From: Opitutaceae bacterium
GTDB lineage: Bacteria > Verrucomicrobiota > Verrucomicrobiia > Opitutales > Opitutaceae
NCBI GenBank assembly: GCA_002694885.1
Contig: NZNM01000149.1
Span: 1-64,000, forward strand
DNA: 64,000 bases
Direction: 5' to 3'
Positions within the stretch are counted from its first letter, which is position 1; the number at the start of each line of letters is the position of its first letter. Positions 1-64,000 of the stretch are shown here, in pieces. The notes under the pieces are model-generated. The model had not been told where the DNA came from. It did no database searches and was given only the letters and a program-made list of their open reading frames with translations. A program made the position numbers and the translations under genes.

Positions 1-113
1 AAGGCCAGATCATCGAGAAGGGGATGCACGAAAAGCTTATTCTTCAAGGAGGACACTATGCTCGGCTTTGGGAAACGCAGACGGACCTGATTGAAGAGAA
101 CGCATTCGAGTAG
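1..113 (+). CDS. ABC transporter ATP-binding protein, C-terminal end only
   Basis: Only the last 36 codons are in the window, in the frame beginning at base 3, ending with TAG at 111-113. The residues GQIIEKGMHEKLI followed by GGHYARLWETQ match the end of an ABC ATPase domain of the exporter type, where a G-x-I-x-E-x-G-x-H-x-x-L-I stretch follows the H-loop and a G-x-Y-x-x-L-W motif closes the domain. In that family the protein powers transport across the inner membrane. Substrate cannot be judged because the membrane domain and nucleotide-binding motifs lie outside the window. The next gene starts 38 bases downstream on the same strand. Confidence 0.7.
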   Translation, partial: GQIIEKGMHEKLILQGGHYARLWETQTDLIEENAFE

Positions 114-151
114 CGACTCCCTGCGGGTCGAGCGCGCATTCGCATCCTATT

Positions 152-3100
152 ATGTGGAAATTTTGGATAGATACTGGCGGCACCTTTACGGATTGCCTAG
201 CTGAATCTCCTGAAGGAGGTGAGCTGAGATCGAAGACGCTATCCAATTCTGCGATACGCGGGCGTGTACTAGAGCAGTTAGGTCCCAGAGCGTTGCGTAT
301 CGACTTGCCGGTTGATGTAGGAGACGACTTTTTTGCGGGTTATAACTTAGATCTCCACGGTAGAGCCGCTGCCCCCATTTTGATTGAATCGTGGAGAGCC
401 GAGGAATCGATCGTCTTCCTACGCGAGGATATGCCCGAATTGTTGGACCAGGCTCTTTGTTCTTTGAAGTCGCCAGAAGAGGCTCCGCTACTAGCCATCC
501 GATTATTGACGAAACGGCGATTAAATGAATCGCTGCCCCCATTGGAGATGAGACTCGCGACCACGCGAGGGACCAATGCATTGCTTGAAGAAAAAGGCGC
601 GAGGATCGCTTTCTTCGTAACTAGCGGGTTTCGAGATTTATTGAGAATAGGCGATCAAAGGCGCCCCGATCTGTTCGAGCTGGGCATCCGCAAACGTCAA
701 CCGTTACACGATTCCGTATTTGAAGTTGAAGAACGGTTGAATGCCGATGGAGAGATTCTGGTTGAATTGGATGAGACTGCTTTGAAGGAACAGGCGTTGA
801 GTTGTATAGAAAATGGAATCACAACAGGAGCCATAGCCTTTCTCCATAGCTATCGAAATCCCGACCACGAACGCCGAGCGGGCGAGATTTTGCGAGAAGC
901 TGGTTTCGATCGAGTCTCGGTATCGAGTGAATTGGCTCCCATGATTAAGCTTTTGCCACGGGCAGAAACGGCTGTCGTGGATGCCTATTTGGCCCCTATC
1001 ATGGGAGCTTACCTAGATGCTGTTGAATCGGCGGTAGGCGAGTCTAGACTATCCGTCATGACTAGTTCTGGAGGACTGGTTTCTCGGCCCCGCTATCGTC
1101 CTAAAGACAGTTTGCTGAGCGGACCTGCGGGGGGTGTTGTGGGAGCCAGTAGAGTCGGTACCGTAGCGGGCGCCCGTCGCCTCATTGCATTCGATATGGG
1201 AGGCACGAGCACGGATGTGTCTCGCTACGATGGGCGTTTCGATTATCAGTTTCAGCAGACCATTGGGAATGCCAAAGTATACGCTCCTTCACTACGAATT
1301 GAAACAGTCGCGGCTGGAGGAGGATCGATCTGCTGGTACGACGGCGCGGCATTGCGAGTTGGGCCTGAAAGCGGCGGAGCTTCGCCTGGACCGGCTTGCT
1401 ATGGCGCGGGTGGGCCGTTGACACTGACAGACGTTAATTTGTTGCTGGGCAGACTCGATCCTTCCGAATTTAGCATACCCGTTTTCCCTGAAGCCGCTGC
1501 CGATCGACTCGAAGAAGTTATTTCGGAGATTCATAGTCGGAGTGAAGAGGACCTAACTGAACAGGAGATTTTGAAGGGCTTCTTGGAGATCGCTAACGAG
1601 AGAATGGCGGATGCCATACGTAGTATTTCCCTTCGGGATGGCTATTCGCCGTCTGAGTATGCCCTTGTCGCATTCGGAGGCGCGGGTGGGCTGCATGCCT
1701 GCGCGATTGCGGATATTCTAGGTATGGATACAATTTTGCTGCCTTCTGATGCTGGATTGCTGAGCGCATTGGGGTTGAAGTATTCGAGAATGGAGGAGTT
1801 TTCCGAACGACAGATTCTGGAAACCCTATCTATCTGTGAAATAGGGATACCGAAATGGATTGAAGAGCTCGAATCAGAAGCAAAAAGATCTTTAGTAATT
1901 CAAGGGGTATCCCCGAGCGACCTTGAACGTGAAACGGCTAGGGTTGAGTTGAGGTTCCAAGGACAGGAAGCGTCGTTGCTTGTCGATTGGGACTCTTCGC
2001 GATCATTAGAAGCGGCGTTCCATGAAGACTTCAAGAAGCAGTACGGATTTCTCCCCAAGCAGCCGATCGAAGTCGTTTCGCTCAAGGTGTCGGTAGCCAC
2101 AAGAATGCCCGCTGTAGATGAGGAGCTATTCCCGGAATCATTGGATACCCAACTGAAAAGCAAGGGATTCGCTTCAAGAGACTCTCTGCATGGCAGTTGG
2201 GCGAAGGGCCCGCTGTCGCTTCAGGATGAATACAGCACTACATACATAGGCGATGGCTGGAAAGCAGTATTAGGGGATCGTGGGACAGTGAAGCTGGCCA
2301 GATTGAAAGAAGAACGTATAAGCCAATCAGTAGATTTCGAGGCGGCTCAACTGGAGTTGTTTACAAATCGATATCTTTCATTGGTGGATGAGATGGGGAG
2401 ACTGCTGGAGCGATCCGCCTTTTCAACCAATGTCAAAGAACGGATGGATTTCAGCTGCGCTTTACTGGATGCAGAAGGTTTCCTGATCGCAAACGCTCCC
2501 CACATTCCAGTGCACCTAGGAGCTCTTGGCGTTTGTGTCAGAAGCGTTTGCGAGGCGCTCGACATTGGACCCGGGGATATCGTCGTAACCAACCACCCGC
2601 GATTTGGAGGATCGCATTTGCCCGATATCACGCTAGTCGCTTCTGCGTTCTCGAAAGATGGTAAGAGAATCGGTTTTATTGCGAACAGGGCCCATCATGC
2701 AGAGTTAGGAGGAATTTCTCCCGGATCGATGCCGCCTAGGGCGCGATCATTGATAGAGGAAGGAGTGGTGATCGAGCCAATGTATCTTGCTCGAGGAGGA
2801 ACGATAGATTGGGAGCCAGTAAAGTCGGCTCTTAAGAATTTCCCTTTCCCGACAAGGAATTTGCAAGAAAATCTATCGGACCTGGCGGCGCAGCTAGCGT
2901 CCGTGAGATTCGGAGTGAGCGAGCTAGAGAAGCTGATTTCCAGTGAAGGCTTCGATCGATCGGTGGGCTATATGCGAGGCTTAAAAGAGCGAGCGAGACT
3001 GGCAGTAGCCCAATCGATCAATCAAAATCTGAATACAGATAGAAAAGTCGTTGAGCGGTTAGACAATGGAGCGGAAATTGCCGTGAGCATTAAGACTTCC

Positions 3101-3877
3101 AGGAAGAAGCTTATCATCGATTTTGCTGGAAGCGCGAATGAGCAGAACAGCAGCTACAACGCGACCGCTGCTATAGTTACGAGCGCAGTTGTTTACGTAT
3201 TGCGCTTGCTCGCGGGCGATTCCATTCCGTTGAATGAAGGCTTGCTAGACGATGTGGAATTACGAATCCCCGAGGGGATGCTCAATCCTCGATTTCCGTC
3301 TGATCTAACAAAGTGTCCTCCCGTGGTCGCCGGCAACGTAGAAGTGAGTCAACGAATCGTGGATACGCTATTGAAAGCATTCGGTGTATCGGCTTGCAGT
3401 CAAGGAACGATGAACAATTTGATATTCGGAAACGACCAAGCGAGCTATTACGAAACCATCGCGGGTGGAGAGGGCGCCACTAGCGACAAAAGTGGGGCGA
3501 GCGGATTGCATACTCACATGACGAATACGTCGATTACCGACCCAGAGATATTGGAGTGGAGATATCCGGCTCGAGTAGAGCTATTTTCGCTGCGCGCCGA
3601 TTCAGGAGGCAAAGGCGCCCACAATGGTGGGGATGGGTTGCGTCGACGTATACGTTTCACCGAAAACGTAGAAGTATCCCTACTGACCCAACACAGAGTG
3701 CAGGCTCCCTTTGGCATGGAGGGTGGAGAAAACGGGGCGCTAGGAGAACAGTGGAAGGTGACCCTCGACGGTAATCGCTTTTCTATGTCCGGAAGCGAAA
3801 CGCGAACCTTTGAAGCTGGCGAAGCCATTGAAATTCAAACTCCAGGCGGCGGCGGCTTTGGCAGGCGCGAAGGTTAG
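152..3877 (+). CDS. Fused hydantoinase/5-oxoprolinase (HyuA-HyuB type)
   Basis: A 1241-residue cytosolic protein with the two-domain layout of ATP-dependent 5-oxoprolinase, which opens 5-oxo-L-proline to glutamate; related proteins open hydantoins. The HyuA half begins with the phosphate-binding DTGGTFTD motif at residues 7-14 and has a second actin-like motif, FDMGGTSTD, near residue 347. The HyuB half starts around residue 730, with ATNVKERMDFS-like residues (STNVKERMDFS) and GGSHLPD, and ends in the usual glycine-rich tail (PGGGGFG). Length is close to the family norm of about 1250-1300. The ATG at 152 puts the DTGGTFTD motif at the usual distance from the N-terminus. It converges on hrpA with a 20-base gap. 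Oxoprolinase versus hydantoinase cannot be separated by sequence alone. Confidence 0.88.
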   Translation: MWKFWIDTGGTFTDCLAESPEGGELRSKTLSNSAIRGRVLEQLGPRALRIDLPVDVGDDFFAGYNLDLHGRAAAPILIESWRAEESIVFLREDMPELLDQALCSLKSPEEAPLLAIRLLTKRRLNESLPPLEMRLATTRGTNALLEEKGARIAFFVTSGFRDLLRIGDQRRPDLFELGIRKRQPLHDSVFEVEERLNADGEILVELDETALKEQALSCIENGITTGAIAFLHSYRNPDHERRAGEILREAGFDRVSVSSELAPMIKLLPRAETAVVDAYLAPIMGAYLDAVESAVGESRLSVMTSSGGLVSRPRYRPKDSLLSGPAGGVVGASRVGTVAGARRLIAFDMGGTSTDVSRYDGRFDYQFQQTIGNAKVYAPSLRIETVAAGGGSICWYDGAALRVGPESGGASPGPACYGAGGPLTLTDVNLLLGRLDPSEFSIPVFPEAAADRLEEVISEIHSRSEEDLTEQEILKGFLEIANERMADAIRSISLRDGYSPSEYALVAFGGAGGLHACAIADILGMDTILLPSDAGLLSALGLKYSRMEEFSERQILETLSICEIGIPKWIEELESEAKRSLVIQGVSPSDLERETARVELRFQGQEASLLVDWDSSRSLEAAFHEDFKKQYGFLPKQPIEVVSLKVSVATRMPAVDEELFPESLDTQLKSKGFASRDSLHGSWAKGPLSLQDEYSTTYIGDGWKAVLGDRGTVKLARLKEERISQSVDFEAAQLELFTNRYLSLVDEMGRLLERSAFSTNVKERMDFSCALLDAEGFLIANAPHIPVHLGALGVCVRSVCEALDIGPGDIVVTNHPRFGGSHLPDITLVASAFSKDGKRIGFIANRAHHAELGGISPGSMPPRARSLIEEGVVIEPMYLARGGTIDWEPVKSALKNFPFPTRNLQENLSDLAAQLASVRFGVSELEKLISSEGFDRSVGYMRGLKERARLAVAQSINQNLNTDRKVVERLDNGAEIAVSIKTSRKKLIIDFAGSANEQNSSYNATAAIVTSAVVYVLRLLAGDSIPLNEGLLDDVELRIPEGMLNPRFPSDLTKCPPVVAGNVEVSQRIVDTLLKAFGVSACSQGTMNNLIFGNDQASYYETIAGGEGATSDKSGASGLHTHMTNTSITDPEILEWRYPARVELFSLRADSGGKGAHNGGDGLRRRIRFTENVEVSLLTQHRVQAPFGMEGGENGALGEQWKVTLDGNRFSMSGSETRTFEAGEAIEIQTPGGGGFGRREG

Positions 3878-3897
3878 ACCTTGGGCGGGAAGTGGTA

Positions 3898-6800
3898 TTA
3901 GCTGAACAGCGATTTTAGGCTTTGGAGGTCCGCGTTCGTGGGTTTGTCGATCACCTTGTCGCGCGCTTCGGGCTTGGCGCCTCTGGTTTGCCGAGAGTTT
4001 GATTCACCTGATTTTTGAAACTTTTCCTCAATCCGTTTGGCAGATACAGGGAAAGCAGTGCCTGTTTTTTGAGCGAAAACCGACAATTCATATTCTTCGA
4101 TTGTCCAGGTGAGGTCTTCCTTAATACGAGATGGCGCCTCCAATTTCTGGAGTCGATTGCGAAAAGCATCGATTTCGGATTGCCGCTCCTCATAACGTTG
4201 CGGATCTTTATCCAGGGCCGCCTGACGCATTTTGATCGCTTTCAAGTACAACGGAAGTCGATTGAAAGCCCAATGTGGTGTCCGTTTTAGCAAATCTGGA
4301 GGCGCTAGTCGGTGGATTTCTTTCGCCAATGCTTTAGGCAGTCCTTCGTCTACGATCAACGATTGCCTAATATCCAATATTTCTCTCAATCGATCGATGA
4401 GCTTGTAAGCAAGGCCTCTGGACAATGCTTTCGTTTCGTCTGTCGCCTTTTGAATTCGAATGGGATCTATTGTATCTATATCATGGGAACAGAGAAGTCT
4501 AACTAGATGGTCGTAAGCTTGGTCTTGAATATCCTGTAAGGGCGCAAAGGCTGCGATTGCTGGCCCGATTTTAGCTAGATCACGTAGGTCTTCCTGAATC
4601 CAGGCAAGCTCTCTTCGGAGCTCAATCGCGATTAGCTTTTCAATTCCCATTTGATTGTGGCTACGGGCCTGGTCCAGGTTGTCCATTAGAGACAATCGCA
4701 GTTCGCCAGAGCGAGCGATCAGCACAGGGAACGCCAATACGGGAATTCCGTTACGCTCGCCGATAGTCACCTTTTTCTCATAAGAGCCTAAATCGGAAAG
4801 CTCTCGGACGGGCTTGTCCCACTGTTTTCGAGCCCGTTTCCAAATCTCTACAACAGTCTTTTCATCAGATGAGTTTGATGAGGTTGCTCTGTTATCAATA
4901 ATTTCATGGATACGCTGAGCAGACCGTTCTTCTATTACAGTTTCACCCTTGGAATCATGAACCTGCACACGAACTTGCAAGTGGCGAGGGATCGTGTCGC
5001 CGATCCAGTCACTATCGTAGGTTTCGATGTCGTAGGCAGATTTGAGATACCTTTTCAGGGAATCTTTGAGAGGCAGCCCATCGGATTTTAGATTGGAAGC
5101 AATGATCGCGGCAGTCTGAGACAGAGGCTGCAACCTCCTGCGATGCTCTTTGGGCAATGATTTTAAAAGATGCAGGAGTTTTGATTCCAGGTGTCCGGGA
5201 ACGAGCCAATCAAGAGTAGAGTCATCTACGAACTTCGCTTTTTCATACGGTACACGCAATGTAACGCCGTCGTCTTCCTCTCCCGGCTTGTATTGGTATT
5301 CTATTGGTAATGCGGTATTTTCCAAGGACGTCGTTTCTGGGAAGGCCGAGAGAGACACCGGTTCATCGGGATTCGGAGAGAGATCCTTTTCAGACATGAT
5401 TAGGGATTCCTTCGAATGGTAGCCTGCTCGTTTGAGCCAGCGATTTAGATCGGCCAGAGAGCCTATGCCTTCCAGTTGGCTCTCGTAAAACCGGTAGGCT
5501 GCCTCTTCGATTCCAATCCAACTTTGCATTCGCAAAGTGGTCTGAGCGTTTTGAAAGCGGCTCTTCAGTTTTCGATTTGCGTCTACAAATTCGTAGGGAG
5601 CCTCGAAATCTTCGTTCAGAAGGGCTTCCCGGATGAATATTTCCGTGGCTTCCTTAGGATTTATCTTAACATAGGATACTGATTTGCGTTGTAACTCCAG
5701 TCCGTGGATACGCACGCTTTCCAAGCAGACAACGCGCCCTTGCTGGGCATCAAATCCTGCCTGGCTGTATGAGCGCTTTAGAGCAGCTCCCCCTATCTGG
5801 ACGAGCCAGGTGGGATCGATTGCGGCAACGGTTCGGGCATACAGGCGGCTGGTTTCCACGATTTCCCCGGCAAGAATCCAACTAGGGCTGGGGTATTTGG
5901 TTTCCAGTTCTTTCTTTTGACTCTTGTTTTTCGCGTATAAGGCTTTGCGGTTGAAGAGACCTGAGCCAGGAAATATCATTGCTTTCCGGTTTCCGGTTGA
6001 GAGGTAGATATTCGGCTCTTCCTTTCTGCCAGGGTTGGCTAGCAGTCCGGTAGCTAGCGAGGTATGAATGGCTCGGTACTCGATTCCTCCAAATTTCCGA
6101 AGCTCTGCTTTTTCTTTGAGATTTTTGTATTCGGGAATCCGGTGCGTGATTTTCTGGCGCTTTTCGAACTCGGCCAGAGAACGGCTAATCTGACGCTTTA
6201 CGTCAATCCACTCGCGTATCCGCAAATAGGAAAGAAAGTGCTTTTTACAGAACTTCCTGAGCTTGTTTTGCGTTAGCCGTTCAAATTCATCGTGAGCGGA
6301 TTCCCAAATGTTGAGCAGCGTTAGGAAATCCGATTCGCGATGAACAAATCGCTTGTGGGCCGTTCTAGCAGCTTCCTCTTTCCCCATTGGACGCGCGCGA
6401 GGATCCTGTATGGAAAGAGCGGATGCGATAATGAGAACCTGCTCCACTACACCCTCTCTTTCAGCCTGAAGAAGCATACGTCCAGCAGTTGGGTCGATAG
6501 GCAGTTTTGCTAGCTTTCTCCCGATAGGCGTAAGCTTCCGTCTGTCATCTATAGCTCCAAGCTCTTGCAGCAGAGCGTAGCCCGATTTGATGGCGCCTTG
6601 TGAGGGAGGGTCGATAAAGGGGAAGGTTTCGATTTCTCCCAGCTTGGCCGCTTCCATTCGGAGAATCACCTCTGCCAGGTTTGATCTCTGGATTTCCGGG
6701 ATCGAGAATTCTGTACGCTTATCAAAATCAGACTCTGAATACAGACGTATGCAAATCCCATCTTGGACACGCCCGCAGCGACCTTTGCGTTGATTGGCGC

Positions 6801-7833
6801 TGCTTTGTGAAACCCTTTCTATGGGCAGTCGCTTGATTCGAGCTTTAGGATTGTAGCGACTGGTTCGAGCCAGTCCGGAGTCGACAACGAAACGGATTCC
6901 GGGAATCGTTAGCGACGTTTCAGCAATATTCGTGGCTAAAACGATTTTCCGATACTTGGATGAAGCGAAAATCCGCTGTTGGTCCCCACTGGATAGGCGA
7001 CCGAAGCAAGGAAGGATGTCAAAGCGATTGCCCAACCGGCCTTCCAGCAGATCCCTGGCTTCGAGAATGTCCTTCTCTGTGGGAAGGAAGACGAGAATAT
7101 CCCCTTGTTTGAAGTCTTTAACTATTCTGTCTATCGATTCCGCGACTCCATCGATTACGGTGAAGTCGCCGCTGTCTTCCAGTAGCTCGTCCAGTGGAGC
7201 GTACACCGTTTCAACGGGATAGACCCTTCCTGATACTTCAACGACCGGCGCGTTGCCGAAGGCTTTGGAAAACTTTTCGATGTCGATGGTCGCGGACGTA
7301 ATGATGATCTTGAGATCAGTTCGGCGTTTGCGGAGCTGATTGAGATGGCCTAAAAGAAAGTCGATGTTAAGGCTTCGCTCATGAGCCTCATCGATGATGA
7401 TGGTATCGTACTCCATCATGGATGGATCCGATTGAATCTCCGCGAGGAGCATACCATCGGTCAGAAATTTTATCCGCGTCTCTTTGCTGGTTTCGTCGGC
7501 GAATCGGATTTTGGATCCGACTTCGCGTCCATAATCGACCTTCAACTCCTCCGAAACACGTTTAGCGATAGAGAGCGCTGCAACCCGACGAGGTTGCGTG
7601 CAAGCGATCCGCTTTTTCCATCCTCTTCCTGCATCGAGACACATCTTTGGGATCTGAGTGGTCTTTCCCGAGCCCGTTTCGCCTGAAAGAATGATCACTG
7701 GATGCTCGCGAATGGCATCGATGATTTCATCTCTTCTTTTAGAGATGGGAAGGTCCTGAGGGTATTGGATCGGGCGAGGGTCCCATTTGCGATGGCCGCC
7801 GCCCTTTTGCGTTTTGCGGGCCTTGTTATTCAT
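3898..7833 (-). CDS. hrpA: ATP-dependent RNA helicase HrpA (DEAH box)
   Basis: A 1311-residue protein with the full HrpA layout. The Walker A motif GETGSGKTTQ is at residues 51-60, DEAH is at 148-151, and the TSATID motif follows near 182. The helicase C domain, the HA2/OB-fold region and the long C-terminal DUF3418 region follow, giving the family's usual length of about 1300. HrpA is a 3'-5' RNA helicase that in Escherichia coli rescues stalled or collided ribosomes. It begins 5 bases after the stop codon of the upstream small gene, so it is probably the last gene of an operon with the permease at 9570. No frameshift or missing motif was seen. Confidence 0.93.
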   Translation of the reverse strand: MNNKARKTQKGGGHRKWDPRPIQYPQDLPISKRRDEIIDAIREHPVIILSGETGSGKTTQIPKMCLDAGRGWKKRIACTQPRRVAALSIAKRVSEELKVDYGREVGSKIRFADETSKETRIKFLTDGMLLAEIQSDPSMMEYDTIIIDEAHERSLNIDFLLGHLNQLRKRRTDLKIIITSATIDIEKFSKAFGNAPVVEVSGRVYPVETVYAPLDELLEDSGDFTVIDGVAESIDRIVKDFKQGDILVFLPTEKDILEARDLLEGRLGNRFDILPCFGRLSSGDQQRIFASSKYRKIVLATNIAETSLTIPGIRFVVDSGLARTSRYNPKARIKRLPIERVSQSSANQRKGRCGRVQDGICIRLYSESDFDKRTEFSIPEIQRSNLAEVILRMEAAKLGEIETFPFIDPPSQGAIKSGYALLQELGAIDDRRKLTPIGRKLAKLPIDPTAGRMLLQAEREGVVEQVLIIASALSIQDPRARPMGKEEAARTAHKRFVHRESDFLTLLNIWESAHDEFERLTQNKLRKFCKKHFLSYLRIREWIDVKRQISRSLAEFEKRQKITHRIPEYKNLKEKAELRKFGGIEYRAIHTSLATGLLANPGRKEEPNIYLSTGNRKAMIFPGSGLFNRKALYAKNKSQKKELETKYPSPSWILAGEIVETSRLYARTVAAIDPTWLVQIGGAALKRSYSQAGFDAQQGRVVCLESVRIHGLELQRKSVSYVKINPKEATEIFIREALLNEDFEAPYEFVDANRKLKSRFQNAQTTLRMQSWIGIEEAAYRFYESQLEGIGSLADLNRWLKRAGYHSKESLIMSEKDLSPNPDEPVSLSAFPETTSLENTALPIEYQYKPGEEDDGVTLRVPYEKAKFVDDSTLDWLVPGHLESKLLHLLKSLPKEHRRRLQPLSQTAAIIASNLKSDGLPLKDSLKRYLKSAYDIETYDSDWIGDTIPRHLQVRVQVHDSKGETVIEERSAQRIHEIIDNRATSSNSSDEKTVVEIWKRARKQWDKPVRELSDLGSYEKKVTIGERNGIPVLAFPVLIARSGELRLSLMDNLDQARSHNQMGIEKLIAIELRRELAWIQEDLRDLAKIGPAIAAFAPLQDIQDQAYDHLVRLLCSHDIDTIDPIRIQKATDETKALSRGLAYKLIDRLREILDIRQSLIVDEGLPKALAKEIHRLAPPDLLKRTPHWAFNRLPLYLKAIKMRQAALDKDPQRYEERQSEIDAFRNRLQKLEAPSRIKEDLTWTIEEYELSVFAQKTGTAFPVSAKRIEEKFQKSGESNSRQTRGAKPEARDKVIDKPTNADLQSLKSLFS

Positions 7834-7837
7834 CGAT

Positions 7838-8311
7838 TCAGGATCTAGATTGGCTAGTCCAGTTCGCGAGCGCGCGCTTCCATTCTTGATCGTTGGGGAA
7901 TGATTCGCAGCTCCAATTTATCTCGCCATCGGCATCGATCAATACCATGCGGTCTGCGCCTCTAAATTCGGGGCCGAGCACAGTGGAGTGGGACTTCATG
8001 AAATCCTGCTTAAGCAGTTTGGCAGCGGCTCGTCGCTTGAGGTTGTCGGACTGCTCCCAGGCGAAATTGATCACCCAAAATGCGTTTTTCTGCGTATTGG
8101 CCAAGGTGGCGCATCTTAGAGCTTCCTTAAGATCATCTGGAGAATGAGATGTAATTATGAATACGGGCCACTGCTTTACGGAAACGGCTTCGCCTAAAAA
8201 CGATTCGAATTGGAACTCATCGCTAGCGATTCCTTTGGGTACGTTTGTCCCGACAAGGATTAAGCTGAGCAGGGCGATCTGCCCCAATGGAGGTTTGGAT
8301 CGAATCATCAC
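7838..8311 (-). CDS. Small secreted protein, possibly thioredoxin-fold (DUF4174-like)
   Basis: A 157-residue protein with an N-terminal hydrophobic segment (ALLSLILVGTNV) ending in a plausible signal-peptidase site, so probably exported. The mature part has alternating strand and helix segments such as VFIITSH and DRMVLIDADGEINW. This resembles the thioredoxin-like DUF4174 group, but no CXXC pair is present, so a redox reaction is unlikely. The start codon overlaps the stop of the metal-efflux permease by four bases (ATGA), and hrpA follows after 4 bases, so translation is probably coupled to the permease. A role beside metal efflux is only an inference from this position. Confidence 0.55.
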   Translation of the reverse strand: MMIRSKPPLGQIALLSLILVGTNVPKGIASDEFQFESFLGEAVSVKQWPVFIITSHSPDDLKEALRCATLANTQKNAFWVINFAWEQSDNLKRRAAAKLLKQDFMKSHSTVLGPEFRGADRMVLIDADGEINWSCESFPNDQEWKRALANWTSQSRS

Positions 8312-9570
8312 CCGTTACGATCTTGGTGGTTCAACGAAAATCCTTTGGACGTGAAGCCCAACGACGCCAATTTTCTGGATACAGCCTCGGAGTCAATATC
8401 GGTTCCGCCTATTAGCGCCTGGCCCGACTTCAGATCGACATCCACTCGGGAGGCAAAAGGAAGGCTTTTCAAGCCTTCGATTGCGGATTCCCGACAATGG
8501 CTGCATGTCATTCCTTGGATAGTTAGAGTTGCCAGTTCGGATTCGCGGTACGCAGGTTTTTTGCCATCGGATAGCGAGTTGCTCGAATGACTCATCTTCC
8601 AATAACTGAAGCCTAGCATGGCAATCAAGACAGCCCCCGAAAGACGGTGCCAAAACGTCAATCCATGCATATGATGATGCCCGAAGTGAAATTCTCCTGT
8701 ATCCAGAAATTCGTGAAAGAACAAAGCCGCTATCCAGGAAAAAACTACAATACTGGCAACGTAGATAAACGTTTCGCGATTCCCTAGGGTATTTCGCATC
8801 GTGGTGATTGTAGCGATATTGGTCGCGGGCCCGGCGATTAGCAGTACTAGAGCCGCGCTCACCGGAAGACCGCTCTCAATCAAGGCGAGCGCTAGGGGAA
8901 TGGAGCCGGTCGAACAGATGTAGAATGGGGTCGCTATCAGGGTCGTCAGCAGGATGCTTGAATAGACGCCGCCTGGCAAATTCGCCAGCAGGTTGTCTGG
9001 AGCCATTGCGCTGATCAATCCGGCGAGGAGAAATCCAATCGTTAGCGAGCCGGCGATGTCTCCTGGCAGCGTTAAGAATCCGTATTGAGCACTCTGTTTC
9101 CAAGTGGGAATTTGATCCGGATCATCGCTTTTGGATTTTTTTTCAACGGGTTCGTTTTTTCGCCCAAACCGTTCGACCATGGCTCCTATGGCCAATCCCG
9201 AGACAAAAGCGATGATGACCCGATAGATGGCGAACAGCGGACCAAGCAGGCCGTAGGTGGCCAAGATACTGTCGATTCCGGTTTGGGGCGTGGAGGTCAG
9301 AAAAGACGTTGCGGCTCCTTTGCTAGCCCCTTTCCCCCGGAGGCTAGCTGTGACCGGTATGACGCCGCACGAGCATAGGGGCATGGGTACGCCAACGAGG
9401 GAAGCGTAAGCGATGGATTTCCAGCCGGGGGACCCAAGGCGCTGCTCGATCCACTTTTGGCGGAACCAGCGATGCAGCAATCCGGCTACGAGGAATCCGA
9501 GCAGCAGGTAAGGGCCCATTTCCGCTACAAGAGCCCATGTTTCGGTCAAATACTGCTGTATCAACGCCAT
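8308..9570 (-). CDS. SO_0444-family Cu/Zn efflux permease with C-terminal HMA domain
   Basis: A 420-residue inner-membrane protein with about nine hydrophobic segments in two similar halves. The first half holds PLCSCGVIPV near residues 60-70 and the STPQTG motif. The second half repeats the pattern as FYICSTGSIPLA. This is the permease (DUF318) fold of SO_0444-type metal efflux proteins. A histidine-rich stretch (GHHHMHG) lies in the linker. The C-terminal 70 residues form a heavy-metal-associated domain with GMTCSHC, near residue 352, which binds Cu(I) or Zn(II). It is the first gene of a tight group with the 157-residue secreted protein. Metal preference is not decided by the sequence. Confidence 0.85.
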   Translation of the reverse strand: MALIQQYLTETWALVAEMGPYLLLGFLVAGLLHRWFRQKWIEQRLGSPGWKSIAYASLVGVPMPLCSCGVIPVTASLRGKGASKGAATSFLTSTPQTGIDSILATYGLLGPLFAIYRVIIAFVSGLAIGAMVERFGRKNEPVEKKSKSDDPDQIPTWKQSAQYGFLTLPGDIAGSLTIGFLLAGLISAMAPDNLLANLPGGVYSSILLTTLIATPFYICSTGSIPLALALIESGLPVSAALVLLIAGPATNIATITTMRNTLGNRETFIYVASIVVFSWIAALFFHEFLDTGEFHFGHHHMHGLTFWHRLSGAVLIAMLGFSYWKMSHSSNSLSDGKKPAYRESELATLTIQGMTCSHCRESAIEGLKSLPFASRVDVDLKSGQALIGGTDIDSEAVSRKLASLGFTSKGFSLNHQDRNG

Positions 9571-9649
9571 TGTTTCCTCTCATTCTTGCCAAGACGGCGA
9601 ATTGATGTCGAGCGAACCTCGAACTGGAAACCTGGGACCTTGAAATCAG

Positions 9650-11305
9650 CTAGGTGTTCTTGGAGGCGTCCCGAATTGACACCGGCAGGCGTACACGAGC
9701 AATCAGGCCATTGGGCGAAGCCGGCACCATATCCAGATGCCCGCCTTTTAACGCGAGCTGGGTGCGAATCTGAAATAGACCGATCTTATTTAGGGGCGCA
9801 TTGACGCTTTTAAGCTTCTCGTCGAGCCCGACTCCATCGTCTTCAACCTGCAGGACCCACTCGTCTTCATCGCGAAATAAAGAAACGATACATATCTTAG
9901 CTTGTGAATGGCGAGCGACATTCGTCAGCAGTTCTTTGAGAATCTCGAAGAGCAGATCCTGCTTTTCCTCGAGTTCGACGGAATGCTCGTCCTCGATGGA
10001 AATAGTAGCGTCGATTTCGTTTTCGCTGCGGGTCATTTCGACCAACCGCATCGCCGCGCCAATGAAGCCCTCTTTGGCTGGATTCGGCGGACTGTAGTGA
10101 GCCACGGGCTTCTGGGCAAAATCGAAGGGAAGGGACTCCTGTTTAGGGGTGGAATCCTTCTTTTTCGCTACCGACTTGGAGACTTCCTGATAGGCCGTTT
10201 TCTTGTCGATGCTGAGAACTTCGTCTGGGGTGGCCGCTTTAGACTCTTCCGACTCCAGCGACGGAGCATCCTTTTCTGAACCTGTCGTATCGGTCTCTTC
10301 GCTGGGAGGACGTTGAGGGACTTCTTTTTGCTCGGTATCGCTCGCATCGGTTTTGGTCGAAGAGAATTCTTCGGCCAGAGCCTTCAACTTTTGGTCTGCT
10401 TTCCTGAAGGCATCTTCTCTCGCTTCCAGGGCCTCTTGAATGGCTTGGTTGGCTTCGGTGATTCTCTCGTAGAGCTCGTTAGCCTTGGGAATCTCTCGAA
10501 TGACCCCGATGATAGAAGTTTCCTCAAACGCGTTTCCTTTCCAGATTCGCCCCTTCAATTCCAGGGATCGCAAAGGCATTTGGTCCCCGTTTACGCGAAC
10601 GAGGCACTCCACCAAGTCGTTCTTTAGCGGAAAGCGTTCCAAAGCTTCGGAAAGGGTGGATTGATCCTCAGGGAAGACCCGCTCGACGATTTCGTCCAGG
10701 GGCAATTCTGCGGGGCTGCAAGGCAGTTTCAGCAATGCCAAAGCGATGGGATCCAAAACGATTCGATCTCGTCTTGGGAAGTAGGTCCACGAACCCATCT
10801 GGGCTGTTTGCATGGATAAGTTTAGGCGCGACTCCAGTAAAGCCCTCTCGGAATTCAGGGTAGCCCGATGGATAGTCGACCGGATAGATGATTCGATTAA
10901 CGAAGGTGAAAGATCATCGATACAAACGACTTCGTCGACTCCGCTCGGCCTTATAAAATCGGAGCGCTGTAAGCGCCTGCGCGACATCAGTCCTAAGATG
11001 GGCTTCTCGAACCCGACCGCCCGAAACCGTTCCACTTCCGATTCCGCGTTCTCGAATTCGTCAAGTTGGAGAATGAGCAGGTCGAAAGCGCAAGCTCGAA
11101 GCATGTTGCGAGCGTCGTTTGTCGTGGTGCATCGTTGCAGCTTGTATTCGTCTAATCGAGACCGCTTTAAATCCGCTCGCAAAGTCGCCGCATCATCCTC
11201 ATCGCTTACCACTGCAAGCATGAAGAGCGTCCCGCCGAGCTCTTCGATAGCGGGACGCGAAGTCTTCAAACTGTCTTTATCTATTGGAGACTCCGATTTC
11301 GACAT
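9650..11305 (-). CDS. Atypical sensor: pseudo-receiver, PAS-like, HATPase; no visible phospho-acceptor His
   Basis: A 551-residue soluble protein. Residues 25-140 look like a receiver fold (LFMLAVVSDEDDAA, then DLLILQLDEFE), but the position of the phosphorylated Asp carries Gln. A PAS-like stretch follows (about 150-270), then a charged, acidic linker (about 275-395). The last 110 residues are a HATPase_c domain with ELLTNVARHSQA (N box) and DDGVGLD (G1), most like the NarX/DesK group. That group normally has a HisKA_3 helix with a conserved His just upstream. Here the helix that precedes the ATPase (NPAKEGFIGAAMRLVEM) keeps only the end of that module. The permease gene follows after 79 bases. 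Confidence 0.7.
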   Translation of the reverse strand: MSKSESPIDKDSLKTSRPAIEELGGTLFMLAVVSDEDDAATLRADLKRSRLDEYKLQRCTTTNDARNMLRACAFDLLILQLDEFENAESEVERFRAVGFEKPILGLMSRRRLQRSDFIRPSGVDEVVCIDDLSPSLIESSIRSTIHRATLNSERALLESRLNLSMQTAQMGSWTYFPRRDRIVLDPIALALLKLPCSPAELPLDEIVERVFPEDQSTLSEALERFPLKNDLVECLVRVNGDQMPLRSLELKGRIWKGNAFEETSIIGVIREIPKANELYERITEANQAIQEALEAREDAFRKADQKLKALAEEFSSTKTDASDTEQKEVPQRPPSEETDTTGSEKDAPSLESEESKAATPDEVLSIDKKTAYQEVSKSVAKKKDSTPKQESLPFDFAQKPVAHYSPPNPAKEGFIGAAMRLVEMTRSENEIDATISIEDEHSVELEEKQDLLFEILKELLTNVARHSQAKICIVSLFRDEDEWVLQVEDDGVGLDEKLKSVNAPLNKIGLFQIRTQLALKGGHLDMVPASPNGLIARVRLPVSIRDASKNT

Positions 11306-11867
11306 TGGCGGATTGGAAGCCGACTCCTGAAACTAGGATGCGGTAAAAGGATCTGGTAGGCGGTGAAATGGCTTTCGAGGCTGGGATTTCGAGGGAATCA
11401 ATGAATTGCCGAGAGTGACGTTCTAAGAACATCCTGGTATCGAATACACGGTGACCGATGGAATAGTAGATCAAGGGGAGGGCAGTCTAGCTCCGTTGCG
11501 ATTTCGCGTTCTTCTGTAGTTTCCATTAAGGGCTTGGTCACCGATTTCCAAATATAAGTAAAAACGCTAAAAGTTATTCACACGTTATTTACTGAGCAAG
11601 CACTGTCGTGTTTCTAAACCACTGGTTGTAGGAATTCTCTGATACAGAAGGTTCTTGTGGCCGGATTTCCAGGATTAGCCAGGTTTGCGTTGGCCTGGTG
11701 GCGCCTCGGTCGACCGATTTCGAGTTCTATCTCGTTTTACCGATAAGCTCGTAATTAGGAAGGTTTGGGAAGCTCAGTTGAAAACCGGGCCTGAAGTTGA
11801 GGCATAATCAGTGGAATAATTCCCAAAATCGTAACCAACGGATTGACTGCGCAAATTCCTGCCACTA
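11306..11867. other. 562-base gene-free region between divergent genes
   Basis: No convincing gene lies here. The stretch separates the leftward sensor gene from rightward korA, so it must hold promoters for both. A possible korA promoter is TTGAAA at 11778-11783 with CATAAT at 11803-11808, but the 19-base spacer is poor. An AT-rich patch at 11545-11605 holds one sequence matching the DnaA-box consensus, TTATTCACA at 11574-11582. A single box with no origin genes nearby is not evidence for an origin. Confidence 0.5.
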
Positions 11868-13664
11868 ATGCTCCGAAATAAAATGTCTACAGAGGCTTCT
11901 GCATCCCCACCTCCGTCGGAGGAACTCATTAAAGACGCGGTCATTAGACTAGCAGGTAATTCGCAGGACGGCATTCAATCGATTGGCGGTTTTCTCGCTC
12001 GATTGGCTGGTCGAAGCGCTCAGGAAGTCATGACCTACATGACGATTCCGGCAACCATCTCAGGCGGGCCGTCTATATTCCAGGTTCGCATGGGCACGGG
12101 GGAAGTTCTCTCGGCTGGTGATGAGGCCGGCTTTCTGGTAGCCTTTTACCAGCACAGCTACGACGAGCACATCTCTCATCTTAAGGATGGTGGCGTGCTC
12201 CTTTATGATTCGGATCACGTCGAGCTAGATGAAGAAGAGAACCGATTTCTCAAGATCGGCGTACCAATAGCCGCATTGACGGTGGAGGCTCTAGGCGGAT
12301 CCACCAGGGAAAAGGGAAAGAATATTTTCACGTTGGGATTGCTTGCCCGGATCTTCAAACTGGATGTCGACAAGCTTAGGGGAATCTTCAAGGAACGGTT
12401 TGGCTCCAAATCCGAGGATATTCTCCGCAATGCGAACCTAGCCTTCGATGCGGGTTACTCGTATCCGATCGATAATGTCATGGATCGGTACTACGCCTTT
12501 TCGGCTCCCGATGAATCCGGTCCTCCGCAAGTGACCATGGATGGCAACACGGCCATCGTTTTGGGGCTCTTGGCTGGAGGAGTCCGACACGGCGCTGGTT
12601 ATCCGATTACGCCATGGTCAACCATCATGGAGATGCTACGGTCTCAGCTGCCCAAGTACGGGGGCACGTTTGTTCAAGCGGAAGACGAAATCGCAGCCGC
12701 TTCGATCGCTATCGGTTTCTCTTATGCCGGTCGCTTGGCCGTAACAGGAAGTTCTGGACCTGGGATCTCCTTGAAATTGGAATCGTTGGGCTGGGCTTCA
12801 ATGGCGGAGATTCCTCTCATCGTTATCAACATCCAGAGAGGCGGGCCGAGCACGGGGCTCCCGACCAATGTCGAACAGAGCGACTTGATGCAGGCGATCT
12901 ATGGCAGCCATGGGGATTGCCCTCGAATAGTGCTGGCCGCCCAGAATGTTGAGGACTGCTTCTACACGGCATTGGAGGCTACGAAGATTGCCAGGAACTA
13001 CAGCGTGCCCGTTTTCGTTCTGTCAGATATGTCCATGGCCTCTCGTATCGAGGCCTTCGACGAGCCAGACTTGGACAGCCTGATAGTCGAGCCAAAGTTG
13101 AGCACGGAAGATCGGCCAGCCGATTTCAAGCCTTACGACTTGAATCGAATTACCCGGCATGCTCCTCCAGGTAGCTGGATAGAAGGAGGCAAGTTTCCTC
13201 AAGTGACAGGTTTGGAGCATGACGAGACTGGGCACCCGTCTGCCAACCCGGAAATGCACGTCAAGATGATGGCGAAACGCCGCGACAAGATCAAAGCGTT
13301 TGCCGATTCATTGGATGCGACCGAAGTTTTTGGAGATCAAGAAGGCGATACTTTAGTCGTTGGTTGGGGGAGTACCTGGGGACCGATCAGGGAAACGGTT
13401 ATCCGACAACGAAGCGCCGGAAAGAAAATGGGACATCTGCACCTACGCTATGTAAATCCTTTGCCGAATGACTTGGGCGAGATTTTCAATCGATTTAAGG
13501 ATATCATCGTTGTTGAGATGAATGATCAGGGCCTATACGGTTTCGGCCAATTGGCGACGCTATTGAGGGCGAATACCTGCAATCCCGCCATTCGCAGCCT
13601 AGCCAAAACGGATGGCCTCACTTTTAAGATCCGCGAGATTATCAAAGGGATCGAATCCCGTTAA
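11868..13664 (+). CDS. korA: 2-oxoacid:ferredoxin oxidoreductase, alpha subunit (KorA type, gamma-alpha fusion)
   Basis: A 598-residue cytosolic subunit. The first 180 residues form the gamma (catalytic) domain, beginning VIRLAGNSQDGIQSIGG. The rest is the pyrimidine-binding alpha domain, with TPWSTIMEML, QAEDEIAAASIAIGFSYAG and TGSSGPGISL. This layout is typical of 2-oxoglutarate:ferredoxin oxidoreductase, which interconverts 2-oxoglutarate and succinyl-CoA using ferredoxin. The beta subunit follows after 57 bases. Two in-frame ATG codons, at 11868 and 11883, are possible starts and neither has a clear ribosome binding site; the second loses only MLRNK. Substrate (2-oxoglutarate rather than pyruvate) is inferred from the two-subunit format. 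Confidence 0.85.
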   Translation: MLRNKMSTEASASPPPSEELIKDAVIRLAGNSQDGIQSIGGFLARLAGRSAQEVMTYMTIPATISGGPSIFQVRMGTGEVLSAGDEAGFLVAFYQHSYDEHISHLKDGGVLLYDSDHVELDEEENRFLKIGVPIAALTVEALGGSTREKGKNIFTLGLLARIFKLDVDKLRGIFKERFGSKSEDILRNANLAFDAGYSYPIDNVMDRYYAFSAPDESGPPQVTMDGNTAIVLGLLAGGVRHGAGYPITPWSTIMEMLRSQLPKYGGTFVQAEDEIAAASIAIGFSYAGRLAVTGSSGPGISLKLESLGWASMAEIPLIVINIQRGGPSTGLPTNVEQSDLMQAIYGSHGDCPRIVLAAQNVEDCFYTALEATKIARNYSVPVFVLSDMSMASRIEAFDEPDLDSLIVEPKLSTEDRPADFKPYDLNRITRHAPPGSWIEGGKFPQVTGLEHDETGHPSANPEMHVKMMAKRRDKIKAFADSLDATEVFGDQEGDTLVVGWGSTWGPIRETVIRQRSAGKKMGHLHLRYVNPLPNDLGEIFNRFKDIIVVEMNDQGLYGFGQLATLLRANTCNPAIRSLAKTDGLTFKIREIIKGIESR

Positions 13665-13721
13665 CGGCGGTCCCCATTAACAGCACAGAAAACAAACCTT
13701 TTAGAAGAAAGCCTACATCAA

Positions 13722-14627
13722 ATGAGCGCATCCCCAGCCCCAGCAACCGTCGAGCGCGGTAAAATAACGAAAAAAGGCATCGCCGCGGACCACCCGACCT
13801 GGTGTCCCGGGTGCGGAGACTTCGCCGTCTTGGCAGCGTTTTTCAAGACGCTTGAGAAAATGCAGTTTCCACAGGAGAACATTGTTACCATAGCTGGAAT
13901 CGGTTGTTCATCGCGCTTTCCTTATTTTGTGAATACGCACGGTGGTCACTTTATCCACGGGAGAGCCTTGCCATTCGCGACTGGCGTGAGCTTGGGTCGA
14001 GACGACTTGCATGTGTTCGTTTTTGGCGGCGATGGCGACGGATTTTCTATCGGAGGCAACCATCTGGATCATGCCGGCAGAAAAAATATCCGGCTCACAT
14101 ACGTGATAATGGACAATTTCGTATACGGTCTTACCAAGAAGCAGACTTCGCCGACATCGCCCCAGGGTTTTCGCTCTAAGACCGATCCTACAGGAGCTAT
14201 TGATCGGCCAACGAATCCGATGCGTAAATTGCTTTCAAGCGGGGCTACATTTGTGGCACGCACGCACGCTATGCAAATCAAGCATATGATGGAAATGTAC
14301 GAGCGAGCGATTCAGCATGATGGATTTTCAGTTGTCGAGTGCCTGAGTGAATGCGTGGAGTTCTACAAGGGGGCTTTCGATGCCGCCGTGCCTCGGAAGG
14401 GAGGCGCGTTTGACGTGATAGACGAGGACGAGCATGACGTAACCAATATGGCTGGCGCGCTTGCCCTGGCGGAAGAAGAGTGGCCCGGAAAGTTTGGCGT
14501 TTACTACCAAAATAAGGAGCCCACTAAAAACGAAATGGAGAGAGATCTCATCGATTCAGCTCAGGAGAAGACGAAGGGAGCCAGTGATCTCGAGCTTCTT
14601 AAAAAGACGTTCGCCCACATGAAGTAG
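13722..14627 (+). CDS. korB: 2-oxoacid:ferredoxin oxidoreductase, beta subunit (KorB type)
   Basis: A 301-residue thiamine-diphosphate-binding subunit. It opens with the TWCPGCGDF signature, whose cysteines belong to the 4Fe-4S site of this family. The TPP/Mg motif runs from GGDGDGFSIGGNH to MDNFVYGLTKKQTSPTS at roughly residues 105-145. It pairs with the upstream alpha subunit to transfer electrons from 2-oxoglutarate decarboxylation to ferredoxin. The 57-base spacing and shared strand make a korAB operon. Length fits the family (280-340). Confidence 0.9.
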   Translation: MSASPAPATVERGKITKKGIAADHPTWCPGCGDFAVLAAFFKTLEKMQFPQENIVTIAGIGCSSRFPYFVNTHGGHFIHGRALPFATGVSLGRDDLHVFVFGGDGDGFSIGGNHLDHAGRKNIRLTYVIMDNFVYGLTKKQTSPTSPQGFRSKTDPTGAIDRPTNPMRKLLSSGATFVARTHAMQIKHMMEMYERAIQHDGFSVVECLSECVEFYKGAFDAAVPRKGGAFDVIDEDEHDVTNMAGALALAEEEWPGKFGVYYQNKEPTKNEMERDLIDSAQEKTKGASDLELLKKTFAHMK

Positions 14628-14986
14628 TGATGGCGATGTTGGGTGATCGTCGCTTTCAAATCTGCACGCGTCCCAATTGGTTTTTAAACTACGAAATAGG
14701 GTTGATAGGGTGTGGCGAGTGAAGATGGCGAAGCCTTTAGATTCCTGGGTGTCTTGCGTCTTCTGTTAATTGTCAATCGGCTAGGGTGGACATTGCTTAA
14801 CGGCTATTTCCAAGGAAAACGGGATCATAGAGGGATTTCGGAAAGCCAGATAAGCGCATCTACTCAATGAATACGCTTATAATCTCCACACTAGCGCTTG
14901 CAGGGTGGATTGGTTGCTTCCCGGGTTTGCTTGCCAAGTTGCAAGTGTTGAGCACTACTTTTCGTTGTTCGAACAGGGATTATTCC
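14628..14986. other. 359-base stretch without a supported gene
   Basis: The stretch follows korB and precedes the secreted hypothetical protein whose preferred start is 14987. An open frame continues upstream to an ATG at 14867, but those 40 residues sit in front of a good signal peptide and are probably not translated. I see no clear terminator for korAB and no convincing promoter. Confidence 0.4.
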
Positions 14987-15937
14987 ATGATCAACTCGAG
15001 TGAGCAGATTTTAAAGCCCTTGTGGCGATGGACCACGAAATGCGTTCTTCTATTGGGGGTTTTCGCCGCCGGGCCAATCGAGTCGATTGGTCAATCTGCA
15101 GATTCTGCTGACCAGCCGCTAGATGTGAGTGGCCAGACGGAGAACGGCAGCCAAGAGAGGGTTCCGGAAGAACCGAAGGCTCAGGACAGGCAAAAGAAAT
15201 TGGAGCCTAAAAAGGCGATACGCATCCCCCTTGAAGGCGATGACCGTTTTACCAAAAACGGGGTTGAGTATCGCAAGCAGTGGGGTTTCAAGGCGGGAGT
15301 GGCTAGACTGTATCCACCGCTTTACAGCGGATGGGAAAACGGGTTGGAAGTAAAAGGACTATACGAAGAGTATGCTGCGAAAGGGGAAGCTGGATACACG
15401 CTCTCCAGCATTTTCTATAACCAGCGTTATTTTGAGGAAACGGGCTCCGAGTTCGTGAATAACTTCGTCCTCCTTTGGGTACCAGAGCGGTACGCGTTTT
15501 CGGTATTCAATGAAGTCAATTTCGAGGCCTTCAAGAATACCATCAAAGAGAACATAATCGAGGCAAGGAAACAGTACGCGGATCGGGAAAAGTTCGAATC
15601 CTTTGATGACTACATCGCTTTCAAGTTTGGGCGCGACGAAGAAATGGAGGATTTTGTTGATGGCTACTGGATCGTCGCGGAAGAAAACGATTTTCGTCTG
15701 ACCTACTTTTATACGTCGGAATTCATCGGTTCGGAGAAACGGAGTAAACAGGCTTTCAAACGTCCTTTAATTGCAACTACAAGTTATATGCTGGTTCGCA
15801 ATAAGGTGCTGAAGATGGGTATCGTCAAAGAGTTTGATGGAAGGGACGATATTCCGATTCTGCTTCAATTCACTGCCAATTTGCATCGCGATTTGGAACT
15901 CGTTAATCGATACGAGCCATCGCGCTCACGCAGATAG
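14987..15937 (+). CDS. Secreted hypothetical protein, 316 aa
   Basis: Not recognised. With the start at 14987 the N-terminus is a normal Sec signal (WRWTTKCVLLLGVFAAG, then cleavage near IGQSADS). A 60-residue charged and Pro/Gln-rich linker follows (SQERVPEEPKAQDRQKK). A folded region of about 230 residues, rich in aromatic residues, runs from DRFTKNGVEYRKQWGF onward. The protein is probably periplasmic or attached to the outer membrane, and no membrane segment follows the signal. An ATG 120 bases upstream is in frame but would bury the signal peptide. The next gene starts 61 bases downstream on the same strand. Confidence 0.6.
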   Translation: MINSSEQILKPLWRWTTKCVLLLGVFAAGPIESIGQSADSADQPLDVSGQTENGSQERVPEEPKAQDRQKKLEPKKAIRIPLEGDDRFTKNGVEYRKQWGFKAGVARLYPPLYSGWENGLEVKGLYEEYAAKGEAGYTLSSIFYNQRYFEETGSEFVNNFVLLWVPERYAFSVFNEVNFEAFKNTIKENIIEARKQYADREKFESFDDYIAFKFGRDEEMEDFVDGYWIVAEENDFRLTYFYTSEFIGSEKRSKQAFKRPLIATTSYMLVRNKVLKMGIVKEFDGRDDIPILLQFTANLHRDLELVNRYEPSRSRR

Positions 15938-15998
15938 CCTAGAGCGGCTTCCCTCTTCTCCATTGATTTTCCTGCTTCGCTATCTAGTTGTGTAGTCA

Positions 15999-16301
15999 AT
16001 GAGCTTGAATCGGTACGAACGCATCTTGATGGATTATTTGGAAAACCATGCAGAAGAGAAGCGTTTTTGGGAGGCGCGGGTTCTGGATATCGACAGGCGA
16101 GGGGGTCGCCGCGAATCAAAAGTATTGGATCTTAACAGCTTGCTCTGGGAGTACTTTGAAGAGCGATCGCGTTTTGAGTCTCCATTCAGGGAGGTAGTTA
16201 TCCATGAGGGCAGCAAAAAGATCAGCATGCTCAACCTCTCGGAATATTTACTCCGGATGTGGACGCCCATCAAAAAGCCGAAGCGAAGATCGGCCCAATA
16301 G
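15999..16301 (+). CDS. Hypothetical protein, 100 aa
   Basis: Not recognised. A small, highly charged, probably cytosolic protein (SLNRYERILMDYLENHAEEKRF near the N-terminus, KKPKRRSAQ at the C-terminus) with no membrane segment or known motif. It starts with ATG and follows the secreted protein by 61 bases, so the two may be co-transcribed. It converges on trhO with a 9-base gap. Full-length coding potential and its separation from antisense frames make it likely real, but a function is not suggested. Confidence 0.5.
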   Translation: MSLNRYERILMDYLENHAEEKRFWEARVLDIDRRGGRRESKVLDLNSLLWEYFEERSRFESPFREVVIHEGSKKISMLNLSEYLLRMWTPIKKPKRRSAQ

Positions 16302-16310
16302 AATTTCCTT

Positions 16311-17306
16311 TCAACCAGTGGAACCGTCCGCTGGCGATTTGCGACGCCGCTTATCCAATTTTTCCTCTCGCCAGGCGCGACGCTCTTCGGCGGTCATGCC
16401 GATGTGCTTTCGGTGGAGCCTTTGGCTGATCTCGACTTGCTTTTGCCGTTGTTGGGCCCGCTGGCGTTGGTCGTTGGTAAGCGAATCAAAGCAATGGGGA
16501 CAGGTAACGCCTTCTTCGTATTTGGGCGACGCCTTGTCTTCTTCTGAAATTGCGTGTCGGCAAGCGTGACACATGTCGAATTCTCCAGGGTCGAGTTGGT
16601 GGTTCACCGTCACCCGATTGTCGAAAACGAAACAATCGCCTTGCCAGAGGCTCTCAGCGGGATCGACCTTTTCCAGATAATTGAGAATGCCTCCATTTAA
16701 ATGATACACTTGTGTGAACCCCTTTTTTAACAGAAGCGAAGTCGATTTTTCGCAACGAATGCCGCCTGTGCAGAACATGGCGATCGGCTGGTCCTTTTTG
16801 TCGGAAAGTTCTGTATCCACATACTCAGGAAATTCGCGAAAGTTTTTAGTATTCGGATTGGCGGCTCCCTGAAATGTGCCAAGATCGAACTCGTAGTCGT
16901 TGCGCGTATCAATGAGAGTAACGTTCGGATCGGATATCAGCTCATTCCAGTCATCAGGATCAACATATTCCCCAACTTTTTCATTGGGATTTACATCGGG
17001 TCGTCCCAGGCGGACGATTTCCTTTTTCAGCCGAACCTTCATTCGATAAAAGGGAATCTCCGGAGCTTCTGAATATTTGACGGTCAATTTTCCAATGGCT
17101 GGGTCCGATTGAATGAACTCTAAGACGTTCGCCATTCCATCGCTTGGTCCGGCTATGGTGGAATTGATTCCCTCCTCGGCAAGCAGGATGGTCCCTTTCA
17201 CGCCCTGGGCTTCGCAAAATTCTAGCAAAGGCTTTTTGCGATCCTGGAAGTCTGGCAGTGGAACGAATTTGTAGAAAGCGGCAATTGTGCAGGTCTCACG
17301 ACTCAT
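16311..17306 (-). CDS. trhO: tRNA uridine(34) hydroxylase (rhodanese domain)
   Basis: A 331-residue protein of the YceA/TrhO family, which makes 5-hydroxyuridine at the wobble position U34 of several tRNAs with oxygen as donor. The N-terminal domain (AAFYKFVPL, EEGINSTIAG) is followed by a rhodanese domain with the catalytic loop CTGGIRCEKS. A Cys-rich C-terminal part (CHACRHAIS, CPHCFDSL) is typical of the longer family members. A TTG at 17345 would add 13 residues, but the ATG at 17306 puts the conserved AAFYKF motif at its normal distance from the start. It is divergent from the downstream CRM-domain gene. Confidence 0.9.
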   Translation of the reverse strand: MSRETCTIAAFYKFVPLPDFQDRKKPLLEFCEAQGVKGTILLAEEGINSTIAGPSDGMANVLEFIQSDPAIGKLTVKYSEAPEIPFYRMKVRLKKEIVRLGRPDVNPNEKVGEYVDPDDWNELISDPNVTLIDTRNDYEFDLGTFQGAANPNTKNFREFPEYVDTELSDKKDQPIAMFCTGGIRCEKSTSLLLKKGFTQVYHLNGGILNYLEKVDPAESLWQGDCFVFDNRVTVNHQLDPGEFDMCHACRHAISEEDKASPKYEEGVTCPHCFDSLTNDQRQRAQQRQKQVEISQRLHRKHIGMTAEERRAWREEKLDKRRRKSPADGSTG

Positions 17307-17425
17307 GGAACCGAGCTTTTTGCAATGTTCGCAGAACGAAATCAACGTTTTTGGAGCGATGGATCTTTCAACTTAGAATATCCTTCAGTTGACGGAGCTG
17401 GGTGATTAGACCAAGTAGGAACCCA

Positions 17426-17701
17426 ATGATAGAGTTGTCCACTAAGGAGAAAGCTGCTTTGAGAAGCGCCGCTCAACGACTAAAACCAGCAATTCATGTG
17501 GGTAAGAACGGATTGACGCCTCAACTGTTAGAAGAGCTGAACAAGGCCCTAGTTTCAGACCAACTGGTTAAAATAGCTTTCAAAGAAGGGCGGGAATCGC
17601 TGACGGCTCTAGCTCGCGAGATTGAAGTGGAAACGGATGCCGTTTGCGTGGGCGGCGTTGGAAAGCGGCGCAGCTTTTACCGGGAGAAGAACGAAGATTA
17701 A
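17426..17701 (+). CDS. YhbY/CRM-domain RNA-binding protein
   Basis: A 91-residue protein that is essentially one CRM domain. It has the helix before the loop (AALRSAAQRLKPAIHVGKNG), the GKNGLT GxxG-like RNA-contact loop, and the closing VVGKRRSFYR-like strand (GVGKRRSFYR). Bacterial members bind pre-50S ribosomal particles. The ATG at 17426 is preceded by AGTAGGA at a proper distance and is preferred to the GTG at 17402. It is divergent from trhO, leaving a shared promoter region of about 120 bases. Confidence 0.85.
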   Translation: MIELSTKEKAALRSAAQRLKPAIHVGKNGLTPQLLEELNKALVSDQLVKIAFKEGRESLTALAREIEVETDAVCVGGVGKRRSFYREKNED

Positions 17702-17731
17702 AAACACCCAGGCGAATACGATCGGCAACTG

Positions 17732-18396
17732 CTAGAGCACTTCCAAGGCCAATAAGGTTTTATCGTCTTGGGAAGCGCCGCCTTGGGCGTGGGTAGCAAC
17801 TACTGCTAGGGCATTTTCGGGTACCTCTTCAAAGCCTCCTTGCCAGATTTGTGGCAGGTATCGGGCGAATCCACTCAATCCAAGCATTTCTCCTGCCTGG
17901 TTTTCGGCCCCATAGATCCCGTCGGTTATGAATACTAGACGATCGCCCTCGAAAAGCTTAAACAAACGCTCTTCATAGATATAATCAGACTGAATTCCTA
18001 GTGGCAGCCCTTCAGCATTCAGTTGTTCAGGAAAGGACTCATTGGGACGGCTAAGAAACGCTGGGCAATGTCCGGCGCTAGCAAGCTTGAAGGTCCTGTC
18101 TCGGTAACAGTAATAAGCCGCTTGAGCCGTAATAAACATATTAAGATGGGCCCTCGATCCTCTAGCTCGATAAGAATAGCGGTGGCGGCAAAAACGGGGG
18201 AAAGGCAAATCAAGGCCAAGCCGGATACGATAATGTCGAATATACGTTTTAGGACCGAGGCTCCGCCCACGACGGCTTCCCACGTCAATCTCTTGACACG
18301 AATCCTCATATTGTTGCGCAGCCTGCCTGAGGTTGTCGATGCCTCTGCCCAGTAGGCTGCGATCTCCGAGTCTGATTCGTGGGAATTCCTGTTCAT
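17732..18396 (-). pseudogene. Chimeric remnant: sugar-transferase N-terminus joined out of frame to SpoIIE phosphatase C-terminus
   Basis: Two unrelated gene ends meet near 18143-18150. From ATG 18396 the reading frame gives a polar N-terminus and then KRIFDIIVSGLALI and ILIELEDRGPI, the membrane-anchor start of a bacterial sugar transferase (the undecaprenyl-phosphate sugar phosphotransferase family). It stops matching exactly where the family continues with its catalytic Arg/Gly motif. From there a different frame gives NMFITAQAAYY, LASAGHCPAFL, GLPLGIQS, FITDGIYGAEN and DDKTLLAL, the last two-thirds of a SpoIIE/PP2C phosphatase. The phosphatase lacks its first metal-binding Asp motif and the transferase lacks its active site, so neither can work. 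A deletion joining neighbouring genes, or an assembly error, would explain this. Confidence 0.7.
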
Positions 18397-18619
18397 GTTT
18401 CCGATCCAATTTCGTAGATCGGTTAAAAACGGGCCTTCAATAGCGGTTTTCTCAATTGCTCTGTGAACGCTGTTTTTCAGGTAGCGTTAATCAGAGTAAA
18501 GTTCGAGCTTTGCTTGCGAACGCATTCAAGAGAGGGGCTGCTTTTGTCGTAGAAAGGACGAAGAGATCGTTCTCTCTAGAGGAGGCGGCTCTTCTTGAAA
18601 CCTATTCCAGAAAACCCAG

Positions 18620-18934
18620 ATGAGTCCAATAGTTGAAGGCAAGATCGAAGGCGGTGTCCTTCACGCAGCCTTGAGTGTTAATCGTCTCGACGCGTCATCG
18701 TCACGAGATTTCAAAAAGCATGTTGACGCGATTTGGTCGCCCGAGGTGAGTCGAGTAGAGCTCGACTTCGGAAAGGTGGACTTTATCGACAGTTCGGGAG
18801 TGGGGGCTCTTCTAGGCGTGTACAAACGCTTATCGGGTGACGAACCCAATTTGCAGCTCAAGCGGGTGCAAGCGCCGGTGCAATCGGTAATAGAACTACT
18901 GCGCCTCCACCGTATTTTCGACATTTCCAACTAG
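18620..18934 (+). CDS. STAS-domain anti-sigma factor antagonist
   Basis: A 104-residue single STAS domain. The signature DFIDSSGVGALL at residues 54-65 contains the Ser pair (58-59) that partner kinases phosphorylate in SpoIIAA/RsbV proteins. In that family the unphosphorylated protein binds an anti-sigma factor and frees the sigma factor; a SpoIIE-type phosphatase reactivates it. The phosphatase remnant lies just upstream on the other strand, so a switch may have lost its phosphatase here. No anti-sigma kinase gene is in the window. The start at 18620 gives the normal domain length. Confidence 0.85.
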   Translation: MSPIVEGKIEGGVLHAALSVNRLDASSSRDFKKHVDAIWSPEVSRVELDFGKVDFIDSSGVGALLGVYKRLSGDEPNLQLKRVQAPVQSVIELLRLHRIFDISN

Positions 18935-19198
18935 TATCGAATGTTGGAGGCGGATGAATCCCATAGGTAATCGGGAATTCCATTTGGGCAGTTCAAAACT
19001 GCCGAGATTGAGGTAAAGTAAGTCAAGGGAGCGAAAATCCATACTCTTAAGTGAGTGTCTCTAAGGTCGACGTGGTTTTTGCCGAATCTATGGGTAGTCT
19101 TAAGGCTAGTCTGATAGCGCGATTAATCGACGCGGAATTCGGGTTTGTCGAGGGGCGGTTTATAAATTTAGCGACGCATTTATCCACTTCAGCGCCTC

Positions 19199-22100
19199 AT
19201 GGAATCTACAGGCCCAAATTTTAAAGAGATCTTTCAAAAGTCTCCCTCTGCACAGATCATCGCCAAAGCCGGGCGGGTTCAATTGGCCAATCGAGCCGCC
19301 AGTGAACTGCTAGCGAATTCATCCGATCCGGAATCCCTATCGGATACGCCTTTGGAGGCCTATTTCAAAAACTTGGGGAACTCGCTGGAAGGCTCCAGCG
19401 GTGTAGCCACCCTCCCGCTTGCCTCGCCATCAGAGAAAGGTCCCCAATCGTGCGAAGTCTTGAAAGCGTCAATAGGCGAAGGCGAATCGGTTTGGATGCT
19501 GCATCCAACAGGATTGGCTCCGACTGAATACGAGTCCGCTCTTTCGGGAGCATTGGATCGATCGACTGATGGTATAATCTGCCTTGTTCTAAGCGAAGGC
19601 TCGGGTGTGGAAGACAAAAGCTGGCGCATACGATTCATAAATCGAGCGGCAAGAAACCTTCTGGGAATATCCGCCTCTAGCGTTCAGGGAAAGGCGTTGG
19701 ACCAACTGTGCCCGAATTTCGAGGACTTGGCATTGGAGCAGTTTTTAGAAAATGCGACTACGGAGCCAAAGGCTGCATCGCGTGAATCGACCTTCAGTTT
19801 AGAGGGAGAGTCTAAGACGGTTGTGCTCTCGACTAGGAACGCGAGTGAAAAGGAAACTATTTTAGTCATTGAAGACGTAACTCGGGCTCGCCGCATCGAG
19901 AAGGAGTTAGAAAGCAGCTCAAACGAGCTCGAGCGTTTGAGCTCGCAAGTTCCTGGGGTCTACTTCCACCTGGAAATCAATCACGAGGGAGAACCTTCGT
20001 TCCCTTTCATTAGTGAAAAGATTAAAGATCTGTTGGGAGTTGAGGCTAATGACGTGATGCAAGACGCGTCAATCGCCATAGGCGCGGTTTTCGTCGAGGA
20101 TCTTGAACGCGTTTACGAGAGTCTGGAGGTTTCATCCAAGCACTTAAACCCGCTTTATCTCGAGTATCGTGTCAATGGGCCAAACGGAAAGCAGAAGTGG
20201 GTTTCTACCAAAGCTATACCCGAAAAGCTTCAGGACGGTTCCACGATCTGGTATGGAATTTTTGAAGACGTTACGCTTCGGAAGGAGTCTGAAGAGCGTC
20301 TGCGAATGGTGTCAGCCGCAGTGCAAGTTTCTAGCGACTTCATCTTGATGATGAATCTAGAAAGCCAAGGGGTTTATCACAACAATTCTTTTGTCAGCGT
20401 TCTTGGATACGACTCGATTGATCAGCTGAACAATTCGGGTGGCGCCGCAGTATTATTCGAGGATTCGGCGATCTTTGAGAAAATCGTTCAGGAAACGCAG
20501 GAATACGGGCACTGGCAGGGAGATGTCCAGATGACAACTGAATCCAGCCGCGTGTTGGACGTCTATTTCCGTACAGTGGCGGTTCGAGACGAGAAGGGCC
20601 GCATCACTACCATAGTAGCCACCGGAACGGATGTTACCCATAGTAAGCGCAGGCAAAACTTCTTCAAACGCTACAATTCGGTTCTCAAAGCTCAATCGGA
20701 AGCGTCTACTGATGGTATCCTCGTCGTGAACGAGCGAGGAATCGTTTCGAACTACAATAAGCGCTTCCACGAGATCTGGTCACTATCGCCAAGCGTGATG
20801 GATGGAGGGGATCCCGGTAAGATTTGGGAAATGGCTTCTCAACTTATGCCAGAGCCACAGGCTTTCCTAGAAAAGGCCCATTCGATTTCGGCGAGCGAAA
20901 CCGAGACCATCAAAGACGTTTTGGAGCTTGTGGATGGCCGCATATTTGAGCAAGCGTCATTCCCGATCTGTTCGCCGTTGGGCGAGTCTTACGGCCGGGT
21001 TTGGTTCTTTCACGAAATCACTGAACAGAAGCGCTCCGAGGAAAAACTGCGGGCCGCCATGCTGGAAGCGGAAGAGGCGAACAAGTCCAAGAGCTATTTC
21101 CTTGCCAACATGAGTCACGAGATTCGCACGCCGATGAATGGCATTATCGGAATGACAGGTCTCGTTAGCGATACGGATCTAACTCAGGAGCAGCGTGAAT
21201 GCGTGGATACGACCCGGGCAAGCAGTGAAGCCTTGCTTGTAGTTATCAATGACATACTTGATTTCTCGAAGATCGAGTCCGGAAAGCTGGAGCTGGAAAG
21301 CATCCTTTTCGATCTAAGGGATTGTGTAGAAGAAGCCGTTGATACCTTAGCCCTACAAGCTACAGAAAAGGGGCTGGATATTGCCTACGTTATCGATAGC
21401 GGCATTGAAACATCTCTTCTCGGCGACCCAACACGATTACGGCAGGTGATCGTAAACTTAGTAGGCAATGCGGTGAAGTTCACCTCGAAGGGTGGCGTCT
21501 GCATAAAAGTTGGGAAGGTCGAGGAGGACGATAGCCAACTGAAGGCCCAGTTCTCAATCCAGGACACGGGCATAGGCATCCCGGAAGATCGGGTTGGCAG
21601 GTTGTTTGAATCCTTCAGCCAGGTAGATGCGTCGACTACCCGGAAATACGGCGGCACGGGACTAGGACTTTCGATTAGCAAGAATCTTGTGGAACTGATG
21701 GGCGGTACCATGTGGGTGGAAAGCATCATCACTGAGGGCTCCACTTTTCATTTTACGGTGTCATTCAGCAAGTCTGCGATTGGCGGGCTAACGTCCGAGG
21801 TTGTGAATGTAGACGATTTTTCGGGCAAAAAAGCCTTGGTAATCGAACACAAGGAATTCAGCCGAGCGTCTCTAAGCAGCCAAATAGAATCCGTTGGCGC
21901 CATTCCCGTTCCCCTCGAGTCGGTTGCTAGTATTGAAGAAGTAGATATAGATCCCAAAGAATTGATTTTGGCTTTTATTGAGTCGGGAATTGATGGATTA
22001 AGTGGGGACGAGGCGATCGAAGCCGTACGAAAACAGTGCGGAGTAGCTGAACTCCCAGTGGTGCTTTGCGGACCATTGGGATCTGTTCACACAAGTGGAG

Positions 22101-22633
22101 ACCAGCCAGGAAAGGTGATGTCCCAGCTTAAGCCTAGCAAGCTAGCTAGCACTAAGCGGCATATGCTCGAGTCAGTTGGCAAGGTTGAGCGAACTGTGAA
22201 GAAAGCCGAAAAGTCTACAGAGAAACTAGGCGAAAGAATGCCTATGTCCATTCTTCTGGCGGAGGACAATCTTGTGAACCAAAAGGTGGCGACGCGTCTT
22301 TTCAAGAAACTGGGATACAAGATAGACGTGGCTAATAATGGTTTGGAAGTCATTAAATCTTTGGAGGAGGGCGCTTACGATCTCATTTTCATGGATATTC
22401 AAATGCCAGAGATGGATGGTCTCGAGGCGACGCGCCAGGTCATCGCCAAGTGGGGTGAAGAGCGGCCACGCATTATAGCGTTGACGGCGAATGCCATGAA
22501 AGAAGACAGAGAGAAGTGCTATGAAGCGGGAATGGATGACTATCTGACAAAGCCGTTTAAACCTGTTGAGCTGGAAGATGCGATTGCGAAAACCTACGAA
22601 AAGAAGTCATCCGAAGACGCTCCTGTCTCGTAG
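19199..22633 (+). CDS. Multi-PAS hybrid sensor histidine kinase/response regulator
   Basis: A 1144-residue cytosolic hybrid kinase without membrane segments. About four or five PAS domains fill residues 1-620; one is marked by NRAARNLLGISASSVQG and another by the PAC-like WYGIFEDVTLRKESE. The HisKA domain has the phospho-acceptor His in ANMSHEIRTPMNG, near residue 640. The HATPase carries GNAVKFT (N), QDTGIGIPEDR (G1), SQVDASTTRKYGGTGLGLSI (F and G2). A degenerate receiver (about 870-970) has no acceptor Asp. The C-terminal receiver has the Asp in FMDIQMPEMDG, near residue 1066, and the TKPFKP loop. Its input signal is unknown. No output gene is adjacent. Confidence 0.92.
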   Translation: MESTGPNFKEIFQKSPSAQIIAKAGRVQLANRAASELLANSSDPESLSDTPLEAYFKNLGNSLEGSSGVATLPLASPSEKGPQSCEVLKASIGEGESVWMLHPTGLAPTEYESALSGALDRSTDGIICLVLSEGSGVEDKSWRIRFINRAARNLLGISASSVQGKALDQLCPNFEDLALEQFLENATTEPKAASRESTFSLEGESKTVVLSTRNASEKETILVIEDVTRARRIEKELESSSNELERLSSQVPGVYFHLEINHEGEPSFPFISEKIKDLLGVEANDVMQDASIAIGAVFVEDLERVYESLEVSSKHLNPLYLEYRVNGPNGKQKWVSTKAIPEKLQDGSTIWYGIFEDVTLRKESEERLRMVSAAVQVSSDFILMMNLESQGVYHNNSFVSVLGYDSIDQLNNSGGAAVLFEDSAIFEKIVQETQEYGHWQGDVQMTTESSRVLDVYFRTVAVRDEKGRITTIVATGTDVTHSKRRQNFFKRYNSVLKAQSEASTDGILVVNERGIVSNYNKRFHEIWSLSPSVMDGGDPGKIWEMASQLMPEPQAFLEKAHSISASETETIKDVLELVDGRIFEQASFPICSPLGESYGRVWFFHEITEQKRSEEKLRAAMLEAEEANKSKSYFLANMSHEIRTPMNGIIGMTGLVSDTDLTQEQRECVDTTRASSEALLVVINDILDFSKIESGKLELESILFDLRDCVEEAVDTLALQATEKGLDIAYVIDSGIETSLLGDPTRLRQVIVNLVGNAVKFTSKGGVCIKVGKVEEDDSQLKAQFSIQDTGIGIPEDRVGRLFESFSQVDASTTRKYGGTGLGLSISKNLVELMGGTMWVESIITEGSTFHFTVSFSKSAIGGLTSEVVNVDDFSGKKALVIEHKEFSRASLSSQIESVGAIPVPLESVASIEEVDIDPKELILAFIESGIDGLSGDEAIEAVRKQCGVAELPVVLCGPLGSVHTSGDQPGKVMSQLKPSKLASTKRHMLESVGKVERTVKKAEKSTEKLGERMPMSILLAEDNLVNQKVATRLFKKLGYKIDVANNGLEVIKSLEEGAYDLIFMDIQMPEMDGLEATRQVIAKWGEERPRIIALTANAMKEDREKCYEAGMDDYLTKPFKPVELEDAIAKTYEKKSSEDAPVS

Positions 22634-22744
22634 TCGATAGGCAGTTCGGAATCATAGCGCTCAGGTATTTCGAGTTTGATGAGCATAAAGATCTAGGCTT
22701 GCATGTAGACCGTCTATTTGCGAAATCGCAGGGGCTGCTGCTTC

Positions 22745-24742
22745 ATGCCAAACCTCTTCGCCAACGATTGTTCAGACCGCGAATTTGAAACTTTCTGCTC
22801 GTATCAGGATTTTGTTGAACGAAACGAGGTAGTCAGTGTGCCTCGGACGGAGAATCCAGACGTATCCATAATTATCCCACTTCGCAACTCTCCTGAGTTT
22901 TTACTAAATTCAATTGGCGCCCTGTCGCGTGGCGAAGCGAAAGGCATCGAGGCAATCGTCGTCGCGGAAAAACGTGATCTTCAAAACTACTCGAAGCTAG
23001 AGTCTCTTGTGGAAGGGGTCTGTTTTTGCCGAGTAGATGAGATCGCGTCGATGTCTCAAGCGTGGAATGAAGGGGCGAGCCAGGCTCGCTCGCCATTCCT
23101 GCTTTTCATGAAAGAAGATGCTCGATTGCTGGAAGGGTCCTTGGAAGCTCTAGTGCTCAGTTTTCCAAAGCTTGAGGGGGTGGGCGCCGTAGGAGGAATG
23201 CATCTCGATTCTGAAGAGGAATTGATAGAGGCGGGAGGTTTGCTTTTCAATTCGGGGCATTGCCGGTCATTCGGTCGAGGCTGGAATCCCGATGATTTTC
23301 GCGTCCAATACCGGCGAGAAGTGGCCTATTGCTCGGGGGCCGCTTTACTCGTCAAGCGAACGGTATTTGAAGAAGCCGGGGGATTCGATCTATTGTATTC
23401 AGACGAATACTACGAGGATGTAGATCTCTGCCTCCGAATCGCTGATACCGGGAATCGAGTTGTCTACGATCCGGAATTTCGGATTCAACGACATTTGGAG
23501 TACAGGTATGACTGGAGCCGATGCGCCCAACTGCTGGAGTCCAATCGCAACGTTCTTTTGCGACATCGCGAAGCTAGTTTAGGATCGCTCCCATCGGAGA
23601 GCGCGTATCCAGTCGAAGTATTCTTTGAAAAAGCTCAGGGCAAAAGAATTCTATGGATCGAAGATGCTCCACCTTTTTCCCACATGGGAGCGGGTTTCCC
23701 AAGGACGCGAGCCATGCTAGACGCGCTCATTGAATTGGGGCATTCGGTTACGCTGCTACCAACATTTTGGACGAAAAGCGATTATGCGGATGTCTATCGG
23801 GACACTCCGAGGGAAGTGGAGGTTGCGTTGGGAATAGGGAATGAAGGCTTCTCTGATTTCTGGCAAAAGCGAAAAGATCACTACGATGCAGTCATTATTT
23901 CCCGTCCAAACAATTTGAATTCCCTTGGTTCGGTAGTGTTCGATTCCAAACGATCACGACCCTACCTCAAAGTCATATACGATGCTGAGGCGATTTTCGC
24001 GAATCGCGAGATTAACGAACGTCGATTGCAAGGAATGCCTCTTTCAATAGGCGAGGAGAAGGCGCTTCTGCAAAAAGAGTTGGGGGCCGCTATTGATTCG
24101 GATAGCGTGTTTGCCATTTCTGAAACGGAGCGAGCTCAGCTTGAAGATTTGGGATTCCCGCGAATACGGATGCTTAGGCACTATTCAGAAATTAGATTGT
24201 CTCCACGCGGCTTCAACGATCGTAGTGGGATCCTTTTTGTGGGAGCCGTTCACTCTGACGATGCGCCGAATGCAGTTGGATTGATCGACTTTATTGAAAA
24301 CTCGCTACCTCTGATACGACAGCGATCGAAAGAGAACATAACTCTGTACTGTATGGGCAAATACAATTCTGAGAATTTGCTGAAATACGCGACCGACACC
24401 GAAAGGTTTTTGGGATTCGTGGAGAACTTGGATGAATGGTACAATAGATGCCGAATCTTTATTGCCCCGGCGCAGCTTGCCGCAGGCATACCGCTGAAAA
24501 TCATCGAAGCGGCCTCGCGGGGAATTCCTGTTGTTGGCTCTCGTTTAGCCCAAAAACAGCTAGAGTGGGGACCTGAAGAGATGTTGTCGGGAGATTCTGG
24601 GTATAATTTTGCAGAAGCCTGTCTAAAGCTTTATAATGATGAGAATCTCTGGAGTTGCTTGCGGCGCAATGCTATGGATCGAGTAAAACGAGACTACAGC
24701 CACCAAAGCATTGTCGATGCTTTGCGAAGCGTTCTTGGATAG
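22745..24742 (+). CDS. Fused glycosyltransferase: GT2 domain plus GT4-like domain
   Basis: A 665-residue cytosolic protein with two transferase domains. The N-terminal GT2-type domain (about 35-270) shows VSIIIPLRNS, AVGGMHLDSE, CSGAALLVKR and the YYEDVDLCLR motif of the catalytic base. The C-terminal part (about 295-665) is a GT4-like GT-B fold, with ILWIEDAPPF at its start and GIPLKIIEAASRGIPVVG as the nucleotide-sugar motif. Such double enzymes build cell-surface polysaccharides. The ATG at 22745 is chosen over the TTG at 22718. A strong terminator follows 41 bases after the stop codon. The acceptor is unknown; sugar-related genes lie on both sides. Confidence 0.82.
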   Translation: MPNLFANDCSDREFETFCSYQDFVERNEVVSVPRTENPDVSIIIPLRNSPEFLLNSIGALSRGEAKGIEAIVVAEKRDLQNYSKLESLVEGVCFCRVDEIASMSQAWNEGASQARSPFLLFMKEDARLLEGSLEALVLSFPKLEGVGAVGGMHLDSEEELIEAGGLLFNSGHCRSFGRGWNPDDFRVQYRREVAYCSGAALLVKRTVFEEAGGFDLLYSDEYYEDVDLCLRIADTGNRVVYDPEFRIQRHLEYRYDWSRCAQLLESNRNVLLRHREASLGSLPSESAYPVEVFFEKAQGKRILWIEDAPPFSHMGAGFPRTRAMLDALIELGHSVTLLPTFWTKSDYADVYRDTPREVEVALGIGNEGFSDFWQKRKDHYDAVIISRPNNLNSLGSVVFDSKRSRPYLKVIYDAEAIFANREINERRLQGMPLSIGEEKALLQKELGAAIDSDSVFAISETERAQLEDLGFPRIRMLRHYSEIRLSPRGFNDRSGILFVGAVHSDDAPNAVGLIDFIENSLPLIRQRSKENITLYCMGKYNSENLLKYATDTERFLGFVENLDEWYNRCRIFIAPAQLAAGIPLKIIEAASRGIPVVGSRLAQKQLEWGPEEMLSGDSGYNFAEACLKLYNDENLWSCLRRNAMDRVKRDYSHQSIVDALRSVLG

Positions 24743-24783
24743 CTAGTTTAGCGTCAGAGAAGTTCTTGGCCTAAATTGGGATC

Positions 24784-24806
24784 GCGGGCGGCTCGCCCGC
24801 TTTTTT
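24784..24806 (+). terminator. Rho-independent terminator after the GT2-GT4 gene
   Basis: A perfect 7-bp stem GCGGGCG/CGCCCGC (24784-24790 and 24794-24800) with a 3-base loop, followed by six T (24801-24806). This fits a strong terminator for rightward transcription from the glycosyltransferase gene. Confidence 0.85.
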
Positions 24807-24813
24807 GAGGAGA

Positions 24814-24869
24814 ACTAGTTCGTCTAGTATGGGATTGGGCGAGACGCCCAATCCAGCACGCGAGACGCG
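24814..24869. repeat. Cluster of three short palindromes
   Basis: Three perfect inverted repeats follow the terminator: ACTAG/CTAGT at 24814-24828, GATTGGGCG/CGCCCAATC with a 3-base AGA loop at 24833-24853, and CGCG-AGA-CGCG at 24859-24869. They sit between the terminator of the glycosyltransferase gene and the 3' end of the broken HDOD gene. They may be relics of REP-like elements; no T-tract supports a second terminator. Confidence 0.5.
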
Positions 24870-24890
24870 CGCGCTCCCCGAGCTCCCGCA

Positions 24891-26068
24891 TTAATCGAGC
24901 TCTTTGACGTAGTCCAAGGGCAATCCCACTTTTTCCGCTACCTCGGGAATCAACTCATCCCCGTAGCAGAACGGCACCTCGAATTTCACGTGAGCAGCGC
25001 AGCTCGCAAAATGGAGAAGCGTGATGTAGCAAAATTCGTTGGTTGCGAAACCAGTGGGCTCATGATGCCATGCAGTGGCTCTCACAATGTTTTCCGGCAA
25101 TCCCCACATCGCGAAGAGAAACGCCCCAATCGATGCGTGATCGCATTTGTAGATTGCTTGTTCCAAGTGCCATAACGGACGATTGTTTTCGATAGATCGA
25201 CGTAGTCTTCATCCTTGTTGGCAAGGAGGACAAGCTTGCCCAAATCATGTAGCAACGTGATGCTCGAAAGGGATTGAGCTTGCTTGGCGGAAACTCCGAA
25301 TTGACGCATTTGGGATCCGCATTGGCTGGTCTCTACGCAATGCTTAAGGACGCCATTAGCGATTTCCTGCATTCCCGGAGATAGCTCGAGCTGCTTCTTG
25401 GCTAGTTCGGTGATGGCCAGATTGCGCACGTAGTCCATGCGAAGCATTTGGATTGCCTGCTCTATGGTGTCCACGTGGCCGCCAGCTCCCAAGAAAGCGG
25501 TGTTGGCTACTTGTAGAGTAGTCGCTACGGCGGTGTGGTGCTTGGAGATAGCTGGTATGAGATCTTCCAGGGAGCAATTCGGATTGTCCGTAGTCTTGAG
25601 CAGCTCCTGCATGGGCTGCGTGTTTATGTGCAGCTCCTTCGTATCTCTTACAATCTCTACGACTTCCTTTTTCCGAATGCGCAACTGAGTGCGAAGGACG
25701 ATGCTGACAGATCAGAGGAGCTCGCTCGGCTTGATGGGGGACTCAAGATACATGTGGGCTAGTCCCGTACCCGTTTGAACACTAGATTTGTCAGAGGGAT
25801 CGATCAGGAGGACGCGCAGCGCGTTTGGATATTCGCGTTTGGCGGTCGAGAGGAGAAGATCTCCTGGATCTCCCGGAAGATTTAACTTGGTGACTATGAT
25901 ATCGGCTATTGATTCATCGAGCTGGTCAAGGGCTTCGTTGCTGTCCCGGGCAGTGCGCACATCCCAGCCTTCCCTCGCAGTCAAATCGTTTGAGCTGAAC
26001 GACTGGGCGAATTTGGAGTCGTCGTCTACCACTAGCAGATTAATTGCTCTCTTAGTCGTTGAAGTCAT
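24891..26068 (-). pseudogene. Broken response regulator-HDOD protein
   Basis: Read from ATG 26068, a receiver domain (LLVVDDDSKFAQ, then YLESPIKPSELL) ends at a TGA at 25712-25714. The same frame continues with RTQLRIRKKEVVEIV and an HDOD domain (VATTLQVANTAFLG, LLHDLGKLVLL). Near 25170 the frame changes by one base and the domain continues as HLEQAIYKCDHASIGAFL, GLPENIV and TAWHHEP to a stop at 24891. Together these give one normal RR-HDOD protein of about 390 residues, a family used in two-component and cyclic-di-GMP-linked regulation. The acceptor Asp is replaced by Lys (IIVTKLNLPG). Two lesions make a pseudogene likely; sequencing error could explain one or both. Confidence 0.8.
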
Positions 26069-26270
26069 TATGCCGTATCTGTGGGGATACGAGAAGCCCT
26101 GTGGGGGACTTCCTCATATGGTTATATCGAGCGGATCTGGGGCAACCAGAGAACAAAAGCCAGATAAACCTGGCATAATTAGAATACATGCCGGTTTGAC
26201 AATAAATTGACTACTGGCGCGCTCGGTTCCGTTGATTTGCTTGTCTTTCTCTTTCTAGGCTTAGCGAGCG

Positions 26271-27467
26271 TTAATCTTTGAGAAAGCGGGCTATCCAATC
26301 TGAAATCCGTCTGCCCAGTTGGGCTTTGCTCATAAGGTCAAGTGCCTCGACTCCCGAGGCGGATACGAAGCTCGCCTGGTTCGTATCTTCCCCGAAAACA
26401 GCTCCCCCACCAACGTCGTTGGCGACGACGAGATCGCAGCCTTTGGACGCCCGCTTAGATTTCGCGTTGTCTATCAGATTTTCAGTTTCGGCGGCAAAGC
26501 TTACGACCACTCTTGGGCGTTCGTCGCTTGGCAAATTTCCTACCGATGCAACGATGTCAGGATTCTCGGCGAATTCCAAACTAAGCCCTTCGCTCTTTGT
26601 GATTTTACGCTCAGATTGGTTGGCTACCTTGAAGTCGCAAACCGCGGCGCAAGCCACGAAAATATCCGCGGGTAGCATACCCTTGACGGCTAGGCTCATT
26701 TCTTCCGCTGATTCGACCGCTTTAACTTCGAGATTGGGGTGCGAGTCGGGCGATGAGCAATTCGCCCCTGCCACCAAGGATACTTGGGCTCCCGCTTTAG
26801 CAAGCGCCAAGGCAATGGCGTTTCCTTGTTTGCCCGACGAAAAATTGCTTATGTATCTGACCGTGTCGATCCGCTCAATGGTGCCTCCTGTCGTGACGAT
26901 CGCGCGTTCGCCATCCAGAGTGTGAGCTATTTCGAAATGCTCGATTACGGATTCGAATATGGCCTGTGGCTCAGCCATTTTTCCGATTCCGACTTCGCCG
27001 CAGGCGAGTTCATCTACTTGCGGTGGAACGATTGTAGCTCCATCCGCTCCAGCCATTTCTAAATTCCGTTGGAACGCGGGATTCTCCCACATTTCCACAT
27101 TCATGCTGGGGGCAAGTATCACTGGCTTGTTTTTGGCAAGCATGACGGTTGTAGCCAAATCATCTCCTTCGCCCCCAACCATTTTCGCGATAAAATCAGC
27201 GGTGGCTGGAGCGGCTACGATGAGATCCGTGTTTCTGGAAAGCTCGATATGATTCATCTGGAACGCGTCGTCGCCCCACATTTCCAAGTGGGCTTTCCGG
27301 CCGGTTAGCGTTTCTACAGATAGCTGGGTTACGAATTCCTTGCCTCCTTTTGTCAGCACAGCTTCCACAACGGCTCCGGCTTTGGTCAATAGCCGTATCA
27401 GCTCCAGAGATTTGTAGGCTGCGATGCTTCCGGTGATGATTAAGAGAATGCGTTTACCCGCGAGCAT
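26271..27467 (-). CDS. coaBC: Bifunctional phosphopantothenoylcysteine decarboxylase/phosphopantothenate-cysteine ligase
   Basis: A 398-residue protein of coenzyme A synthesis. The N-terminal FMN-dependent CoaC domain shows ITGSIAAYKSLELIR, the His motif near NHIELSRNTD, APAMN-like APSMNVEMW, and the Cys-bearing CGEVGIGKMAEP lid. The CoaB ligase domain starts around 185, with ITTGGTIERIDTVRYISNFSSGKQG and the CTP site VACAAVCDF. Together they convert 4'-phosphopantothenate to 4'-phosphopantetheine. An in-frame TTG at 27476 would add three residues; the ATG at 27467 is preferred. The last residue of the ligase tail is complete. Confidence 0.94.
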   Translation of the reverse strand: MLAGKRILLIITGSIAAYKSLELIRLLTKAGAVVEAVLTKGGKEFVTQLSVETLTGRKAHLEMWGDDAFQMNHIELSRNTDLIVAAPATADFIAKMVGGEGDDLATTVMLAKNKPVILAPSMNVEMWENPAFQRNLEMAGADGATIVPPQVDELACGEVGIGKMAEPQAIFESVIEHFEIAHTLDGERAIVTTGGTIERIDTVRYISNFSSGKQGNAIALALAKAGAQVSLVAGANCSSPDSHPNLEVKAVESAEEMSLAVKGMLPADIFVACAAVCDFKVANQSERKITKSEGLSLEFAENPDIVASVGNLPSDERPRVVVSFAAETENLIDNAKSKRASKGCDLVVANDVGGGAVFGEDTNQASFVSASGVEALDLMSKAQLGRRISDWIARFLKD

Positions 27468-27548
27468 GGGAATCAAGTGGGGGTATGTTTATAGAATTCC
27501 TGCTTAGGGCAAGCGCCGAACGGGGCCATTTATTTTCCTGATTCCATA

Positions 27549-28613
27549 CTACCCGCTACGGCTACTTGCGAAATCGAACTGCAATTGCCGGGACGAGGTT
27601 CGGGTTTCTCCCGCAAATCGCACGCCTATGCCGATCAACCGCACGGGAAGCGCTTTACGTCCAAAAGCCTCCTGGCAAAGCATTTCCGCGTTTTTTCGGG
27701 AAATCTTGAGTCCGGATCGCTCGATCGTCGTTCGGGTAAAGTCGGCGAATTTCAGTTTAACGAAAAGCTTGGCTATTTGCCTGTCGGATTTTAGCCGCAG
27801 AATGTCCTCCTCCAGTTCTGCGAATAGGGTCTCGATTTTCGATAGGCAGGCTTCGAGTGTATCCAGATTAGCTGGGAATGTTCGTTCGACGCTAATGGAT
27901 TTTCGTATCCGATCAGATACTACTGGACGATCGTCAATGCCTCGGCAAAGATTATAGAGCTCGCTCCCGAATTTACCGAATATATGAGCAAGTTGCAAAG
28001 CGGTGAAAGCTTGCAGATCGCCGCAAGTATCGATCCCCTTGGAATGCAATTTCTCTTCAGATTTTTTGCCGATTCCCCAAATTTTTGATACTGGCAGATC
28101 CGACATGAAACCGTCGATTTCGGATGCCAGAATTTGAAATAGGCCGTCCGGCTTCTTCCAATCGCTGGCTATCTTGGCGAGCATCTTATTGGGAGCGACG
28201 CCAGCGGAAGCTACCAACCCGAGCTCACGCCGGATTTGCTTCTTGATTTGAAAAGCGATTTCCTTCGCGTCCTCTTTTCGGCTAGAAACGTCGAGAAAAG
28301 CCTCATCCAGAGAGAGTGGTTCGATGAGATCGGTGTAGCGCTCGAAAATTTTGCGAATGCGTAGCGATTCCCGGCGATACGCGTCGAAACGGACGGGAAG
28401 GATAACAAGATGCGGGCACTTTTTTAGGGCCATGAAGTTCGGCATAGCTGAACGAACGCCGAAACGGCGGGCTTCGTAGTTGCAAGTGGTCAAAACCCCT
28501 CGTAAGCTCCTTCCTCCTACGGCAACGGGTTCTGGGCGCAGGGAAGGGTTGTCGCGAACTTCGATCGCAGCATAGAAGCAATCCATGTCTATATGAATAA
28601 TTTTCCGTTCCAT
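27549..28613 (-). CDS. dinB: DNA polymerase IV (Y family)
   Basis: A 354-residue Y-family translesion polymerase. Motif HIDMDCFYAAIEVRDNP carries the first catalytic Asp, and SLDEAFLDVSS carries the second Asp/Glu pair. The helix-hairpin-helix region (KIWGIGKKSEEKL) and the little-finger domain (SVERTFPANL) follow. It bypasses damaged template bases at low fidelity. The ATG at 28613 gives the canonical start MERKIIHIDMD; an ATG four codons upstream (28625) is also possible. The gene is divergent from the TrmH-family gene, with about 75-90 bases between them. Confidence 0.93.
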   Translation of the reverse strand: MERKIIHIDMDCFYAAIEVRDNPSLRPEPVAVGGRSLRGVLTTCNYEARRFGVRSAMPNFMALKKCPHLVILPVRFDAYRRESLRIRKIFERYTDLIEPLSLDEAFLDVSSRKEDAKEIAFQIKKQIRRELGLVASAGVAPNKMLAKIASDWKKPDGLFQILASEIDGFMSDLPVSKIWGIGKKSEEKLHSKGIDTCGDLQAFTALQLAHIFGKFGSELYNLCRGIDDRPVVSDRIRKSISVERTFPANLDTLEACLSKIETLFAELEEDILRLKSDRQIAKLFVKLKFADFTRTTIERSGLKISRKNAEMLCQEAFGRKALPVRLIGIGVRFAGETRTSSRQLQFDFASSRSG

Positions 28614-28699
28614 GTTCCCCAGCATGAAAATAATGCCTGGCTTCGCCTCCCTCTATTTTCGATGGACAAGCTAATCAGCCCTACATTTATGAGAGTTTG

Positions 28700-29500
28700 A
28701 TGGCAGAACGCCTTTCCAAAGCCAAGCTTTCGATATTTCGCCGATTGAGCCGCAAGAAGCATCGGACTGCTGAGGGACGGTTTCTAATCGAAGGATGGCA
28801 TTTGCTGGGAGAGTGTCTTGAAGCCGAGGCGCGCCTATTAGCTGTAATTTATGATCCGTCGCGTTCGCTGCAGGATCAGGACGAGAGAGTGCTGCAGTTG
28901 GCCATGGAAAAATCTGAAGAGGTTTACTTGGCTAGCGATGATCAATTGCGAGCCATCGGAGAAACGGTAACAAGCGCAGGAGTTGTCGGCGTTATTGCCT
29001 CCGTGGAAGAAAATTGGACAAGGCTCGCGGAAAAGCTTTCTCAAATCGAAAGCGGCTGTGTACTGGCGCTCGATGATGTGAGCGATCCAGGGAACTGCGG
29101 TACAATCATTCGAAGCGGGGATTGGTTTGGGGCAAAGGCGATTCTATTAGGGGAAGGATGCCCCAGCAAAGAGAACGGGAAGGTTTTGCGAGCGTCCATG
29201 GGCGGCGTTTTTCATTTGCCGATTGCTGAATGCCCTTTTTTGGAAGGCAGCCTAGTGGAGTTACAGGCCTTGGGCTTCCAAATCATAGTGTCCAGTTTGG
29301 TCGAAGAAGCTCGAGCTCTAGGAAACTTTGAATGGCCGAAAAAGTCGGTATTAGTCGTCGGAAATGAAGCAAGAGGTGTGAGGCAACCCATACTCAATCT
29401 ATCTGATTCACAGATCACCATCCCCAAGTTTGGGAAAGGGGAATCTCTCAACGCGGCGATGGCCGCATCTGTACTGTTGTCGAATTGGCGTATCCACTAA
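28700..29500 (+). CDS. TrmH/SpoU-family RNA 2'-O-methyltransferase
   Basis: A 266-residue RNA ribose methyltransferase of the SPOUT class. The N-terminal substrate-binding part (RLSRKKHRTAEGRFLIEGWHL) is of the RlmB/RNMTL1 kind. The SpoU domain has motif 1 (DDVSDPGNCGTIIRSGDWFG), motif 2 (VVGNEARGV) and motif 3 (IPKFGKGESLNAAMAASVLL), which form the knotted S-adenosylmethionine site. The closest targets in the family are 23S rRNA positions, but which one is not clear. The ATG at 28700 is preferred to the TTG just before it. Confidence 0.88.
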   Translation: MAERLSKAKLSIFRRLSRKKHRTAEGRFLIEGWHLLGECLEAEARLLAVIYDPSRSLQDQDERVLQLAMEKSEEVYLASDDQLRAIGETVTSAGVVGVIASVEENWTRLAEKLSQIESGCVLALDDVSDPGNCGTIIRSGDWFGAKAILLGEGCPSKENGKVLRASMGGVFHLPIAECPFLEGSLVELQALGFQIIVSSLVEEARALGNFEWPKKSVLVVGNEARGVRQPILNLSDSQITIPKFGKGESLNAAMAASVLLSNWRIH

Positions 29501-29513
29501 TTGGATATATAAT
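29485..29513 (+). promoter_or_regulatory. Probable sigma-70 promoter for the thioredoxin-like gene
   Basis: TTGGCG (29485-29490) and a perfect TATAAT (29508-29513) are separated by exactly 17 bases, at the very end of the upstream methyltransferase gene. Transcription would start near 29520 and give a leader of about 130 bases before the ATG at 29650. Confidence 0.5.
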
Positions 29514-29559
29514 TGTGAGCGGTATACCGGCTCGGGAGATTTTTAACCGTTTTTTGCGA

Positions 29560-29615
29560 GTCGGACAAGGAATGACGCTTGCCAGGTAGAGAAGCGTCCC
29601 TCTACCGTTTCCGAC
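29560..29615 (+). promoter_or_regulatory. Structured 5' leader with two mutually exclusive hairpins
   Basis: Two 7-bp inverted repeats interlock: GACGCTT (29574-29580) pairs with AAGCGTC (29592-29598), and GGTAGAG (29585-29591) pairs with CTCTACC (29600-29606). Only one hairpin can form at a time. An outer stem GTCGGA (29560-29565)/TCCGAC (29610-29615) encloses both. It lies between the predicted promoter and the thioredoxin-like gene and may be a two-state leader. Confidence 0.4.
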
Positions 29616-29649
29616 GATTTACACCATCCAAGTATCAAGACGAATCAAG

Positions 29650-30018
29650 ATGAAGTGGCTATCAGAAATTGAAGAGGCGCAAACGTCTCGCGAGCAGCAA
29701 GGCAAGCGATTGCTGATGATATTCAAGGGCGACGGCGATTGGTGCCCCTGGTGCAATCGGCTTGAAGCTCTGCTGCAAGAAAGCAGTGCCCTAGACGACT
29801 ACTTGGAGTCGGAAGGAATTATAGGAGCGAAGATAGGAATCCCTCGAAGAGATCAAGATACGGAAGGCATCCGAGAGCGATTTGGCATAACGGGTATTCC
29901 ATTCATCACCTTTTACGCGGATGACGGTAGGTTGGAGGGAGTGACTGAGTATATTGATGATGGAGATGCTCAATCGTACGTCAGCTGGATCGAAAGTGTG
30001 GACTCAAGCGGCCTTTAA
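29650..30018 (+). CDS. Thioredoxin-fold protein with CPWC motif
   Basis: A 122-residue protein with the active-site pair in GDWCPWCNRLE at about residues 30-40 and the cis-Pro strand GITGIPFITFY. This matches the Thioredoxin_7/DUF255-like group of small redox proteins. No signal peptide is evident, so it is probably cytosolic, although the group is often periplasmic. The ATG at 29650 follows AATCAAG; a candidate promoter and a structured leader lie upstream. Substrate is unknown. Confidence 0.8.
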   Translation: MKWLSEIEEAQTSREQQGKRLLMIFKGDGDWCPWCNRLEALLQESSALDDYLESEGIIGAKIGIPRRDQDTEGIRERFGITGIPFITFYADDGRLEGVTEYIDDGDAQSYVSWIESVDSSGL

Positions 30019-30035
30019 GGGGCTCCCGCTTTCCG

Positions 30036-30170
30036 CTATTTGACGGAGTAGCTTTTCTGCTGACCCTCTATTTCTAGGACCACATTCTCGCTATTGAAAT
30101 CGACGAGTTCTGCTCCTGAGACCTTGTCGCCGATCCGAACCAGTTTGCTACCGATTTTGGGATCGGTCAT
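30036..30170 (-). CDS. Small ORF, 44 aa, resembling the tail of a secretion or pilus protein
   Basis: The reverse strand encodes 44 residues from ATG 30170: TDPKIGSKLVRIGDKVSGAE, then NSENVVLEIEG and a TAG stop. The pattern 'G-x-x-L-x-x-I-G-D-K-V ... V-V-L' resembles the closing beta strands of GspC/PilP-type or similar secretion proteins. A TAA lies in frame eight codons upstream and there is no ribosome binding site, so it may be the last piece of a lost gene and not a working one. It occupies most of the gap between the thioredoxin-like gene and the methyltransferase. Confidence 0.35.
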   Translation of the reverse strand: MTDPKIGSKLVRIGDKVSGAELVDFNSENVVLEIEGQQKSYSVK

Positions 30171-30206
30171 GGAGGAGTGTGATCTGGACAGTTATAGATC
30201 GGCTAA

Positions 30207-31097
30207 ATGGGGGATCTTCTTGAGCATCGGAAAAATCCGGATCTAGCGCTTCCTGTCTGGCTAAATATGTATTTGCCGCAGGGAGCGATCGAGGCAGGAT
30301 CCCGAAAATTGGACCACCCATATGCATACAGTGGAATCGAGGCTTGGTCTTACGACTTGGTCGACGAACTCTCTCAATTTGAAGATTTTGGGTTCTATCG
30401 ATTGTTACTGGAAAGCAGTCCAGGCCGCGTGCTCGATCTTGGTTGTGGTACGGGGCGAATCCTCCTCGGTCTGAAGGAACAAGGAATCGATGTAGTTGGA
30501 TTAGACGCTTCGCCGGAAATGTTGCGCCAATGCCGGGAGAAGCTATCAGCAAAAGAGTTGGAAGCAGAGTTATTCGAAGGTGATATGCGCACGTTCGACT
30601 TGGGGCAAACCTTTGCGACTATTCTGATTCCGGGCTTTTCGATTCTGCTTTTGGCCGAGGATGACGATCTAAAGAGCTGCCTACAACGATGCTACCAACA
30701 TTTGATCCCTGGCGGTCAACTCATCGTATCAACCTATTTTCCCCGGGAGTTTCTTGAAAGTGGCAAAGAAGGCGAGGGATTGGTCTTTCGAAGTGAATCT
30801 GAATCTGCCGAAACTGAAGAACGGGTGAGGGCATTTCAGGGTTGGAGTATCGATCGAGACGGACAGCTTCTAAAACTGCAGAACCGGTTCCAACGCCTCG
30901 ACCATAGAGGTGGGATCATAGATCAAGAAGACAGAGAAATGACGCTGCGTTGGCGCTCTACAGAAATAATGGAAAAATTATTCGAGGACGCATGCTTTGG
31001 AGAAATCTCTTGTTATGGAGAGTTCGATTTTGCCGAACCCCGTGCCGATGCGGAATCGATCGTTCTTGTTGCACTTAGACCTGAGTCGCATCCCTAG
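30207..31097 (+). CDS. Class I SAM-dependent methyltransferase
   Basis: A 296-residue Rossmann-fold methyltransferase. Motif I is RVLDLGCGTGRILLGL (about residues 73-88). The acidic strand end is VVGLDASPEML, and HLIPGGQLIVSTYF is motif III. There is no export signal. The closing LVALRPE-like strand ends the domain. The ATG at 30207 has no clear ribosome binding site, and the homologous region begins around residue 30, so an ATG at 30269 is also possible. Substrate is unknown. A second methyltransferase follows after 131 bases. Confidence 0.8.
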   Translation: MGDLLEHRKNPDLALPVWLNMYLPQGAIEAGSRKLDHPYAYSGIEAWSYDLVDELSQFEDFGFYRLLLESSPGRVLDLGCGTGRILLGLKEQGIDVVGLDASPEMLRQCREKLSAKELEAELFEGDMRTFDLGQTFATILIPGFSILLLAEDDDLKSCLQRCYQHLIPGGQLIVSTYFPREFLESGKEGEGLVFRSESESAETEERVRAFQGWSIDRDGQLLKLQNRFQRLDHRGGIIDQEDREMTLRWRSTEIMEKLFEDACFGEISCYGEFDFAEPRADAESIVLVALRPESHP

Positions 31098-31228
31098 AGT
31101 GGTAAGAGCCAAGAATAGAGTCTGCTGCTCACCGATTTTAGGAATATTGTGAAAATCAGCCTAAGACCTCCGAGTAAATTGCCGATCAACAATAGAGAGT
31201 CTCTACGAGGCACTTCTCTAACGCTACG

Positions 31229-31945
31229 ATGGGCAATACAGCTGAACTCAATTATTTCGGCCGTGATTTGGAAGCGATGTCATTCGCTCGCAATTATCAC
31301 GAGTGGATCGCGGATGAATTCGCTCCTTATTTTGGCGGGGAGGTAGCGGAAGTTGGAGCAGGGAGCGGCGATTTTACTGAGTTCATTCTGGAACGGGGTG
31401 GCAAACGAGTCTCTTGTTTCGAGCCCTCGAAAAATATGTATCCTATTCTCGAAGAACGCCACCGTGATCGAGACGAGGTTGAAACGATTCAAAACTATTT
31501 TGGGGAGCAACTTGAGGAGAATCGCGAGCGTTTCGATTCGGCTGTCTACGTCAATGTTCTCGAGCACGTCGAACGCGACCGAGAAGAAGTGGGTATCGCC
31601 CACCAGGCCTTGAAGCCGGGAGGGCATTTGGCAATTCTGGTTCCCGCATTGGAGTGGCTCTACAGCGAGTTCGATAGCCAGCTCGGCCACTTTCGGCGCT
31701 ATCGCAAGGATAGTTTAGCGTCTCTGTTGGAAAATCGAGGATTCGAGATCCAGGAAGCGAAGTACTTTGATATGGCGGGCATCATGCCTTGGTACCTGAT
31801 GATGGTCATGTTTAACAAGACCCTCAACAGCGGCAACGTCTCGGCCTACGATAAGCTCGTTATCCCTATTACCAGATTTCTCGAAGGGAAGTGGGCTCCC
31901 GCGATTGGTAAAAACCTGCTCGTTGTAGGACGGAAAGTGAACTGA
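31229..31945 (+). CDS. Class I SAM-dependent methyltransferase (type 11-like)
   Basis: A 238-residue methyltransferase with motif I VAEVGAGSGDFTEFIL (about 41-56), SCFEPSKNMYPIL as the second strand, and VNVLEHVERDRE and LKPGGHLAILVPAL as later motifs. Proteins of this shape often sit in polysaccharide clusters beside glycosyltransferases, and a membrane GT-C-like gene lies just downstream on the other strand. The LGHFRRYRKDSL segment is typical of this subgroup. The start at 31229 gives a complete N-terminus. The real substrate is not visible. Confidence 0.8.
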   Translation: MGNTAELNYFGRDLEAMSFARNYHEWIADEFAPYFGGEVAEVGAGSGDFTEFILERGGKRVSCFEPSKNMYPILEERHRDRDEVETIQNYFGEQLEENRERFDSAVYVNVLEHVERDREEVGIAHQALKPGGHLAILVPALEWLYSEFDSQLGHFRRYRKDSLASLLENRGFEIQEAKYFDMAGIMPWYLMMVMFNKTLNSGNVSAYDKLVIPITRFLEGKWAPAIGKNLLVVGRKVN

Positions 31946-32122
31946 GACAACGCGGCCTACCTCAGGTTGGTTTAGATCCTCGCTACTCAAACAGACTGAG
32001 CAATCGTTTTCGTTCTTTGAGCTAGGACAAAACCAGCACTTCGAGGCTATAAACAATACCCCCAAAGATAAAAACTTCAGCGATTCTAGATGGTTAAACA
32101 TCATAAAACCGACTTTCGGATT

Positions 32123-33961
32123 CTAGGGAAGGGATTTTAGCCAGACATCATAGCTCTCTTGGCCGATTTCATTGATAAGCTCGACTTTCGTAGTTAAGAG
32201 CATCTCTCGAAGTTCCTCTTCGTTCTCAAGTCCCTCAATCGACGAATGGATATTTTTAATTCGGCTTAGGCGAGTGAGATTCATCGGAAGCATGGATACT
32301 TCATCAATCGTTTCGAGTTCAAACCATGGACCCAGGTCATTGCCGGGCAATAAGAAGGTTTTACTGGCGCCATCATTAAAGGCCAGACCGAGTGACTGAA
32401 TAACGAATATGTCGTCGAAGGTATTTAAGGTTTGATGCATCGCAAGAGAACCTAGATTCGATATAGCTCGCTTGATCCGCATATTTCCTATTCCGCGTAG
32501 TTCGAACTCTTGAGAAAGATAACCGATGTAGAGATAGTTGCCTTCGGGCAGTTCTTCATGCCGATCGATAATCCAATCGATCCGTTTGAGAATCATATTA
32601 TTGCTAGTGTACAAATGATTTGAATACTTCGGTATGGCGAGTAGGAAACAAGTGCCAATCAATAGGTATACTGCGAATCGAGCTTTAGGCTTGATTCCAA
32701 TGAAAAGGCTGAGGGCGATTCCGGAGCACAGAATCGTCAGCGCGATAAATGGCATCCCAAGCCGAGTTACGATAGGGTTATCGAGTTGGCCATAAGAAAA
32801 TCCAAGAATCAGTAGAAATTGGGCAAGCAAAGAAAATCCGAATACGTAGCCTACCAAAAGCGTCCGGTTGCCTGCAGCCCACTTCCTGCCCCGAGTGGCA
32901 ACCAGAGCGACAAGAATCACCAAGCTAACGATTCCGATAATCGAAACTAGGGGAGCAGTGGCGGCAAAGCGGTCTGGGACAAAGAAGAAATTAGCGGCGT
33001 GCCCAAGATTATTGCTCATGTAGTCGAGGCTGAAAAACGCGTGTGAATCATTTTTCAGCTCCTTGAAGTCTGGTCGCGAGTTGACGTAGACGTGCTGCCA
33101 AGCAATAGGAATGAAGAACAAAGGGGCAGTCACTGCTGACCAAGAAATCTGCATTCGACGCAGTCGTATCCAATTAATGGCGATAACGATTAGAACTGGA
33201 ACAAGAAGGAATGACGATTCGTAACGAGAGTGCGAGAAGAGAGAAACGCCTAAGATAAGACAGGAGAATCGGTCGAGCGATTCGGGTTTTTCGGAGTATC
33301 GGATGGCCAGGAGCATGCAGGCGAATATTCCAACCAAATTTGTCATATCCAAGCTAGCTCCGCTTGAGTTCTGACTGATAATCGGAGTGCTGCAAGCTAA
33401 GGCTATTGATATCCATCCGGCTCGGCTATCAAATAGGTGACTAGTGCATAGGTAGAGTAGCAAAAGGAAAATGGCGGTGAGAGTGCCATTTATATAAAAA
33501 GCGTTGGATACAGAAAATCCAAATATGTCGTGAGCCGTGGCTACTAGGAAAGGGAATAAGACGGGGCGTTTGTCGACATTGGATGACCGGTCGATACCGG
33601 GCAGCGCAGACCCTCGCAGTACAGCGTCTCTATCGAGATGCAGGCTCTTCGCCACATTGGATATCGTATGCTCGTCGAAGGTAATTTTGAATCCTCCGCC
33701 TTCTCGCGTATACAGAAAAACGGCTGCAACGATAGCTATGGCAATGGCGATTTGATTGGGGCGCGATTGGGACCACCGATAGATGTCTTTTCCGTAGGAG
33801 CTTATTGTTTGGAAGCAGAACCAGCCAAAGCAAACTACGATGTTCCAATACGCCACTTTGCTAAACCGCTTTCCCGCATCTAGAGGTTCGTAAATAAAGA
33901 AACCGATGATGATGGAAATGATAGCGATAGATGCGAAAAACGCCCATAGAAACCGTTGCAT
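32123..33961 (-). CDS. Polytopic membrane protein, GT-C/GT39-like glycosyltransferase candidate
   Basis: A 612-residue inner-membrane protein with about 11 hydrophobic segments and a soluble C-terminal part of about 150 residues. The first periplasmic loop has FDEHTISNVAKSL, an acidic motif at the position of the catalytic Asp/Glu in GT-C enzymes that use lipid-linked sugars. The ATG at 33961 is chosen because the longer TTG start at 34033 would lie inside the pilin terminator. It follows the pilin gene by 137 bases on the same strand, so a role in pilin glycosylation is possible but unproven. Confidence 0.55.
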   Translation of the reverse strand: MQRFLWAFFASIAIISIIIGFFIYEPLDAGKRFSKVAYWNIVVCFGWFCFQTISSYGKDIYRWSQSRPNQIAIAIAIVAAVFLYTREGGGFKITFDEHTISNVAKSLHLDRDAVLRGSALPGIDRSSNVDKRPVLFPFLVATAHDIFGFSVSNAFYINGTLTAIFLLLLYLCTSHLFDSRAGWISIALACSTPIISQNSSGASLDMTNLVGIFACMLLAIRYSEKPESLDRFSCLILGVSLFSHSRYESSFLLVPVLIVIAINWIRLRRMQISWSAVTAPLFFIPIAWQHVYVNSRPDFKELKNDSHAFFSLDYMSNNLGHAANFFFVPDRFAATAPLVSIIGIVSLVILVALVATRGRKWAAGNRTLLVGYVFGFSLLAQFLLILGFSYGQLDNPIVTRLGMPFIALTILCSGIALSLFIGIKPKARFAVYLLIGTCFLLAIPKYSNHLYTSNNMILKRIDWIIDRHEELPEGNYLYIGYLSQEFELRGIGNMRIKRAISNLGSLAMHQTLNTFDDIFVIQSLGLAFNDGASKTFLLPGNDLGPWFELETIDEVSMLPMNLTRLSRIKNIHSSIEGLENEEELREMLLTTKVELINEIGQESYDVWLKSLP

Positions 33962-34010
33962 ATCTCGTGAGGATTCGTTAAGAGTGAGAGGTTTGATGCG
34001 GGGAGAAAAG

Positions 34011-34040
34011 AAGAGCCTTGCCCGTGAAGGCAAGGCTCTT
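34011..34040 (-). terminator. Terminator after the pilin gene
   Basis: A perfect 12-bp stem, AAGAGCCTTGCC/GGCAAGGCTCTT, with a 6-base loop at 34023-34028. Read leftward it is followed by CTTTTCT, a partial T-tract. It lies 58 bases after the pilin stop codon and 50 bases before the GT-C-like start, so it may limit expression of the latter. Confidence 0.75.
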
Positions 34041-34097
34041 GAAAGTTGACAGACTTGGCTTGCAGCCGAAATTCGGTATGAACCTTCGGTAGCAACA

Positions 34098-34478
34098 CTA
34101 GTTGGCGCGTTGACCGAGTGCGTTATACGTCTGAGTACCCGCTTGAGGGTGCGATACTTGGAACGTACCGTCTACAGTGATAGGACTGGTTACTGTGTAG
34201 TCCGTGCCGATTTGCTTAACATACACACTCAGGTCGCCACCGATCGTACCGGAGGTAGAGTTGTAGGTTATATCTGCAGAGGTCGCGCTGTTCTCGAGCA
34301 TGTACTGCTGGGCAGCGGAGGCTAACTGACGGGCGTCATTGTCCATAGCCGATTGGCGAGAATTCAGACGTACGCGCTGGAAGGCGGGGATCGCCATAGC
34401 AGCCAAGAGGCCGATGATGACAACCACGATCATGATTTCGACGAGGGTAAAACCCCTCTTAGATGTTTTTTTATGCAT
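34098..34478 (-). CDS. Type IV pilin-like protein (PilA/pseudopilin)
   Basis: A 126-residue protein with a short basic leader KRG, then FTLVEIMIVVVIIGLLAAMA, the classic class III signal with Glu at +5, and an N-terminal helix (FQRVRLNSRQSAMD). The rest is a Thr/Ser/Gly-rich globular part ending in YNALGQRAN. A prepilin peptidase would cut before the Phe. It could be the major pilin of a type IV pilus or a secretion pseudopilin; no assembly genes are nearby. The start has AGGA in front. A strong terminator follows, as expected for a highly expressed single gene. Confidence 0.9.
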   Translation of the reverse strand: MHKKTSKRGFTLVEIMIVVVIIGLLAAMAIPAFQRVRLNSRQSAMDNDARQLASAAQQYMLENSATSADITYNSTSGTIGGDLSVYVKQIGTDYTVTSPITVDGTFQVSHPQAGTQTYNALGQRAN

Positions 34479-34714
34479 AATATTGATTCCTATTTTATAA
34501 TAATTTTGAATGAGAAACAGGATACTATGGCATTCTTAAACGGTAGCCCTTTTGAAACCCTTTAGCCGGGCGTTCGAGATTTGCTGTCAACGAAATGTAA
34601 ATACGGGGGTAACGTAGCTTTTTTGGAACAAACCAACTAAAAGGGTTGATCTATTGAGTAGTTTTCACATCGGGCTAAGGGATTCCCGCGCGTTGGCGTC
34701 AAACCTGGGTAGAC

Positions 34715-35752
34715 ATGGGCATTTGGAAAACAGGATGTATATCTATCTTGATTGGGCTATCGTTATTGGCAGGCCAGGCTTCGTCGCAGGCGGAAGAGGT
34801 AGAGCTCATTTTAACCAATGGGGACCGCTTGAAAGGCGAGTTGGTTAGTGAAGGAGAAACGATCGTCTTAAAGCATGCTGTCTTGGGAGAGCTCAGTATG
34901 GCTAATGGGGATGTCCGTATGATTGAACGTCCAAAGCCTCAGCCAGTTTCGCCGAAGCCGAAGGTCCAGAAGCCTACCGTAGCTAAGGCGTCTCCGAGCC
35001 CTGAGCCTGCAGGCAAAGCAACGGGTTCTTCTGCCAAGCAGCCGGGCAAGCTCGATCGCGCCATTCAAGCGACGCGGACAAACCGGTTCGTTGACCTAAT
35101 CGATCTAGATGCCTGGACCCAGCAATTAGAGTTCGGAATGAATGCCCAAAGTGGTCGGCGGGATAAGGTCGATTTCAACACGCTCTATAGTATGCGTAGG
35201 AAAATTCAGAATAACGATTTCCGATTACTGGTCCGCCGCTACTACGGTGAAAGCAATCAGGAAAAGACAACGGACCGGACCTTCTCCAACTTCAGGTGGC
35301 GGCACGACATTTCGCCTGGCGTGTTTTACCAGTCGGATACTGAGTACAGCTCCGACAGGATTAAGGAGATCGATCTAAACCTGGAGCAGACGCTGGGTGT
35401 CGGATATCGATTCCTCAATCAGAAGGCCCTAAAGGTTTCGACGGGTATGGGTATGAGTAGTCGCTATCGGGATAGGGCTACCGTGTCGGGCGAAACTTCC
35501 TACCTGGTCGATCTGTTTCAGGATATAGATTATCGAGTGAACAACCGCCTTCGCTTGACTCAAGAATTCAAACTGGAAGTGCCGCCGGACAAAGAAGATG
35601 AATACGAGTATGAGTTTCGGATGGGAATGACCAGCAAAGTGAACGAGGCCCTTCATTTGTCTTTGAGGTACCAGCTTGAGTACGACAGATCTTTGCCGGA
35701 AGACCGACGCGAAGATCAGCGCGTAGTCAGTTCCGTGGGAATCGATTTTTAG
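34715..35752 (+). CDS. DUF481-type outer-membrane protein
   Basis: A 345-residue exported protein. A signal peptide (ISILIGLSLLAGQASSQA) is followed by a small beta domain (VELILTNGDRLKGELVSEGE) and a Pro/Lys/Ala-rich linker (about 68-110). A C-terminal beta-barrel of the DUF481 kind ends in a final strand VVSSVGIDF with the C-terminal Phe usual for Bam-inserted proteins. Alternating aromatic residues (FRLLVRRYYG, VFYQSDTEYS) support the barrel. Function in the family is poorly known. It converges on the NadD-RsfS gene and their ends overlap by four bases. Confidence 0.8.
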   Translation: MGIWKTGCISILIGLSLLAGQASSQAEEVELILTNGDRLKGELVSEGETIVLKHAVLGELSMANGDVRMIERPKPQPVSPKPKVQKPTVAKASPSPEPAGKATGSSAKQPGKLDRAIQATRTNRFVDLIDLDAWTQQLEFGMNAQSGRRDKVDFNTLYSMRRKIQNNDFRLLVRRYYGESNQEKTTDRTFSNFRWRHDISPGVFYQSDTEYSSDRIKEIDLNLEQTLGVGYRFLNQKALKVSTGMGMSSRYRDRATVSGETSYLVDLFQDIDYRVNNRLRLTQEFKLEVPPDKEDEYEYEFRMGMTSKVNEALHLSLRYQLEYDRSLPEDRREDQRVVSSVGIDF

Positions 35753-36744
35753 GCAGAATGCCCAGCTTTCGCTAAAAGGGCTTCCACTTCGATAGGCCGA
35801 GCGTCTTTCCAGAGTGACTCCAGGTCGTAGTTGGCTCGCATCTCTGGGGTGAAGAGGTGGATCATCACATCGAAGGCATCGAGTACGGACCAACCGCTTT
35901 CATCGCCTTCGTCTACTCCCAAAACACTGGCGTTGTGGTCTTTTAGAGCCTGGTCGAGATCACGCTTGAGAGCCCTCATATGAGGTTCTGAATTGGCGGA
36001 TGCCAGTATCAAAAAATTGGTGATAGACGATTGCTTGCTCACATCTAGGATAACGATGTCCTCGCCCTTGGTATCGTCGATGGCATGGCAGCACACCTGC
36101 AATAGGCGTTGATCGTGTTCGGTGAGCTGAAGGTCTTCAGTCATAGGTTTAGCATAAAGATTGTTGGCCGTGATGTACTCGATGACGCTTTCTGGCAAGA
36201 GAGTATTGGAGTTGGGGCTGTCGTTAAGGCTTTGCCGAATTTGAGTGGAGCTAATCTCTATTAGCGGGATGTCTAGCATGCTCAATCGAACCTCAGGTGG
36301 TAGCGAAGGGGTCGAAAGCTCCTCTCCATTTCGCGGAAGGCATATGAACTCAACCGTCTTGGCCAAACTCGCTATATTCCGCCAATGGCTAAGCTGTTGG
36401 GCTTGATCGCCCCCGAGTATCCAGAATAGTCGCGCTTCTGGAAAGCGTTGTTGGACGGAATTCGCAGTTTCAAAAGAGTAGCTTACACCTCCGCGCTCAA
36501 TCTCATCTAGGCATATTTCGAAACACTCATTCTCAGCGATAGCCAACTCTAGCATTTCGATACGCTCTTGATCGCTGGTTCGCGGAGAATGCTCTTTCAG
36601 TGGAGATTGGGCCGCTGGGATGAAGAGAACGCGATCCAGCTTGAACTGGCGCAAGGATTCGCGGGCGATCTTCAGGTGCCCGTTGTGGACAGGATCGAAA
36701 CTTCCCCCAAAAAGGCCGATCCTCGATTCTGCATTCAAACCCAT
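35749..36744 (-). CDS. nadD-rsfS: NadD-RsfS fusion: nicotinate-nucleotide adenylyltransferase plus ribosome silencing factor
   Basis: A 331-residue protein with two domains that are usually separate neighbouring genes. Residues 1-198 are NadD, which makes deamido-NAD from nicotinate mononucleotide, with GLFGGSFDPVHNGHL and ISSTQIRQSL and the normal closing helix VIEYITANNLY. Residues about 205-331 are RsfS/Iojap (LLQVCCHAIDD, GEDIVILDVSKQSSITNFLIL), which binds uL14 and blocks subunit joining. A TAA one base out of frame lies right after NadD (36149-36151), and an ATG at 36144 begins RsfS, so a one-base indel could have fused two genes. A sigma factor gene lies 35 bases upstream. Confidence 0.8.
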   Translation of the reverse strand: MGLNAESRIGLFGGSFDPVHNGHLKIARESLRQFKLDRVLFIPAAQSPLKEHSPRTSDQERIEMLELAIAENECFEICLDEIERGGVSYSFETANSVQQRFPEARLFWILGGDQAQQLSHWRNIASLAKTVEFICLPRNGEELSTPSLPPEVRLSMLDIPLIEISSTQIRQSLNDSPNSNTLLPESVIEYITANNLYAKPMTEDLQLTEHDQRLLQVCCHAIDDTKGEDIVILDVSKQSSITNFLILASANSEPHMRALKRDLDQALKDHNASVLGVDEGDESGWSVLDAFDVMIHLFTPEMRANYDLESLWKDARPIEVEALLAKAGHSA

Positions 36745-36779
36745 ATTAGAGGGTCCAGTGGACTTTCGGGAACGACACC

Positions 36780-37844
36780 TTAGGCCAGTTCATGCTTAAG
36801 TGGCATGAAAATCCGCTGGAGCTGAGTCAGGGCTCGTTTTTCCCTCCGAGAAACCTGCTGCCGGGATATTCCGATTATCTTCGCTACTTCTTGCAAAGTA
36901 TCGATTGCCTCGCGGTTGAGCACGCCAAACCGAAATGCGAGTACTTCGCGTTGTTTGGGAGTCAGTTGATTCAGCGCCAAATCAACGGCGGAAGCCAGGT
37001 CGCTTCTTATGGCAGCCCTCAATGGAGAATGCTTGTTTTCGTCTCTCTCCTCGAGATCGAGTGATTCTTTCGCCAAGTCATCAGTGAACTCGATATGCGG
37101 TTGCTGGAAACAGGCAATGCTTTGCGCTAGAAGCGGGTTTGCGGATGAGGACTCAATTGTATCCGAATCCGCCCCAGAATACTTGGATACTAAATTTACG
37201 GGAGCGGAGACCGGAAGATGGCTGATCATCAGGTGATTGCGAATGCGGCGGTGAGCCCATGAAAACGCGTAGCTAGCGAAGGGCTTACCGGGTTTGATAC
37301 GATCTATGGCTTGCAAGAGCCCCAGTGCCCCCTCTTGTTGACAATCCTCTAGACGGCTTGGAACACGGCACAGTTCGCGAGCTGCTTGGTTTGGAATGTA
37401 TTCAAATTTCGTATATAGATAGGATTGAGCGTTTTTGTATGATCGGTAGGAAGTGGCCAGGCGTATCGATAGTTTCCGCTTCAGATCGTTCCATTTTGTC
37501 AAAGGCAGGGACGCGTTCTTAAGTGAGAACCCTGTTATGCTCCAGGCCTTGATAAGGGTTCGAGCTGAAGGCGCTTTGAGACGAGTCGGTGGATTCTTGA
37601 AGAGGCGTCCAACGAGCTCGTGCTTGGATTCGAGAGGGAGCGTAAGTAGGGCTTGCATCGAGCTGATACCCTGACGCTGGGTGGGCAGATCCAACTCGTT
37701 GACAAGCTCAGCGATACCAGCCTGCCATTCGGGCAGACCCAGGGCGCAATCGAGGGAATCCCGGTATCGGGCGATCATAAGGGCGGCAGCCCGAACGCTT
37801 TCGCTGCTCGAAGACTCATTGCCTTGTCTGCTATTTTGAGCCAT
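36780..37844 (-). CDS. Sigma-70 family RNA polymerase sigma factor
   Basis: A 354-residue protein. The first 140 residues are unusual and unassigned. Region 2 is seen as CQQEGALGLLQAIDRIKPGKPFASYA (about residues 172-197), followed by WAHRRIRNHL. Region 4 is LTPKQREVLAFRFGVLN, with helix-turn-helix VAKIIGISRQQVSRREKRAL near the C-terminus. It has no classic region 3, so it is an alternative factor and not the housekeeping RpoD. No anti-sigma gene is adjacent. The stop codon is 35 bases before the NadD-RsfS start, suggesting an operon. Regulon unknown. Confidence 0.78.
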   Translation of the reverse strand: MAQNSRQGNESSSSESVRAAALMIARYRDSLDCALGLPEWQAGIAELVNELDLPTQRQGISSMQALLTLPLESKHELVGRLFKNPPTRLKAPSARTLIKAWSITGFSLKNASLPLTKWNDLKRKLSIRLATSYRSYKNAQSYLYTKFEYIPNQAARELCRVPSRLEDCQQEGALGLLQAIDRIKPGKPFASYAFSWAHRRIRNHLMISHLPVSAPVNLVSKYSGADSDTIESSSANPLLAQSIACFQQPHIEFTDDLAKESLDLEERDENKHSPLRAAIRSDLASAVDLALNQLTPKQREVLAFRFGVLNREAIDTLQEVAKIIGISRQQVSRREKRALTQLQRIFMPLKHELA

Positions 37845-37982
37845 GAATTACAGGTTTCGCTAACTGAGGAGTCTGGATCCTTACGTTGAGATCGTGGAGA
37901 ATCAGGTCCAGAATCGCAAGCTTCGGTTTTCCGTCTTGAATTCACTACCTGCCCCCTGTTTGCTTCGCCTCATTCCAAGACT

Positions 37983-38069
37983 GCCCAGGTGGCGGAATCG
38001 GTAGACGCAGCGGACTTAAAATCCGCTGTCCGTAAGGACGTGCGGGTTCAAGTCCCGCCCTGGGCACCA
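37983..38069 (+). tRNA. tRNA-Leu (UAA), CCA encoded
   Basis: An 87-base class II tRNA gene. The acceptor stem is GCCCAGG/CCTGGGC with A and an encoded CCA (38067-38069). The anticodon stem-loop is GCGGA-CTTAAAA-TCCGC, giving anticodon UAA. The long variable arm TGTCCGTAAGGACGT and the T-arm GCGGGTTCAAGTCCCGC are intact. It precedes a dehydrogenase gene by 15 bases. Confidence 0.96.
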
Positions 38070-38084
38070 TGATCAATCCGAACC

Positions 38085-39101
38085 ATGAAAGCAGGGAACT
38101 ATTTAGAGAAGGGACAGGTGGAAGTCGGTGAGAGCGTTCCTGTCGCTCCGAAGGCTGGCGAGGTCCGACTAGACGTGGGCTATTGCGGGATTTGCGGAAC
38201 GGACATGCACATTTACCAAGGGCACATGGATGCTCGGGTCCAAACACCGCTAACTATTGGGCACGAAGTGTCCGCAACGGTGGCCGAGTTGGGTGAAGGC
38301 GTGTCCTCTGTTGAAGTTGGCGATCGGGTTGCGGTACGGCCGCTTGACTTCGGCGAAGCCCATCCATTTGACAAAGGGCACGCTCATGTGGGCAAGAATC
38401 TGAAGTTCATTGGCATTGATGCTCCGGGCGGCATGCAGCGCTCCTGGACTGTGCCTGCCCACACGCTCCACAAATTGCCGGACGGAGTTTCGCTCGAGCA
38501 TGGAGCTTTGGCAGAGCCCGCTGCGGTTGCCTGTCACGATGTCCGATTGGGACGCGTGAAGGAGGGCGAAACGGTGGTTGTCATTGGGGGTGGGCCGATC
38601 GGCATTCTAATAGCGCTCGTAACCAAGGAAAAAGGAGCGCGCGTCATCGTTTCCGAGATTAACGAAAAGCGACTGGAGAAGATCGATACGCTGGGCCTGG
38701 AAACGGTAAATCCGTTAAAGGAGGATCTCGCGGATACCATATTATCCAAAACGAACGAAGCGATGGCGGATGTCGTTTTCGAGGTATCGGGATCGCAGCC
38801 GGGGGTGGATGCCATGACCCAGCTTGTCAATGTTCGCGGCCGAATTGTGGTAGTTGGCATACATCCGCAACCGAGGCAGATCGATCTTTTCCGCTTCTTC
38901 TGGTCGGAGTTGGAACTGATCGGGGCTCGGCTGTACGAGGAGCAGGATTTCGAAGAAGCTTTGGCTTTGATGGGAGAGGGCAAGCTGCCAATCGAAGAAC
39001 TGATCACGGAAGTGTATCCAATCGATGAGGTCAAAGAGGCGTTCACAACGATCGAAGATCACCCCGAGGGTATTAAGTACCTCGTCAAGTGCGACGCTTG
39101 A
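38085..39101 (+). CDS. Zinc-type (MDR) alcohol/polyol dehydrogenase without structural-zinc cysteines
   Basis: A 338-residue medium-chain dehydrogenase. Catalytic zinc ligands are visible as Cys37 (GICGTD), His60-Glu61 (IGHE) and Glu144 (AEPAA). The NAD-binding motif is VVIGGGPIGILIA. The lobe that normally holds four structural-zinc cysteines (about residues 85-108) has none, so the second zinc is absent. Sugar and polyol dehydrogenases of this family oxidise a secondary alcohol with NAD. It is 44 bases upstream of a KduD-like gene, with a tautomerase after that, suggesting a sugar-acid pathway. The exact substrate is not known. Confidence 0.72.
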   Translation: MKAGNYLEKGQVEVGESVPVAPKAGEVRLDVGYCGICGTDMHIYQGHMDARVQTPLTIGHEVSATVAELGEGVSSVEVGDRVAVRPLDFGEAHPFDKGHAHVGKNLKFIGIDAPGGMQRSWTVPAHTLHKLPDGVSLEHGALAEPAAVACHDVRLGRVKEGETVVVIGGGPIGILIALVTKEKGARVIVSEINEKRLEKIDTLGLETVNPLKEDLADTILSKTNEAMADVVFEVSGSQPGVDAMTQLVNVRGRIVVVGIHPQPRQIDLFRFFWSELELIGARLYEEQDFEEALALMGEGKLPIEELITEVYPIDEVKEAFTTIEDHPEGIKYLVKCDA

Positions 39102-39145
39102 AGTCCGCTGGATTCTGTACCCCGACTATTTGACCTACTGGCAAG

Positions 39146-39916
39146 ATGAGCATCCTCAATAAATTCGATCTATCTGGTAAAACGGCCCTGGTAACTGGCT
39201 GCAAGCGAGGCATCGGAAAGTCGATGGCTGTTGGGCTCGCTGAAGCAGGAGCGGACATTATCGGCGTTTCTGCCACTCTTGAGCTCGAGGGCAGCGAAGT
39301 GGAGAAGGAAGTCGTTGAAACCGGACGGAGGTTTCGGGCCTTTCGCTGCGACTTTGGCGATCGGAACGCCCAGTATGCATTCATCAGTGACGTAAAGGAC
39401 TTGGGTACGCCAATTGATATTCTGGTAAACAATGCAGGCACGATCTTGCGTGAACCAGCCGCCAATCATCCGGACGAGTATTGGGATAAGGTGATTGAAG
39501 TGAATCTTAATGCTCAATTCGTTATCAGCCGTGAATTTGGGAAAGACATGGTTGAGCGCGGAAGCGGGAAGATCATATTTACCGCTTCGCTACTAACCTT
39601 CCAAGGAGGAATTACGGTGCCTGGATATGCGGCAAGCAAAGGGGGTATTGGCCAGTTAGCTATGGCATTGGCGAACGAATGGGCTTCCAAAGGGGTCAAT
39701 GTTAACGCCATTGCTCCTGGCTACATTGCCACTGACAATACGGAAGCCCTCAGGAGCAATCCAGAGAGAAGCGTATCCATTTTGTCTCGTATCCCGGCGG
39801 GTCGCTGGGGCGAGGCGGACGATTTCAAGGGACCCATAGTATTTCTAGCGTCATCGGCTTCCGATTACATGCATGGAACGACTATGCTCGTCGATGGAGG
39901 TTGGATGGGAAGATAG
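39146..39916 (+). CDS. KduD-like short-chain dehydrogenase
   Basis: A 256-residue SDR. The cofactor motif is TGCKRGIG, NNAG is at about 92-95, and the catalytic Ser and Tyr-Lys are in FTASLLTFQG and YAASKGG. Its pattern (ALVTGCKRGIG, LLTFQGGITVPGYAASK, NVNAIAPGYIATDNTEALR, IPAGRWGEADD) follows 2-dehydro-3-deoxy-D-gluconate 5-dehydrogenase (KduD) very closely. KduD acts on 5-keto-4-deoxyuronate products of pectin or alginate-type breakdown; related enzymes act on 2-keto-3-deoxy-L-fuconate. The downstream tautomerase starts 21 bases later. Confidence 0.78.
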   Translation: MSILNKFDLSGKTALVTGCKRGIGKSMAVGLAEAGADIIGVSATLELEGSEVEKEVVETGRRFRAFRCDFGDRNAQYAFISDVKDLGTPIDILVNNAGTILREPAANHPDEYWDKVIEVNLNAQFVISREFGKDMVERGSGKIIFTASLLTFQGGITVPGYAASKGGIGQLAMALANEWASKGVNVNAIAPGYIATDNTEALRSNPERSVSILSRIPAGRWGEADDFKGPIVFLASSASDYMHGTTMLVDGGWMGR

Positions 39917-39937
39917 ATTTCAAGAAACCTAAGACTT

Positions 39938-40141
39938 ATGCCATTGATAAACATTAAAATCACAAAGGACGGGGTGTCGCCCGAAAAAAAGGAAGAACTC
40001 ATCCAAGGGGCGACTCAACTCATGGTCGATGTCCTCGGCAAGAATCCAGCCTCTACCTTCGTCATTATCGATGAAGTCGAAACCGATAATTGGGGAATCG
40101 GTGGCGAGTCGGTAACTCAGCGACGCAAGCAGGGAAGCTAA
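39938..40141 (+). CDS. 4-oxalocrotonate tautomerase-family protein
   Basis: A 67-residue small tautomerase. The catalytic N-terminal Pro follows the initiator Met (MPLINIKITKDG), and the KKEELIQGATQLMVDVLGK helix and TFVIIDEV strand complete the beta-alpha-beta unit. Family members move double bonds in keto acids as hexamers or dimers. The close position after the KduD-like gene suggests it works on a keto-sugar intermediate of the same pathway, which is an inference from context. Confidence 0.82.
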   Translation: MPLINIKITKDGVSPEKKEELIQGATQLMVDVLGKNPASTFVIIDEVETDNWGIGGESVTQRRKQGS

Positions 40142-40171
40142 AAGGGGAACCGATGGTCATTTTTGAAAGTT

Positions 40172-40209
40172 GTGCACTGGAATTGATCACGTGATCAATC
40201 CCACTGCAC
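40172..40209. repeat. Long palindrome between convergent genes
   Basis: An 18-base perfect palindrome ATTGATCACGTGATCAAT (40182-40199) is flanked by GTGCACTGG and CCACTGCAC arms that also pair with one mismatch. It sits between the tautomerase and a convergent sulfatase gene. It is probably a two-way hairpin terminator, although no T-tract is present. Confidence 0.55.
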
Positions 40210-40236
40210 AGACTAGGGTGACTGCTTTCGTTTGGG

Positions 40237-41619
40237 CTATCCCTTCAAGATGGTCTTCGCTTCGTTCCGTTTGAGGGGAGTGGTCTGATAGGAGTAGAAA
40301 GGGTCGCCGTGATCATTGATCCATTGATCGAGCTGCTTCTTCAATCGAGTCTTTTGCTGAGCTAAATTGGGATCCCGTGACAGATTCACGATCTCTTCTG
40401 GATCGTTCTCAAGATCGTAGAGCTCTTCGCCCCAATCCGTGTAGAGATTGTATTTCCATTTGGCTGTGCGGATGGACCGAATGGGATTCACCCAAGTTTG
40501 CTTGCCGTAGTACTGGGAAATGACATATTCTCGGTTTGGTTCTCTCCCTTTGCCGTTGAGGACCGGGGCTGCCGACTGGCCATGGCAATCTATAGGATCA
40601 GCTCCCACAAGGTCGAGAAGCGTGGGAACCGTATCCACGTTGACCCAATGATAGTCGGACGTTTTCTGTTTCGTTTGCCCGGGCAATCGGATCGACATGG
40701 GAATACGGAGCATGTGCTCGTACATGAAAGGCCCCTTGAAAACGAGTCGATGAAAGGTATCCATGTCGCCATGATCCGATGTATTCACGACAATCGTATT
40801 GTCCCACTGTCCGATCGCCTTGAGTTTGGCGATCACACGACCGAGATGGTCATCGTATAATTTCACCTTTTGCCGGTAGAAGTCGCGGTATCCCTTCCAA
40901 GTTTCCTCATCTGCGTCGATAATGAATTCCCCTTGATTATGCGCCATGAATTCACGGTGAATCTTTGGAACGGAATTGAAATCTTGATGACGCCATGACT
41001 CAGGCAGCTCGACATCGTCGATTCTGACATCGCTTTCATCGGGCTTGTAGTGGTAGATGTCATGTGGATCGAGATACATCATGAAAAGGGCGAACGGCTC
41101 GTCGTCAGCGGCATGCCGATCCAGGAAGTCGATACCCCGGTCTGTCGTTCTCGCATCCGGTCCGCGTTTGATCTCTTCGTCCCATCCCGCATTGCCAACT
41201 GGGTGGTTACCCAAGTGCCATTTTCCGAATATCCCCGTAGTGTAACCCGCTCTTTGGAGATGGGTGCCGATCGTCGGTAGAGCGAGATTTGTCCCTCCGA
41301 GCGAGTTGGCGTTGTTCAGCATCTCTGTAGTATGAGGATAGAATCCAGTCAGCATGGAGGAGCGGCTGGGCGAGCATTGTGGGGTTGTGCAAAAGGCGTT
41401 TTCGAACACCGTTGACTCTGCGGATAGGGTATCTTGATGAGGCGTGTCAAAGAAGGGATCGACTGATCCTTGGGCCTCCCAGTGTTGCTGATCGGAGCAA
41501 AGATAGAGAATGTTCGGGCGTTTACCTTTTGAGTTTTGGCTGAGAGAAAGGCTAGGAAAGGCTAAAGCGCCAGCAGCAGCTCCTGTAGATTGAATGAATT
41601 TACGGCGAGATTGATTCAT
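40237..41619 (-). CDS. Tat-exported sulfatase (type I)
   Basis: A 460-residue sulfatase. The N-terminus MNQSRRKFIQSTGAAAGALA is a twin-arginine signal, which fixes the start at ATG 41619; the frame stays open far upstream but without sense. NILYLCSDQQ holds metal-binding Asp, and CSPSRSSMLTG is the C-x-P-x-R motif whose Cys becomes formylglycine. GKWHLG and VVNTSDHGDM (a His-Gly-Asp metal motif) complete the core. It would remove sulfate from a polysaccharide or oligosaccharide in the periplasm. The start lies 5 bases after the stop of the lactonase gene, so the two form an operon. Confidence 0.88.
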   Translation of the reverse strand: MNQSRRKFIQSTGAAAGALAFPSLSLSQNSKGKRPNILYLCSDQQHWEAQGSVDPFFDTPHQDTLSAESTVFENAFCTTPQCSPSRSSMLTGFYPHTTEMLNNANSLGGTNLALPTIGTHLQRAGYTTGIFGKWHLGNHPVGNAGWDEEIKRGPDARTTDRGIDFLDRHAADDEPFALFMMYLDPHDIYHYKPDESDVRIDDVELPESWRHQDFNSVPKIHREFMAHNQGEFIIDADEETWKGYRDFYRQKVKLYDDHLGRVIAKLKAIGQWDNTIVVNTSDHGDMDTFHRLVFKGPFMYEHMLRIPMSIRLPGQTKQKTSDYHWVNVDTVPTLLDLVGADPIDCHGQSAAPVLNGKGREPNREYVISQYYGKQTWVNPIRSIRTAKWKYNLYTDWGEELYDLENDPEEIVNLSRDPNLAQQKTRLKKQLDQWINDHGDPFYSYQTTPLKRNEAKTILKG

Positions 41620-41624
41620 GCTCT

Positions 41625-42455
41625 TTATAATTGGTAAATTTTTTCGGCATTGCCGCCGAGAATGGCGGATTGTTCGGAGGCGGATAGCTCTCCAAGGGCG
41701 GCTTTCACGGTTTTGAACCAGCGGTCGTAGTCTGTGCGTAGAAGGCATACGGGCCAGTCGGATCCGAAAAGCAGGCGCTCCGGTCCGAAAGCTTCGAGGG
41801 CTGTATGGAAGTAAGGCTCGAGTAGAGCGTGGTCCCAAACAGGATCCAAAACCTCTGTGGCCATGCCGGAAAGCTTGCAAGCGACATTGTCGCGTCCAGC
41901 GAGTTCGACGATGTTTTTACGCCAATTTTCGTCGAACTTCCGCGAGTCGATACGCGGTTTGGCGATGTGGTCTACTACAAATTGCTGATGCGGATGTCGG
42001 TCCACGAACTCGATTGATTGAGGAAGATGCTTCTCGAATATGAGGATATCGTAGACGAGATCGTAGTTGGCCAGTTCGCCAATTCCTCGATTGAACTCCT
42101 TGCCCAAAATAAAGTCGTCATCAGGTTCGTCATGAACCACATGCCGGGCTCCCACCAGGGCCTGGTTGGAAGCGAAGCGGTCTAACACCCTTGCCAGATC
42201 CGCATCGCGAAACGGGAACCACCCGACAACCCCCTTAACGAAAGAATTCTCCTCAGCGAGTTTGAGCAGCCACTCAGTTTCGTCTAGTGTTTGCTGGGCT
42301 TGGACGGCAATACAACCGTCGATCTGGTTGCGTTTGAGGATGGGCTCCAAATCGCTAGGCAGGAAGTCTCTTTTTATGGCTTCGTGGGTCTCCGTCATCC
42401 AGGGGTAGGCTTCACGGCTGTAATTCCAAAAGTGTTGATGGGAATCTATTTTCAA
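41625..42455 (-). CDS. Amidohydrolase-2 family lactonase (L-fuconolactonase-like)
   Basis: A 276-residue TIM-barrel metal hydrolase. It begins with DSHQHFWNY, has VVDHIAKP in the middle and the FGSDWPVC motif near the end, all typical of L-fuconolactonase and L-rhamnono-lactonase. These open sugar lactones in the non-phosphorylating fucose/rhamnose pathway. No signal peptide, so cytosolic. It overlaps nothing and is followed by the Tat sulfatase after 5 bases. The pairing with two sulfatases suggests sulfated deoxysugar polymers (fucoidan-like) as the ultimate source. Confidence 0.75.
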   Translation of the reverse strand: MKIDSHQHFWNYSREAYPWMTETHEAIKRDFLPSDLEPILKRNQIDGCIAVQAQQTLDETEWLLKLAEENSFVKGVVGWFPFRDADLARVLDRFASNQALVGARHVVHDEPDDDFILGKEFNRGIGELANYDLVYDILIFEKHLPQSIEFVDRHPHQQFVVDHIAKPRIDSRKFDENWRKNIVELAGRDNVACKLSGMATEVLDPVWDHALLEPYFHTALEAFGPERLLFGSDWPVCLLRTDYDRWFKTVKAALGELSASEQSAILGGNAEKIYQL

Positions 42456-42585
42456 AATTGGGGAAGATTATTAATAGTCCCGCGACGGGAGATCTCAAGA
42501 GGGAAGGTCGCCAAGCCGCTAATATCAAGCCGTTGCTCAGGAATCGGCTATTGAGTTTTGGAATCCAGAACCCAGATTCGCTCTC

Positions 42586-44079
42586 ATGTCTCGACAAGCT
42601 ATCTTCATTCTCACGGACACTCAGGGAACGGATGTAATCGGATGCTATGGGCGAACCGAAATGCGGACGCCAAATATCGACCGAATGGCGGCAGAGGGCA
42701 TCCGGTTCGATCGCGCCTACTCGACTCAACCGGTTTGCGGTCCGGCTCGATCGGCTCTATTTACCGGCCTGTATCCTCATTCTAATGGCGTTCTGGGGAA
42801 TGACATGGCTCCAGCGATAGATGCCCATACGATCGGCCAGCGCTTGACTACAACAGGCATTCGAACGGGCTATGTCGGCAAGTGGCATTTGGATGGGACG
42901 GATTATTTCGGAAATGGAATCTGTCCCGAAGGGTGGGATCCGGAGTATTGGTTTGATGGGCGCTGCTATCTCGATAGTTTGGTCAGCAAAGAGGAGCGGG
43001 ACTTTTCCCGACTCGTTCCGACTGCGAAGGACATGCGGGATCGAGGCCTGGACGAAACGTTCACAATGGCTCATCGCAGCGTTGACAAGGCGCTGGACTT
43101 TATTGAGCGAAATCGCGATGAGGACTTCTTCCTAGTTGTCTCGATAGATGAGCCGCATCACCCATTTATTTGCCCAGCCGAGTACCTCGAGGAGTTCGAA
43201 GGATTTGAATACAAGATGGGAGGCAATGGGAATGACGACCTGAAGGACAAGCCCCAATCGCAACGAGATTGGGCAGAGCACGTGAAGGCCCATATGGGCG
43301 ATGGCGAAGTGTTTCGACTGGATCCCTTTTTCGCATGCAATAGCTATTGCGATTACGAAATCGGCCGCGTGCTGAACGCCATAGATAAGTGGATACCGAA
43401 TGCATTGACCGTATACGCATCGGATCATGGCGACATGCTGGGCGCTCATCGTTTGTTCGGCAAGGGTCCCGCGATGTATGAGGAAATAGCCAAGATTCCT
43501 TTCGTTGTTCGCTGGAAAGATACCGCCCCGGCAGGATCTGTTGTGGATAGGCCGGTATCCCACATCGATCTGATGCCGACCTTTCTCGAATTTTTCGGAC
43601 AAAGCATTCCCGAGATCCTGCAAGGGGAGAGTTTGTTGCCAACATTCCGGCGTCCGGATTCGTGCGATCGAGAAACCGCATTCCTCGAATTCAATCGCTT
43701 CGAAATTGATCACGATGGTTTCGGAGCATTTTCACCTACACGTTGCGTGACCAATAGGCGGTACAAGTTGGCGATTAATTTGACGGATAAGGACGAGCTT
43801 TACGATCTGGAGAACGATCCATACGAGATGAACAATCTAATCGACGATTCAGCCCATTCGACTGCTCGAGACGAGTTGCACGGCGAGATAGTGGCCTGGA
43901 TGAATCGGACGCGAGATCCTTTCCGGGGACCTCAATGGATCAATCGCCAATGGGGAGACAGCTCGGCCAGTAGTTGGGGTGGCCCTACGCGCCCACGGCC
44001 GCAGGATGGCATCAATCCGCATACGTTATTGTATGATACCGGTGAACCAATTGATCGATTGGAGTACCCGAAGCATTAA
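42586..44079 (+). CDS. Sulfatase without export signal (type I)
   Basis: A 497-residue sulfatase starting directly with the FILTDTQGTD metal strand, so it appears to be cytosolic. The active site is VCGPARSALFTG, a C-x-P-x-R form with Gly and Ala at the variable positions. GKWHLDG and YASDHGDMLGAH carry other metal and substrate residues, and RLFGKGPAMYEE follows. A cytosolic enzyme would act on small imported oligosaccharides or sulfated monosaccharides. It is divergent from the lactonase gene and its start codon at 42586 leaves no room for a signal. It is followed by a REPIN-like palindrome. Confidence 0.85.
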   Translation: MSRQAIFILTDTQGTDVIGCYGRTEMRTPNIDRMAAEGIRFDRAYSTQPVCGPARSALFTGLYPHSNGVLGNDMAPAIDAHTIGQRLTTTGIRTGYVGKWHLDGTDYFGNGICPEGWDPEYWFDGRCYLDSLVSKEERDFSRLVPTAKDMRDRGLDETFTMAHRSVDKALDFIERNRDEDFFLVVSIDEPHHPFICPAEYLEEFEGFEYKMGGNGNDDLKDKPQSQRDWAEHVKAHMGDGEVFRLDPFFACNSYCDYEIGRVLNAIDKWIPNALTVYASDHGDMLGAHRLFGKGPAMYEEIAKIPFVVRWKDTAPAGSVVDRPVSHIDLMPTFLEFFGQSIPEILQGESLLPTFRRPDSCDRETAFLEFNRFEIDHDGFGAFSPTRCVTNRRYKLAINLTDKDELYDLENDPYEMNNLIDDSAHSTARDELHGEIVAWMNRTRDPFRGPQWINRQWGDSSASSWGGPTRPRPQDGINPHTLLYDTGEPIDRLEYPKH

Positions 44080-44121
44080 CGCTAGTAGCGCGGTTCTTCA
44101 GGCCGCCCGTTAGATTTAAGA

Positions 44122-44187
44122 TAGGGAGGACCGGCTCGGCCCTCCAAAAAGCTGCGAAAATATGGAGAAGTGAGCCAGTCCTCCCTA
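44122..44187. repeat. REPIN-like inverted element A
   Basis: Inverted arms of 16 bases (44123-44138 and 44171-44186) match at 14 positions; the right copy, on the reverse strand, begins GTAGGGAGGACTGG. Each arm can also fold on itself (GGAGG/CCTCC in the left arm). It lies between convergent genes for a sulfatase and a cyclophilin. Confidence 0.55.
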
Positions 44188-44279
44188 CTTGGATGCGTAG
44201 TATAGAGACATCACGGCTGCTTGAGGATCCGCCTTCGCTCGGCTACGGCGAGACAAGTAAACAGCCCTACCATATTCGC

Positions 44280-45344
44280 CTATATCCGCTCAATTGTTAC
44301 GCCGATGATTTTGACATCTTCCACGGGTTTGTCATCCGAAGCGGTTTCTACTTCTTGGATTGCGAGAGCGACATCCATGCCTTCGATCACTTTGCCGAAC
44401 ACCGTGTGTTTGCCATCGAGCCAACTGGCGCCGTCGGCGTTCGTTACGATAAAGAATTGCGAGCCATTGGTATCAGGGCCGGAATTGGCCATGCAAAGCT
44501 TGCCGTACTCAACTTTGGCGATCAGATTCGGTTGCTCCACTGCCGCTTCAGTTTGAAGAAGATCCTGTAGTTCTTCCACGGTTTTCCCGATTAAAGGAGT
44601 GGGTGAATTGGCTGCTCTGATCTCGTCAAAGAGGGCGGCTACTTCGGGAATCGGACTTTCGCCTTGGTGCTCCTGAAGATGAGGCATGAAAAGGGCTTGA
44701 AAAGTAGCGTTGGCCGCTTCTTCGGTTTCGATTTCACCCGTGATTCTGGTCAGCGTTGGCTGGAAGCGAGTCAATTTCTCCTCGGAACCAAGAAGGGATT
44801 GCAATTCCTCAACGGTTTTGCCGATCAGCGGCTCAACGCTTTGAGCGGATTGCATCTCCTCGAAAATGGCGGCAATATCCTCAATCGGGCTTTGCCCTTG
44901 ATGTTCCATTAGATGAGGGCGTAGCAACTTGCTAAATACGGCGTTAGCGGTTTCTGGATCTCCAATCTCCCCTTCCAAAGGAACTACCGACCCGTCAAAG
45001 CATTCGTCCTGGAACTGATAGCCCGGTCCCCCGGTTCCCGTTCCGAGCGGACATCCCCCTTGAATCATGAAATCCTTGATTATCCGATGGAAGGTGAGCC
45101 CGTTGTAGAAGGGTTCGTTTTTTTCCTCTCCGTCTGGGCTTGTCCAAGTCTTGCTCCCTTCGGCGAGACCGACGAAATTCGCTACTGTGATAGGGGTCTT
45201 TTCCTCGAACAACTCAATGACCATTTCGCCTTGGGTCGTTTCCATTCGGGCGATTAGTGTAGTTGGTTTTTTCGAACATCCGGCGAGGAAAGAAAGAAGG
45301 GCGGCAGAGGCGATCGCGCAGGCTTTGAGTGGAGAGATTTTCAT
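44280..45344 (-). CDS. Lipoprotein peptidyl-prolyl isomerase (cyclophilin) with duplicated insert
   Basis: A 354-residue cyclophilin. The start at ATG 45344 gives a lipoprotein signal with the lipobox LAGC (Cys23). The cyclophilin fold is split: residues 30-124 hold [13 protein letters not shown] (Arg87) and residues 275-352 hold [19 protein letters not shown] (Trp308, His313). Between them lie two tandem repeats of about 68 residues (126-195 and 204-270) that share HL-EHQG-SPI and [11 protein letters not shown]. Normal cyclophilins are about 165 residues, so the insert is a large addition. It folds proteins in the periplasm. It is flanked by two REPIN-like elements. Confidence 0.85.
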
Positions 45345-45450
45345 AGGGCTCGGAGTAAGGGGGGTCTTGTAATGGGGGGCAACAGCAATTTGGCTTAGAA
45401 CAGGACTCTTTCCCAAGTGGGTCCGAACTCACTATTAAACTGCATTCTCC

Positions 45451-45515
45451 GTAGGAGCGGCTTTACGCCGCGATTTCCTAATCGCAAGTGGATCGCGGCG
45501 TAAAGCCGCTCCTGC
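45451..45515. repeat. REPIN-like inverted element B
   Basis: Two 24-base inverted arms at 45451-45474 and 45492-45515 match at 23 positions, with a 17-base spacer. The left arm begins GTAGGAGCGG and the right ends CCGCTCCTGC. Each arm contains its own hairpin GCGGC-TTTAC-GCCGC. It lies between the cyclophilin gene and the TlpA-like gene, both leftward. Confidence 0.75.
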
Positions 45516-45580
45516 TTTGCATACTTTTAGAGCAATGCTTCAGAGAACCACTAGGAGCTGAGGAAGAAAAAACGTCAGTT

Positions 45581-46732
45581 CTACTCGAAAAGCTCCGCCA
45601 GTTTCGACTCAAGCGCTTCGCCTCTTAGATTTCTGGCGATGATGCGCCCGTCAGGGTCCACAAGAAAGCTCATGGGCAGGGCGTTTACGTTGTAGGCGGC
45701 GGCAAGCGGAGATTTCCAACCCAGAGAATCCGAGATTTGCGGCCAAACCACGCGATCTCGCTTAGAAGCCATCTCCCAGATTTGTCGGCTATCATCCAGA
45801 TTAACGGCGAAGATTGCGAAAGGCTGGTCCGCATATTTTGGCAAAAGTTTATTGTAAAGACGGTTCTCGACTCGACAGGGAACGCACCAGGAAGCCCAGA
45901 AATCCACTAGCACATATTTGCCGCGAAAATCGGACAAAGCGTATGGTTGCCCATCCAGAGATTTACCCGAAATGGGAGAACCGACGGCTCCGATTGCGGT
46001 GCGAGCGAATCGCTCGAGTCGCGACTGCATGCTCGAGGTGATAGCGAGTTCGGGCCGGATTTCGGCGAAGGCGCCTACTTTTGCTTGAAGTTCTTCTAGA
46101 CGATAGTCGGGGTCCCAGCGGAGCGAGGTGGCGTAGAGGGCGATCGTTTTTCCGACCTGCTCGATACTGAAGTCATTGAGTTCGCGCCGGTGGGCTGCGT
46201 AGCCTTGAACTTCCGCTTTGGCGAGGCGGGTCATCAGCTCGGGTGGGGCATTGGGGTCCTCTTTGGCGGCGTTCAGCTCTGCCCGAGGAGGGTAAACGAG
46301 ACGGTTGAGCGAGTCCTTGCGAAACGCCTCATAGGCTTGCAGATCGATCGTATCGGGAGACCCAGTCACTGAGTAGCTGTTCGAATGGGCGTTGACCCCG
46401 ATGCTTTGATCTTGATCGATTGCCAGTCCCAGAGTCTGGCCGTTGGGGAGTTCCAAAGAGAAGAGGCCTGGCTCGCCAGAGAAAACTTCTCGAAATCTGC
46501 CATTTGTTGCTACCAAAAGGCGACCTTCCTCGGATTTCGCGTTCGAATCGATATCGACCCGGCTCAGGATGAGTTCCGTTCCGGCTGCGACACTCCCGAT
46601 GTTTCCTGAAATCGTGAAGCCTGCCCAAGCAGGTTGGGCGAGGGTGGCGAAAACCAGAAACGCCGCTTGGAAAAAGCCGCCGGCTTCGACTCCAAGGGAA
46701 ATTTTTAGTCTGTGTGAAAGAGAACGAACCAT
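45581..46732 (-). CDS. TlpA-like thiol-disulfide oxidoreductase with DUF4369-type N-terminal domain
   Basis: A 383-residue exported protein. The signal peptide ends near AQPAWAGF. Residues 40-150 look like the beta-rich DUF4369-type domain (ISGNIGSVAAGTELILSRV). The C-terminal redoxin domain (about 245-383) has the WASWCVPCR active site and NALPMSFLVDPDG, where the Pro is the cis-Pro. Such proteins reduce disulfides in the periplasm, for example for cytochrome c assembly. It is divergent from the PIG-L gene, with 149 bases between. Partner reductant is not in the window. Confidence 0.82.
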   Translation of the reverse strand: MVRSLSHRLKISLGVEAGGFFQAAFLVFATLAQPAWAGFTISGNIGSVAAGTELILSRVDIDSNAKSEEGRLLVATNGRFREVFSGEPGLFSLELPNGQTLGLAIDQDQSIGVNAHSNSYSVTGSPDTIDLQAYEAFRKDSLNRLVYPPRAELNAAKEDPNAPPELMTRLAKAEVQGYAAHRRELNDFSIEQVGKTIALYATSLRWDPDYRLEELQAKVGAFAEIRPELAITSSMQSRLERFARTAIGAVGSPISGKSLDGQPYALSDFRGKYVLVDFWASWCVPCRVENRLYNKLLPKYADQPFAIFAVNLDDSRQIWEMASKRDRVVWPQISDSLGWKSPLAAAYNVNALPMSFLVDPDGRIIARNLRGEALESKLAELFE

Positions 46733-46881
46733 AGTTGGCGTGCTATCTTCTTCTTACGATTTAGGAACGGCTTCAATTTCAATGCGCGCCAATTTGGATA
46801 AGATCTTGAGGTGGCGATAGATATTGGCAGTAATTCGAAACTCTAAGCCGTTAGCGCTCGTTAGAACCTTTTCTCTGCACA

Positions 46882-49434
46882 ATGCCAATCAAACCTTCTC
46901 TATGCATTGCCGCATTCTTCGCCAGTTTCGGAGCAGCTGCTTGGGCCCAAATGATGAGTCCCTCTGAGATACTGCAGGAAATTTCCAAACTCGAGCGGGT
47001 GGGATCGGTTTTGCATGTGGCTGCCCACCCGGATGACGAAAATACGACGTTGCTCACCTATTTAGCCCAAGAAGAGCGGCTCGAGACGGCTTATTTGTCA
47101 CTGACACGTGGCGGTGGTGGCCAGAATCTCATTGGTTCAGAGCTCAAGGAGGAACTAGGGCTGATTCGCGCCAATGAGCTTCTGCAAGCCCGAAAAATCG
47201 ATGGAGCCAGCCAGTTGTTCACCCGAGCCCGGGACTTTGGCTATTCCAAGGGGCCCGAGGACACGCTGGAGAATTGGGAAGAGGACGAGGTCCTTGGCGA
47301 TGTCGTTTATGCAGTTCGTTATTTCGAGCCTGACATAATTATTACCCGATTCAATCCCGCTGCCGGACCCACGCACGGGCACCACACGGTTTCCGCCCAA
47401 TTGGCATTGAGAGCTTTCAGGCTAGCTGCAGATCCAAACGCATTTCCCGAACAGCTCAAAGAATTGGATACGCATCAGGCAAAACGGATCCTTTGGAACG
47501 GCTTCGGCCGGAGGCGCGGTGGTCGGGGTGGTCCACCTAGCTCCAATCTTCAAGCTGAATCAAGGGAGATCGTGAATCTCGAGATCGGCGCCTACAATCC
47601 CCTTTTGGGAGAATCCTACACGGAGATTTCCGCCCGTAGCCGAAGCATGCATAAAAGCCAAGGTTTTGGCCGAGCGGGCAGACGCGGATCGCAGATGGAA
47701 CGGCTAGTATTGCTGGATGGGGAACACGCTGAAGGGGACTTTCTCAGGGGCGTGAATACGTCATGGGAACAATATCCCGATGGAGTCTCCATTTCTAATC
47801 GTATTCAAGATTTAAAAACGAGTTTCGATGTACTTGCTCCGTGGCAGTCGCTTCCCGATTTGCTAGAATTGGATGTTGCATTGCAAGGTTTGCCAGATTC
47901 CCGCTTCACCCAGCGAAAACGGTCTCAGCTAAGGCGAATAATCGCGGCTTCCATGGGATTGCACATAGAGGCGAGGAACCAGAGCGCTTATCTTTTACCG
48001 GGTAGCGACGTCGAAATTACCGTGGAGGTTGTCAATCGAGCCCCTGTAGAGGCTCGCCTGATAGAGTTGGAGGCCATCTATTTTGACAGCTCTGTTTGGC
48101 CCAATCGCAAATCGTTGAGCCGTAAGGAAAATTTGGATATAGTGCTTTCAGCGAACCAGGTAGAGACTGTTCCATTGGAAACCAGCTTGCCCGCAGGCTT
48201 TCCGTATACGCGGCCCTATTGGCTAGAAGAAGCTCCTAGTATCGGGATCTACCAGCTAGCGAATCGCCGATTGCTGGAAGCAGAGTCTTTGCCCGATCCT
48301 ATTTCGATCACCGCGAAGGTCGAGATCGACAACCAGGTTGTTGAGTTGGATGTTCCTCTGATTAAAGTGACGAGCGATCCGGTCAAAGGAGAGGTTCGCG
48401 AGCCAGTAGCGATTCGCCCAGCTCTGGCATTAATGCCGGAAAGCGCGGTGACGCTTTTTGAAGACGGTCGATCCAAGGAGATCGCGGTTCGCGTTACCAC
48501 CAATCGCGATTCGATCTCCGGCATGTTGGAAGCTCGTGTCCCGAGCGACTGGAAGGTTGAAGTGGCCAATCCAAAGTTTTCTCTTAGTGGTGAAGGGGAT
48601 TCGAAACTGATTTTAGCCCGCGTGACGCCTCCGGAAACGTCCTCGGAAGGGATCCTCGCATTTAGCGCGGTTTCCACAGACGGTATGCGCTTTGATTCGA
48701 GTCTCAAGGAGATCTACTATGATCATATTGGCCGACATCCGCTGCTGCGCAAAGCCGAGACGAAGTTGACTCGATTGGAGTTGAGCCGGGCAGGGACAAG
48801 AATCGCTTGCGTTCTTGGAGTGGGAGATACGGTTCCGGATACGCTTGATCGAATCGGCTATACGGTTGATCGGCTTTCCGTTGATGAAATTACCGAGGAA
48901 GCGATCGCAGGTTTCGACACAGTGATTTTGGGTCCTCGTGTCTTCGACGCCTTTTTAGGACTGGACAAGAAGTTTGACGCCTTGCTGGAATACGTGGAGC
49001 GTGGCGGCACTTTGATATCCCAATACAATACCACGAGTTTCAGGGCGAAATCGAGATTCACGTCGCCGTTTCCGATCAGGCTTTCTCGCGAGCGGGTTTC
49101 CGAGGAAAAGGTTCCCATGAAGATTCTCAATCCTGAGCATCCCGTGTTCAATTTCCCCAATCGAATTTCTGATAATGACTTTGATAATTGGATACAAGAG
49201 CGCGGCCTCTATTTTGCCAGTAGTTGGGACGAAGCTTATGAGCCGCTGCTTTCAGCCAACGATAGAGGCGAGCCACCGAGGAATGGGGGACTCTTGGTTG
49301 CCCGCTATGGAAAGGGCTGGTATGCTTATACGGGTCTTTCGTTTTTTCGCCAATTGCCGGAGGGTAATCCTGGAGCGATTCGGCTCTTCGTTAATTTAAT
49401 CTCGCTAGGACATGGAACCGGATCCGAAAATTGA
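46882..49434 (+). CDS. Large exported PIG-L/LmbE-type deacetylase
   Basis: An 850-residue protein with a signal peptide (LCIAAFFASFGAAAWA). The PIG-L domain at about 30-260 has the zinc motif AAHPDDE and the third ligand His in PTHGHHTVS. A long beta-rich middle part follows, then a C-terminal part with ALLEYVERGGTLISQYN, a GATase/ThuA-like fold start. LmbE-type enzymes remove acetyl groups from N-acetyl sugars. The length (about 850) is typical for these Verrucomicrobia/Bacteroidota giants. It ends with a 23-base overlap with the start of a small membrane protein. It is upstream of a second PIG-L gene, bshB. Confidence 0.78.
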   Translation: MPIKPSLCIAAFFASFGAAAWAQMMSPSEILQEISKLERVGSVLHVAAHPDDENTTLLTYLAQEERLETAYLSLTRGGGGQNLIGSELKEELGLIRANELLQARKIDGASQLFTRARDFGYSKGPEDTLENWEEDEVLGDVVYAVRYFEPDIIITRFNPAAGPTHGHHTVSAQLALRAFRLAADPNAFPEQLKELDTHQAKRILWNGFGRRRGGRGGPPSSNLQAESREIVNLEIGAYNPLLGESYTEISARSRSMHKSQGFGRAGRRGSQMERLVLLDGEHAEGDFLRGVNTSWEQYPDGVSISNRIQDLKTSFDVLAPWQSLPDLLELDVALQGLPDSRFTQRKRSQLRRIIAASMGLHIEARNQSAYLLPGSDVEITVEVVNRAPVEARLIELEAIYFDSSVWPNRKSLSRKENLDIVLSANQVETVPLETSLPAGFPYTRPYWLEEAPSIGIYQLANRRLLEAESLPDPISITAKVEIDNQVVELDVPLIKVTSDPVKGEVREPVAIRPALALMPESAVTLFEDGRSKEIAVRVTTNRDSISGMLEARVPSDWKVEVANPKFSLSGEGDSKLILARVTPPETSSEGILAFSAVSTDGMRFDSSLKEIYYDHIGRHPLLRKAETKLTRLELSRAGTRIACVLGVGDTVPDTLDRIGYTVDRLSVDEITEEAIAGFDTVILGPRVFDAFLGLDKKFDALLEYVERGGTLISQYNTTSFRAKSRFTSPFPIRLSRERVSEEKVPMKILNPEHPVFNFPNRISDNDFDNWIQERGLYFASSWDEAYEPLLSANDRGEPPRNGGLLVARYGKGWYAYTGLSFFRQLPEGNPGAIRLFVNLISLGHGTGSEN

Positions 49435-49555
49435 AATCGCCAAATCGGTTAAAAAGGAGAGCTCCAAGGGTTGGACGGAGCTCTACTTGGTGGTGGTAGG
49501 AGCATTGGCTGCCCAAATAGCCTTCTTCGTTTGGCTGACCAAGGCTTTCGATTAA
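49412..49555 (+). CDS. Small single-membrane-segment protein, 47 aa
   Basis: From ATG 49412 the frame gives 47 residues: a charged N-terminus (EPDPKIEIAKSVKKESSKGW) and a single hydrophobic segment (LYLVVVGALAAQIAFFVWLT) before the TAA at 49553-49555. It overlaps the end of the PIG-L gene by 23 bases and ends 15 bases before the sodium symporter. AGGA lies only one base before the ATG, a poor spacing. Small membrane partners are known for some SSS transporters, so this may be an accessory subunit. Confidence 0.5.
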   Translation: MEPDPKIEIAKSVKKESSKGWTELYLVVVGALAAQIAFFVWLTKAFD

Positions 49556-49570
49556 AGCGAACCTGAAACT

Positions 49571-51265
49571 ATGAATCCTATCGATATCGCTACAATCGGG
49601 GTTACGCTTGTCGCCATAGTATTTTTTGGAGTTTGGAAAACTCGGAACGATCGCAAGCTGGATGAGTTCCTGAAAGGAAGTTCCAACAGCTGGGGAACGA
49701 TTGGCTTGTCGGTGATGGCTACTCAGGCCAGCGCCATTACTTTCCTTTCTACGCCAGGCTTAGCCTACGATAGCGGTATGGCGTTCGTGCAAAACTACTT
49801 CGGTATGCCGCTGGCCCTTATCCTGATAGCGGTCGTGTTCGTGCCTATGTACTATAAGCTCGAGCTTTGTTCAGTGTATGAGTTTCTTGAGCATCGGTTC
49901 GACTCCAAGACTCGAACACTGGGTAGCGCGATCTTTCTAATCCAACGAGGATTTTCAGCCGGGATAACGATATACGCGCCTTCGATTATTCTTACCAGCG
50001 TTTTGGGCTGGGACATGAATACTACGGTTATTGGAGTTGGGCTTGCCGTCATTCTTTATACGGTTACAGGAGGCTCGCACGCGGTGAGCGTTACCCATAA
50101 GTATCAAATGACAGTGATTCTAACCGGGATGGCTATAGCATTCGGGATAGTTGTATACAAAATCATGGGACACGCGGGATTTCGGGAGAATCTCAGCATT
50201 GCGGGAGCATTAGGGCATTTGAACGTAGTGGATCTTTCGTTTGATTTGAACAAGCGATATACGATTTGGTCTGGTTTGCTTGGAGGATTCTTCCTTTCCT
50301 TGTCTTACTTCGGCACGGACCAATCTCAGGCCCAGCGTTACATGTCTGGGCAATCGGTTCGCGAAAGCCGCCTTGGGCTAATGTTCAACGCCTTGCTCAA
50401 GGTCCCCATGCAGTTTCTGATACTTCTGCTAGGCGTGTTGGTATTCGTTTTTTATCAATGGGAGCGGCCGCCAGCGACTTTTTTGCCGTCGTCTATGACG
50501 GATATGGCCGAATCGGCAGATGCCAACGCTTACCGTGAATACAAGCTTCGGTTCGAAGATCGGTTCCAAGAACAAAAGATTGCTATCGATGGCTACGTTG
50601 AGGCTTTGAGAAATGGAGGCGGCTCAGCCGCTCAGGCGTCCAAGGAAGAACTGCAAAATGCTAGCTTGGCAGTTAAAGAGGCCCGGTCTCAGCTCAAAGG
50701 CCACATCGCCCGTACGACTGGCCAGGAAAGCATGAAGGAAACCGATTACGTCTTTATACATTTCGTTCTCAATGAATTGCCGATCGGCTTAATAGGACTG
50801 CTGATCGCGGTTATTTTGAGCGCGGCAATGTCATCGACGGCTTCCGAGCTGAGCGCCCTGGCTACTATCACTACGGTGGATTTTTATCAGAATCACTTCG
50901 TGAAAGATCGGGACGAGCGGCACTACATGAAGGCGTCCAGGACGTTTACGGCCATGTGGGGAGGGTTGGCTATCCTCTTCGCCTTGTTTGCCAGCATGGT
51001 AGAGAGCTTGATTGAAGCGGTAAATATTGTTGGCTCACTATTTTACGGAACGGTGCTGGGGCTGTTCCTGGCCGCGTTCTTCATTAGAAGAATCGGCGCC
51101 CATGCAGCGTTTATCGCGGCTATCATTGCTCAGCTTTCTGTCCTGTTGCTGTATTTCACTGATCTCGTTCAGATCGGCTATTTGTGGTATAACCTGATAG
51201 CCTGCGCTCTGGTAATCGTTATCAGTTACTCGATACAACTGGTGATCGGTAAAAAGGAGGTTTAG
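49571..51265 (+). CDS. Sodium:solute symporter (SSS family)
   Basis: A 564-residue inner-membrane symporter with about 13 segments. Typical SSS features are SVMATQASAITFLSTPG in the second segment, AQRYMSGQS, and AAMSSTASELSALATITTVDFYQ. Between two segments, about residues 300-395, lies a charged region rich in Lys, Glu and Gln (KLRFEDRFQEQKIAIDG, SKEELQNASLAVKEARS), probably a cytoplasmic coiled coil. The usual substrates are sugars, acids or vitamins; this one is unclear. Its stop codon TAG shares a base with the GTG start of the bshC-like gene, so the two are translationally coupled. Confidence 0.85.
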   Translation: MNPIDIATIGVTLVAIVFFGVWKTRNDRKLDEFLKGSSNSWGTIGLSVMATQASAITFLSTPGLAYDSGMAFVQNYFGMPLALILIAVVFVPMYYKLELCSVYEFLEHRFDSKTRTLGSAIFLIQRGFSAGITIYAPSIILTSVLGWDMNTTVIGVGLAVILYTVTGGSHAVSVTHKYQMTVILTGMAIAFGIVVYKIMGHAGFRENLSIAGALGHLNVVDLSFDLNKRYTIWSGLLGGFFLSLSYFGTDQSQAQRYMSGQSVRESRLGLMFNALLKVPMQFLILLLGVLVFVFYQWERPPATFLPSSMTDMAESADANAYREYKLRFEDRFQEQKIAIDGYVEALRNGGGSAAQASKEELQNASLAVKEARSQLKGHIARTTGQESMKETDYVFIHFVLNELPIGLIGLLIAVILSAAMSSTASELSALATITTVDFYQNHFVKDRDERHYMKASRTFTAMWGGLAILFALFASMVESLIEAVNIVGSLFYGTVLGLFLAAFFIRRIGAHAAFIAAIIAQLSVLLLYFTDLVQIGYLWYNLIACALVIVISYSIQLVIGKKEV

Positions 51266-52044
51266 TGTCGGATCCTGTTATTTGCTTCGGGCAGCAGCCT
51301 TGCGGAATTTTCCCGAATCGATTCCTGTTTGCCAAGATCAAGACTGCCAAGCGATTGCAGAGGGAGATGGGCGGAAAGGTAGTGTTTTTCGTGCACGACA
51401 GCGATCATGATCACCGGGAAACTTGCGCCTCTCTGGTCAACCGGCATACGGGCAAGACAGAGAGATTGAATTTCGAAGTTTCCAATAAAATCCAAAAGTT
51501 GTATTCACCCTTGTATTGCAAGACCATCAAGTCCGGCTGGAAGGATAAGACTAAACGCTGCCTACCCAATTTGGTAGACCGCGAACTTGTATATGCGTTT
51601 GCCTCTGTGGAAACCGACAATGTCGCCGATTTCTGTTTAGATTTGTATAAGAGAATGGGATTGCTAGAAGGTGTAGAGTTGCAGCGATCAAGCGATCCAA
51701 GGTTTAGAGAGGCGGCTATTGATATCGACGATTATTTTGTGGATACAGCTTACAAGGGAGAGATTGTGAGAGCTCGATATCGCGATGGGAAGTACGGTCT
51801 TTTTAAAGGAGGAGGCCGCTACATCGATGTGGAAGTGGTGGAAGTCACGAAAAAGATGATCAGCCCGACCCGAGATACGCGGCTAAAGTGGATGCAATCC
51901 GTCATACGTTGTACGCATTACGTTGCAGGAGCAGGCGAGATTCAGTATTTGAATCAATCGGATGCCCCAGAGATCGAGTTTGTGAAGCGTGATTATATTG
52001 AAAACTCGGGAGATGCCTATGCAGAGTGTCGACATGACTGGTAA
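51265..52044 (+). CDS. bshC-like: Compact BshC-like protein, 259 aa (putative bacillithiol cysteine-adding enzyme)
   Basis: A 259-residue cytosolic protein. Its N-terminus has GQQPCGIF (GQQ at residues 9-11), then a Lys/Ala helix (FAKIKTAKRLQREMGG) and VVFFVHDSDHDHRE (45-51). This is the order and spacing of the BshC start, where GQQxG, K...AI.LA and VFW...DDHD occur. The C-terminus has YVAGAGEIQYL (about 221-231), like the BshC GGPGEI.Y motif. Known BshC enzymes are about 540 residues; this one lacks the long coiled-coil and central part. It sits directly before bshB and bshA. Start GTG overlaps the symporter stop. Assignment rests on motif and context, and activity is not proven. Confidence 0.6.
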   Translation: MSDPVICFGQQPCGIFPNRFLFAKIKTAKRLQREMGGKVVFFVHDSDHDHRETCASLVNRHTGKTERLNFEVSNKIQKLYSPLYCKTIKSGWKDKTKRCLPNLVDRELVYAFASVETDNVADFCLDLYKRMGLLEGVELQRSSDPRFREAAIDIDDYFVDTAYKGEIVRARYRDGKYGLFKGGGRYIDVEVVEVTKKMISPTRDTRLKWMQSVIRCTHYVAGAGEIQYLNQSDAPEIEFVKRDYIENSGDAYAECRHDW

Positions 52045-52747
52045 GCGAATCCTAGCTTTTGGAGCTCATCCCGACGATATTGAGTTCGGTTGTGGAGCCG
52101 TATTGCTCGATGCGGCGGAGAAAGGGGCGGCGATCGATTTGGTTGTTCTATCCCGAGGAGAGGCAGGAACCCATGGCAATCGCTCCGTGCGGGAGAAGGA
52201 GGCCATGAAAGCGGCTGAAATGATCGGGGCTCAAGTACAGTTTCCGTCTACCGCAGGAGACACCCGCCTCCGGTCGGACTTGGAGATCACATTGATGGCA
52301 GCCAAGACGATTCGGCGGTGTCTGCCCGACTTTATCCTAGCGCCTTCTGGCCACTTGAACCAGCATCCAGATCATCGGGAAACGAGCATTATTGCTCGGG
52401 ATGCTAATCGGCTGGCCCGGTATGGAAAGACCCCGGGGCTGGAAGGACTAGATCCGCATGCCACGCAAGCCCTTTTGTTCTACGATATTTCTAGCGAGTC
52501 GCTTGGAGGGGATGGGATGATTCCCTTCCTAGTCGATGTCTCGAGTCAGGCTGAACGCTGGAAAGACCTCATGGCCTGCCATGAAAGCCAAACTGGGAAT
52601 CTGGATTATGTGGATCTGCAATTGTCGCGAGCTCGGACACTAGGCATTCAATCTGGTGTCAGATATGCTGTTCGCCTGTATTCGGAAGGCCCTCTCATCT
52701 GGAGTTCTTTAGCTGGGGTCGCCGAAGCTAAAGCCCCAAGGCTGTAA
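52019..52747 (+). CDS. bshB: Bacillithiol deacetylase BshB (PIG-L family)
   Basis: A 242-residue zinc deacetylase. AHPDDIEFG (residues 16-24) provides zinc ligands and HPDHRET near residue 120 the third His. In bacillithiol synthesis it removes acetate from GlcNAc-malate. The preferred start ATG 52019 has GGGAGA at a good distance, while an ATG at 52034 would shorten it by five residues. It overlaps the end of the BshC-like gene by 26 bases. BshA follows after 14 bases, so three pathway genes are tightly packed. Confidence 0.82.
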   Translation: MQSVDMTGKRILAFGAHPDDIEFGCGAVLLDAAEKGAAIDLVVLSRGEAGTHGNRSVREKEAMKAAEMIGAQVQFPSTAGDTRLRSDLEITLMAAKTIRRCLPDFILAPSGHLNQHPDHRETSIIARDANRLARYGKTPGLEGLDPHATQALLFYDISSESLGGDGMIPFLVDVSSQAERWKDLMACHESQTGNLDYVDLQLSRARTLGIQSGVRYAVRLYSEGPLIWSSLAGVAEAKAPRL

Positions 52748-52761
52748 TTGGGTTCCGGCTT

Positions 52762-53892
52762 ATGGAGGGTAAACTGAATATTGCGCTGCTTTGCCACCCT
52801 ACAGTTGGAGGTAGTGGTATTTTGGCTACGGAATTGGGGCATCGTCTCGCCGAGTTGGGCCATAGCGTTTATGTGGTTTCTGAGCGTCCGCCCTTTCGTC
52901 TAGACGACAGTCATCCGAATATCCATTTCTGCGAATCGACACCTGTTGAATTTCCATTGTTCAAGAGCCCAGACCACACCTTGCCCTTCGCTACAAGAAT
53001 CGCTGATGTTTGCCGGAATCATCGGATCGATATTATGCACGCTCATTACGCCATCCCCCATACGGCTGCGGCCTGGATCGCCAAGGAGCTAATTGGGGAA
53101 GCGTCGCCGCCAACGGTCACGACGCTCCACGGCACGGACATTATTTATCTGGGTGCGAAAGAAGAGTATAGGCCATTGCTTCAACACGTGCTCAATGCTT
53201 CGGACCGAGTTACCTGCGTTTCTAAAAATCTGAAAGAGCGAACCGAAGCCCTCTTTTCACTGGAGCAGGAGATTGCGGTTATCCCGAATTTCTATGAGCC
53301 AAAGCCGGTGTCCAGAGATAGAGATCAAGTGAGAGCCCCGTTGGATTGTGGAGATATTCCGTTGGCCATACACGCTTCGAATTTGAGAACGATAAAGCGG
53401 GTCGACCTTCTGTTGGAAGGTTTCAAGAGGGCCTTGAACCAATGCGATGCTAGACTGTTGATCTTGGCTGGGGCTGACGCCACCCGTATAGAGCCGGAAA
53501 TCCAGAAACGGGATTTGCAGGACAAGGTGATTATCGAAAGTGGTGTGTATGATGTGGATGAATACTACGCGGCTGCGGATTTCACACTCTTTTCGTCGGA
53601 ATATGAAAGTTTCTGCCTTGGGATCCTCGAAGGAATGCGCCACGGAAAACCGAGTGTTTCCTTCGAAGTTGGAGGGATACCTGAGGTGGTCGAGGCCAAC
53701 GAAACCGGATTGCTCGCGCCCTTTGGAGATGTTGATGCACTGGGGAAAGCGATCGCGTCTCTCGCGAACGATTCCGAGCTTCGAAAGCGTATGGGCAAGA
53801 AAGCGGAACAGCGGGCGCGGGAGCAGTTCTCGGCTGAAACTGTAGTTGACGCCTACCTCGATATTTACTGGCAGGAATTGGCGCGAGCGTAG
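52762..53892 (+). CDS. bshA: N-acetyl-alpha-D-glucosaminyl L-malate synthase BshA (GT4)
   Basis: A 376-residue GT-B glycosyltransferase, whose family joins UDP-GlcNAc and L-malate in the first bacillithiol step. The N-terminal CHPTVGGSGILATELG loop with SERPPFRL matches BshA closely. TLHGTDI, YESFCLGILEGM and SFEVGGIPEVV are the donor-site motifs. Length and motif order agree with BshA of Bacillus and Bacteroidota. It is the last gene of a symporter-bshC-like-bshB-bshA group. The start ATG at 52762 follows bshB by 14 bases. Confidence 0.86.
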   Translation: MEGKLNIALLCHPTVGGSGILATELGHRLAELGHSVYVVSERPPFRLDDSHPNIHFCESTPVEFPLFKSPDHTLPFATRIADVCRNHRIDIMHAHYAIPHTAAAWIAKELIGEASPPTVTTLHGTDIIYLGAKEEYRPLLQHVLNASDRVTCVSKNLKERTEALFSLEQEIAVIPNFYEPKPVSRDRDQVRAPLDCGDIPLAIHASNLRTIKRVDLLLEGFKRALNQCDARLLILAGADATRIEPEIQKRDLQDKVIIESGVYDVDEYYAAADFTLFSSEYESFCLGILEGMRHGKPSVSFEVGGIPEVVEANETGLLAPFGDVDALGKAIASLANDSELRKRMGKKAEQRAREQFSAETVVDAYLDIYWQELARA

Positions 53893-53934
53893 ATTTTTGC
53901 ATCGCTTGATTGCTTTTTTCGGATGGCCTGGTAA

Positions 53935-54522
53935 AAAAGCCCGCCCAGGAAAGCGAGTTTCTTCACAATCCCCCTACTAGTCTGTCTATCTCTGGGAGAC
54001 CAGACGTATCCGCCAAAGGACTGGCAAATTAAGACGGCTGTGTTGGCAGCCCCCGAGCACGAGCGCGAAAATGCTACCGTCCTTGGCTACAAAAGTAATG
54101 GCGAATTAGGCATCCTCCGCCAGGGAAGTAGTGACTTGATATGCCTGGCGGATGATCCAGCAGCTAAAGGTTTCAGCGTTGCCTGCTACCATGAAAGCCT
54201 CGAACCCTTCATGGCTCGTGGCCGCGCTTTGAAGAAAGAAGGAAAAAAGAGGAAAGAGATTTTCCAGATCCGCGAAGATGAAGTAAAAGCGGGAAAGCTG
54301 GAGATGCCGGACCGAGCTTTATTGAGCGTGACGACGGGGCAGGTAAACGAAGCGACGAAAGATATCGAAAACGTTTTTACTCGCTGGGTATTCTACATTC
54401 CCTTCGCTACTGCAGAAACAACCGGCTTGCCGCCAGCTCCGGCGGGACCGGGCGCTCCCTGGATCATGGATGCAGGCACGCACCGAGCCCATATCATGAT
54501 TACTCCGCCGAAGAATAAGTAG
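53935..54522 (+). CDS. Exported hypothetical protein with doubtful start
   Basis: The frame is open from 53935 and includes a hydrophobic signal-like run (FFTIPLLVCLSLGD) followed by YPPKDWQIKTAVLAAPEHER. A GTG at 54040 would start only after that run, but the residues before it fit a longer exported protein. No ATG, GTG or TTG begins this frame upstream. The mature part (PEHERENATVLGYK, CYHESLEPFMARGR, HRAHIMITPP) resembles a small family of secreted proteins of unknown role found in Verrucomicrobia and Proteobacteria. A missing or shifted 5' end is likely, or a rare start codon. Confidence 0.5.
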   Translation, partial: KSPPRKASFFTIPLLVCLSLGDQTYPPKDWQIKTAVLAAPEHERENATVLGYKSNGELGILRQGSSDLICLADDPAAKGFSVACYHESLEPFMARGRALKKEGKKRKEIFQIREDEVKAGKLEMPDRALLSVTTGQVNEATKDIENVFTRWVFYIPFATAETTGLPPAPAGPGAPWIMDAGTHRAHIMITPPKNK

Positions 54523-54536
54523 CTTCAGCAAGCCTG

Positions 54537-54559
54537 CCGCGAGAAACTCTTCGGTTTTT
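54537..54559 (+). terminator. Weak bidirectional-type terminator between convergent genes
   Basis: Imperfect stem CCG-c-GAG (54537-54543) pairs with CTC-tt-CGG (54547-54554) and is followed by five T (54555-54559). It lies between the exported hypothetical gene and the convergent rhodanese-thioredoxin gene. Confidence 0.4.
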
Positions 54560-55267
54560 CTAAAGTTTGGCCTCCAGAGCTTCTCTGGCTATGACACCCG
54601 AATGGCGCCAGGTTTCCTGGCCCTTTTCGAAAAGAATAAAAACAGGCACGCCTTCAATCGCGTAGGCTTCAGCCAGCTCAGGGCTAGCATCAATATCGAT
54701 ACGCAAGATGCGGGCGCGATCGGACAATTCGTATTCGAGGGCATCGATAATAGGGACCATTTGCTTGCAGGGAGCGCACCATTCGGTCTGAAAATCGACG
54801 AGTACCCGGTCATTATTTCGTAATTGTTTTTTGAAGTCAGCCAAGGAAATCCCGGGCGCCTTTTTAACGCTTCCTCCATCCGGTATAATGGTGGGCAAAT
54901 TAGCTCGGTTCCAGGCCCCCATACCACCTTCGAGATTGTAAACTTCGCTAAATCCATTCTCCCCCATGATCTGGGCGGCACGTGAGCTGCGTCCTCCTGA
55001 TCGACAATAGACGTAGATTGGCTTGTCCTTCTGCATCAGATTCAACTTCCGCTCGAAGTCTTCGTCATAGATGTTGAGCATGCTAGCCCCGGAGATATGT
55101 CCTTGAGCTATCTCGTCAGGCGTGCGCACATCGAGAATGATGCCATTGTTCTGAGCGACCAGCTCCTGAAATTCAGTGACAGACACGTCTTCAATTTTGG
55201 TTTCCGCAATCGCCGTAGCGATACTCAACATGGCGGCGACAACTAGTTTAGCGTTTCGTACATTCAT
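54560..55267 (-). CDS. Exported rhodanese-thioredoxin fusion
   Basis: A 235-residue protein. A signal peptide (AKLVVAAMLSIATAIA) is followed by a rhodanese domain (about 25-125) with the catalytic loop CRSGGRSS. A thioredoxin domain (about 140-235) has the active site TEWCAPCKQM and the cis-Pro in EGVPVFILF. The joint fold suggests sulfur or disulfide handling in the periplasm, such as sulfane sulfur transfer or thiol repair. It is convergent with the preceding hypothetical gene and divergent from the aldo/keto reductase gene. Confidence 0.85.
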   Translation of the reverse strand: MNVRNAKLVVAAMLSIATAIAETKIEDVSVTEFQELVAQNNGIILDVRTPDEIAQGHISGASMLNIYDEDFERKLNLMQKDKPIYVYCRSGGRSSRAAQIMGENGFSEVYNLEGGMGAWNRANLPTIIPDGGSVKKAPGISLADFKKQLRNNDRVLVDFQTEWCAPCKQMVPIIDALEYELSDRARILRIDIDASPELAEAYAIEGVPVFILFEKGQETWRHSGVIAREALEAKL

Positions 55268-55416
55268 AGTAATTGAGCTCTATTTTACGGACCGTAAGTT
55301 GCTGAGCCGGGAAAAGGCGATTCAAATCAGCGCTTCGATGTTGAATGGGAGTCGATTCATGGGTGTATTGGTTACGATTCCGGACCGCCGATTTCCAAAA
55401 AGGAGACATTGAAACT

Positions 55417-56442
55417 ATGAAATACAGACGAATGGGTCGAACGGGGCTGAAAGTGTCTGAGCTGAGCCTGGGAACTATGACTTTCGGTACGCACACCGAT
55501 ACTGAAGAGGCGGATCGAATGCTGAATCTAAGCTTCGATGCGGGTATAAATTTTATAGATACAGCTGATGCTTACGGCGGCGGGCAATCGGAAGAAATGC
55601 TGGGAAAGCTCCTTGGACCCCGCAGAGAAGATGCGATATTGGCTACCAAGTTTTTCAATCCGATGGGTGCGGGAATCAATGACTCCGGAATGAGTAGAGT
55701 GCGGATTTTAAAGGCTATAGACGCCAGTTTGAAGCGCTTGAAGACTGACTATATTGATCTTTATTATATTCATCATGTAGATACGCAAACCCCATTGGAA
55801 GAGATGTTGGAGGCTCTAAATGACCTGGTTCGTTCGGGCAAGGTTCGCTACATAGCCTGCAGCAACTACGAAGCGTGGAGGCTGATGGAGTCCCTTTGGA
55901 TCAGCGATAGCCGTAGATGGGCTCGTTTCGAGTGCTATCAGCCGCAATACAATTTGCTGACCCGCGATATCGAGGAAGAGTTGGTGCCGCTTTGCCAATA
56001 CAAAGGTCTGGGGGTCGCGGTTTGGAGCCCACTTGCGAACGGGATTCTTACTGGTAAGTACCGGGGCCAGGATGGGGCTATTCAAGGAACGCGTTCCGCA
56101 GATAAATGGGTATTCAATCCGCAATTCTTTGCCCCAAACGCGAACGAAATTGTGGATGTCGTCCTTGAGATCGCGAACGAACTCTCCTGCTCGCCAGCCC
56201 AGGTGGCGACGCGTTGGGTCTTGGATCAGCCGATAGTCACGTCAGTAATTGTGGGAGCTAGGAACATAGAGCAGTTTCGCAATAATTTGGGAAGTTGCCA
56301 AATCCAGTTAACTCCGGACCAAAGCGAGCGTTTAGAATCGGTCTCGAGATTGCCTATGCGCTACCCGAAATCGATGGAGTTCAACATGCATGAGCGCCGA
56401 GACAACGCTGTTGAAATGCCTAGCCTGGCGGACGAAACCTGA
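55417..56442 (+). CDS. Aldo/keto reductase
   Basis: A 341-residue NAD(P)H-dependent oxidoreductase with the (beta-alpha)8 fold of the AKR family. The catalytic set is visible as Asp/Tyr in NFIDTADAYGGG, Lys in ATKF, and His in IHHVD. The cofactor-binding C-terminal part includes SPLANGILTGKYRG and SVIVGARN. Such enzymes reduce sugar aldehydes or ketones; L-fucose dehydrogenases are in the same superfamily. The ATG at 55417, with AGGAGA 16 bases before, is preferred to the upstream in-frame start at 55345. It begins a run of three oxidoreductase genes on this strand. Confidence 0.82.
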   Translation: MKYRRMGRTGLKVSELSLGTMTFGTHTDTEEADRMLNLSFDAGINFIDTADAYGGGQSEEMLGKLLGPRREDAILATKFFNPMGAGINDSGMSRVRILKAIDASLKRLKTDYIDLYYIHHVDTQTPLEEMLEALNDLVRSGKVRYIACSNYEAWRLMESLWISDSRRWARFECYQPQYNLLTRDIEEELVPLCQYKGLGVAVWSPLANGILTGKYRGQDGAIQGTRSADKWVFNPQFFAPNANEIVDVVLEIANELSCSPAQVATRWVLDQPIVTSVIVGARNIEQFRNNLGSCQIQLTPDQSERLESVSRLPMRYPKSMEFNMHERRDNAVEMPSLADET

Positions 56443-56589
56443 AGTAGGCGCGGGCTTTCGACCTGCGGCCGATCGAAAATATTCAGGCGGGGTTCCCGGT
56501 CCGTCAATAGCTCCCCGTTGAATGGGATTGCATTCATTCCAGTGTCGACGTTCGATCGTCGTCCACAATCTCAGTCAACAAAGAGACTT

Positions 56590-57336
56590 ATGAAAGTAGC
56601 GATTATTACTGGAGGCGGATCTGGAATCGGGAAAAGCGTGGCAATAGCCTTGGCCAGCGAAGGCTATGCGGTCACCCTCGCCGGCAGGCGTCAGGAAACT
56701 TTGGATGCGACCGCTAAAGAGATCAGCGACAGTGGCGGCAAGGCTTTGGCAGTGCCGACGGATGTAACTGATGCGGAGTCGGTAGAGAACTTATTTGCCC
56801 GGACAGCCGAAATCTACGGGCGTGTGGATGTCCTATTTAATAATGCGGGCGCATTCGGCCCGGCTTCTTTACTAGAAGATATTGATACGGACGAATGGCG
56901 ATCAGTGGTTGATGTAAATCTCACGGGCCCGTTCCTTTGCACGCAAGCAGCTTTTCGGGTCATGAAAAACCAGGATCCTCAGGGTGGCCGCATTATAAAT
57001 AATGGTTCTATCTCAGCCTACACGCCGCGCCCAAATTCGGCTCCCTATACAGCCACGAAGCATGCGATAACTGGATTGACCAAGTCGACAGCTTTGGACG
57101 GCCGAAAGTACGACATTGCTTGTGGGCAGATCGATATTGGAAATGCGACGACTGATATGACGGAGAAGATGAAGCAAGGGGTACTGCAGGCTGATTTGAC
57201 CAAAAAAGTGGAGCCAACCATGTCAGTGAAGAACGTGGCCAATGCTGTCGTTTACATGGCGAGTCTTCCACTCGATGCGAACGTTCTCTCCATGACAGTG
57301 ATGACGACGAAAATGCCGTTCGTTGGACGTGGATAG
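56590..57336 (+). CDS. Short-chain dehydrogenase/reductase
   Basis: A 248-residue SDR with the NAD(P) motif [17 protein letters not shown], catalytic Ser in NNGSISA, and the YTATK active-site Tyr-Lys. It most resembles general 3-ketoacyl or sugar-alcohol reductases. The ATG at 56590 puts the cofactor motif at the normal distance; a longer in-frame start at 56518 would add a nonsense tail. It precedes the iron-type dehydrogenase gene by 14 bases, probably in one operon. The substrate is not known. Confidence 0.8.
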
Positions 57337-57350
57337 TTGATTCTCCCGCA

Positions 57351-58499
57351 ATGGAAACCTTTGTTTTTCCGAACACGATTAAGTTCGGGGTCGGTTCAGT
57401 GTCAGCCTTGTCAGAAGCGCTGGCTGAGCTTGGGTCTGAGCGGCCACTTCTTGTTACAGATCCAGGTTTGATAGAGAGCGGGCTCATTTCAGAATTCCAA
57501 TCAACTACGGGCCTGGTAGGGGCGATGGTATTCAGCGAAGTGGACGCGAATCCCTCCGAGAGAAATGTTAGGGCAGGCGTCGAAGCCTTCCGTTCAGGCC
57601 GATGCGATGGCATTGTGGGAATTGGGGGCGGTAGCGCCATAGACGCGGCAAAGGGAATCCGCCTATTGGTCCATCACGAGGGTCCGCTCGGGGACTACGG
57701 TATTCGTGAGCAAGGTTGGTCACGAATGACGCAACCCATGCCAGAGATGATCGCTATCCCGACGACAGCAGGGACGGGTAGCGAAGTGGCCCGAGGAGCT
57801 TTGCTTATTGAGGAGACTAAGGGAGCGAAAATCGCCGTGGTAGGTCCGCGTCTTTTTCCTTCGATGTCAATTTGCGATCCCGAATTGACCTTAGGCATGC
57901 CCAATTGGCTTACGGCAGGTACGGGTATGGATGCCTTGACGCATTGCGTGGAAGAATACTTGTCGCCCCAATTTAATCCAATTATCGAGGGCCTAGCCCT
58001 GGAGGGGGTTAGGCGGGCGAGTTCGTCGCTGTTGAGAGCGTTCCAAGAAGGATCTGACATCGCGGCACGCTCCGATATGATGGTGGCAGCCATGCTGGGA
58101 GGCATGGGCTTCGCTAAAGGTTTGGGAATCGTCCATTCGCTATCGCATGCCATTGGTGGGCTATTTGGCGGGCATCACGGCACGTTAAACGCGATATTGC
58201 TGCCCGCTTGTCTTGAATTCAACCGAGAGTCATGCTTACCCAAATTCCGCCTTCTTTGCCAATCGGCAGGAATTCAGGTGGAAGAAGTGGATGATCAAGG
58301 TTGCGCGGATGCGTTTATTCAATATATCGTGGATCTGAATACGAACCTGGAAATGTCTCTTCGTCTGTCGGAGTTAGGAGCCAGTGAGTCTGATCTGGAT
58401 CGGTTAGCGGACTATTCAATGAAGGACCACTGCCACCTGACAAATCCGAAAAAACCCATGCTCGAGGATTTCAGGAATCTACTGAAGAGACATTTGTAG
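57351..58499 (+). CDS. Iron-containing alcohol dehydrogenase (group III)
   Basis: A 382-residue group III dehydrogenase. The NAD-binding part holds VGIGGGSAIDAAKG and the TTAGTGSEV motif. Metal ligands are Asp in GTGMDALTHC and three His, including SLSHAIGGLFGGHHG. In the family these reduce lactaldehyde, glycolaldehyde or other small aldehydes; FucO is one example, which fits a deoxysugar setting but is not proven. It is part of a three-gene oxidoreductase run and converges on the cupin gene, with 31 bases between. Confidence 0.86.
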   Translation: METFVFPNTIKFGVGSVSALSEALAELGSERPLLVTDPGLIESGLISEFQSTTGLVGAMVFSEVDANPSERNVRAGVEAFRSGRCDGIVGIGGGSAIDAAKGIRLLVHHEGPLGDYGIREQGWSRMTQPMPEMIAIPTTAGTGSEVARGALLIEETKGAKIAVVGPRLFPSMSICDPELTLGMPNWLTAGTGMDALTHCVEEYLSPQFNPIIEGLALEGVRRASSSLLRAFQEGSDIAARSDMMVAAMLGGMGFAKGLGIVHSLSHAIGGLFGGHHGTLNAILLPACLEFNRESCLPKFRLLCQSAGIQVEEVDDQGCADAFIQYIVDLNTNLEMSLRLSELGASESDLDRLADYSMKDHCHLTNPKKPMLEDFRNLLKRHL

Positions 58500-58530
58500 A
58501 TGCGAATGAACGACGTCCGATTCTACAATA

Positions 58531-59025
58531 TTACCGATTTGAAACAAACCGAAGAAGTTGGGCTGCTAACGACGGAAATCGGGCGGCAATTCCATCTTTT
58601 GTGACAAAATTCATATCGCCGTAATCAAACCCGGGGCTGACCGCTTCGCTGATCAATCCGTATTCACTCGCCTTGAGTTCGCTTGCCTTCCACCAGCCTC
58701 CTGGCACAGCTAGTTGCAGTTGATGTCCGGCTTCGATGTCCGGTCCTAGAGTAGTCGTTCGTAATTCCCCGTTTGGCGAAACGAGCGTATACTCGATAGG
58801 ACCGCCACTGTGAAAGAAGTGAACGATGTCCGACCGATTTACGTGGAGATGCCCAATTGGAGAGTCGCTTGTCAGCATATAATAGATACAGGTTAGGGTA
58901 GGCCGGTCGGACTGCTCAGGTCCGATGGAAGCGTTCAATTGCGACGTGTAGGTCCGCCGGAAAAACCCACCCTCCTGATGGGCTTCCAGGCCGAGGGACT
59001 CAACTATCTGTTTGGCTGATTCCAA
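58531..59025 (-). CDS. Cupin-fold protein (DUF985)
   Basis: A 164-residue protein of the DUF985 cupin group. It begins with VESLGLEAHQEGGFFRRTY, then shows IGHLHVNRSDIVHFFHSGGP and a GAGHQLQL-like segment (IEAGHQLQLAVPGGWW), all part of the cupin sheet with His residues that could bind a metal. Family function is unknown, with sugar or small-ligand binding suggested for relatives. It is one of two leftward genes before the porin, 74 bases after the DoxX-like gene. Confidence 0.82.
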   Translation of the reverse strand: MESAKQIVESLGLEAHQEGGFFRRTYTSQLNASIGPEQSDRPTLTCIYYMLTSDSPIGHLHVNRSDIVHFFHSGGPIEYTLVSPNGELRTTTLGPDIEAGHQLQLAVPGGWWKASELKASEYGLISEAVSPGFDYGDMNFVTKDGIAARFPSLAAQLLRFVSNR

Positions 59026-59099
59026 TCGAGTCTAGGCCTTCGTTGTTGGGCGCAATCTAAGCATATGGTCGCGCCCTAGATTCGGTATTCGTCGCCCGT

Positions 59100-59951
59100 C
59101 TAGGCAGTCTGGCCTTCGGGTACGGCTCCGGATTCTTTGGACCCTTTGCTCGCCTGATAGTGTATAATGAGAATCAAGGCGATTGGAGTGCCATAGTCGC
59201 CCCAGCGCTCGATGAATTCGAAGATATTCAGGAACCCGCCTTCGGTTACGTACAGAAACTCGGTGATTACTTTCCAAACAAACACGAACCAGAGAATAGG
59301 TACGAGTGGTAAGCAAAATACGACTACACCCAGAATGATTTCGAACCAGCCAACGGCCTTGATAAAGGCTACATCCGCCGGAAGGCCGATGGATGCAAAG
59401 TGGTTTATCAGCATATCTTTTTCAACGAAAGCTCCGAATCCTCCGTGGCCGATCAAGAGAAGGCCAATCGTCAAGCGGCAAATGAAGTGGAGCACTCCTA
59501 TGTTGTCTTCTGACAGCTTTGGTTCGGTGTATCCAGAAAACCAATCCTTCCAACGCATGGCGAACGCTCCGCCCATCAGTAGGAGCATAAATGGGGGTAA
59601 ATAGTTTCCGGCCCGCTCCCAGAATTCCCACATGCCTGGCGTACCGGAAATCGGTCGAAGGATCGCTGTCCACAAGGCCCATAAGATCATCCAAACGATA
59701 ATGATCCGTCGCGGCTTTATAAGCAGTAAGATGGCCATGATGATATCGAAAGCGCCTATAATAGGCATCAGCTTCCAGGCGATATCATCTGGGATGCCCT
59801 GGGATTGAAAGAAGGGTAGCCAACCTTCTTTGGTAATGACACCCCAGGCCCCATGGCCTATGAAACAGCAGGCTGCTGTTATTCTGAGGACCCAGTGAAG
59901 TTGCGTTTGCAGGTCGTCGATAGTTTTCGGTTTTAGCAGGGAGTCTGACAT
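59100..59951 (-). CDS. DoxX-like membrane protein with internal duplication
   Basis: A 283-residue inner-membrane protein with about eight segments in two homologous halves. The halves begin RITAACCFIGHGAWGVITKEG and RLTIGLLLIGHGGFGAFVEKD, each followed by a membrane segment group and a GxFE/D-type motif (IGAFDIIMAILLLI, VGWFEIILGVVVF). This is a doubled DoxX-type four-helix unit. DoxX proteins often act near quinone or thiosulfate and thiol redox systems, but the function here is unclear. It lies between the cupin and porin genes on the same strand. Confidence 0.72.
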   Translation of the reverse strand: MSDSLLKPKTIDDLQTQLHWVLRITAACCFIGHGAWGVITKEGWLPFFQSQGIPDDIAWKLMPIIGAFDIIMAILLLIKPRRIIIVWMILWALWTAILRPISGTPGMWEFWERAGNYLPPFMLLLMGGAFAMRWKDWFSGYTEPKLSEDNIGVLHFICRLTIGLLLIGHGGFGAFVEKDMLINHFASIGLPADVAFIKAVGWFEIILGVVVFCLPLVPILWFVFVWKVITEFLYVTEGGFLNIFEFIERWGDYGTPIALILIIHYQASKGSKESGAVPEGQTA

Positions 59952-60011
59952 AATGAGGATAATTTTTTTGGTATGGATTGCCTGCGAGTGGTGCTCGCCA
60001 GCAAGTGGGAA

Positions 60012-61238
60012 TTAGAAATACATGCGGAAGGCGGAGCCGATAGTCCAGCCCTTGAATACAGTTATCCCGCCTGTGGTTTCGATATCATCGTATTCGATAC
60101 CTGAAACGATCTTCATGCGGTCGCCGCAAAAGTAGTAGTTCAATCCGAAATAAATATTGTGATGCTCGTCTCCTCGCCCTCCTGTTAGAGAAAGGTCGGC
60201 GTCGCCTTTGGCGGCGGCAGATCGGGCGTATCGGCTGTTCAGACGAATGCCCTCCGAAGCATCGGCCCTTTGTAGCTGATACCGAGAAACGAACTTGAGC
60301 CGATCTTCAACGAGCCAACGCATGGGCATGATCGACAAACCCCAAAAATCGCCGAGACGATCGGGATTGGATGTGCCTCCGTTCTGTCCCGCTCCGATTG
60401 TGCTATGGATCTCCCATGGCCCCTTGTGCAATTGGAGAATCGCTGAACCTCCCCATTCGTTTCCTCGAGCAAGCTGATGGTCTGTCAAATCGGCGTCTTG
60501 CGAAAAGACGCTGAGGACTAACTTCTTTTGGTCGAAATTCGAGCCTTCCGTCAGGTCATGCTCCCATTGGGAATATAGAGCGGTTCCATCTTGCCAGCCT
60601 GGAAACTCGTCATCTTGGGTGGTGGAAAAGAGGCCAATCTGAAAGTCGTTTTTGCCTTGAGCAGCCCGAAACCAGGCGCCTACTGGGTGCGACCCGCCCT
60701 CATCGGTAGGCCAGAGTTTATTGGAAAACGGCGATCGCTCCAATGGGTTGAAAAGGGTTGCTGAGCGCTGCCACTCGTCGGCTAGCTTGAGACTGCGGCG
60801 GCCGTATCCAAACTCGAAACGGTCGTAGTCGGAAAACGCGGCGTTCGCCACGCTGGCATCATAAGAAATGTAGAGATTCCGAAAGTGCTGGAATTCAAAA
60901 TCTTGATCGCCTGTGGCAGCGTTCTTGCCCTGGGACAGACTGAGGACGGACTTGAATAGAAAGCCTTGCAAAAATTTGACGTCGGCGCCGAGCCAAACGC
61001 GCCGAAATTCGTTGTGGGTATCGGAAAAGCTATTTCCTGCCGAATCCGTTCCATCAACACGGCCAACTTGATATTGAGCCATGCCGAATAGCTTAATCTG
61101 CTCCAATCCCGCTTCCTCAGAGTCGTGAATGATCCCCATGCCTGCTAGCGTGTCGCAAGGCTCTTGTGCCAGGGCGCTTATCGGCGCCAATAGGGAGATT
61201 GCGATCGGCAGAGAAAGGGCTGTTTTCGTGGCAAACAT
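60012..61238 (-). CDS. Outer-membrane porin (phosphate-selective porin O/P-like)
   Basis: A 408-residue outer-membrane beta-barrel. A signal peptide (SLPIAISLLAPISALAQ) is followed by strands with alternating residues (LFGMAQYQVGRVD, EFRRVWLGADVKFLQG) and a C-terminal strand WTIGSAFRMYF ending in Phe. The middle matches the porin O/P group, which passes phosphate or anionic sugars. It may bring sulfated oligosaccharides to the adjacent exported sulfatase. The sulfatase lies divergently 210 bases away, so the shared region holds promoters for both. Confidence 0.82.
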   Translation of the reverse strand: MFATKTALSLPIAISLLAPISALAQEPCDTLAGMGIIHDSEEAGLEQIKLFGMAQYQVGRVDGTDSAGNSFSDTHNEFRRVWLGADVKFLQGFLFKSVLSLSQGKNAATGDQDFEFQHFRNLYISYDASVANAAFSDYDRFEFGYGRRSLKLADEWQRSATLFNPLERSPFSNKLWPTDEGGSHPVGAWFRAAQGKNDFQIGLFSTTQDDEFPGWQDGTALYSQWEHDLTEGSNFDQKKLVLSVFSQDADLTDHQLARGNEWGGSAILQLHKGPWEIHSTIGAGQNGGTSNPDRLGDFWGLSIMPMRWLVEDRLKFVSRYQLQRADASEGIRLNSRYARSAAAKGDADLSLTGGRGDEHHNIYFGLNYYFCGDRMKIVSGIEYDDIETTGGITVFKGWTIGSAFRMYF

Positions 61239-61448
61239 TAATTAGACAGGTTGTCTTGAAGGCTTATTCCCGGGATTACCACCAAGAAATGGACAAATTC
61301 TTTTCCCAATATTCTAGGTTTTGGCGGTGCGGCACGATTAAGTTAGCCCGTATTTGACCTTGAGATTTGGATGCGAGAGGGTAGTTGTGCCAGTGGTTTT
61401 CCCGTTACGTTGGGAAACAGAACCTCAATAACCAGATCATTGAGCTAT

Positions 61449-62861
61449 ATGAAACTCTCCCCGCTGACCTTTGCGTTTGTGTTGGCCTTACACCCTGTTT
61501 TTTCCGAGCAGCCGAATATCGTCATTATGCTGGCCGACGATGCTGGCTACTCGGACTTCGGCTGTTTTGGTGGCCAGGCAAAAACGCCAAACATCGACCA
61601 GCTAGCCGAAGAAGGCATGCGCTTTACGGATCTTCATGCCGCGGCTCCTAATTGTTCCCCCAGCCGCACGGGCTTGCTGACTGGCCGTTATCCCTCCCGG
61701 GTAGGCGTCTTCAGCTACCTGCCCCAACCGGAGAACGGCGTGCCCCATCCGATGCATCTTCCCGATTCGGAGATCACGCTGGCTGAAATTCTTGGAGCCG
61801 AAGGCTACCAGACTGCCCATTTTGGGAAGTGGCACTTGAGCGGTTATGGTACGGACCAGCCGCAGCCGCTGGACCAAGGGTTCGATTATTCGTTCGGCAC
61901 GTCGAGCAATGCTCGCCCGTCGCACTTGAACCCGGATAATTTCCACCGCAACGGCAAGCCATTGGGTATAATCGAAGGCTATGCCTGCCAAATCGTAGTG
62001 GACGATGCCATACAGTGGTTGGAGAAAAGGAAAGGCGATGATCCGTTCTTTCTTTACGTGGCATTTCAAGAGCCGCATACCCCAATAGCTTCTCCACCGG
62101 AAATGGTGGCCCAATACAATTTTGATAGTAAGCGCAACGAGTATCTGGCGAATATCCAGAATCTGGATGATGCCGCGGGACGACTGGTGGCCAGGCTAGA
62201 CGAGCTGGGTTTAGGCGAAGAGACGTTAGTAATGTTCACGTCTGACAATGGTTCCTTGCATGATGCCAGTAACGGCGGTTTCCGCGGGCAAAAGTCGATG
62301 GTTTTCGAGGGAGGCATACGAGAGCCGGGGGTCATACGCTGGAAGGGGAAAATCGAAGCGGGCTCGGTTTGCTACGCTACCCTGAATTTTGTGGATATGG
62401 TTCCAACGATTTGCTCGATTACCGGCGTCCCGCTTCCTGACGATCGGACGATAGATGGGGTGGATTTCAGTCCGGTTTTGTTCGGCGAGAGCTGGAGTCG
62501 CAGCAAGCCGCTGCTCTGGTATTTCTACCGTTCGATAGCTGGATCTGGTCAACGGGCTCAGGGAATCACCCAGCAAATGCCTGCGGGAGCCTTCCGCAAG
62601 GGCGATTGGGTTTTGCTGGGCTATCTGCGACACAACGAAATGCCATCGACTCATGCTATGGTTGCTTCGGATATGGACTTCATCCGCGAATCCACTTGGG
62701 ACTGGTTCGAGTTATACAATTTGAGGACTGATCGCTCCCAAAGGCACGACGTAGCCATTGAGAACAGAGACCTGGTCGATCGACTCTCTAGAGAAATGAC
62801 TGCCGTCCACCGAGACATGATAGCCGAGGCCCCTTATTGGGAGTGGCCAGACGCCGAGTAG
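61449..62861 (+). CDS. Sec-exported sulfatase (type I)
   Basis: A 470-residue sulfatase with a Sec signal (LSPLTFAFVLALHPVFS) at the chosen start ATG 61449. NIVIMLADDAG gives the metal Asp pair, NCSPSRTGLLTG is the formylglycine motif C-x-P-x-R, and GKWHLSG and MFTSDNGS are other active-site parts. It resembles polysaccharide and arylsulfatase-type enzymes and should work in the periplasm or at the surface. A longer in-frame start at 61371 would bury the signal. It is divergent from the porin and followed by a REPIN-like element. Confidence 0.88.
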   Translation: MKLSPLTFAFVLALHPVFSEQPNIVIMLADDAGYSDFGCFGGQAKTPNIDQLAEEGMRFTDLHAAAPNCSPSRTGLLTGRYPSRVGVFSYLPQPENGVPHPMHLPDSEITLAEILGAEGYQTAHFGKWHLSGYGTDQPQPLDQGFDYSFGTSSNARPSHLNPDNFHRNGKPLGIIEGYACQIVVDDAIQWLEKRKGDDPFFLYVAFQEPHTPIASPPEMVAQYNFDSKRNEYLANIQNLDDAAGRLVARLDELGLGEETLVMFTSDNGSLHDASNGGFRGQKSMVFEGGIREPGVIRWKGKIEAGSVCYATLNFVDMVPTICSITGVPLPDDRTIDGVDFSPVLFGESWSRSKPLLWYFYRSIAGSGQRAQGITQQMPAGAFRKGDWVLLGYLRHNEMPSTHAMVASDMDFIRESTWDWFELYNLRTDRSQRHDVAIENRDLVDRLSREMTAVHRDMIAEAPYWEWPDAE

Positions 62862-62887
62862 CGATTTGTTTCTCGCTTGCGTTGGCG

Positions 62888-62969
62888 ATGGTAGGGCTGA
62901 CTGTCCCCAGTCAGCCGAGATAGGAAAGGTTAATCAAAACGGCTGACTGGGGACAGTCAGCCCTACCAT
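62888..62969. repeat. REPIN-like inverted element C
   Basis: Perfect 30-base inverted arms at 62888-62917 and 62940-62969, with a 22-base AT-rich spacer. The left arm begins ATGGTAGGG; the right ends CCCTACCAT. Each arm holds its own perfect hairpin, GGCTGACTG-TCCC-CAGTCAGCC. It lies between the sulfatase and DUF1080 genes, which run in the same direction. Confidence 0.8.
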
Positions 62970-63075
62970 TTAAAAAACAGATTGCGACTTAAGTGAGACT
63001 CTCCAAGAAAACTTGTCTCCTCCTCTGAGCTTATTTTTTATCTCCTCTCTGCCATAACCCCAGTTTTCGAATATC

Positions 63076-64000
63076 ATGAGAAACCGATTCGCTATCTGTT
63101 TTGCCTTGCTAGCCTTTTTGAACCCAGTCGTTTTTGGCGCTGGATCTGGTCCCGAGTGGACGGATGTCGCCGAAGCGGACAAAGTCTTGATGGGAGACTA
63201 TGTTGGCGAGTGGCTGAATGGTCCTGAAAAGAGCTACCAGGAAATTAATCCGAATTTGTGCTCTCAAGTGATCAATATCGACGAAGGCGTTTACCGCGTA
63301 AAGTTTACCCAGGACCACAATCGGCGAGCGGAGGTTTACTATTCTGGAGAGGTGAGGTTGGAGGGTGACGAGATCGTTGCCAAGGATGGTGATTGGGATT
63401 TTCGAGTCACTAAATCGGGTCTGATAGGTAGAGGGGCGATTGGAGGCAATGTATCCGAGTTTTCACTCAAACGAGTCAAGTTGGGCTCGCCGACACTGCG
63501 AGCCAAGCCTCCGAGAGGAGCTATTCGACTCTTCGATGGAAGCGATTTTGACGAATGGGAGCACACGGACGGACGAAAGGTTACTTGGACCCTTTTGGAA
63601 AATGGGGTTATGGAGATAAATCCAACCGCGGCTAACAAGGACGCTGAGCCGCCCATCGGAGGTACGATAATAACTAAACGCAAGTTCAAGGATGTTCGCT
63701 TCCACATGGAATTCAGATATCCGGTAGAGCCGGGCAAAAGCGGGCAGGGCCGTGGAAACAGTGGCTTGTTCTTTCAAGGTGTCGCTCCGAATGGATATGA
63801 AGTGCAGATTCTAAACAGCTATGGATTAGATGGCCTTTGGAATGAATTGGGCGCTTTATACAAGTTGTTACCTCCCAAGGTGAACGCTGCTCGTCCACCA
63901 ATGGAGTGGCAGACATACGATGTCACGTACAGAGCGCCGATATACGAAAATGGCGATCTCAAGCAAAGAGCTCGCATAACTGTTCGGCTTAATGGGATAG
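63076..64000 (+). CDS. DUF1080 (3-keto-disaccharide hydrolase-type) protein, 3' end beyond window
   Basis: The frame from ATG 63076 stays open to the end of the window (308 codons). A signal peptide (AICFALLAFLNPVVFGA) is followed by a short beta domain of about 120 residues. The DUF1080 fold starts around 150 with IRLFDGSDFDEWE and continues with HMEFRYP, NSGLFFQG and YEVQILNSYG. DUF1080 proteins bind or hydrolyse glycans and are abundant in Planctomycetota and Verrucomicrobiota; some cleave 3-keto-glycosides. It fits the sulfated-glycan theme of the sulfatase and porin just upstream. Confidence 0.85.
   Translation, partial: MRNRFAICFALLAFLNPVVFGAGSGPEWTDVAEADKVLMGDYVGEWLNGPEKSYQEINPNLCSQVINIDEGVYRVKFTQDHNRRAEVYYSGEVRLEGDEIVAKDGDWDFRVTKSGLIGRGAIGGNVSEFSLKRVKLGSPTLRAKPPRGAIRLFDGSDFDEWEHTDGRKVTWTLLENGVMEINPTAANKDAEPPIGGTIITKRKFKDVRFHMEFRYPVEPGKSGQGRGNSGLFFQGVAPNGYEVQILNSYGLDGLWNELGALYKLLPPKVNAARPPMEWQTYDVTYRAPIYENGDLKQRARITVRLNGI

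What the first reader, a model, noticed from the sequence alone, without database searches (positions are those of the whole stretch)
51265..53892. Bacillithiol-type operon with a half-size BshC-like protein
Seen: bshB and bshA motifs are clear, and directly in front a 259-residue protein has GQQPCGI at the start, DSDHDHRE and a closing GAGEIQYL, all in the order of BshC. Known: BshC is about 540 residues with a long coiled coil. Inference: a compact cysteine-adding enzyme, or a related enzyme that adds another group and so makes a different thiol.
Basis: partly seen in the sequence, partly recalled or inferred. Interest (0 to 1): 0.82.

Follow-up and report, generated by a model that had tools for sequence, protein, structure and literature searches.

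The report
Half-size bacillithiol ligase in Verrucomicrobia
Many Verrucomicrobia, a large group of soil and water bacteria with no documented or predicted glutathione-like protective thiol in a 2018 survey, carry a bacillithiol gene set whose cysteine-adding enzyme has shrunk to half the usual size and so goes unrecognised by standard annotation; this predicts which thiol they make and gives a minimal version of an enzyme whose chemistry was still unproven when last reviewed (2015).

Summary
A 259-residue ORF (51265-52044) sits between a sodium:solute symporter and bshB-bshA, with overlapping genes. It belongs to a conserved family: 107 near-full-length sequences examined, nearly all 253-262 aa, and 248 places in GTDB. 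No curated model names it, since BshC models hit it only below cut-off (E about 6e-4). Homology to BshC is nevertheless solid. Profile-profile comparison aligns 222 columns (E 1e-5). The AlphaFold model (pLDDT 95) matches the BshC crystal structure 4WBD as the only significant PDB hit (E 1.8e-10). It keeps the Rossmann core and the GQQ, DHDxxE and GxxExxY motifs, and lacks the C-terminal coiled coil and about half of the insertions.

In 241 Verrucomicrobiota genomes bshA occurs in 16: 14 have mini-BshC, 2 have full BshC, none has both. No full BshC was found in 50 further mini-BshC genomes. Mini-BshC therefore replaces BshC.

Beyond the finding, a secreted Mca-like PIG-L hydrolase (850 aa) with a neighbouring symporter tracks bacillithiol genes, also in Acidobacteriota with full BshC (52/71 versus 2/48). 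Seventeen mini-BshC genomes lack a recognisable bshB, and none of the 14 sampled has YpdA.

Most likely it is a compact BshC making bacillithiol. A different product is not excluded. Chemistry is untested.

The parts
46882..49434 (+). PIGL850: 850-aa PIG-L/LmbE hydrolase that looks secreted (hydrophobic N-terminus ending AAWA|Q, judged by eye), with Mca-like catalytic domain (HPDD at 49-52, H165/H168 invariant) followed by further beta-rich and mixed domains
   Evidence: Pfam PF02585 3.8e-14; TIGR03446 Mca in 38/38 members; A5 invariants; AF2 pLDDT 88, catalytic part like chitobiose deacetylases 4xm1/3wl4; present in all 14 mini-BshC genomes of the phylum sample
49571..51265 (+). Sodium:solute symporter (564 aa)
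   Evidence: TIGR00813 214.9 bits, over cut-off 184; PDB relatives SMCT1, NIS, SGLT; next to PIGL850 in all but one (G030) of the genomes whose wide regions were examined
51255..51260 (+). Shine-Dalgarno AGGAGG in front of mini-BshC
   Evidence: sequence
51265..52044 (+). mini-BshC, 259 aa: the compact BshC-like protein of the finding
51289..51306 (+). GQQPCG motif (residues 9-14), aligned with GQQxG of BshC
51394..51420 (+). HDSDHDHRE motif (residues 44-52), aligned with xxEDHDxxE of BshC
51880..51897 (+). RLKWMQ (residues 206-211), aligned with RPxxQ of BshC
51910..51948 (+). CTHYVAGAGEIQY (residues 216-228), aligned with the GPxExxY end of the BshC core; Cys216 and His218 are particular to the mini form
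52019..52747 (+). BshB-type PIG-L deacetylase (start taken at ATG 52019, overlapping mini-BshC by 26 bases)
   Evidence: TIGR04001 8.2e-35, Pfam PIG-L 2.3e-21; PDB hits 1uan and 6p2t, the latter named GlcNAc-malate deacetylase 1
52762..53892 (+). BshA, GlcNAc-malate synthase (376 aa)
   Evidence: TIGR03999 351.6 bits over cut-off 273.7; PDB 2jjm 6e-76 and 5d00 1.2e-74

Best explanation
The 259-residue protein is a compact form of BshC that has kept the Rossmann core and the conserved motifs and has lost the C-terminal coiled coil and part of the insertions. With BshA (UDP-GlcNAc + malate to GlcNAc-Mal) and BshB (to GlcN-Mal) it completes bacillithiol synthesis by joining cysteine to the amine of GlcN-Mal. 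It does this in organisms that have no full-length BshC. The two genes in front are a partner module of bacillithiol metabolism. PIGL850, a Mca-like hydrolase outside the cytoplasm, probably splits the glucosamine amide of exported bacillithiol S-conjugates (or a related glucosamine amide), and the sodium symporter brings the product back for reuse by mini-BshC. Shown here: family, fold, gene order, replacement pattern and co-occurrence. Inferred: the cysteine-ligase reaction, bacillithiol as product, and the whole role of the PIGL850-symporter pair.
For: BshC profile alignment over 222 columns with E 1e-5, and E 1.4e-6 against the ~390-aa Acidobacterial short BshC; unrelated control E 0.13. 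AF2 pLDDT 95.3. Foldseek: 4WBD BshC E 1.8e-10, probability 1.00, then class I aminoacyl-tRNA synthetases at 3e-3. BshC-invariant residues GQQ, K, DHD..E, Q, G..E..Y are kept. In 241 Verrucomicrobiota genomes, BshA in 16 equals mini-BshC in 14 plus full BshC in 2 (Fisher 7e-21 for mini against BshA, genomes not independent). No full BshC in 50 mini-BshC genomes or in the host. Full BshC operons share the C-B-A order in several cases. BshA of mini operons lies on one side of a 100% branch. PIGL850 tracks bacillithiol genes in two phyla. Bacillithiol-conjugate amidase (Bca) and Mca are known LmbE-type enzymes that return the amino-sugar to thiol synthesis, shown for Mca and presumed for Bca (PMC4101496).
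Against: No activity has been measured, and even canonical BshC had no in vitro activity when reviewed in 2015 (PMC4360819). YpdA, the bacillithiol disulfide reductase, is over cut-off in the two full-BshC genomes but in none of the 14 mini-BshC genomes. bshB has no detectable relative in 17 mini-BshC genomes. Residues beside the DHD motif differ (HDSDHD against xxEDHD), and Cys13, Cys124, Cys216 and His218 are particular to the mini form, so specificity could have changed. The coiled coil said to be needed for dimerisation of BshC is missing.
Confidence: 0.62

Rival explanations
1. Mini-BshC acts on the same kind of glucosaminyl-malate acceptor but adds something other than cysteine, or acts on a modified acceptor, giving a new thiol or a non-thiol metabolite whose handling involves the secreted hydrolase and symporter.
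For: No YpdA in mini-BshC genomes; no detectable bshB relative in 17 of 17 genomes of the B-less type, with 2 of 2 positive controls found; residues particular to the mini form around the active-site motifs.
Against: BshA scores well over the GlcNAc-malate synthase cut-off, and most mini operons retain bshB. PIGL850 is equally linked to full-length BshC in Acidobacteriota, so it does not mark a different product. YpdA is also scarce in other lineages credited with bshA and bshC (archaea, PMC7278568).
Confidence: 0.2
2. In the B-less genomes the pathway runs through the outside: GlcNAc-Mal is exported, deacetylated by secreted PIGL850, re-imported by the symporter and then joined to cysteine by mini-BshC.
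For: PIGL850 is the only pathway-linked PIG-L protein near the genes there, and it has an intact HPDD + His metal motif. The PIGL850-symporter pair stays next to mini-BshC.
Against: The module is also kept where bshB is present and in full-BshC genomes. Another, more diverged PIG-L deacetylase in the cytoplasm could substitute, and no exporter is linked.
Confidence: 0.12
3. Mini-BshC is a degenerate, inactive remnant of BshC, kept as a scaffold or regulator.
For: It lacks about half of the BshC length.
Against: Near-constant length in nearly all of 107 sequences, with dozens of invariant residues including the motif residues; confident compact fold; never found together with a full BshC.
Confidence: 0.04
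4. Ordinary, chance resemblance: an unrelated Rossmann protein with BshC-like short motifs.
For: Single-sequence HMM scores are below the curated cut-offs.
Against: The only significant PDB fold match is BshC, the profile alignment is collinear, and it shares an operon with bshB and bshA.
Confidence: 0.02

Closest known systems
BshC (YllA), bacillithiol synthase, PF10079 / TIGR03998, structure 4WBD
   Same: Rossmann core, motif order GQQ...K, DHDxxE, R..Q, GxxExxY, position next to bshB and bshA, one per genome
   Different: 259 aa instead of about 520-570; no C-terminal coiled coil; shorter insertions; residues particular to it (Cys13, His44, Cys124, Cys216, His218); below both curated cut-offs
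Short BshC of about 390-410 aa in some Acidobacteriota (L175-L183) and 442 aa (L184), found here
   Same: BshC family with reduced length, next to bshB; closest profile match to mini-BshC
   Different: Keeps a C-terminal segment after GPxExxY; does not carry the Cys/His residues of the mini form; separate lineage
MshC (mycothiol cysteine ligase) and CysRS
   Same: Class I synthetase-like fold, cysteine joined to a glucosamine amine (MshC)
   Different: No sequence match found here; zinc-dependent cysteine binding is established for those enzymes (own knowledge) and only conjectural here
Mca / Bca thiol S-conjugate amidases (LmbE superfamily)
   Same: PIG-L catalytic domain with HPDD + His motif; Mca is the best NCBIfam match for the window PIGL850 and matches all 38 members
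   Different: PIGL850 looks secreted, is about 850 aa with extra domains, scores far below the Mca cut-off, and is paired with a sodium symporter

Membership tests
BshC (PF10079 / TIGR03998) | Score over the curated cut-off | tested here: not met
   19.7 against 27 bits (Pfam) and 18.6 against 265.8 bits (NCBIfam); only 15/58 and 11/58 members match at E up to 0.1
BshC (PF10079 / TIGR03998) | Homologous Rossmann core, same fold | tested here: met
   hhalign E 1e-5 over 222 columns; Foldseek 4WBD E 1.8e-10, probability 1.00
BshC (PF10079 / TIGR03998) | Invariant motif residues GQQ, K, DHD..E, Q, G..E..Y | tested here: met
BshC (PF10079 / TIGR03998) | About 540 aa with C-terminal coiled coil (dimerisation) | tested here: not met
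   259 aa; the protein ends shortly after the GxxExxY motif; no long helix pair in the model
BshC (PF10079 / TIGR03998) | Adds cysteine to GlcN-malate | not testable with these tools
   needs biochemistry
Bacillithiol biosynthesis pathway | bshA present (TIGR03999 over cut-off) | tested here: met
   351.6 against 273.7 bits; all 14 mini-BshC genomes
Bacillithiol biosynthesis pathway | bshB present | tested here: inconclusive
   Present in the window, but TIGR04001 is below its cut-off; no detectable relative in 17 genomes of the B-less type
Bacillithiol biosynthesis pathway | No second, full-length BshC that would make the gene redundant | tested here: met
   none in the host or in 50 genomes
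Bacillithiol redox cycle | YpdA bacillithiol disulfide reductase | tested here: not met
   0 of 14 mini-BshC genomes over cut-off, 2 of 2 full-BshC Verrucomicrobiota over cut-off
Mca/Bca (for PIGL850) | Score over Mca cut-off | tested here: not met
   41.5 against 277.15 bits; so 'Mca-like', not Mca

The most novel reading that the evidence does not exclude
Mini-BshC makes a low-molecular-weight thiol (or non-thiol conjugate) other than bacillithiol, in a pathway that in some lineages runs without a cytoplasmic BshB and uses the secreted PIGL850 hydrolase and sodium symporter as working steps. This would be a new thiol system for Verrucomicrobiota and Obscuribacterales.
Probability: 0.22. Interest if true: 0.88.

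Novelty: new variant of a known kind. Interest (0 to 1): 0.73.

Why it matters
A 2018 survey stated that Verrucomicrobia, Planctomycetes and Spirochaetes have no documented or predicted low-molecular-weight thiol (PMC6282198), and a 2025 survey required similar length and over 80% coverage of BshC (PMC12719100), so it would miss this form. If mini-BshC is a ligase, a part of Verrucomicrobiota (14 of 241 sampled genomes, concentrated in the host's family and order), plus some Obscuribacterales and Acidobacteriota, gain a predicted thiol. The chemistry of BshC was unresolved when reviewed in 2015 (PMC4360819); a natural version showing which half is dispensable would make it easier to test. The PIGL850-symporter module suggests bacillithiol handling outside the cytoplasm, which I did not find described.

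Tried and rejected
A phmmer search of the PDB with the single protein gave only chance hits, and an hmmsearch with the family profile gave none, so the BshC link rests on profile-profile and fold comparison. hhalign against only two full BshC sequences was uninformative (E 0.097); it became significant with 25. A pseudogene/remnant reading was rejected because of constant length and invariant residues. A frameshift splitting a normal BshC was rejected: the same length recurs in over a hundred loci. Plasmid records hold no mini-BshC. The full text of the BshC structure paper was not held, so ADP- and citrate-contact residues could not be mapped. Bacteroidota, where I recall similar neighbours from memory, could not be reached.
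Full report
OBSERVATION. The ORF at 51265-52044 (+) is 259 codons, starts at GTG with AGGAGG 4 bases upstream, and overlaps the preceding symporter gene by one base; bshB begins inside its 3' end and bshA follows 14 bases after bshB. Single-sequence searches give only sub-threshold BshC matches (PF10079 E 6.1e-4, 19.7 bits against a cut-off of 27; TIGR03998 E 7e-4). BshA is over its curated cut-off (351.6 against 273.7 bits). BshB matches TIGR04001 at 8.2e-35, below its cut-off.

A REAL FAMILY. A scan of GTDB species genomes found 248 places encoding relatives, of which 80 were kept. The near-full-length copies (107 over, some of them the same gene reached twice) are nearly all 253-262 aa, the longest 273. 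Residues Gly9-Gln10-Gln11-Pro12, Lys24, His44, Asp45, Asp47, His48, Glu52, Arg206, Gln211, Gly222, Glu225 and Tyr228 are invariant in these 107, and Cys13, Asp49 and His218 in all but one each. Carriers are mostly Verrucomicrobiota (Opitutales, Chthoniobacterales/Spartobacteria, Limisphaerales and others), some Obscuribacterales, and scattered records labelled Acidobacteria or Gemmatimonadetes; cultured carriers include Pelagicoccus, Coraliomargarita, strain DG1235 and Opitutaceae EW11. At E up to 0.1 only 15 of 58 members match the Pfam BshC model and 11 of 58 the NCBIfam one; the window protein is below both cut-offs.

HOMOLOGY TO BshC. Profile-profile comparison with 25 full-length BshC sequences aligns 222 columns from the GQQ motif to the GxxExxY motif (E 1e-5), and with seven shortened Acidobacterial BshC sequences E is 1.4e-6. 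An unrelated profile gives 0.13. The AlphaFold model has mean pLDDT 95.3. Against the PDB its only match below E 0.001 is 4WBD, B. subtilis BshC (E 1.8e-10, probability 1.00); class I aminoacyl-tRNA synthetases follow at 3e-3. Full BshC invariants GQQ, K104, D133-H134-D135, E138, Q338, G350, E353 and Y356 fall on mini-BshC GQQ, K24, D47-H48-D49, E52, Q211, G222, E225 and Y228; spacing is identical for GQQ-to-K, within DHDxxE and within GxxExxY. What is missing is the region after GxxExxY (the coiled coil) and about half of the material between the motifs.

REPLACEMENT OF FULL BshC. In one sample of 241 Verrucomicrobiota genomes BshA is over cut-off in 16, mini-BshC is present in 14 and full BshC over cut-off in 2; the 14 and the 2 are disjoint and together equal the 16. 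Fisher's exact p for mini-BshC against BshA is 7e-21, with the caveat that the genomes are related. The host genome (97% complete) has no full BshC, and 50 further genomes carrying mini-BshC have none either. Full BshC operons in Acidobacteriota and in the two other Verrucomicrobiota show the same C-B-A order in several cases. On a BshA tree all 34 mini-operon BshA lie on one side of a 100%-supported branch and all 6 full-BshC BshA on the other; Obscuribacterales sequences nest among Verrucomicrobiota, which suggests transfer of the set (small sample, long branches).

TWO COMPANION GENES. Directly upstream, 46882-49434 encodes an 850-aa PIG-L protein that looks secreted, and 49571-51265 a sodium:solute symporter. 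PIGL850 proteins start with signal-like sequences (by eye), have the HPDD plus His metal motif invariant, and all 38 scanned match the Mca model of NCBIfam; the window protein lies far below that model's cut-off. The model (pLDDT 88) matches LmbE deacetylases in its catalytic part. PIGL850 occurs in 15 of the 241 Verrucomicrobiota genomes: all 14 with mini-BshC plus G173, which has full BshC. In 119 Acidobacteriota genomes it occurs in 52 of 71 with BshC-type hits and 2 of 48 without (Fisher 3.5e-15; genomes not independent), and one of those two exceptions (G546) turned out to carry mini-BshC, bshA, PIGL850 and the symporter together (L245). The symporter is next to PIGL850 in every wide region examined except in G030, where PIGL850 lies apart from the other genes. 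The pair is thus linked to bacillithiol genes in general, and in mini-BshC operons it has merged with them. I found no paper that describes it (open-access library only).

WHAT DOES NOT FIT SIMPLY. In Chthoniobacterales-type operons and in one Obscuribacterales genome bshB is not between C and A, and no relative of the window's BshB was found in 17 of 17 such genomes at E 1e-8, while two control genomes were positive. A diverged PIG-L deacetylase could do the step. YpdA is over cut-off in the two full-BshC genomes and in none of the 14 mini-BshC genomes. Mini-BshC has residues that BshC lacks: HDSDHD in place of xxEDHD, and Cys13, Cys124, Cys216 and His218.

MECHANISM. Best reading: BshA makes GlcNAc-malate, BshB deacetylates it, and mini-BshC joins cysteine to the free amine, the core with GQQ, DHD and GxxE motifs being sufficient. 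PIGL850 and the symporter would recover the amino-sugar part from exported S-conjugates, by analogy with Mca and Bca (PMC4101496). Shown: family, fold, order, replacement, co-occurrence. Inferred: all chemistry. Canonical BshC itself had no demonstrated in vitro activity at the time of a 2015 review (PMC4360819).

PLACE AMONG KNOWN THINGS. It works like BshC in context and has the BshC core; it fails the curated score cut-offs and the length/coiled-coil feature, so I call it a compact variant related to BshC and not a standard member. A 2018 survey listed Verrucomicrobia among lineages with no documented or predicted low-molecular-weight thiol (PMC6282198), and a 2025 survey filtered on length and coverage (PMC12719100). 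Acidobacteriota also hold a ~390-410-aa BshC form (L175-L183), so BshC size varies more than the usual figure of about 540 suggests.

VERDICT. Observation confirmed; interpretation partly supported (compact BshC yes, changed product open). New variant of a known kind, interest 0.73.

Noticed in passing
L175-L183 (about 6600-8200), L184:5750-7078: Acidobacteriota genomes carry a shortened BshC of about 390-410 aa (and one of 442 aa) next to bshB; a second reduced form of BshC.
   Followed up: partly
L067:31-576, L246:1027-1869: A DUF2911 protein lies in front of or near the PIGL850-symporter pair in an Obscuribacterales and an Acidobacteriota locus (PF11138); other loci have similar-looking upstream ORFs.
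   Followed up: partly
L112:738-1493, L113:699-1496: In the two Verrucomicrobiota genomes with full BshC a SAM-dependent methyltransferase directly precedes bshC; possibly an NmbA-like N-methyl-bacillithiol synthase, not tested.
   Followed up: no
window 54560-55267 (-) and 45581-46732 (-): A rhodanese-thioredoxin fusion with signal-like N-terminus (Pfam hits) and, by eye, a TlpA/thioredoxin-like protein flank the operon.
   Followed up: partly
L067, L070, L077, L088, L094, L111: Obscuribacterales (Melainabacteria) carry the same operon; those put on the BshA tree nest among Verrucomicrobiota: likely horizontal transfer of the set.
   Followed up: partly
G093, G102, G030 and others (L194-L196): Long open frames of about 760-820 codons contain a YpdA-like stretch (E 1e-36 to 1e-48, below cut-off) in several Verrucomicrobiota, with or without bacillithiol genes.
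   Followed up: no
window 152-3874 (+): By eye a hydantoinase/5-oxoprolinase-type protein (DTGGTFTD start).
   Followed up: no
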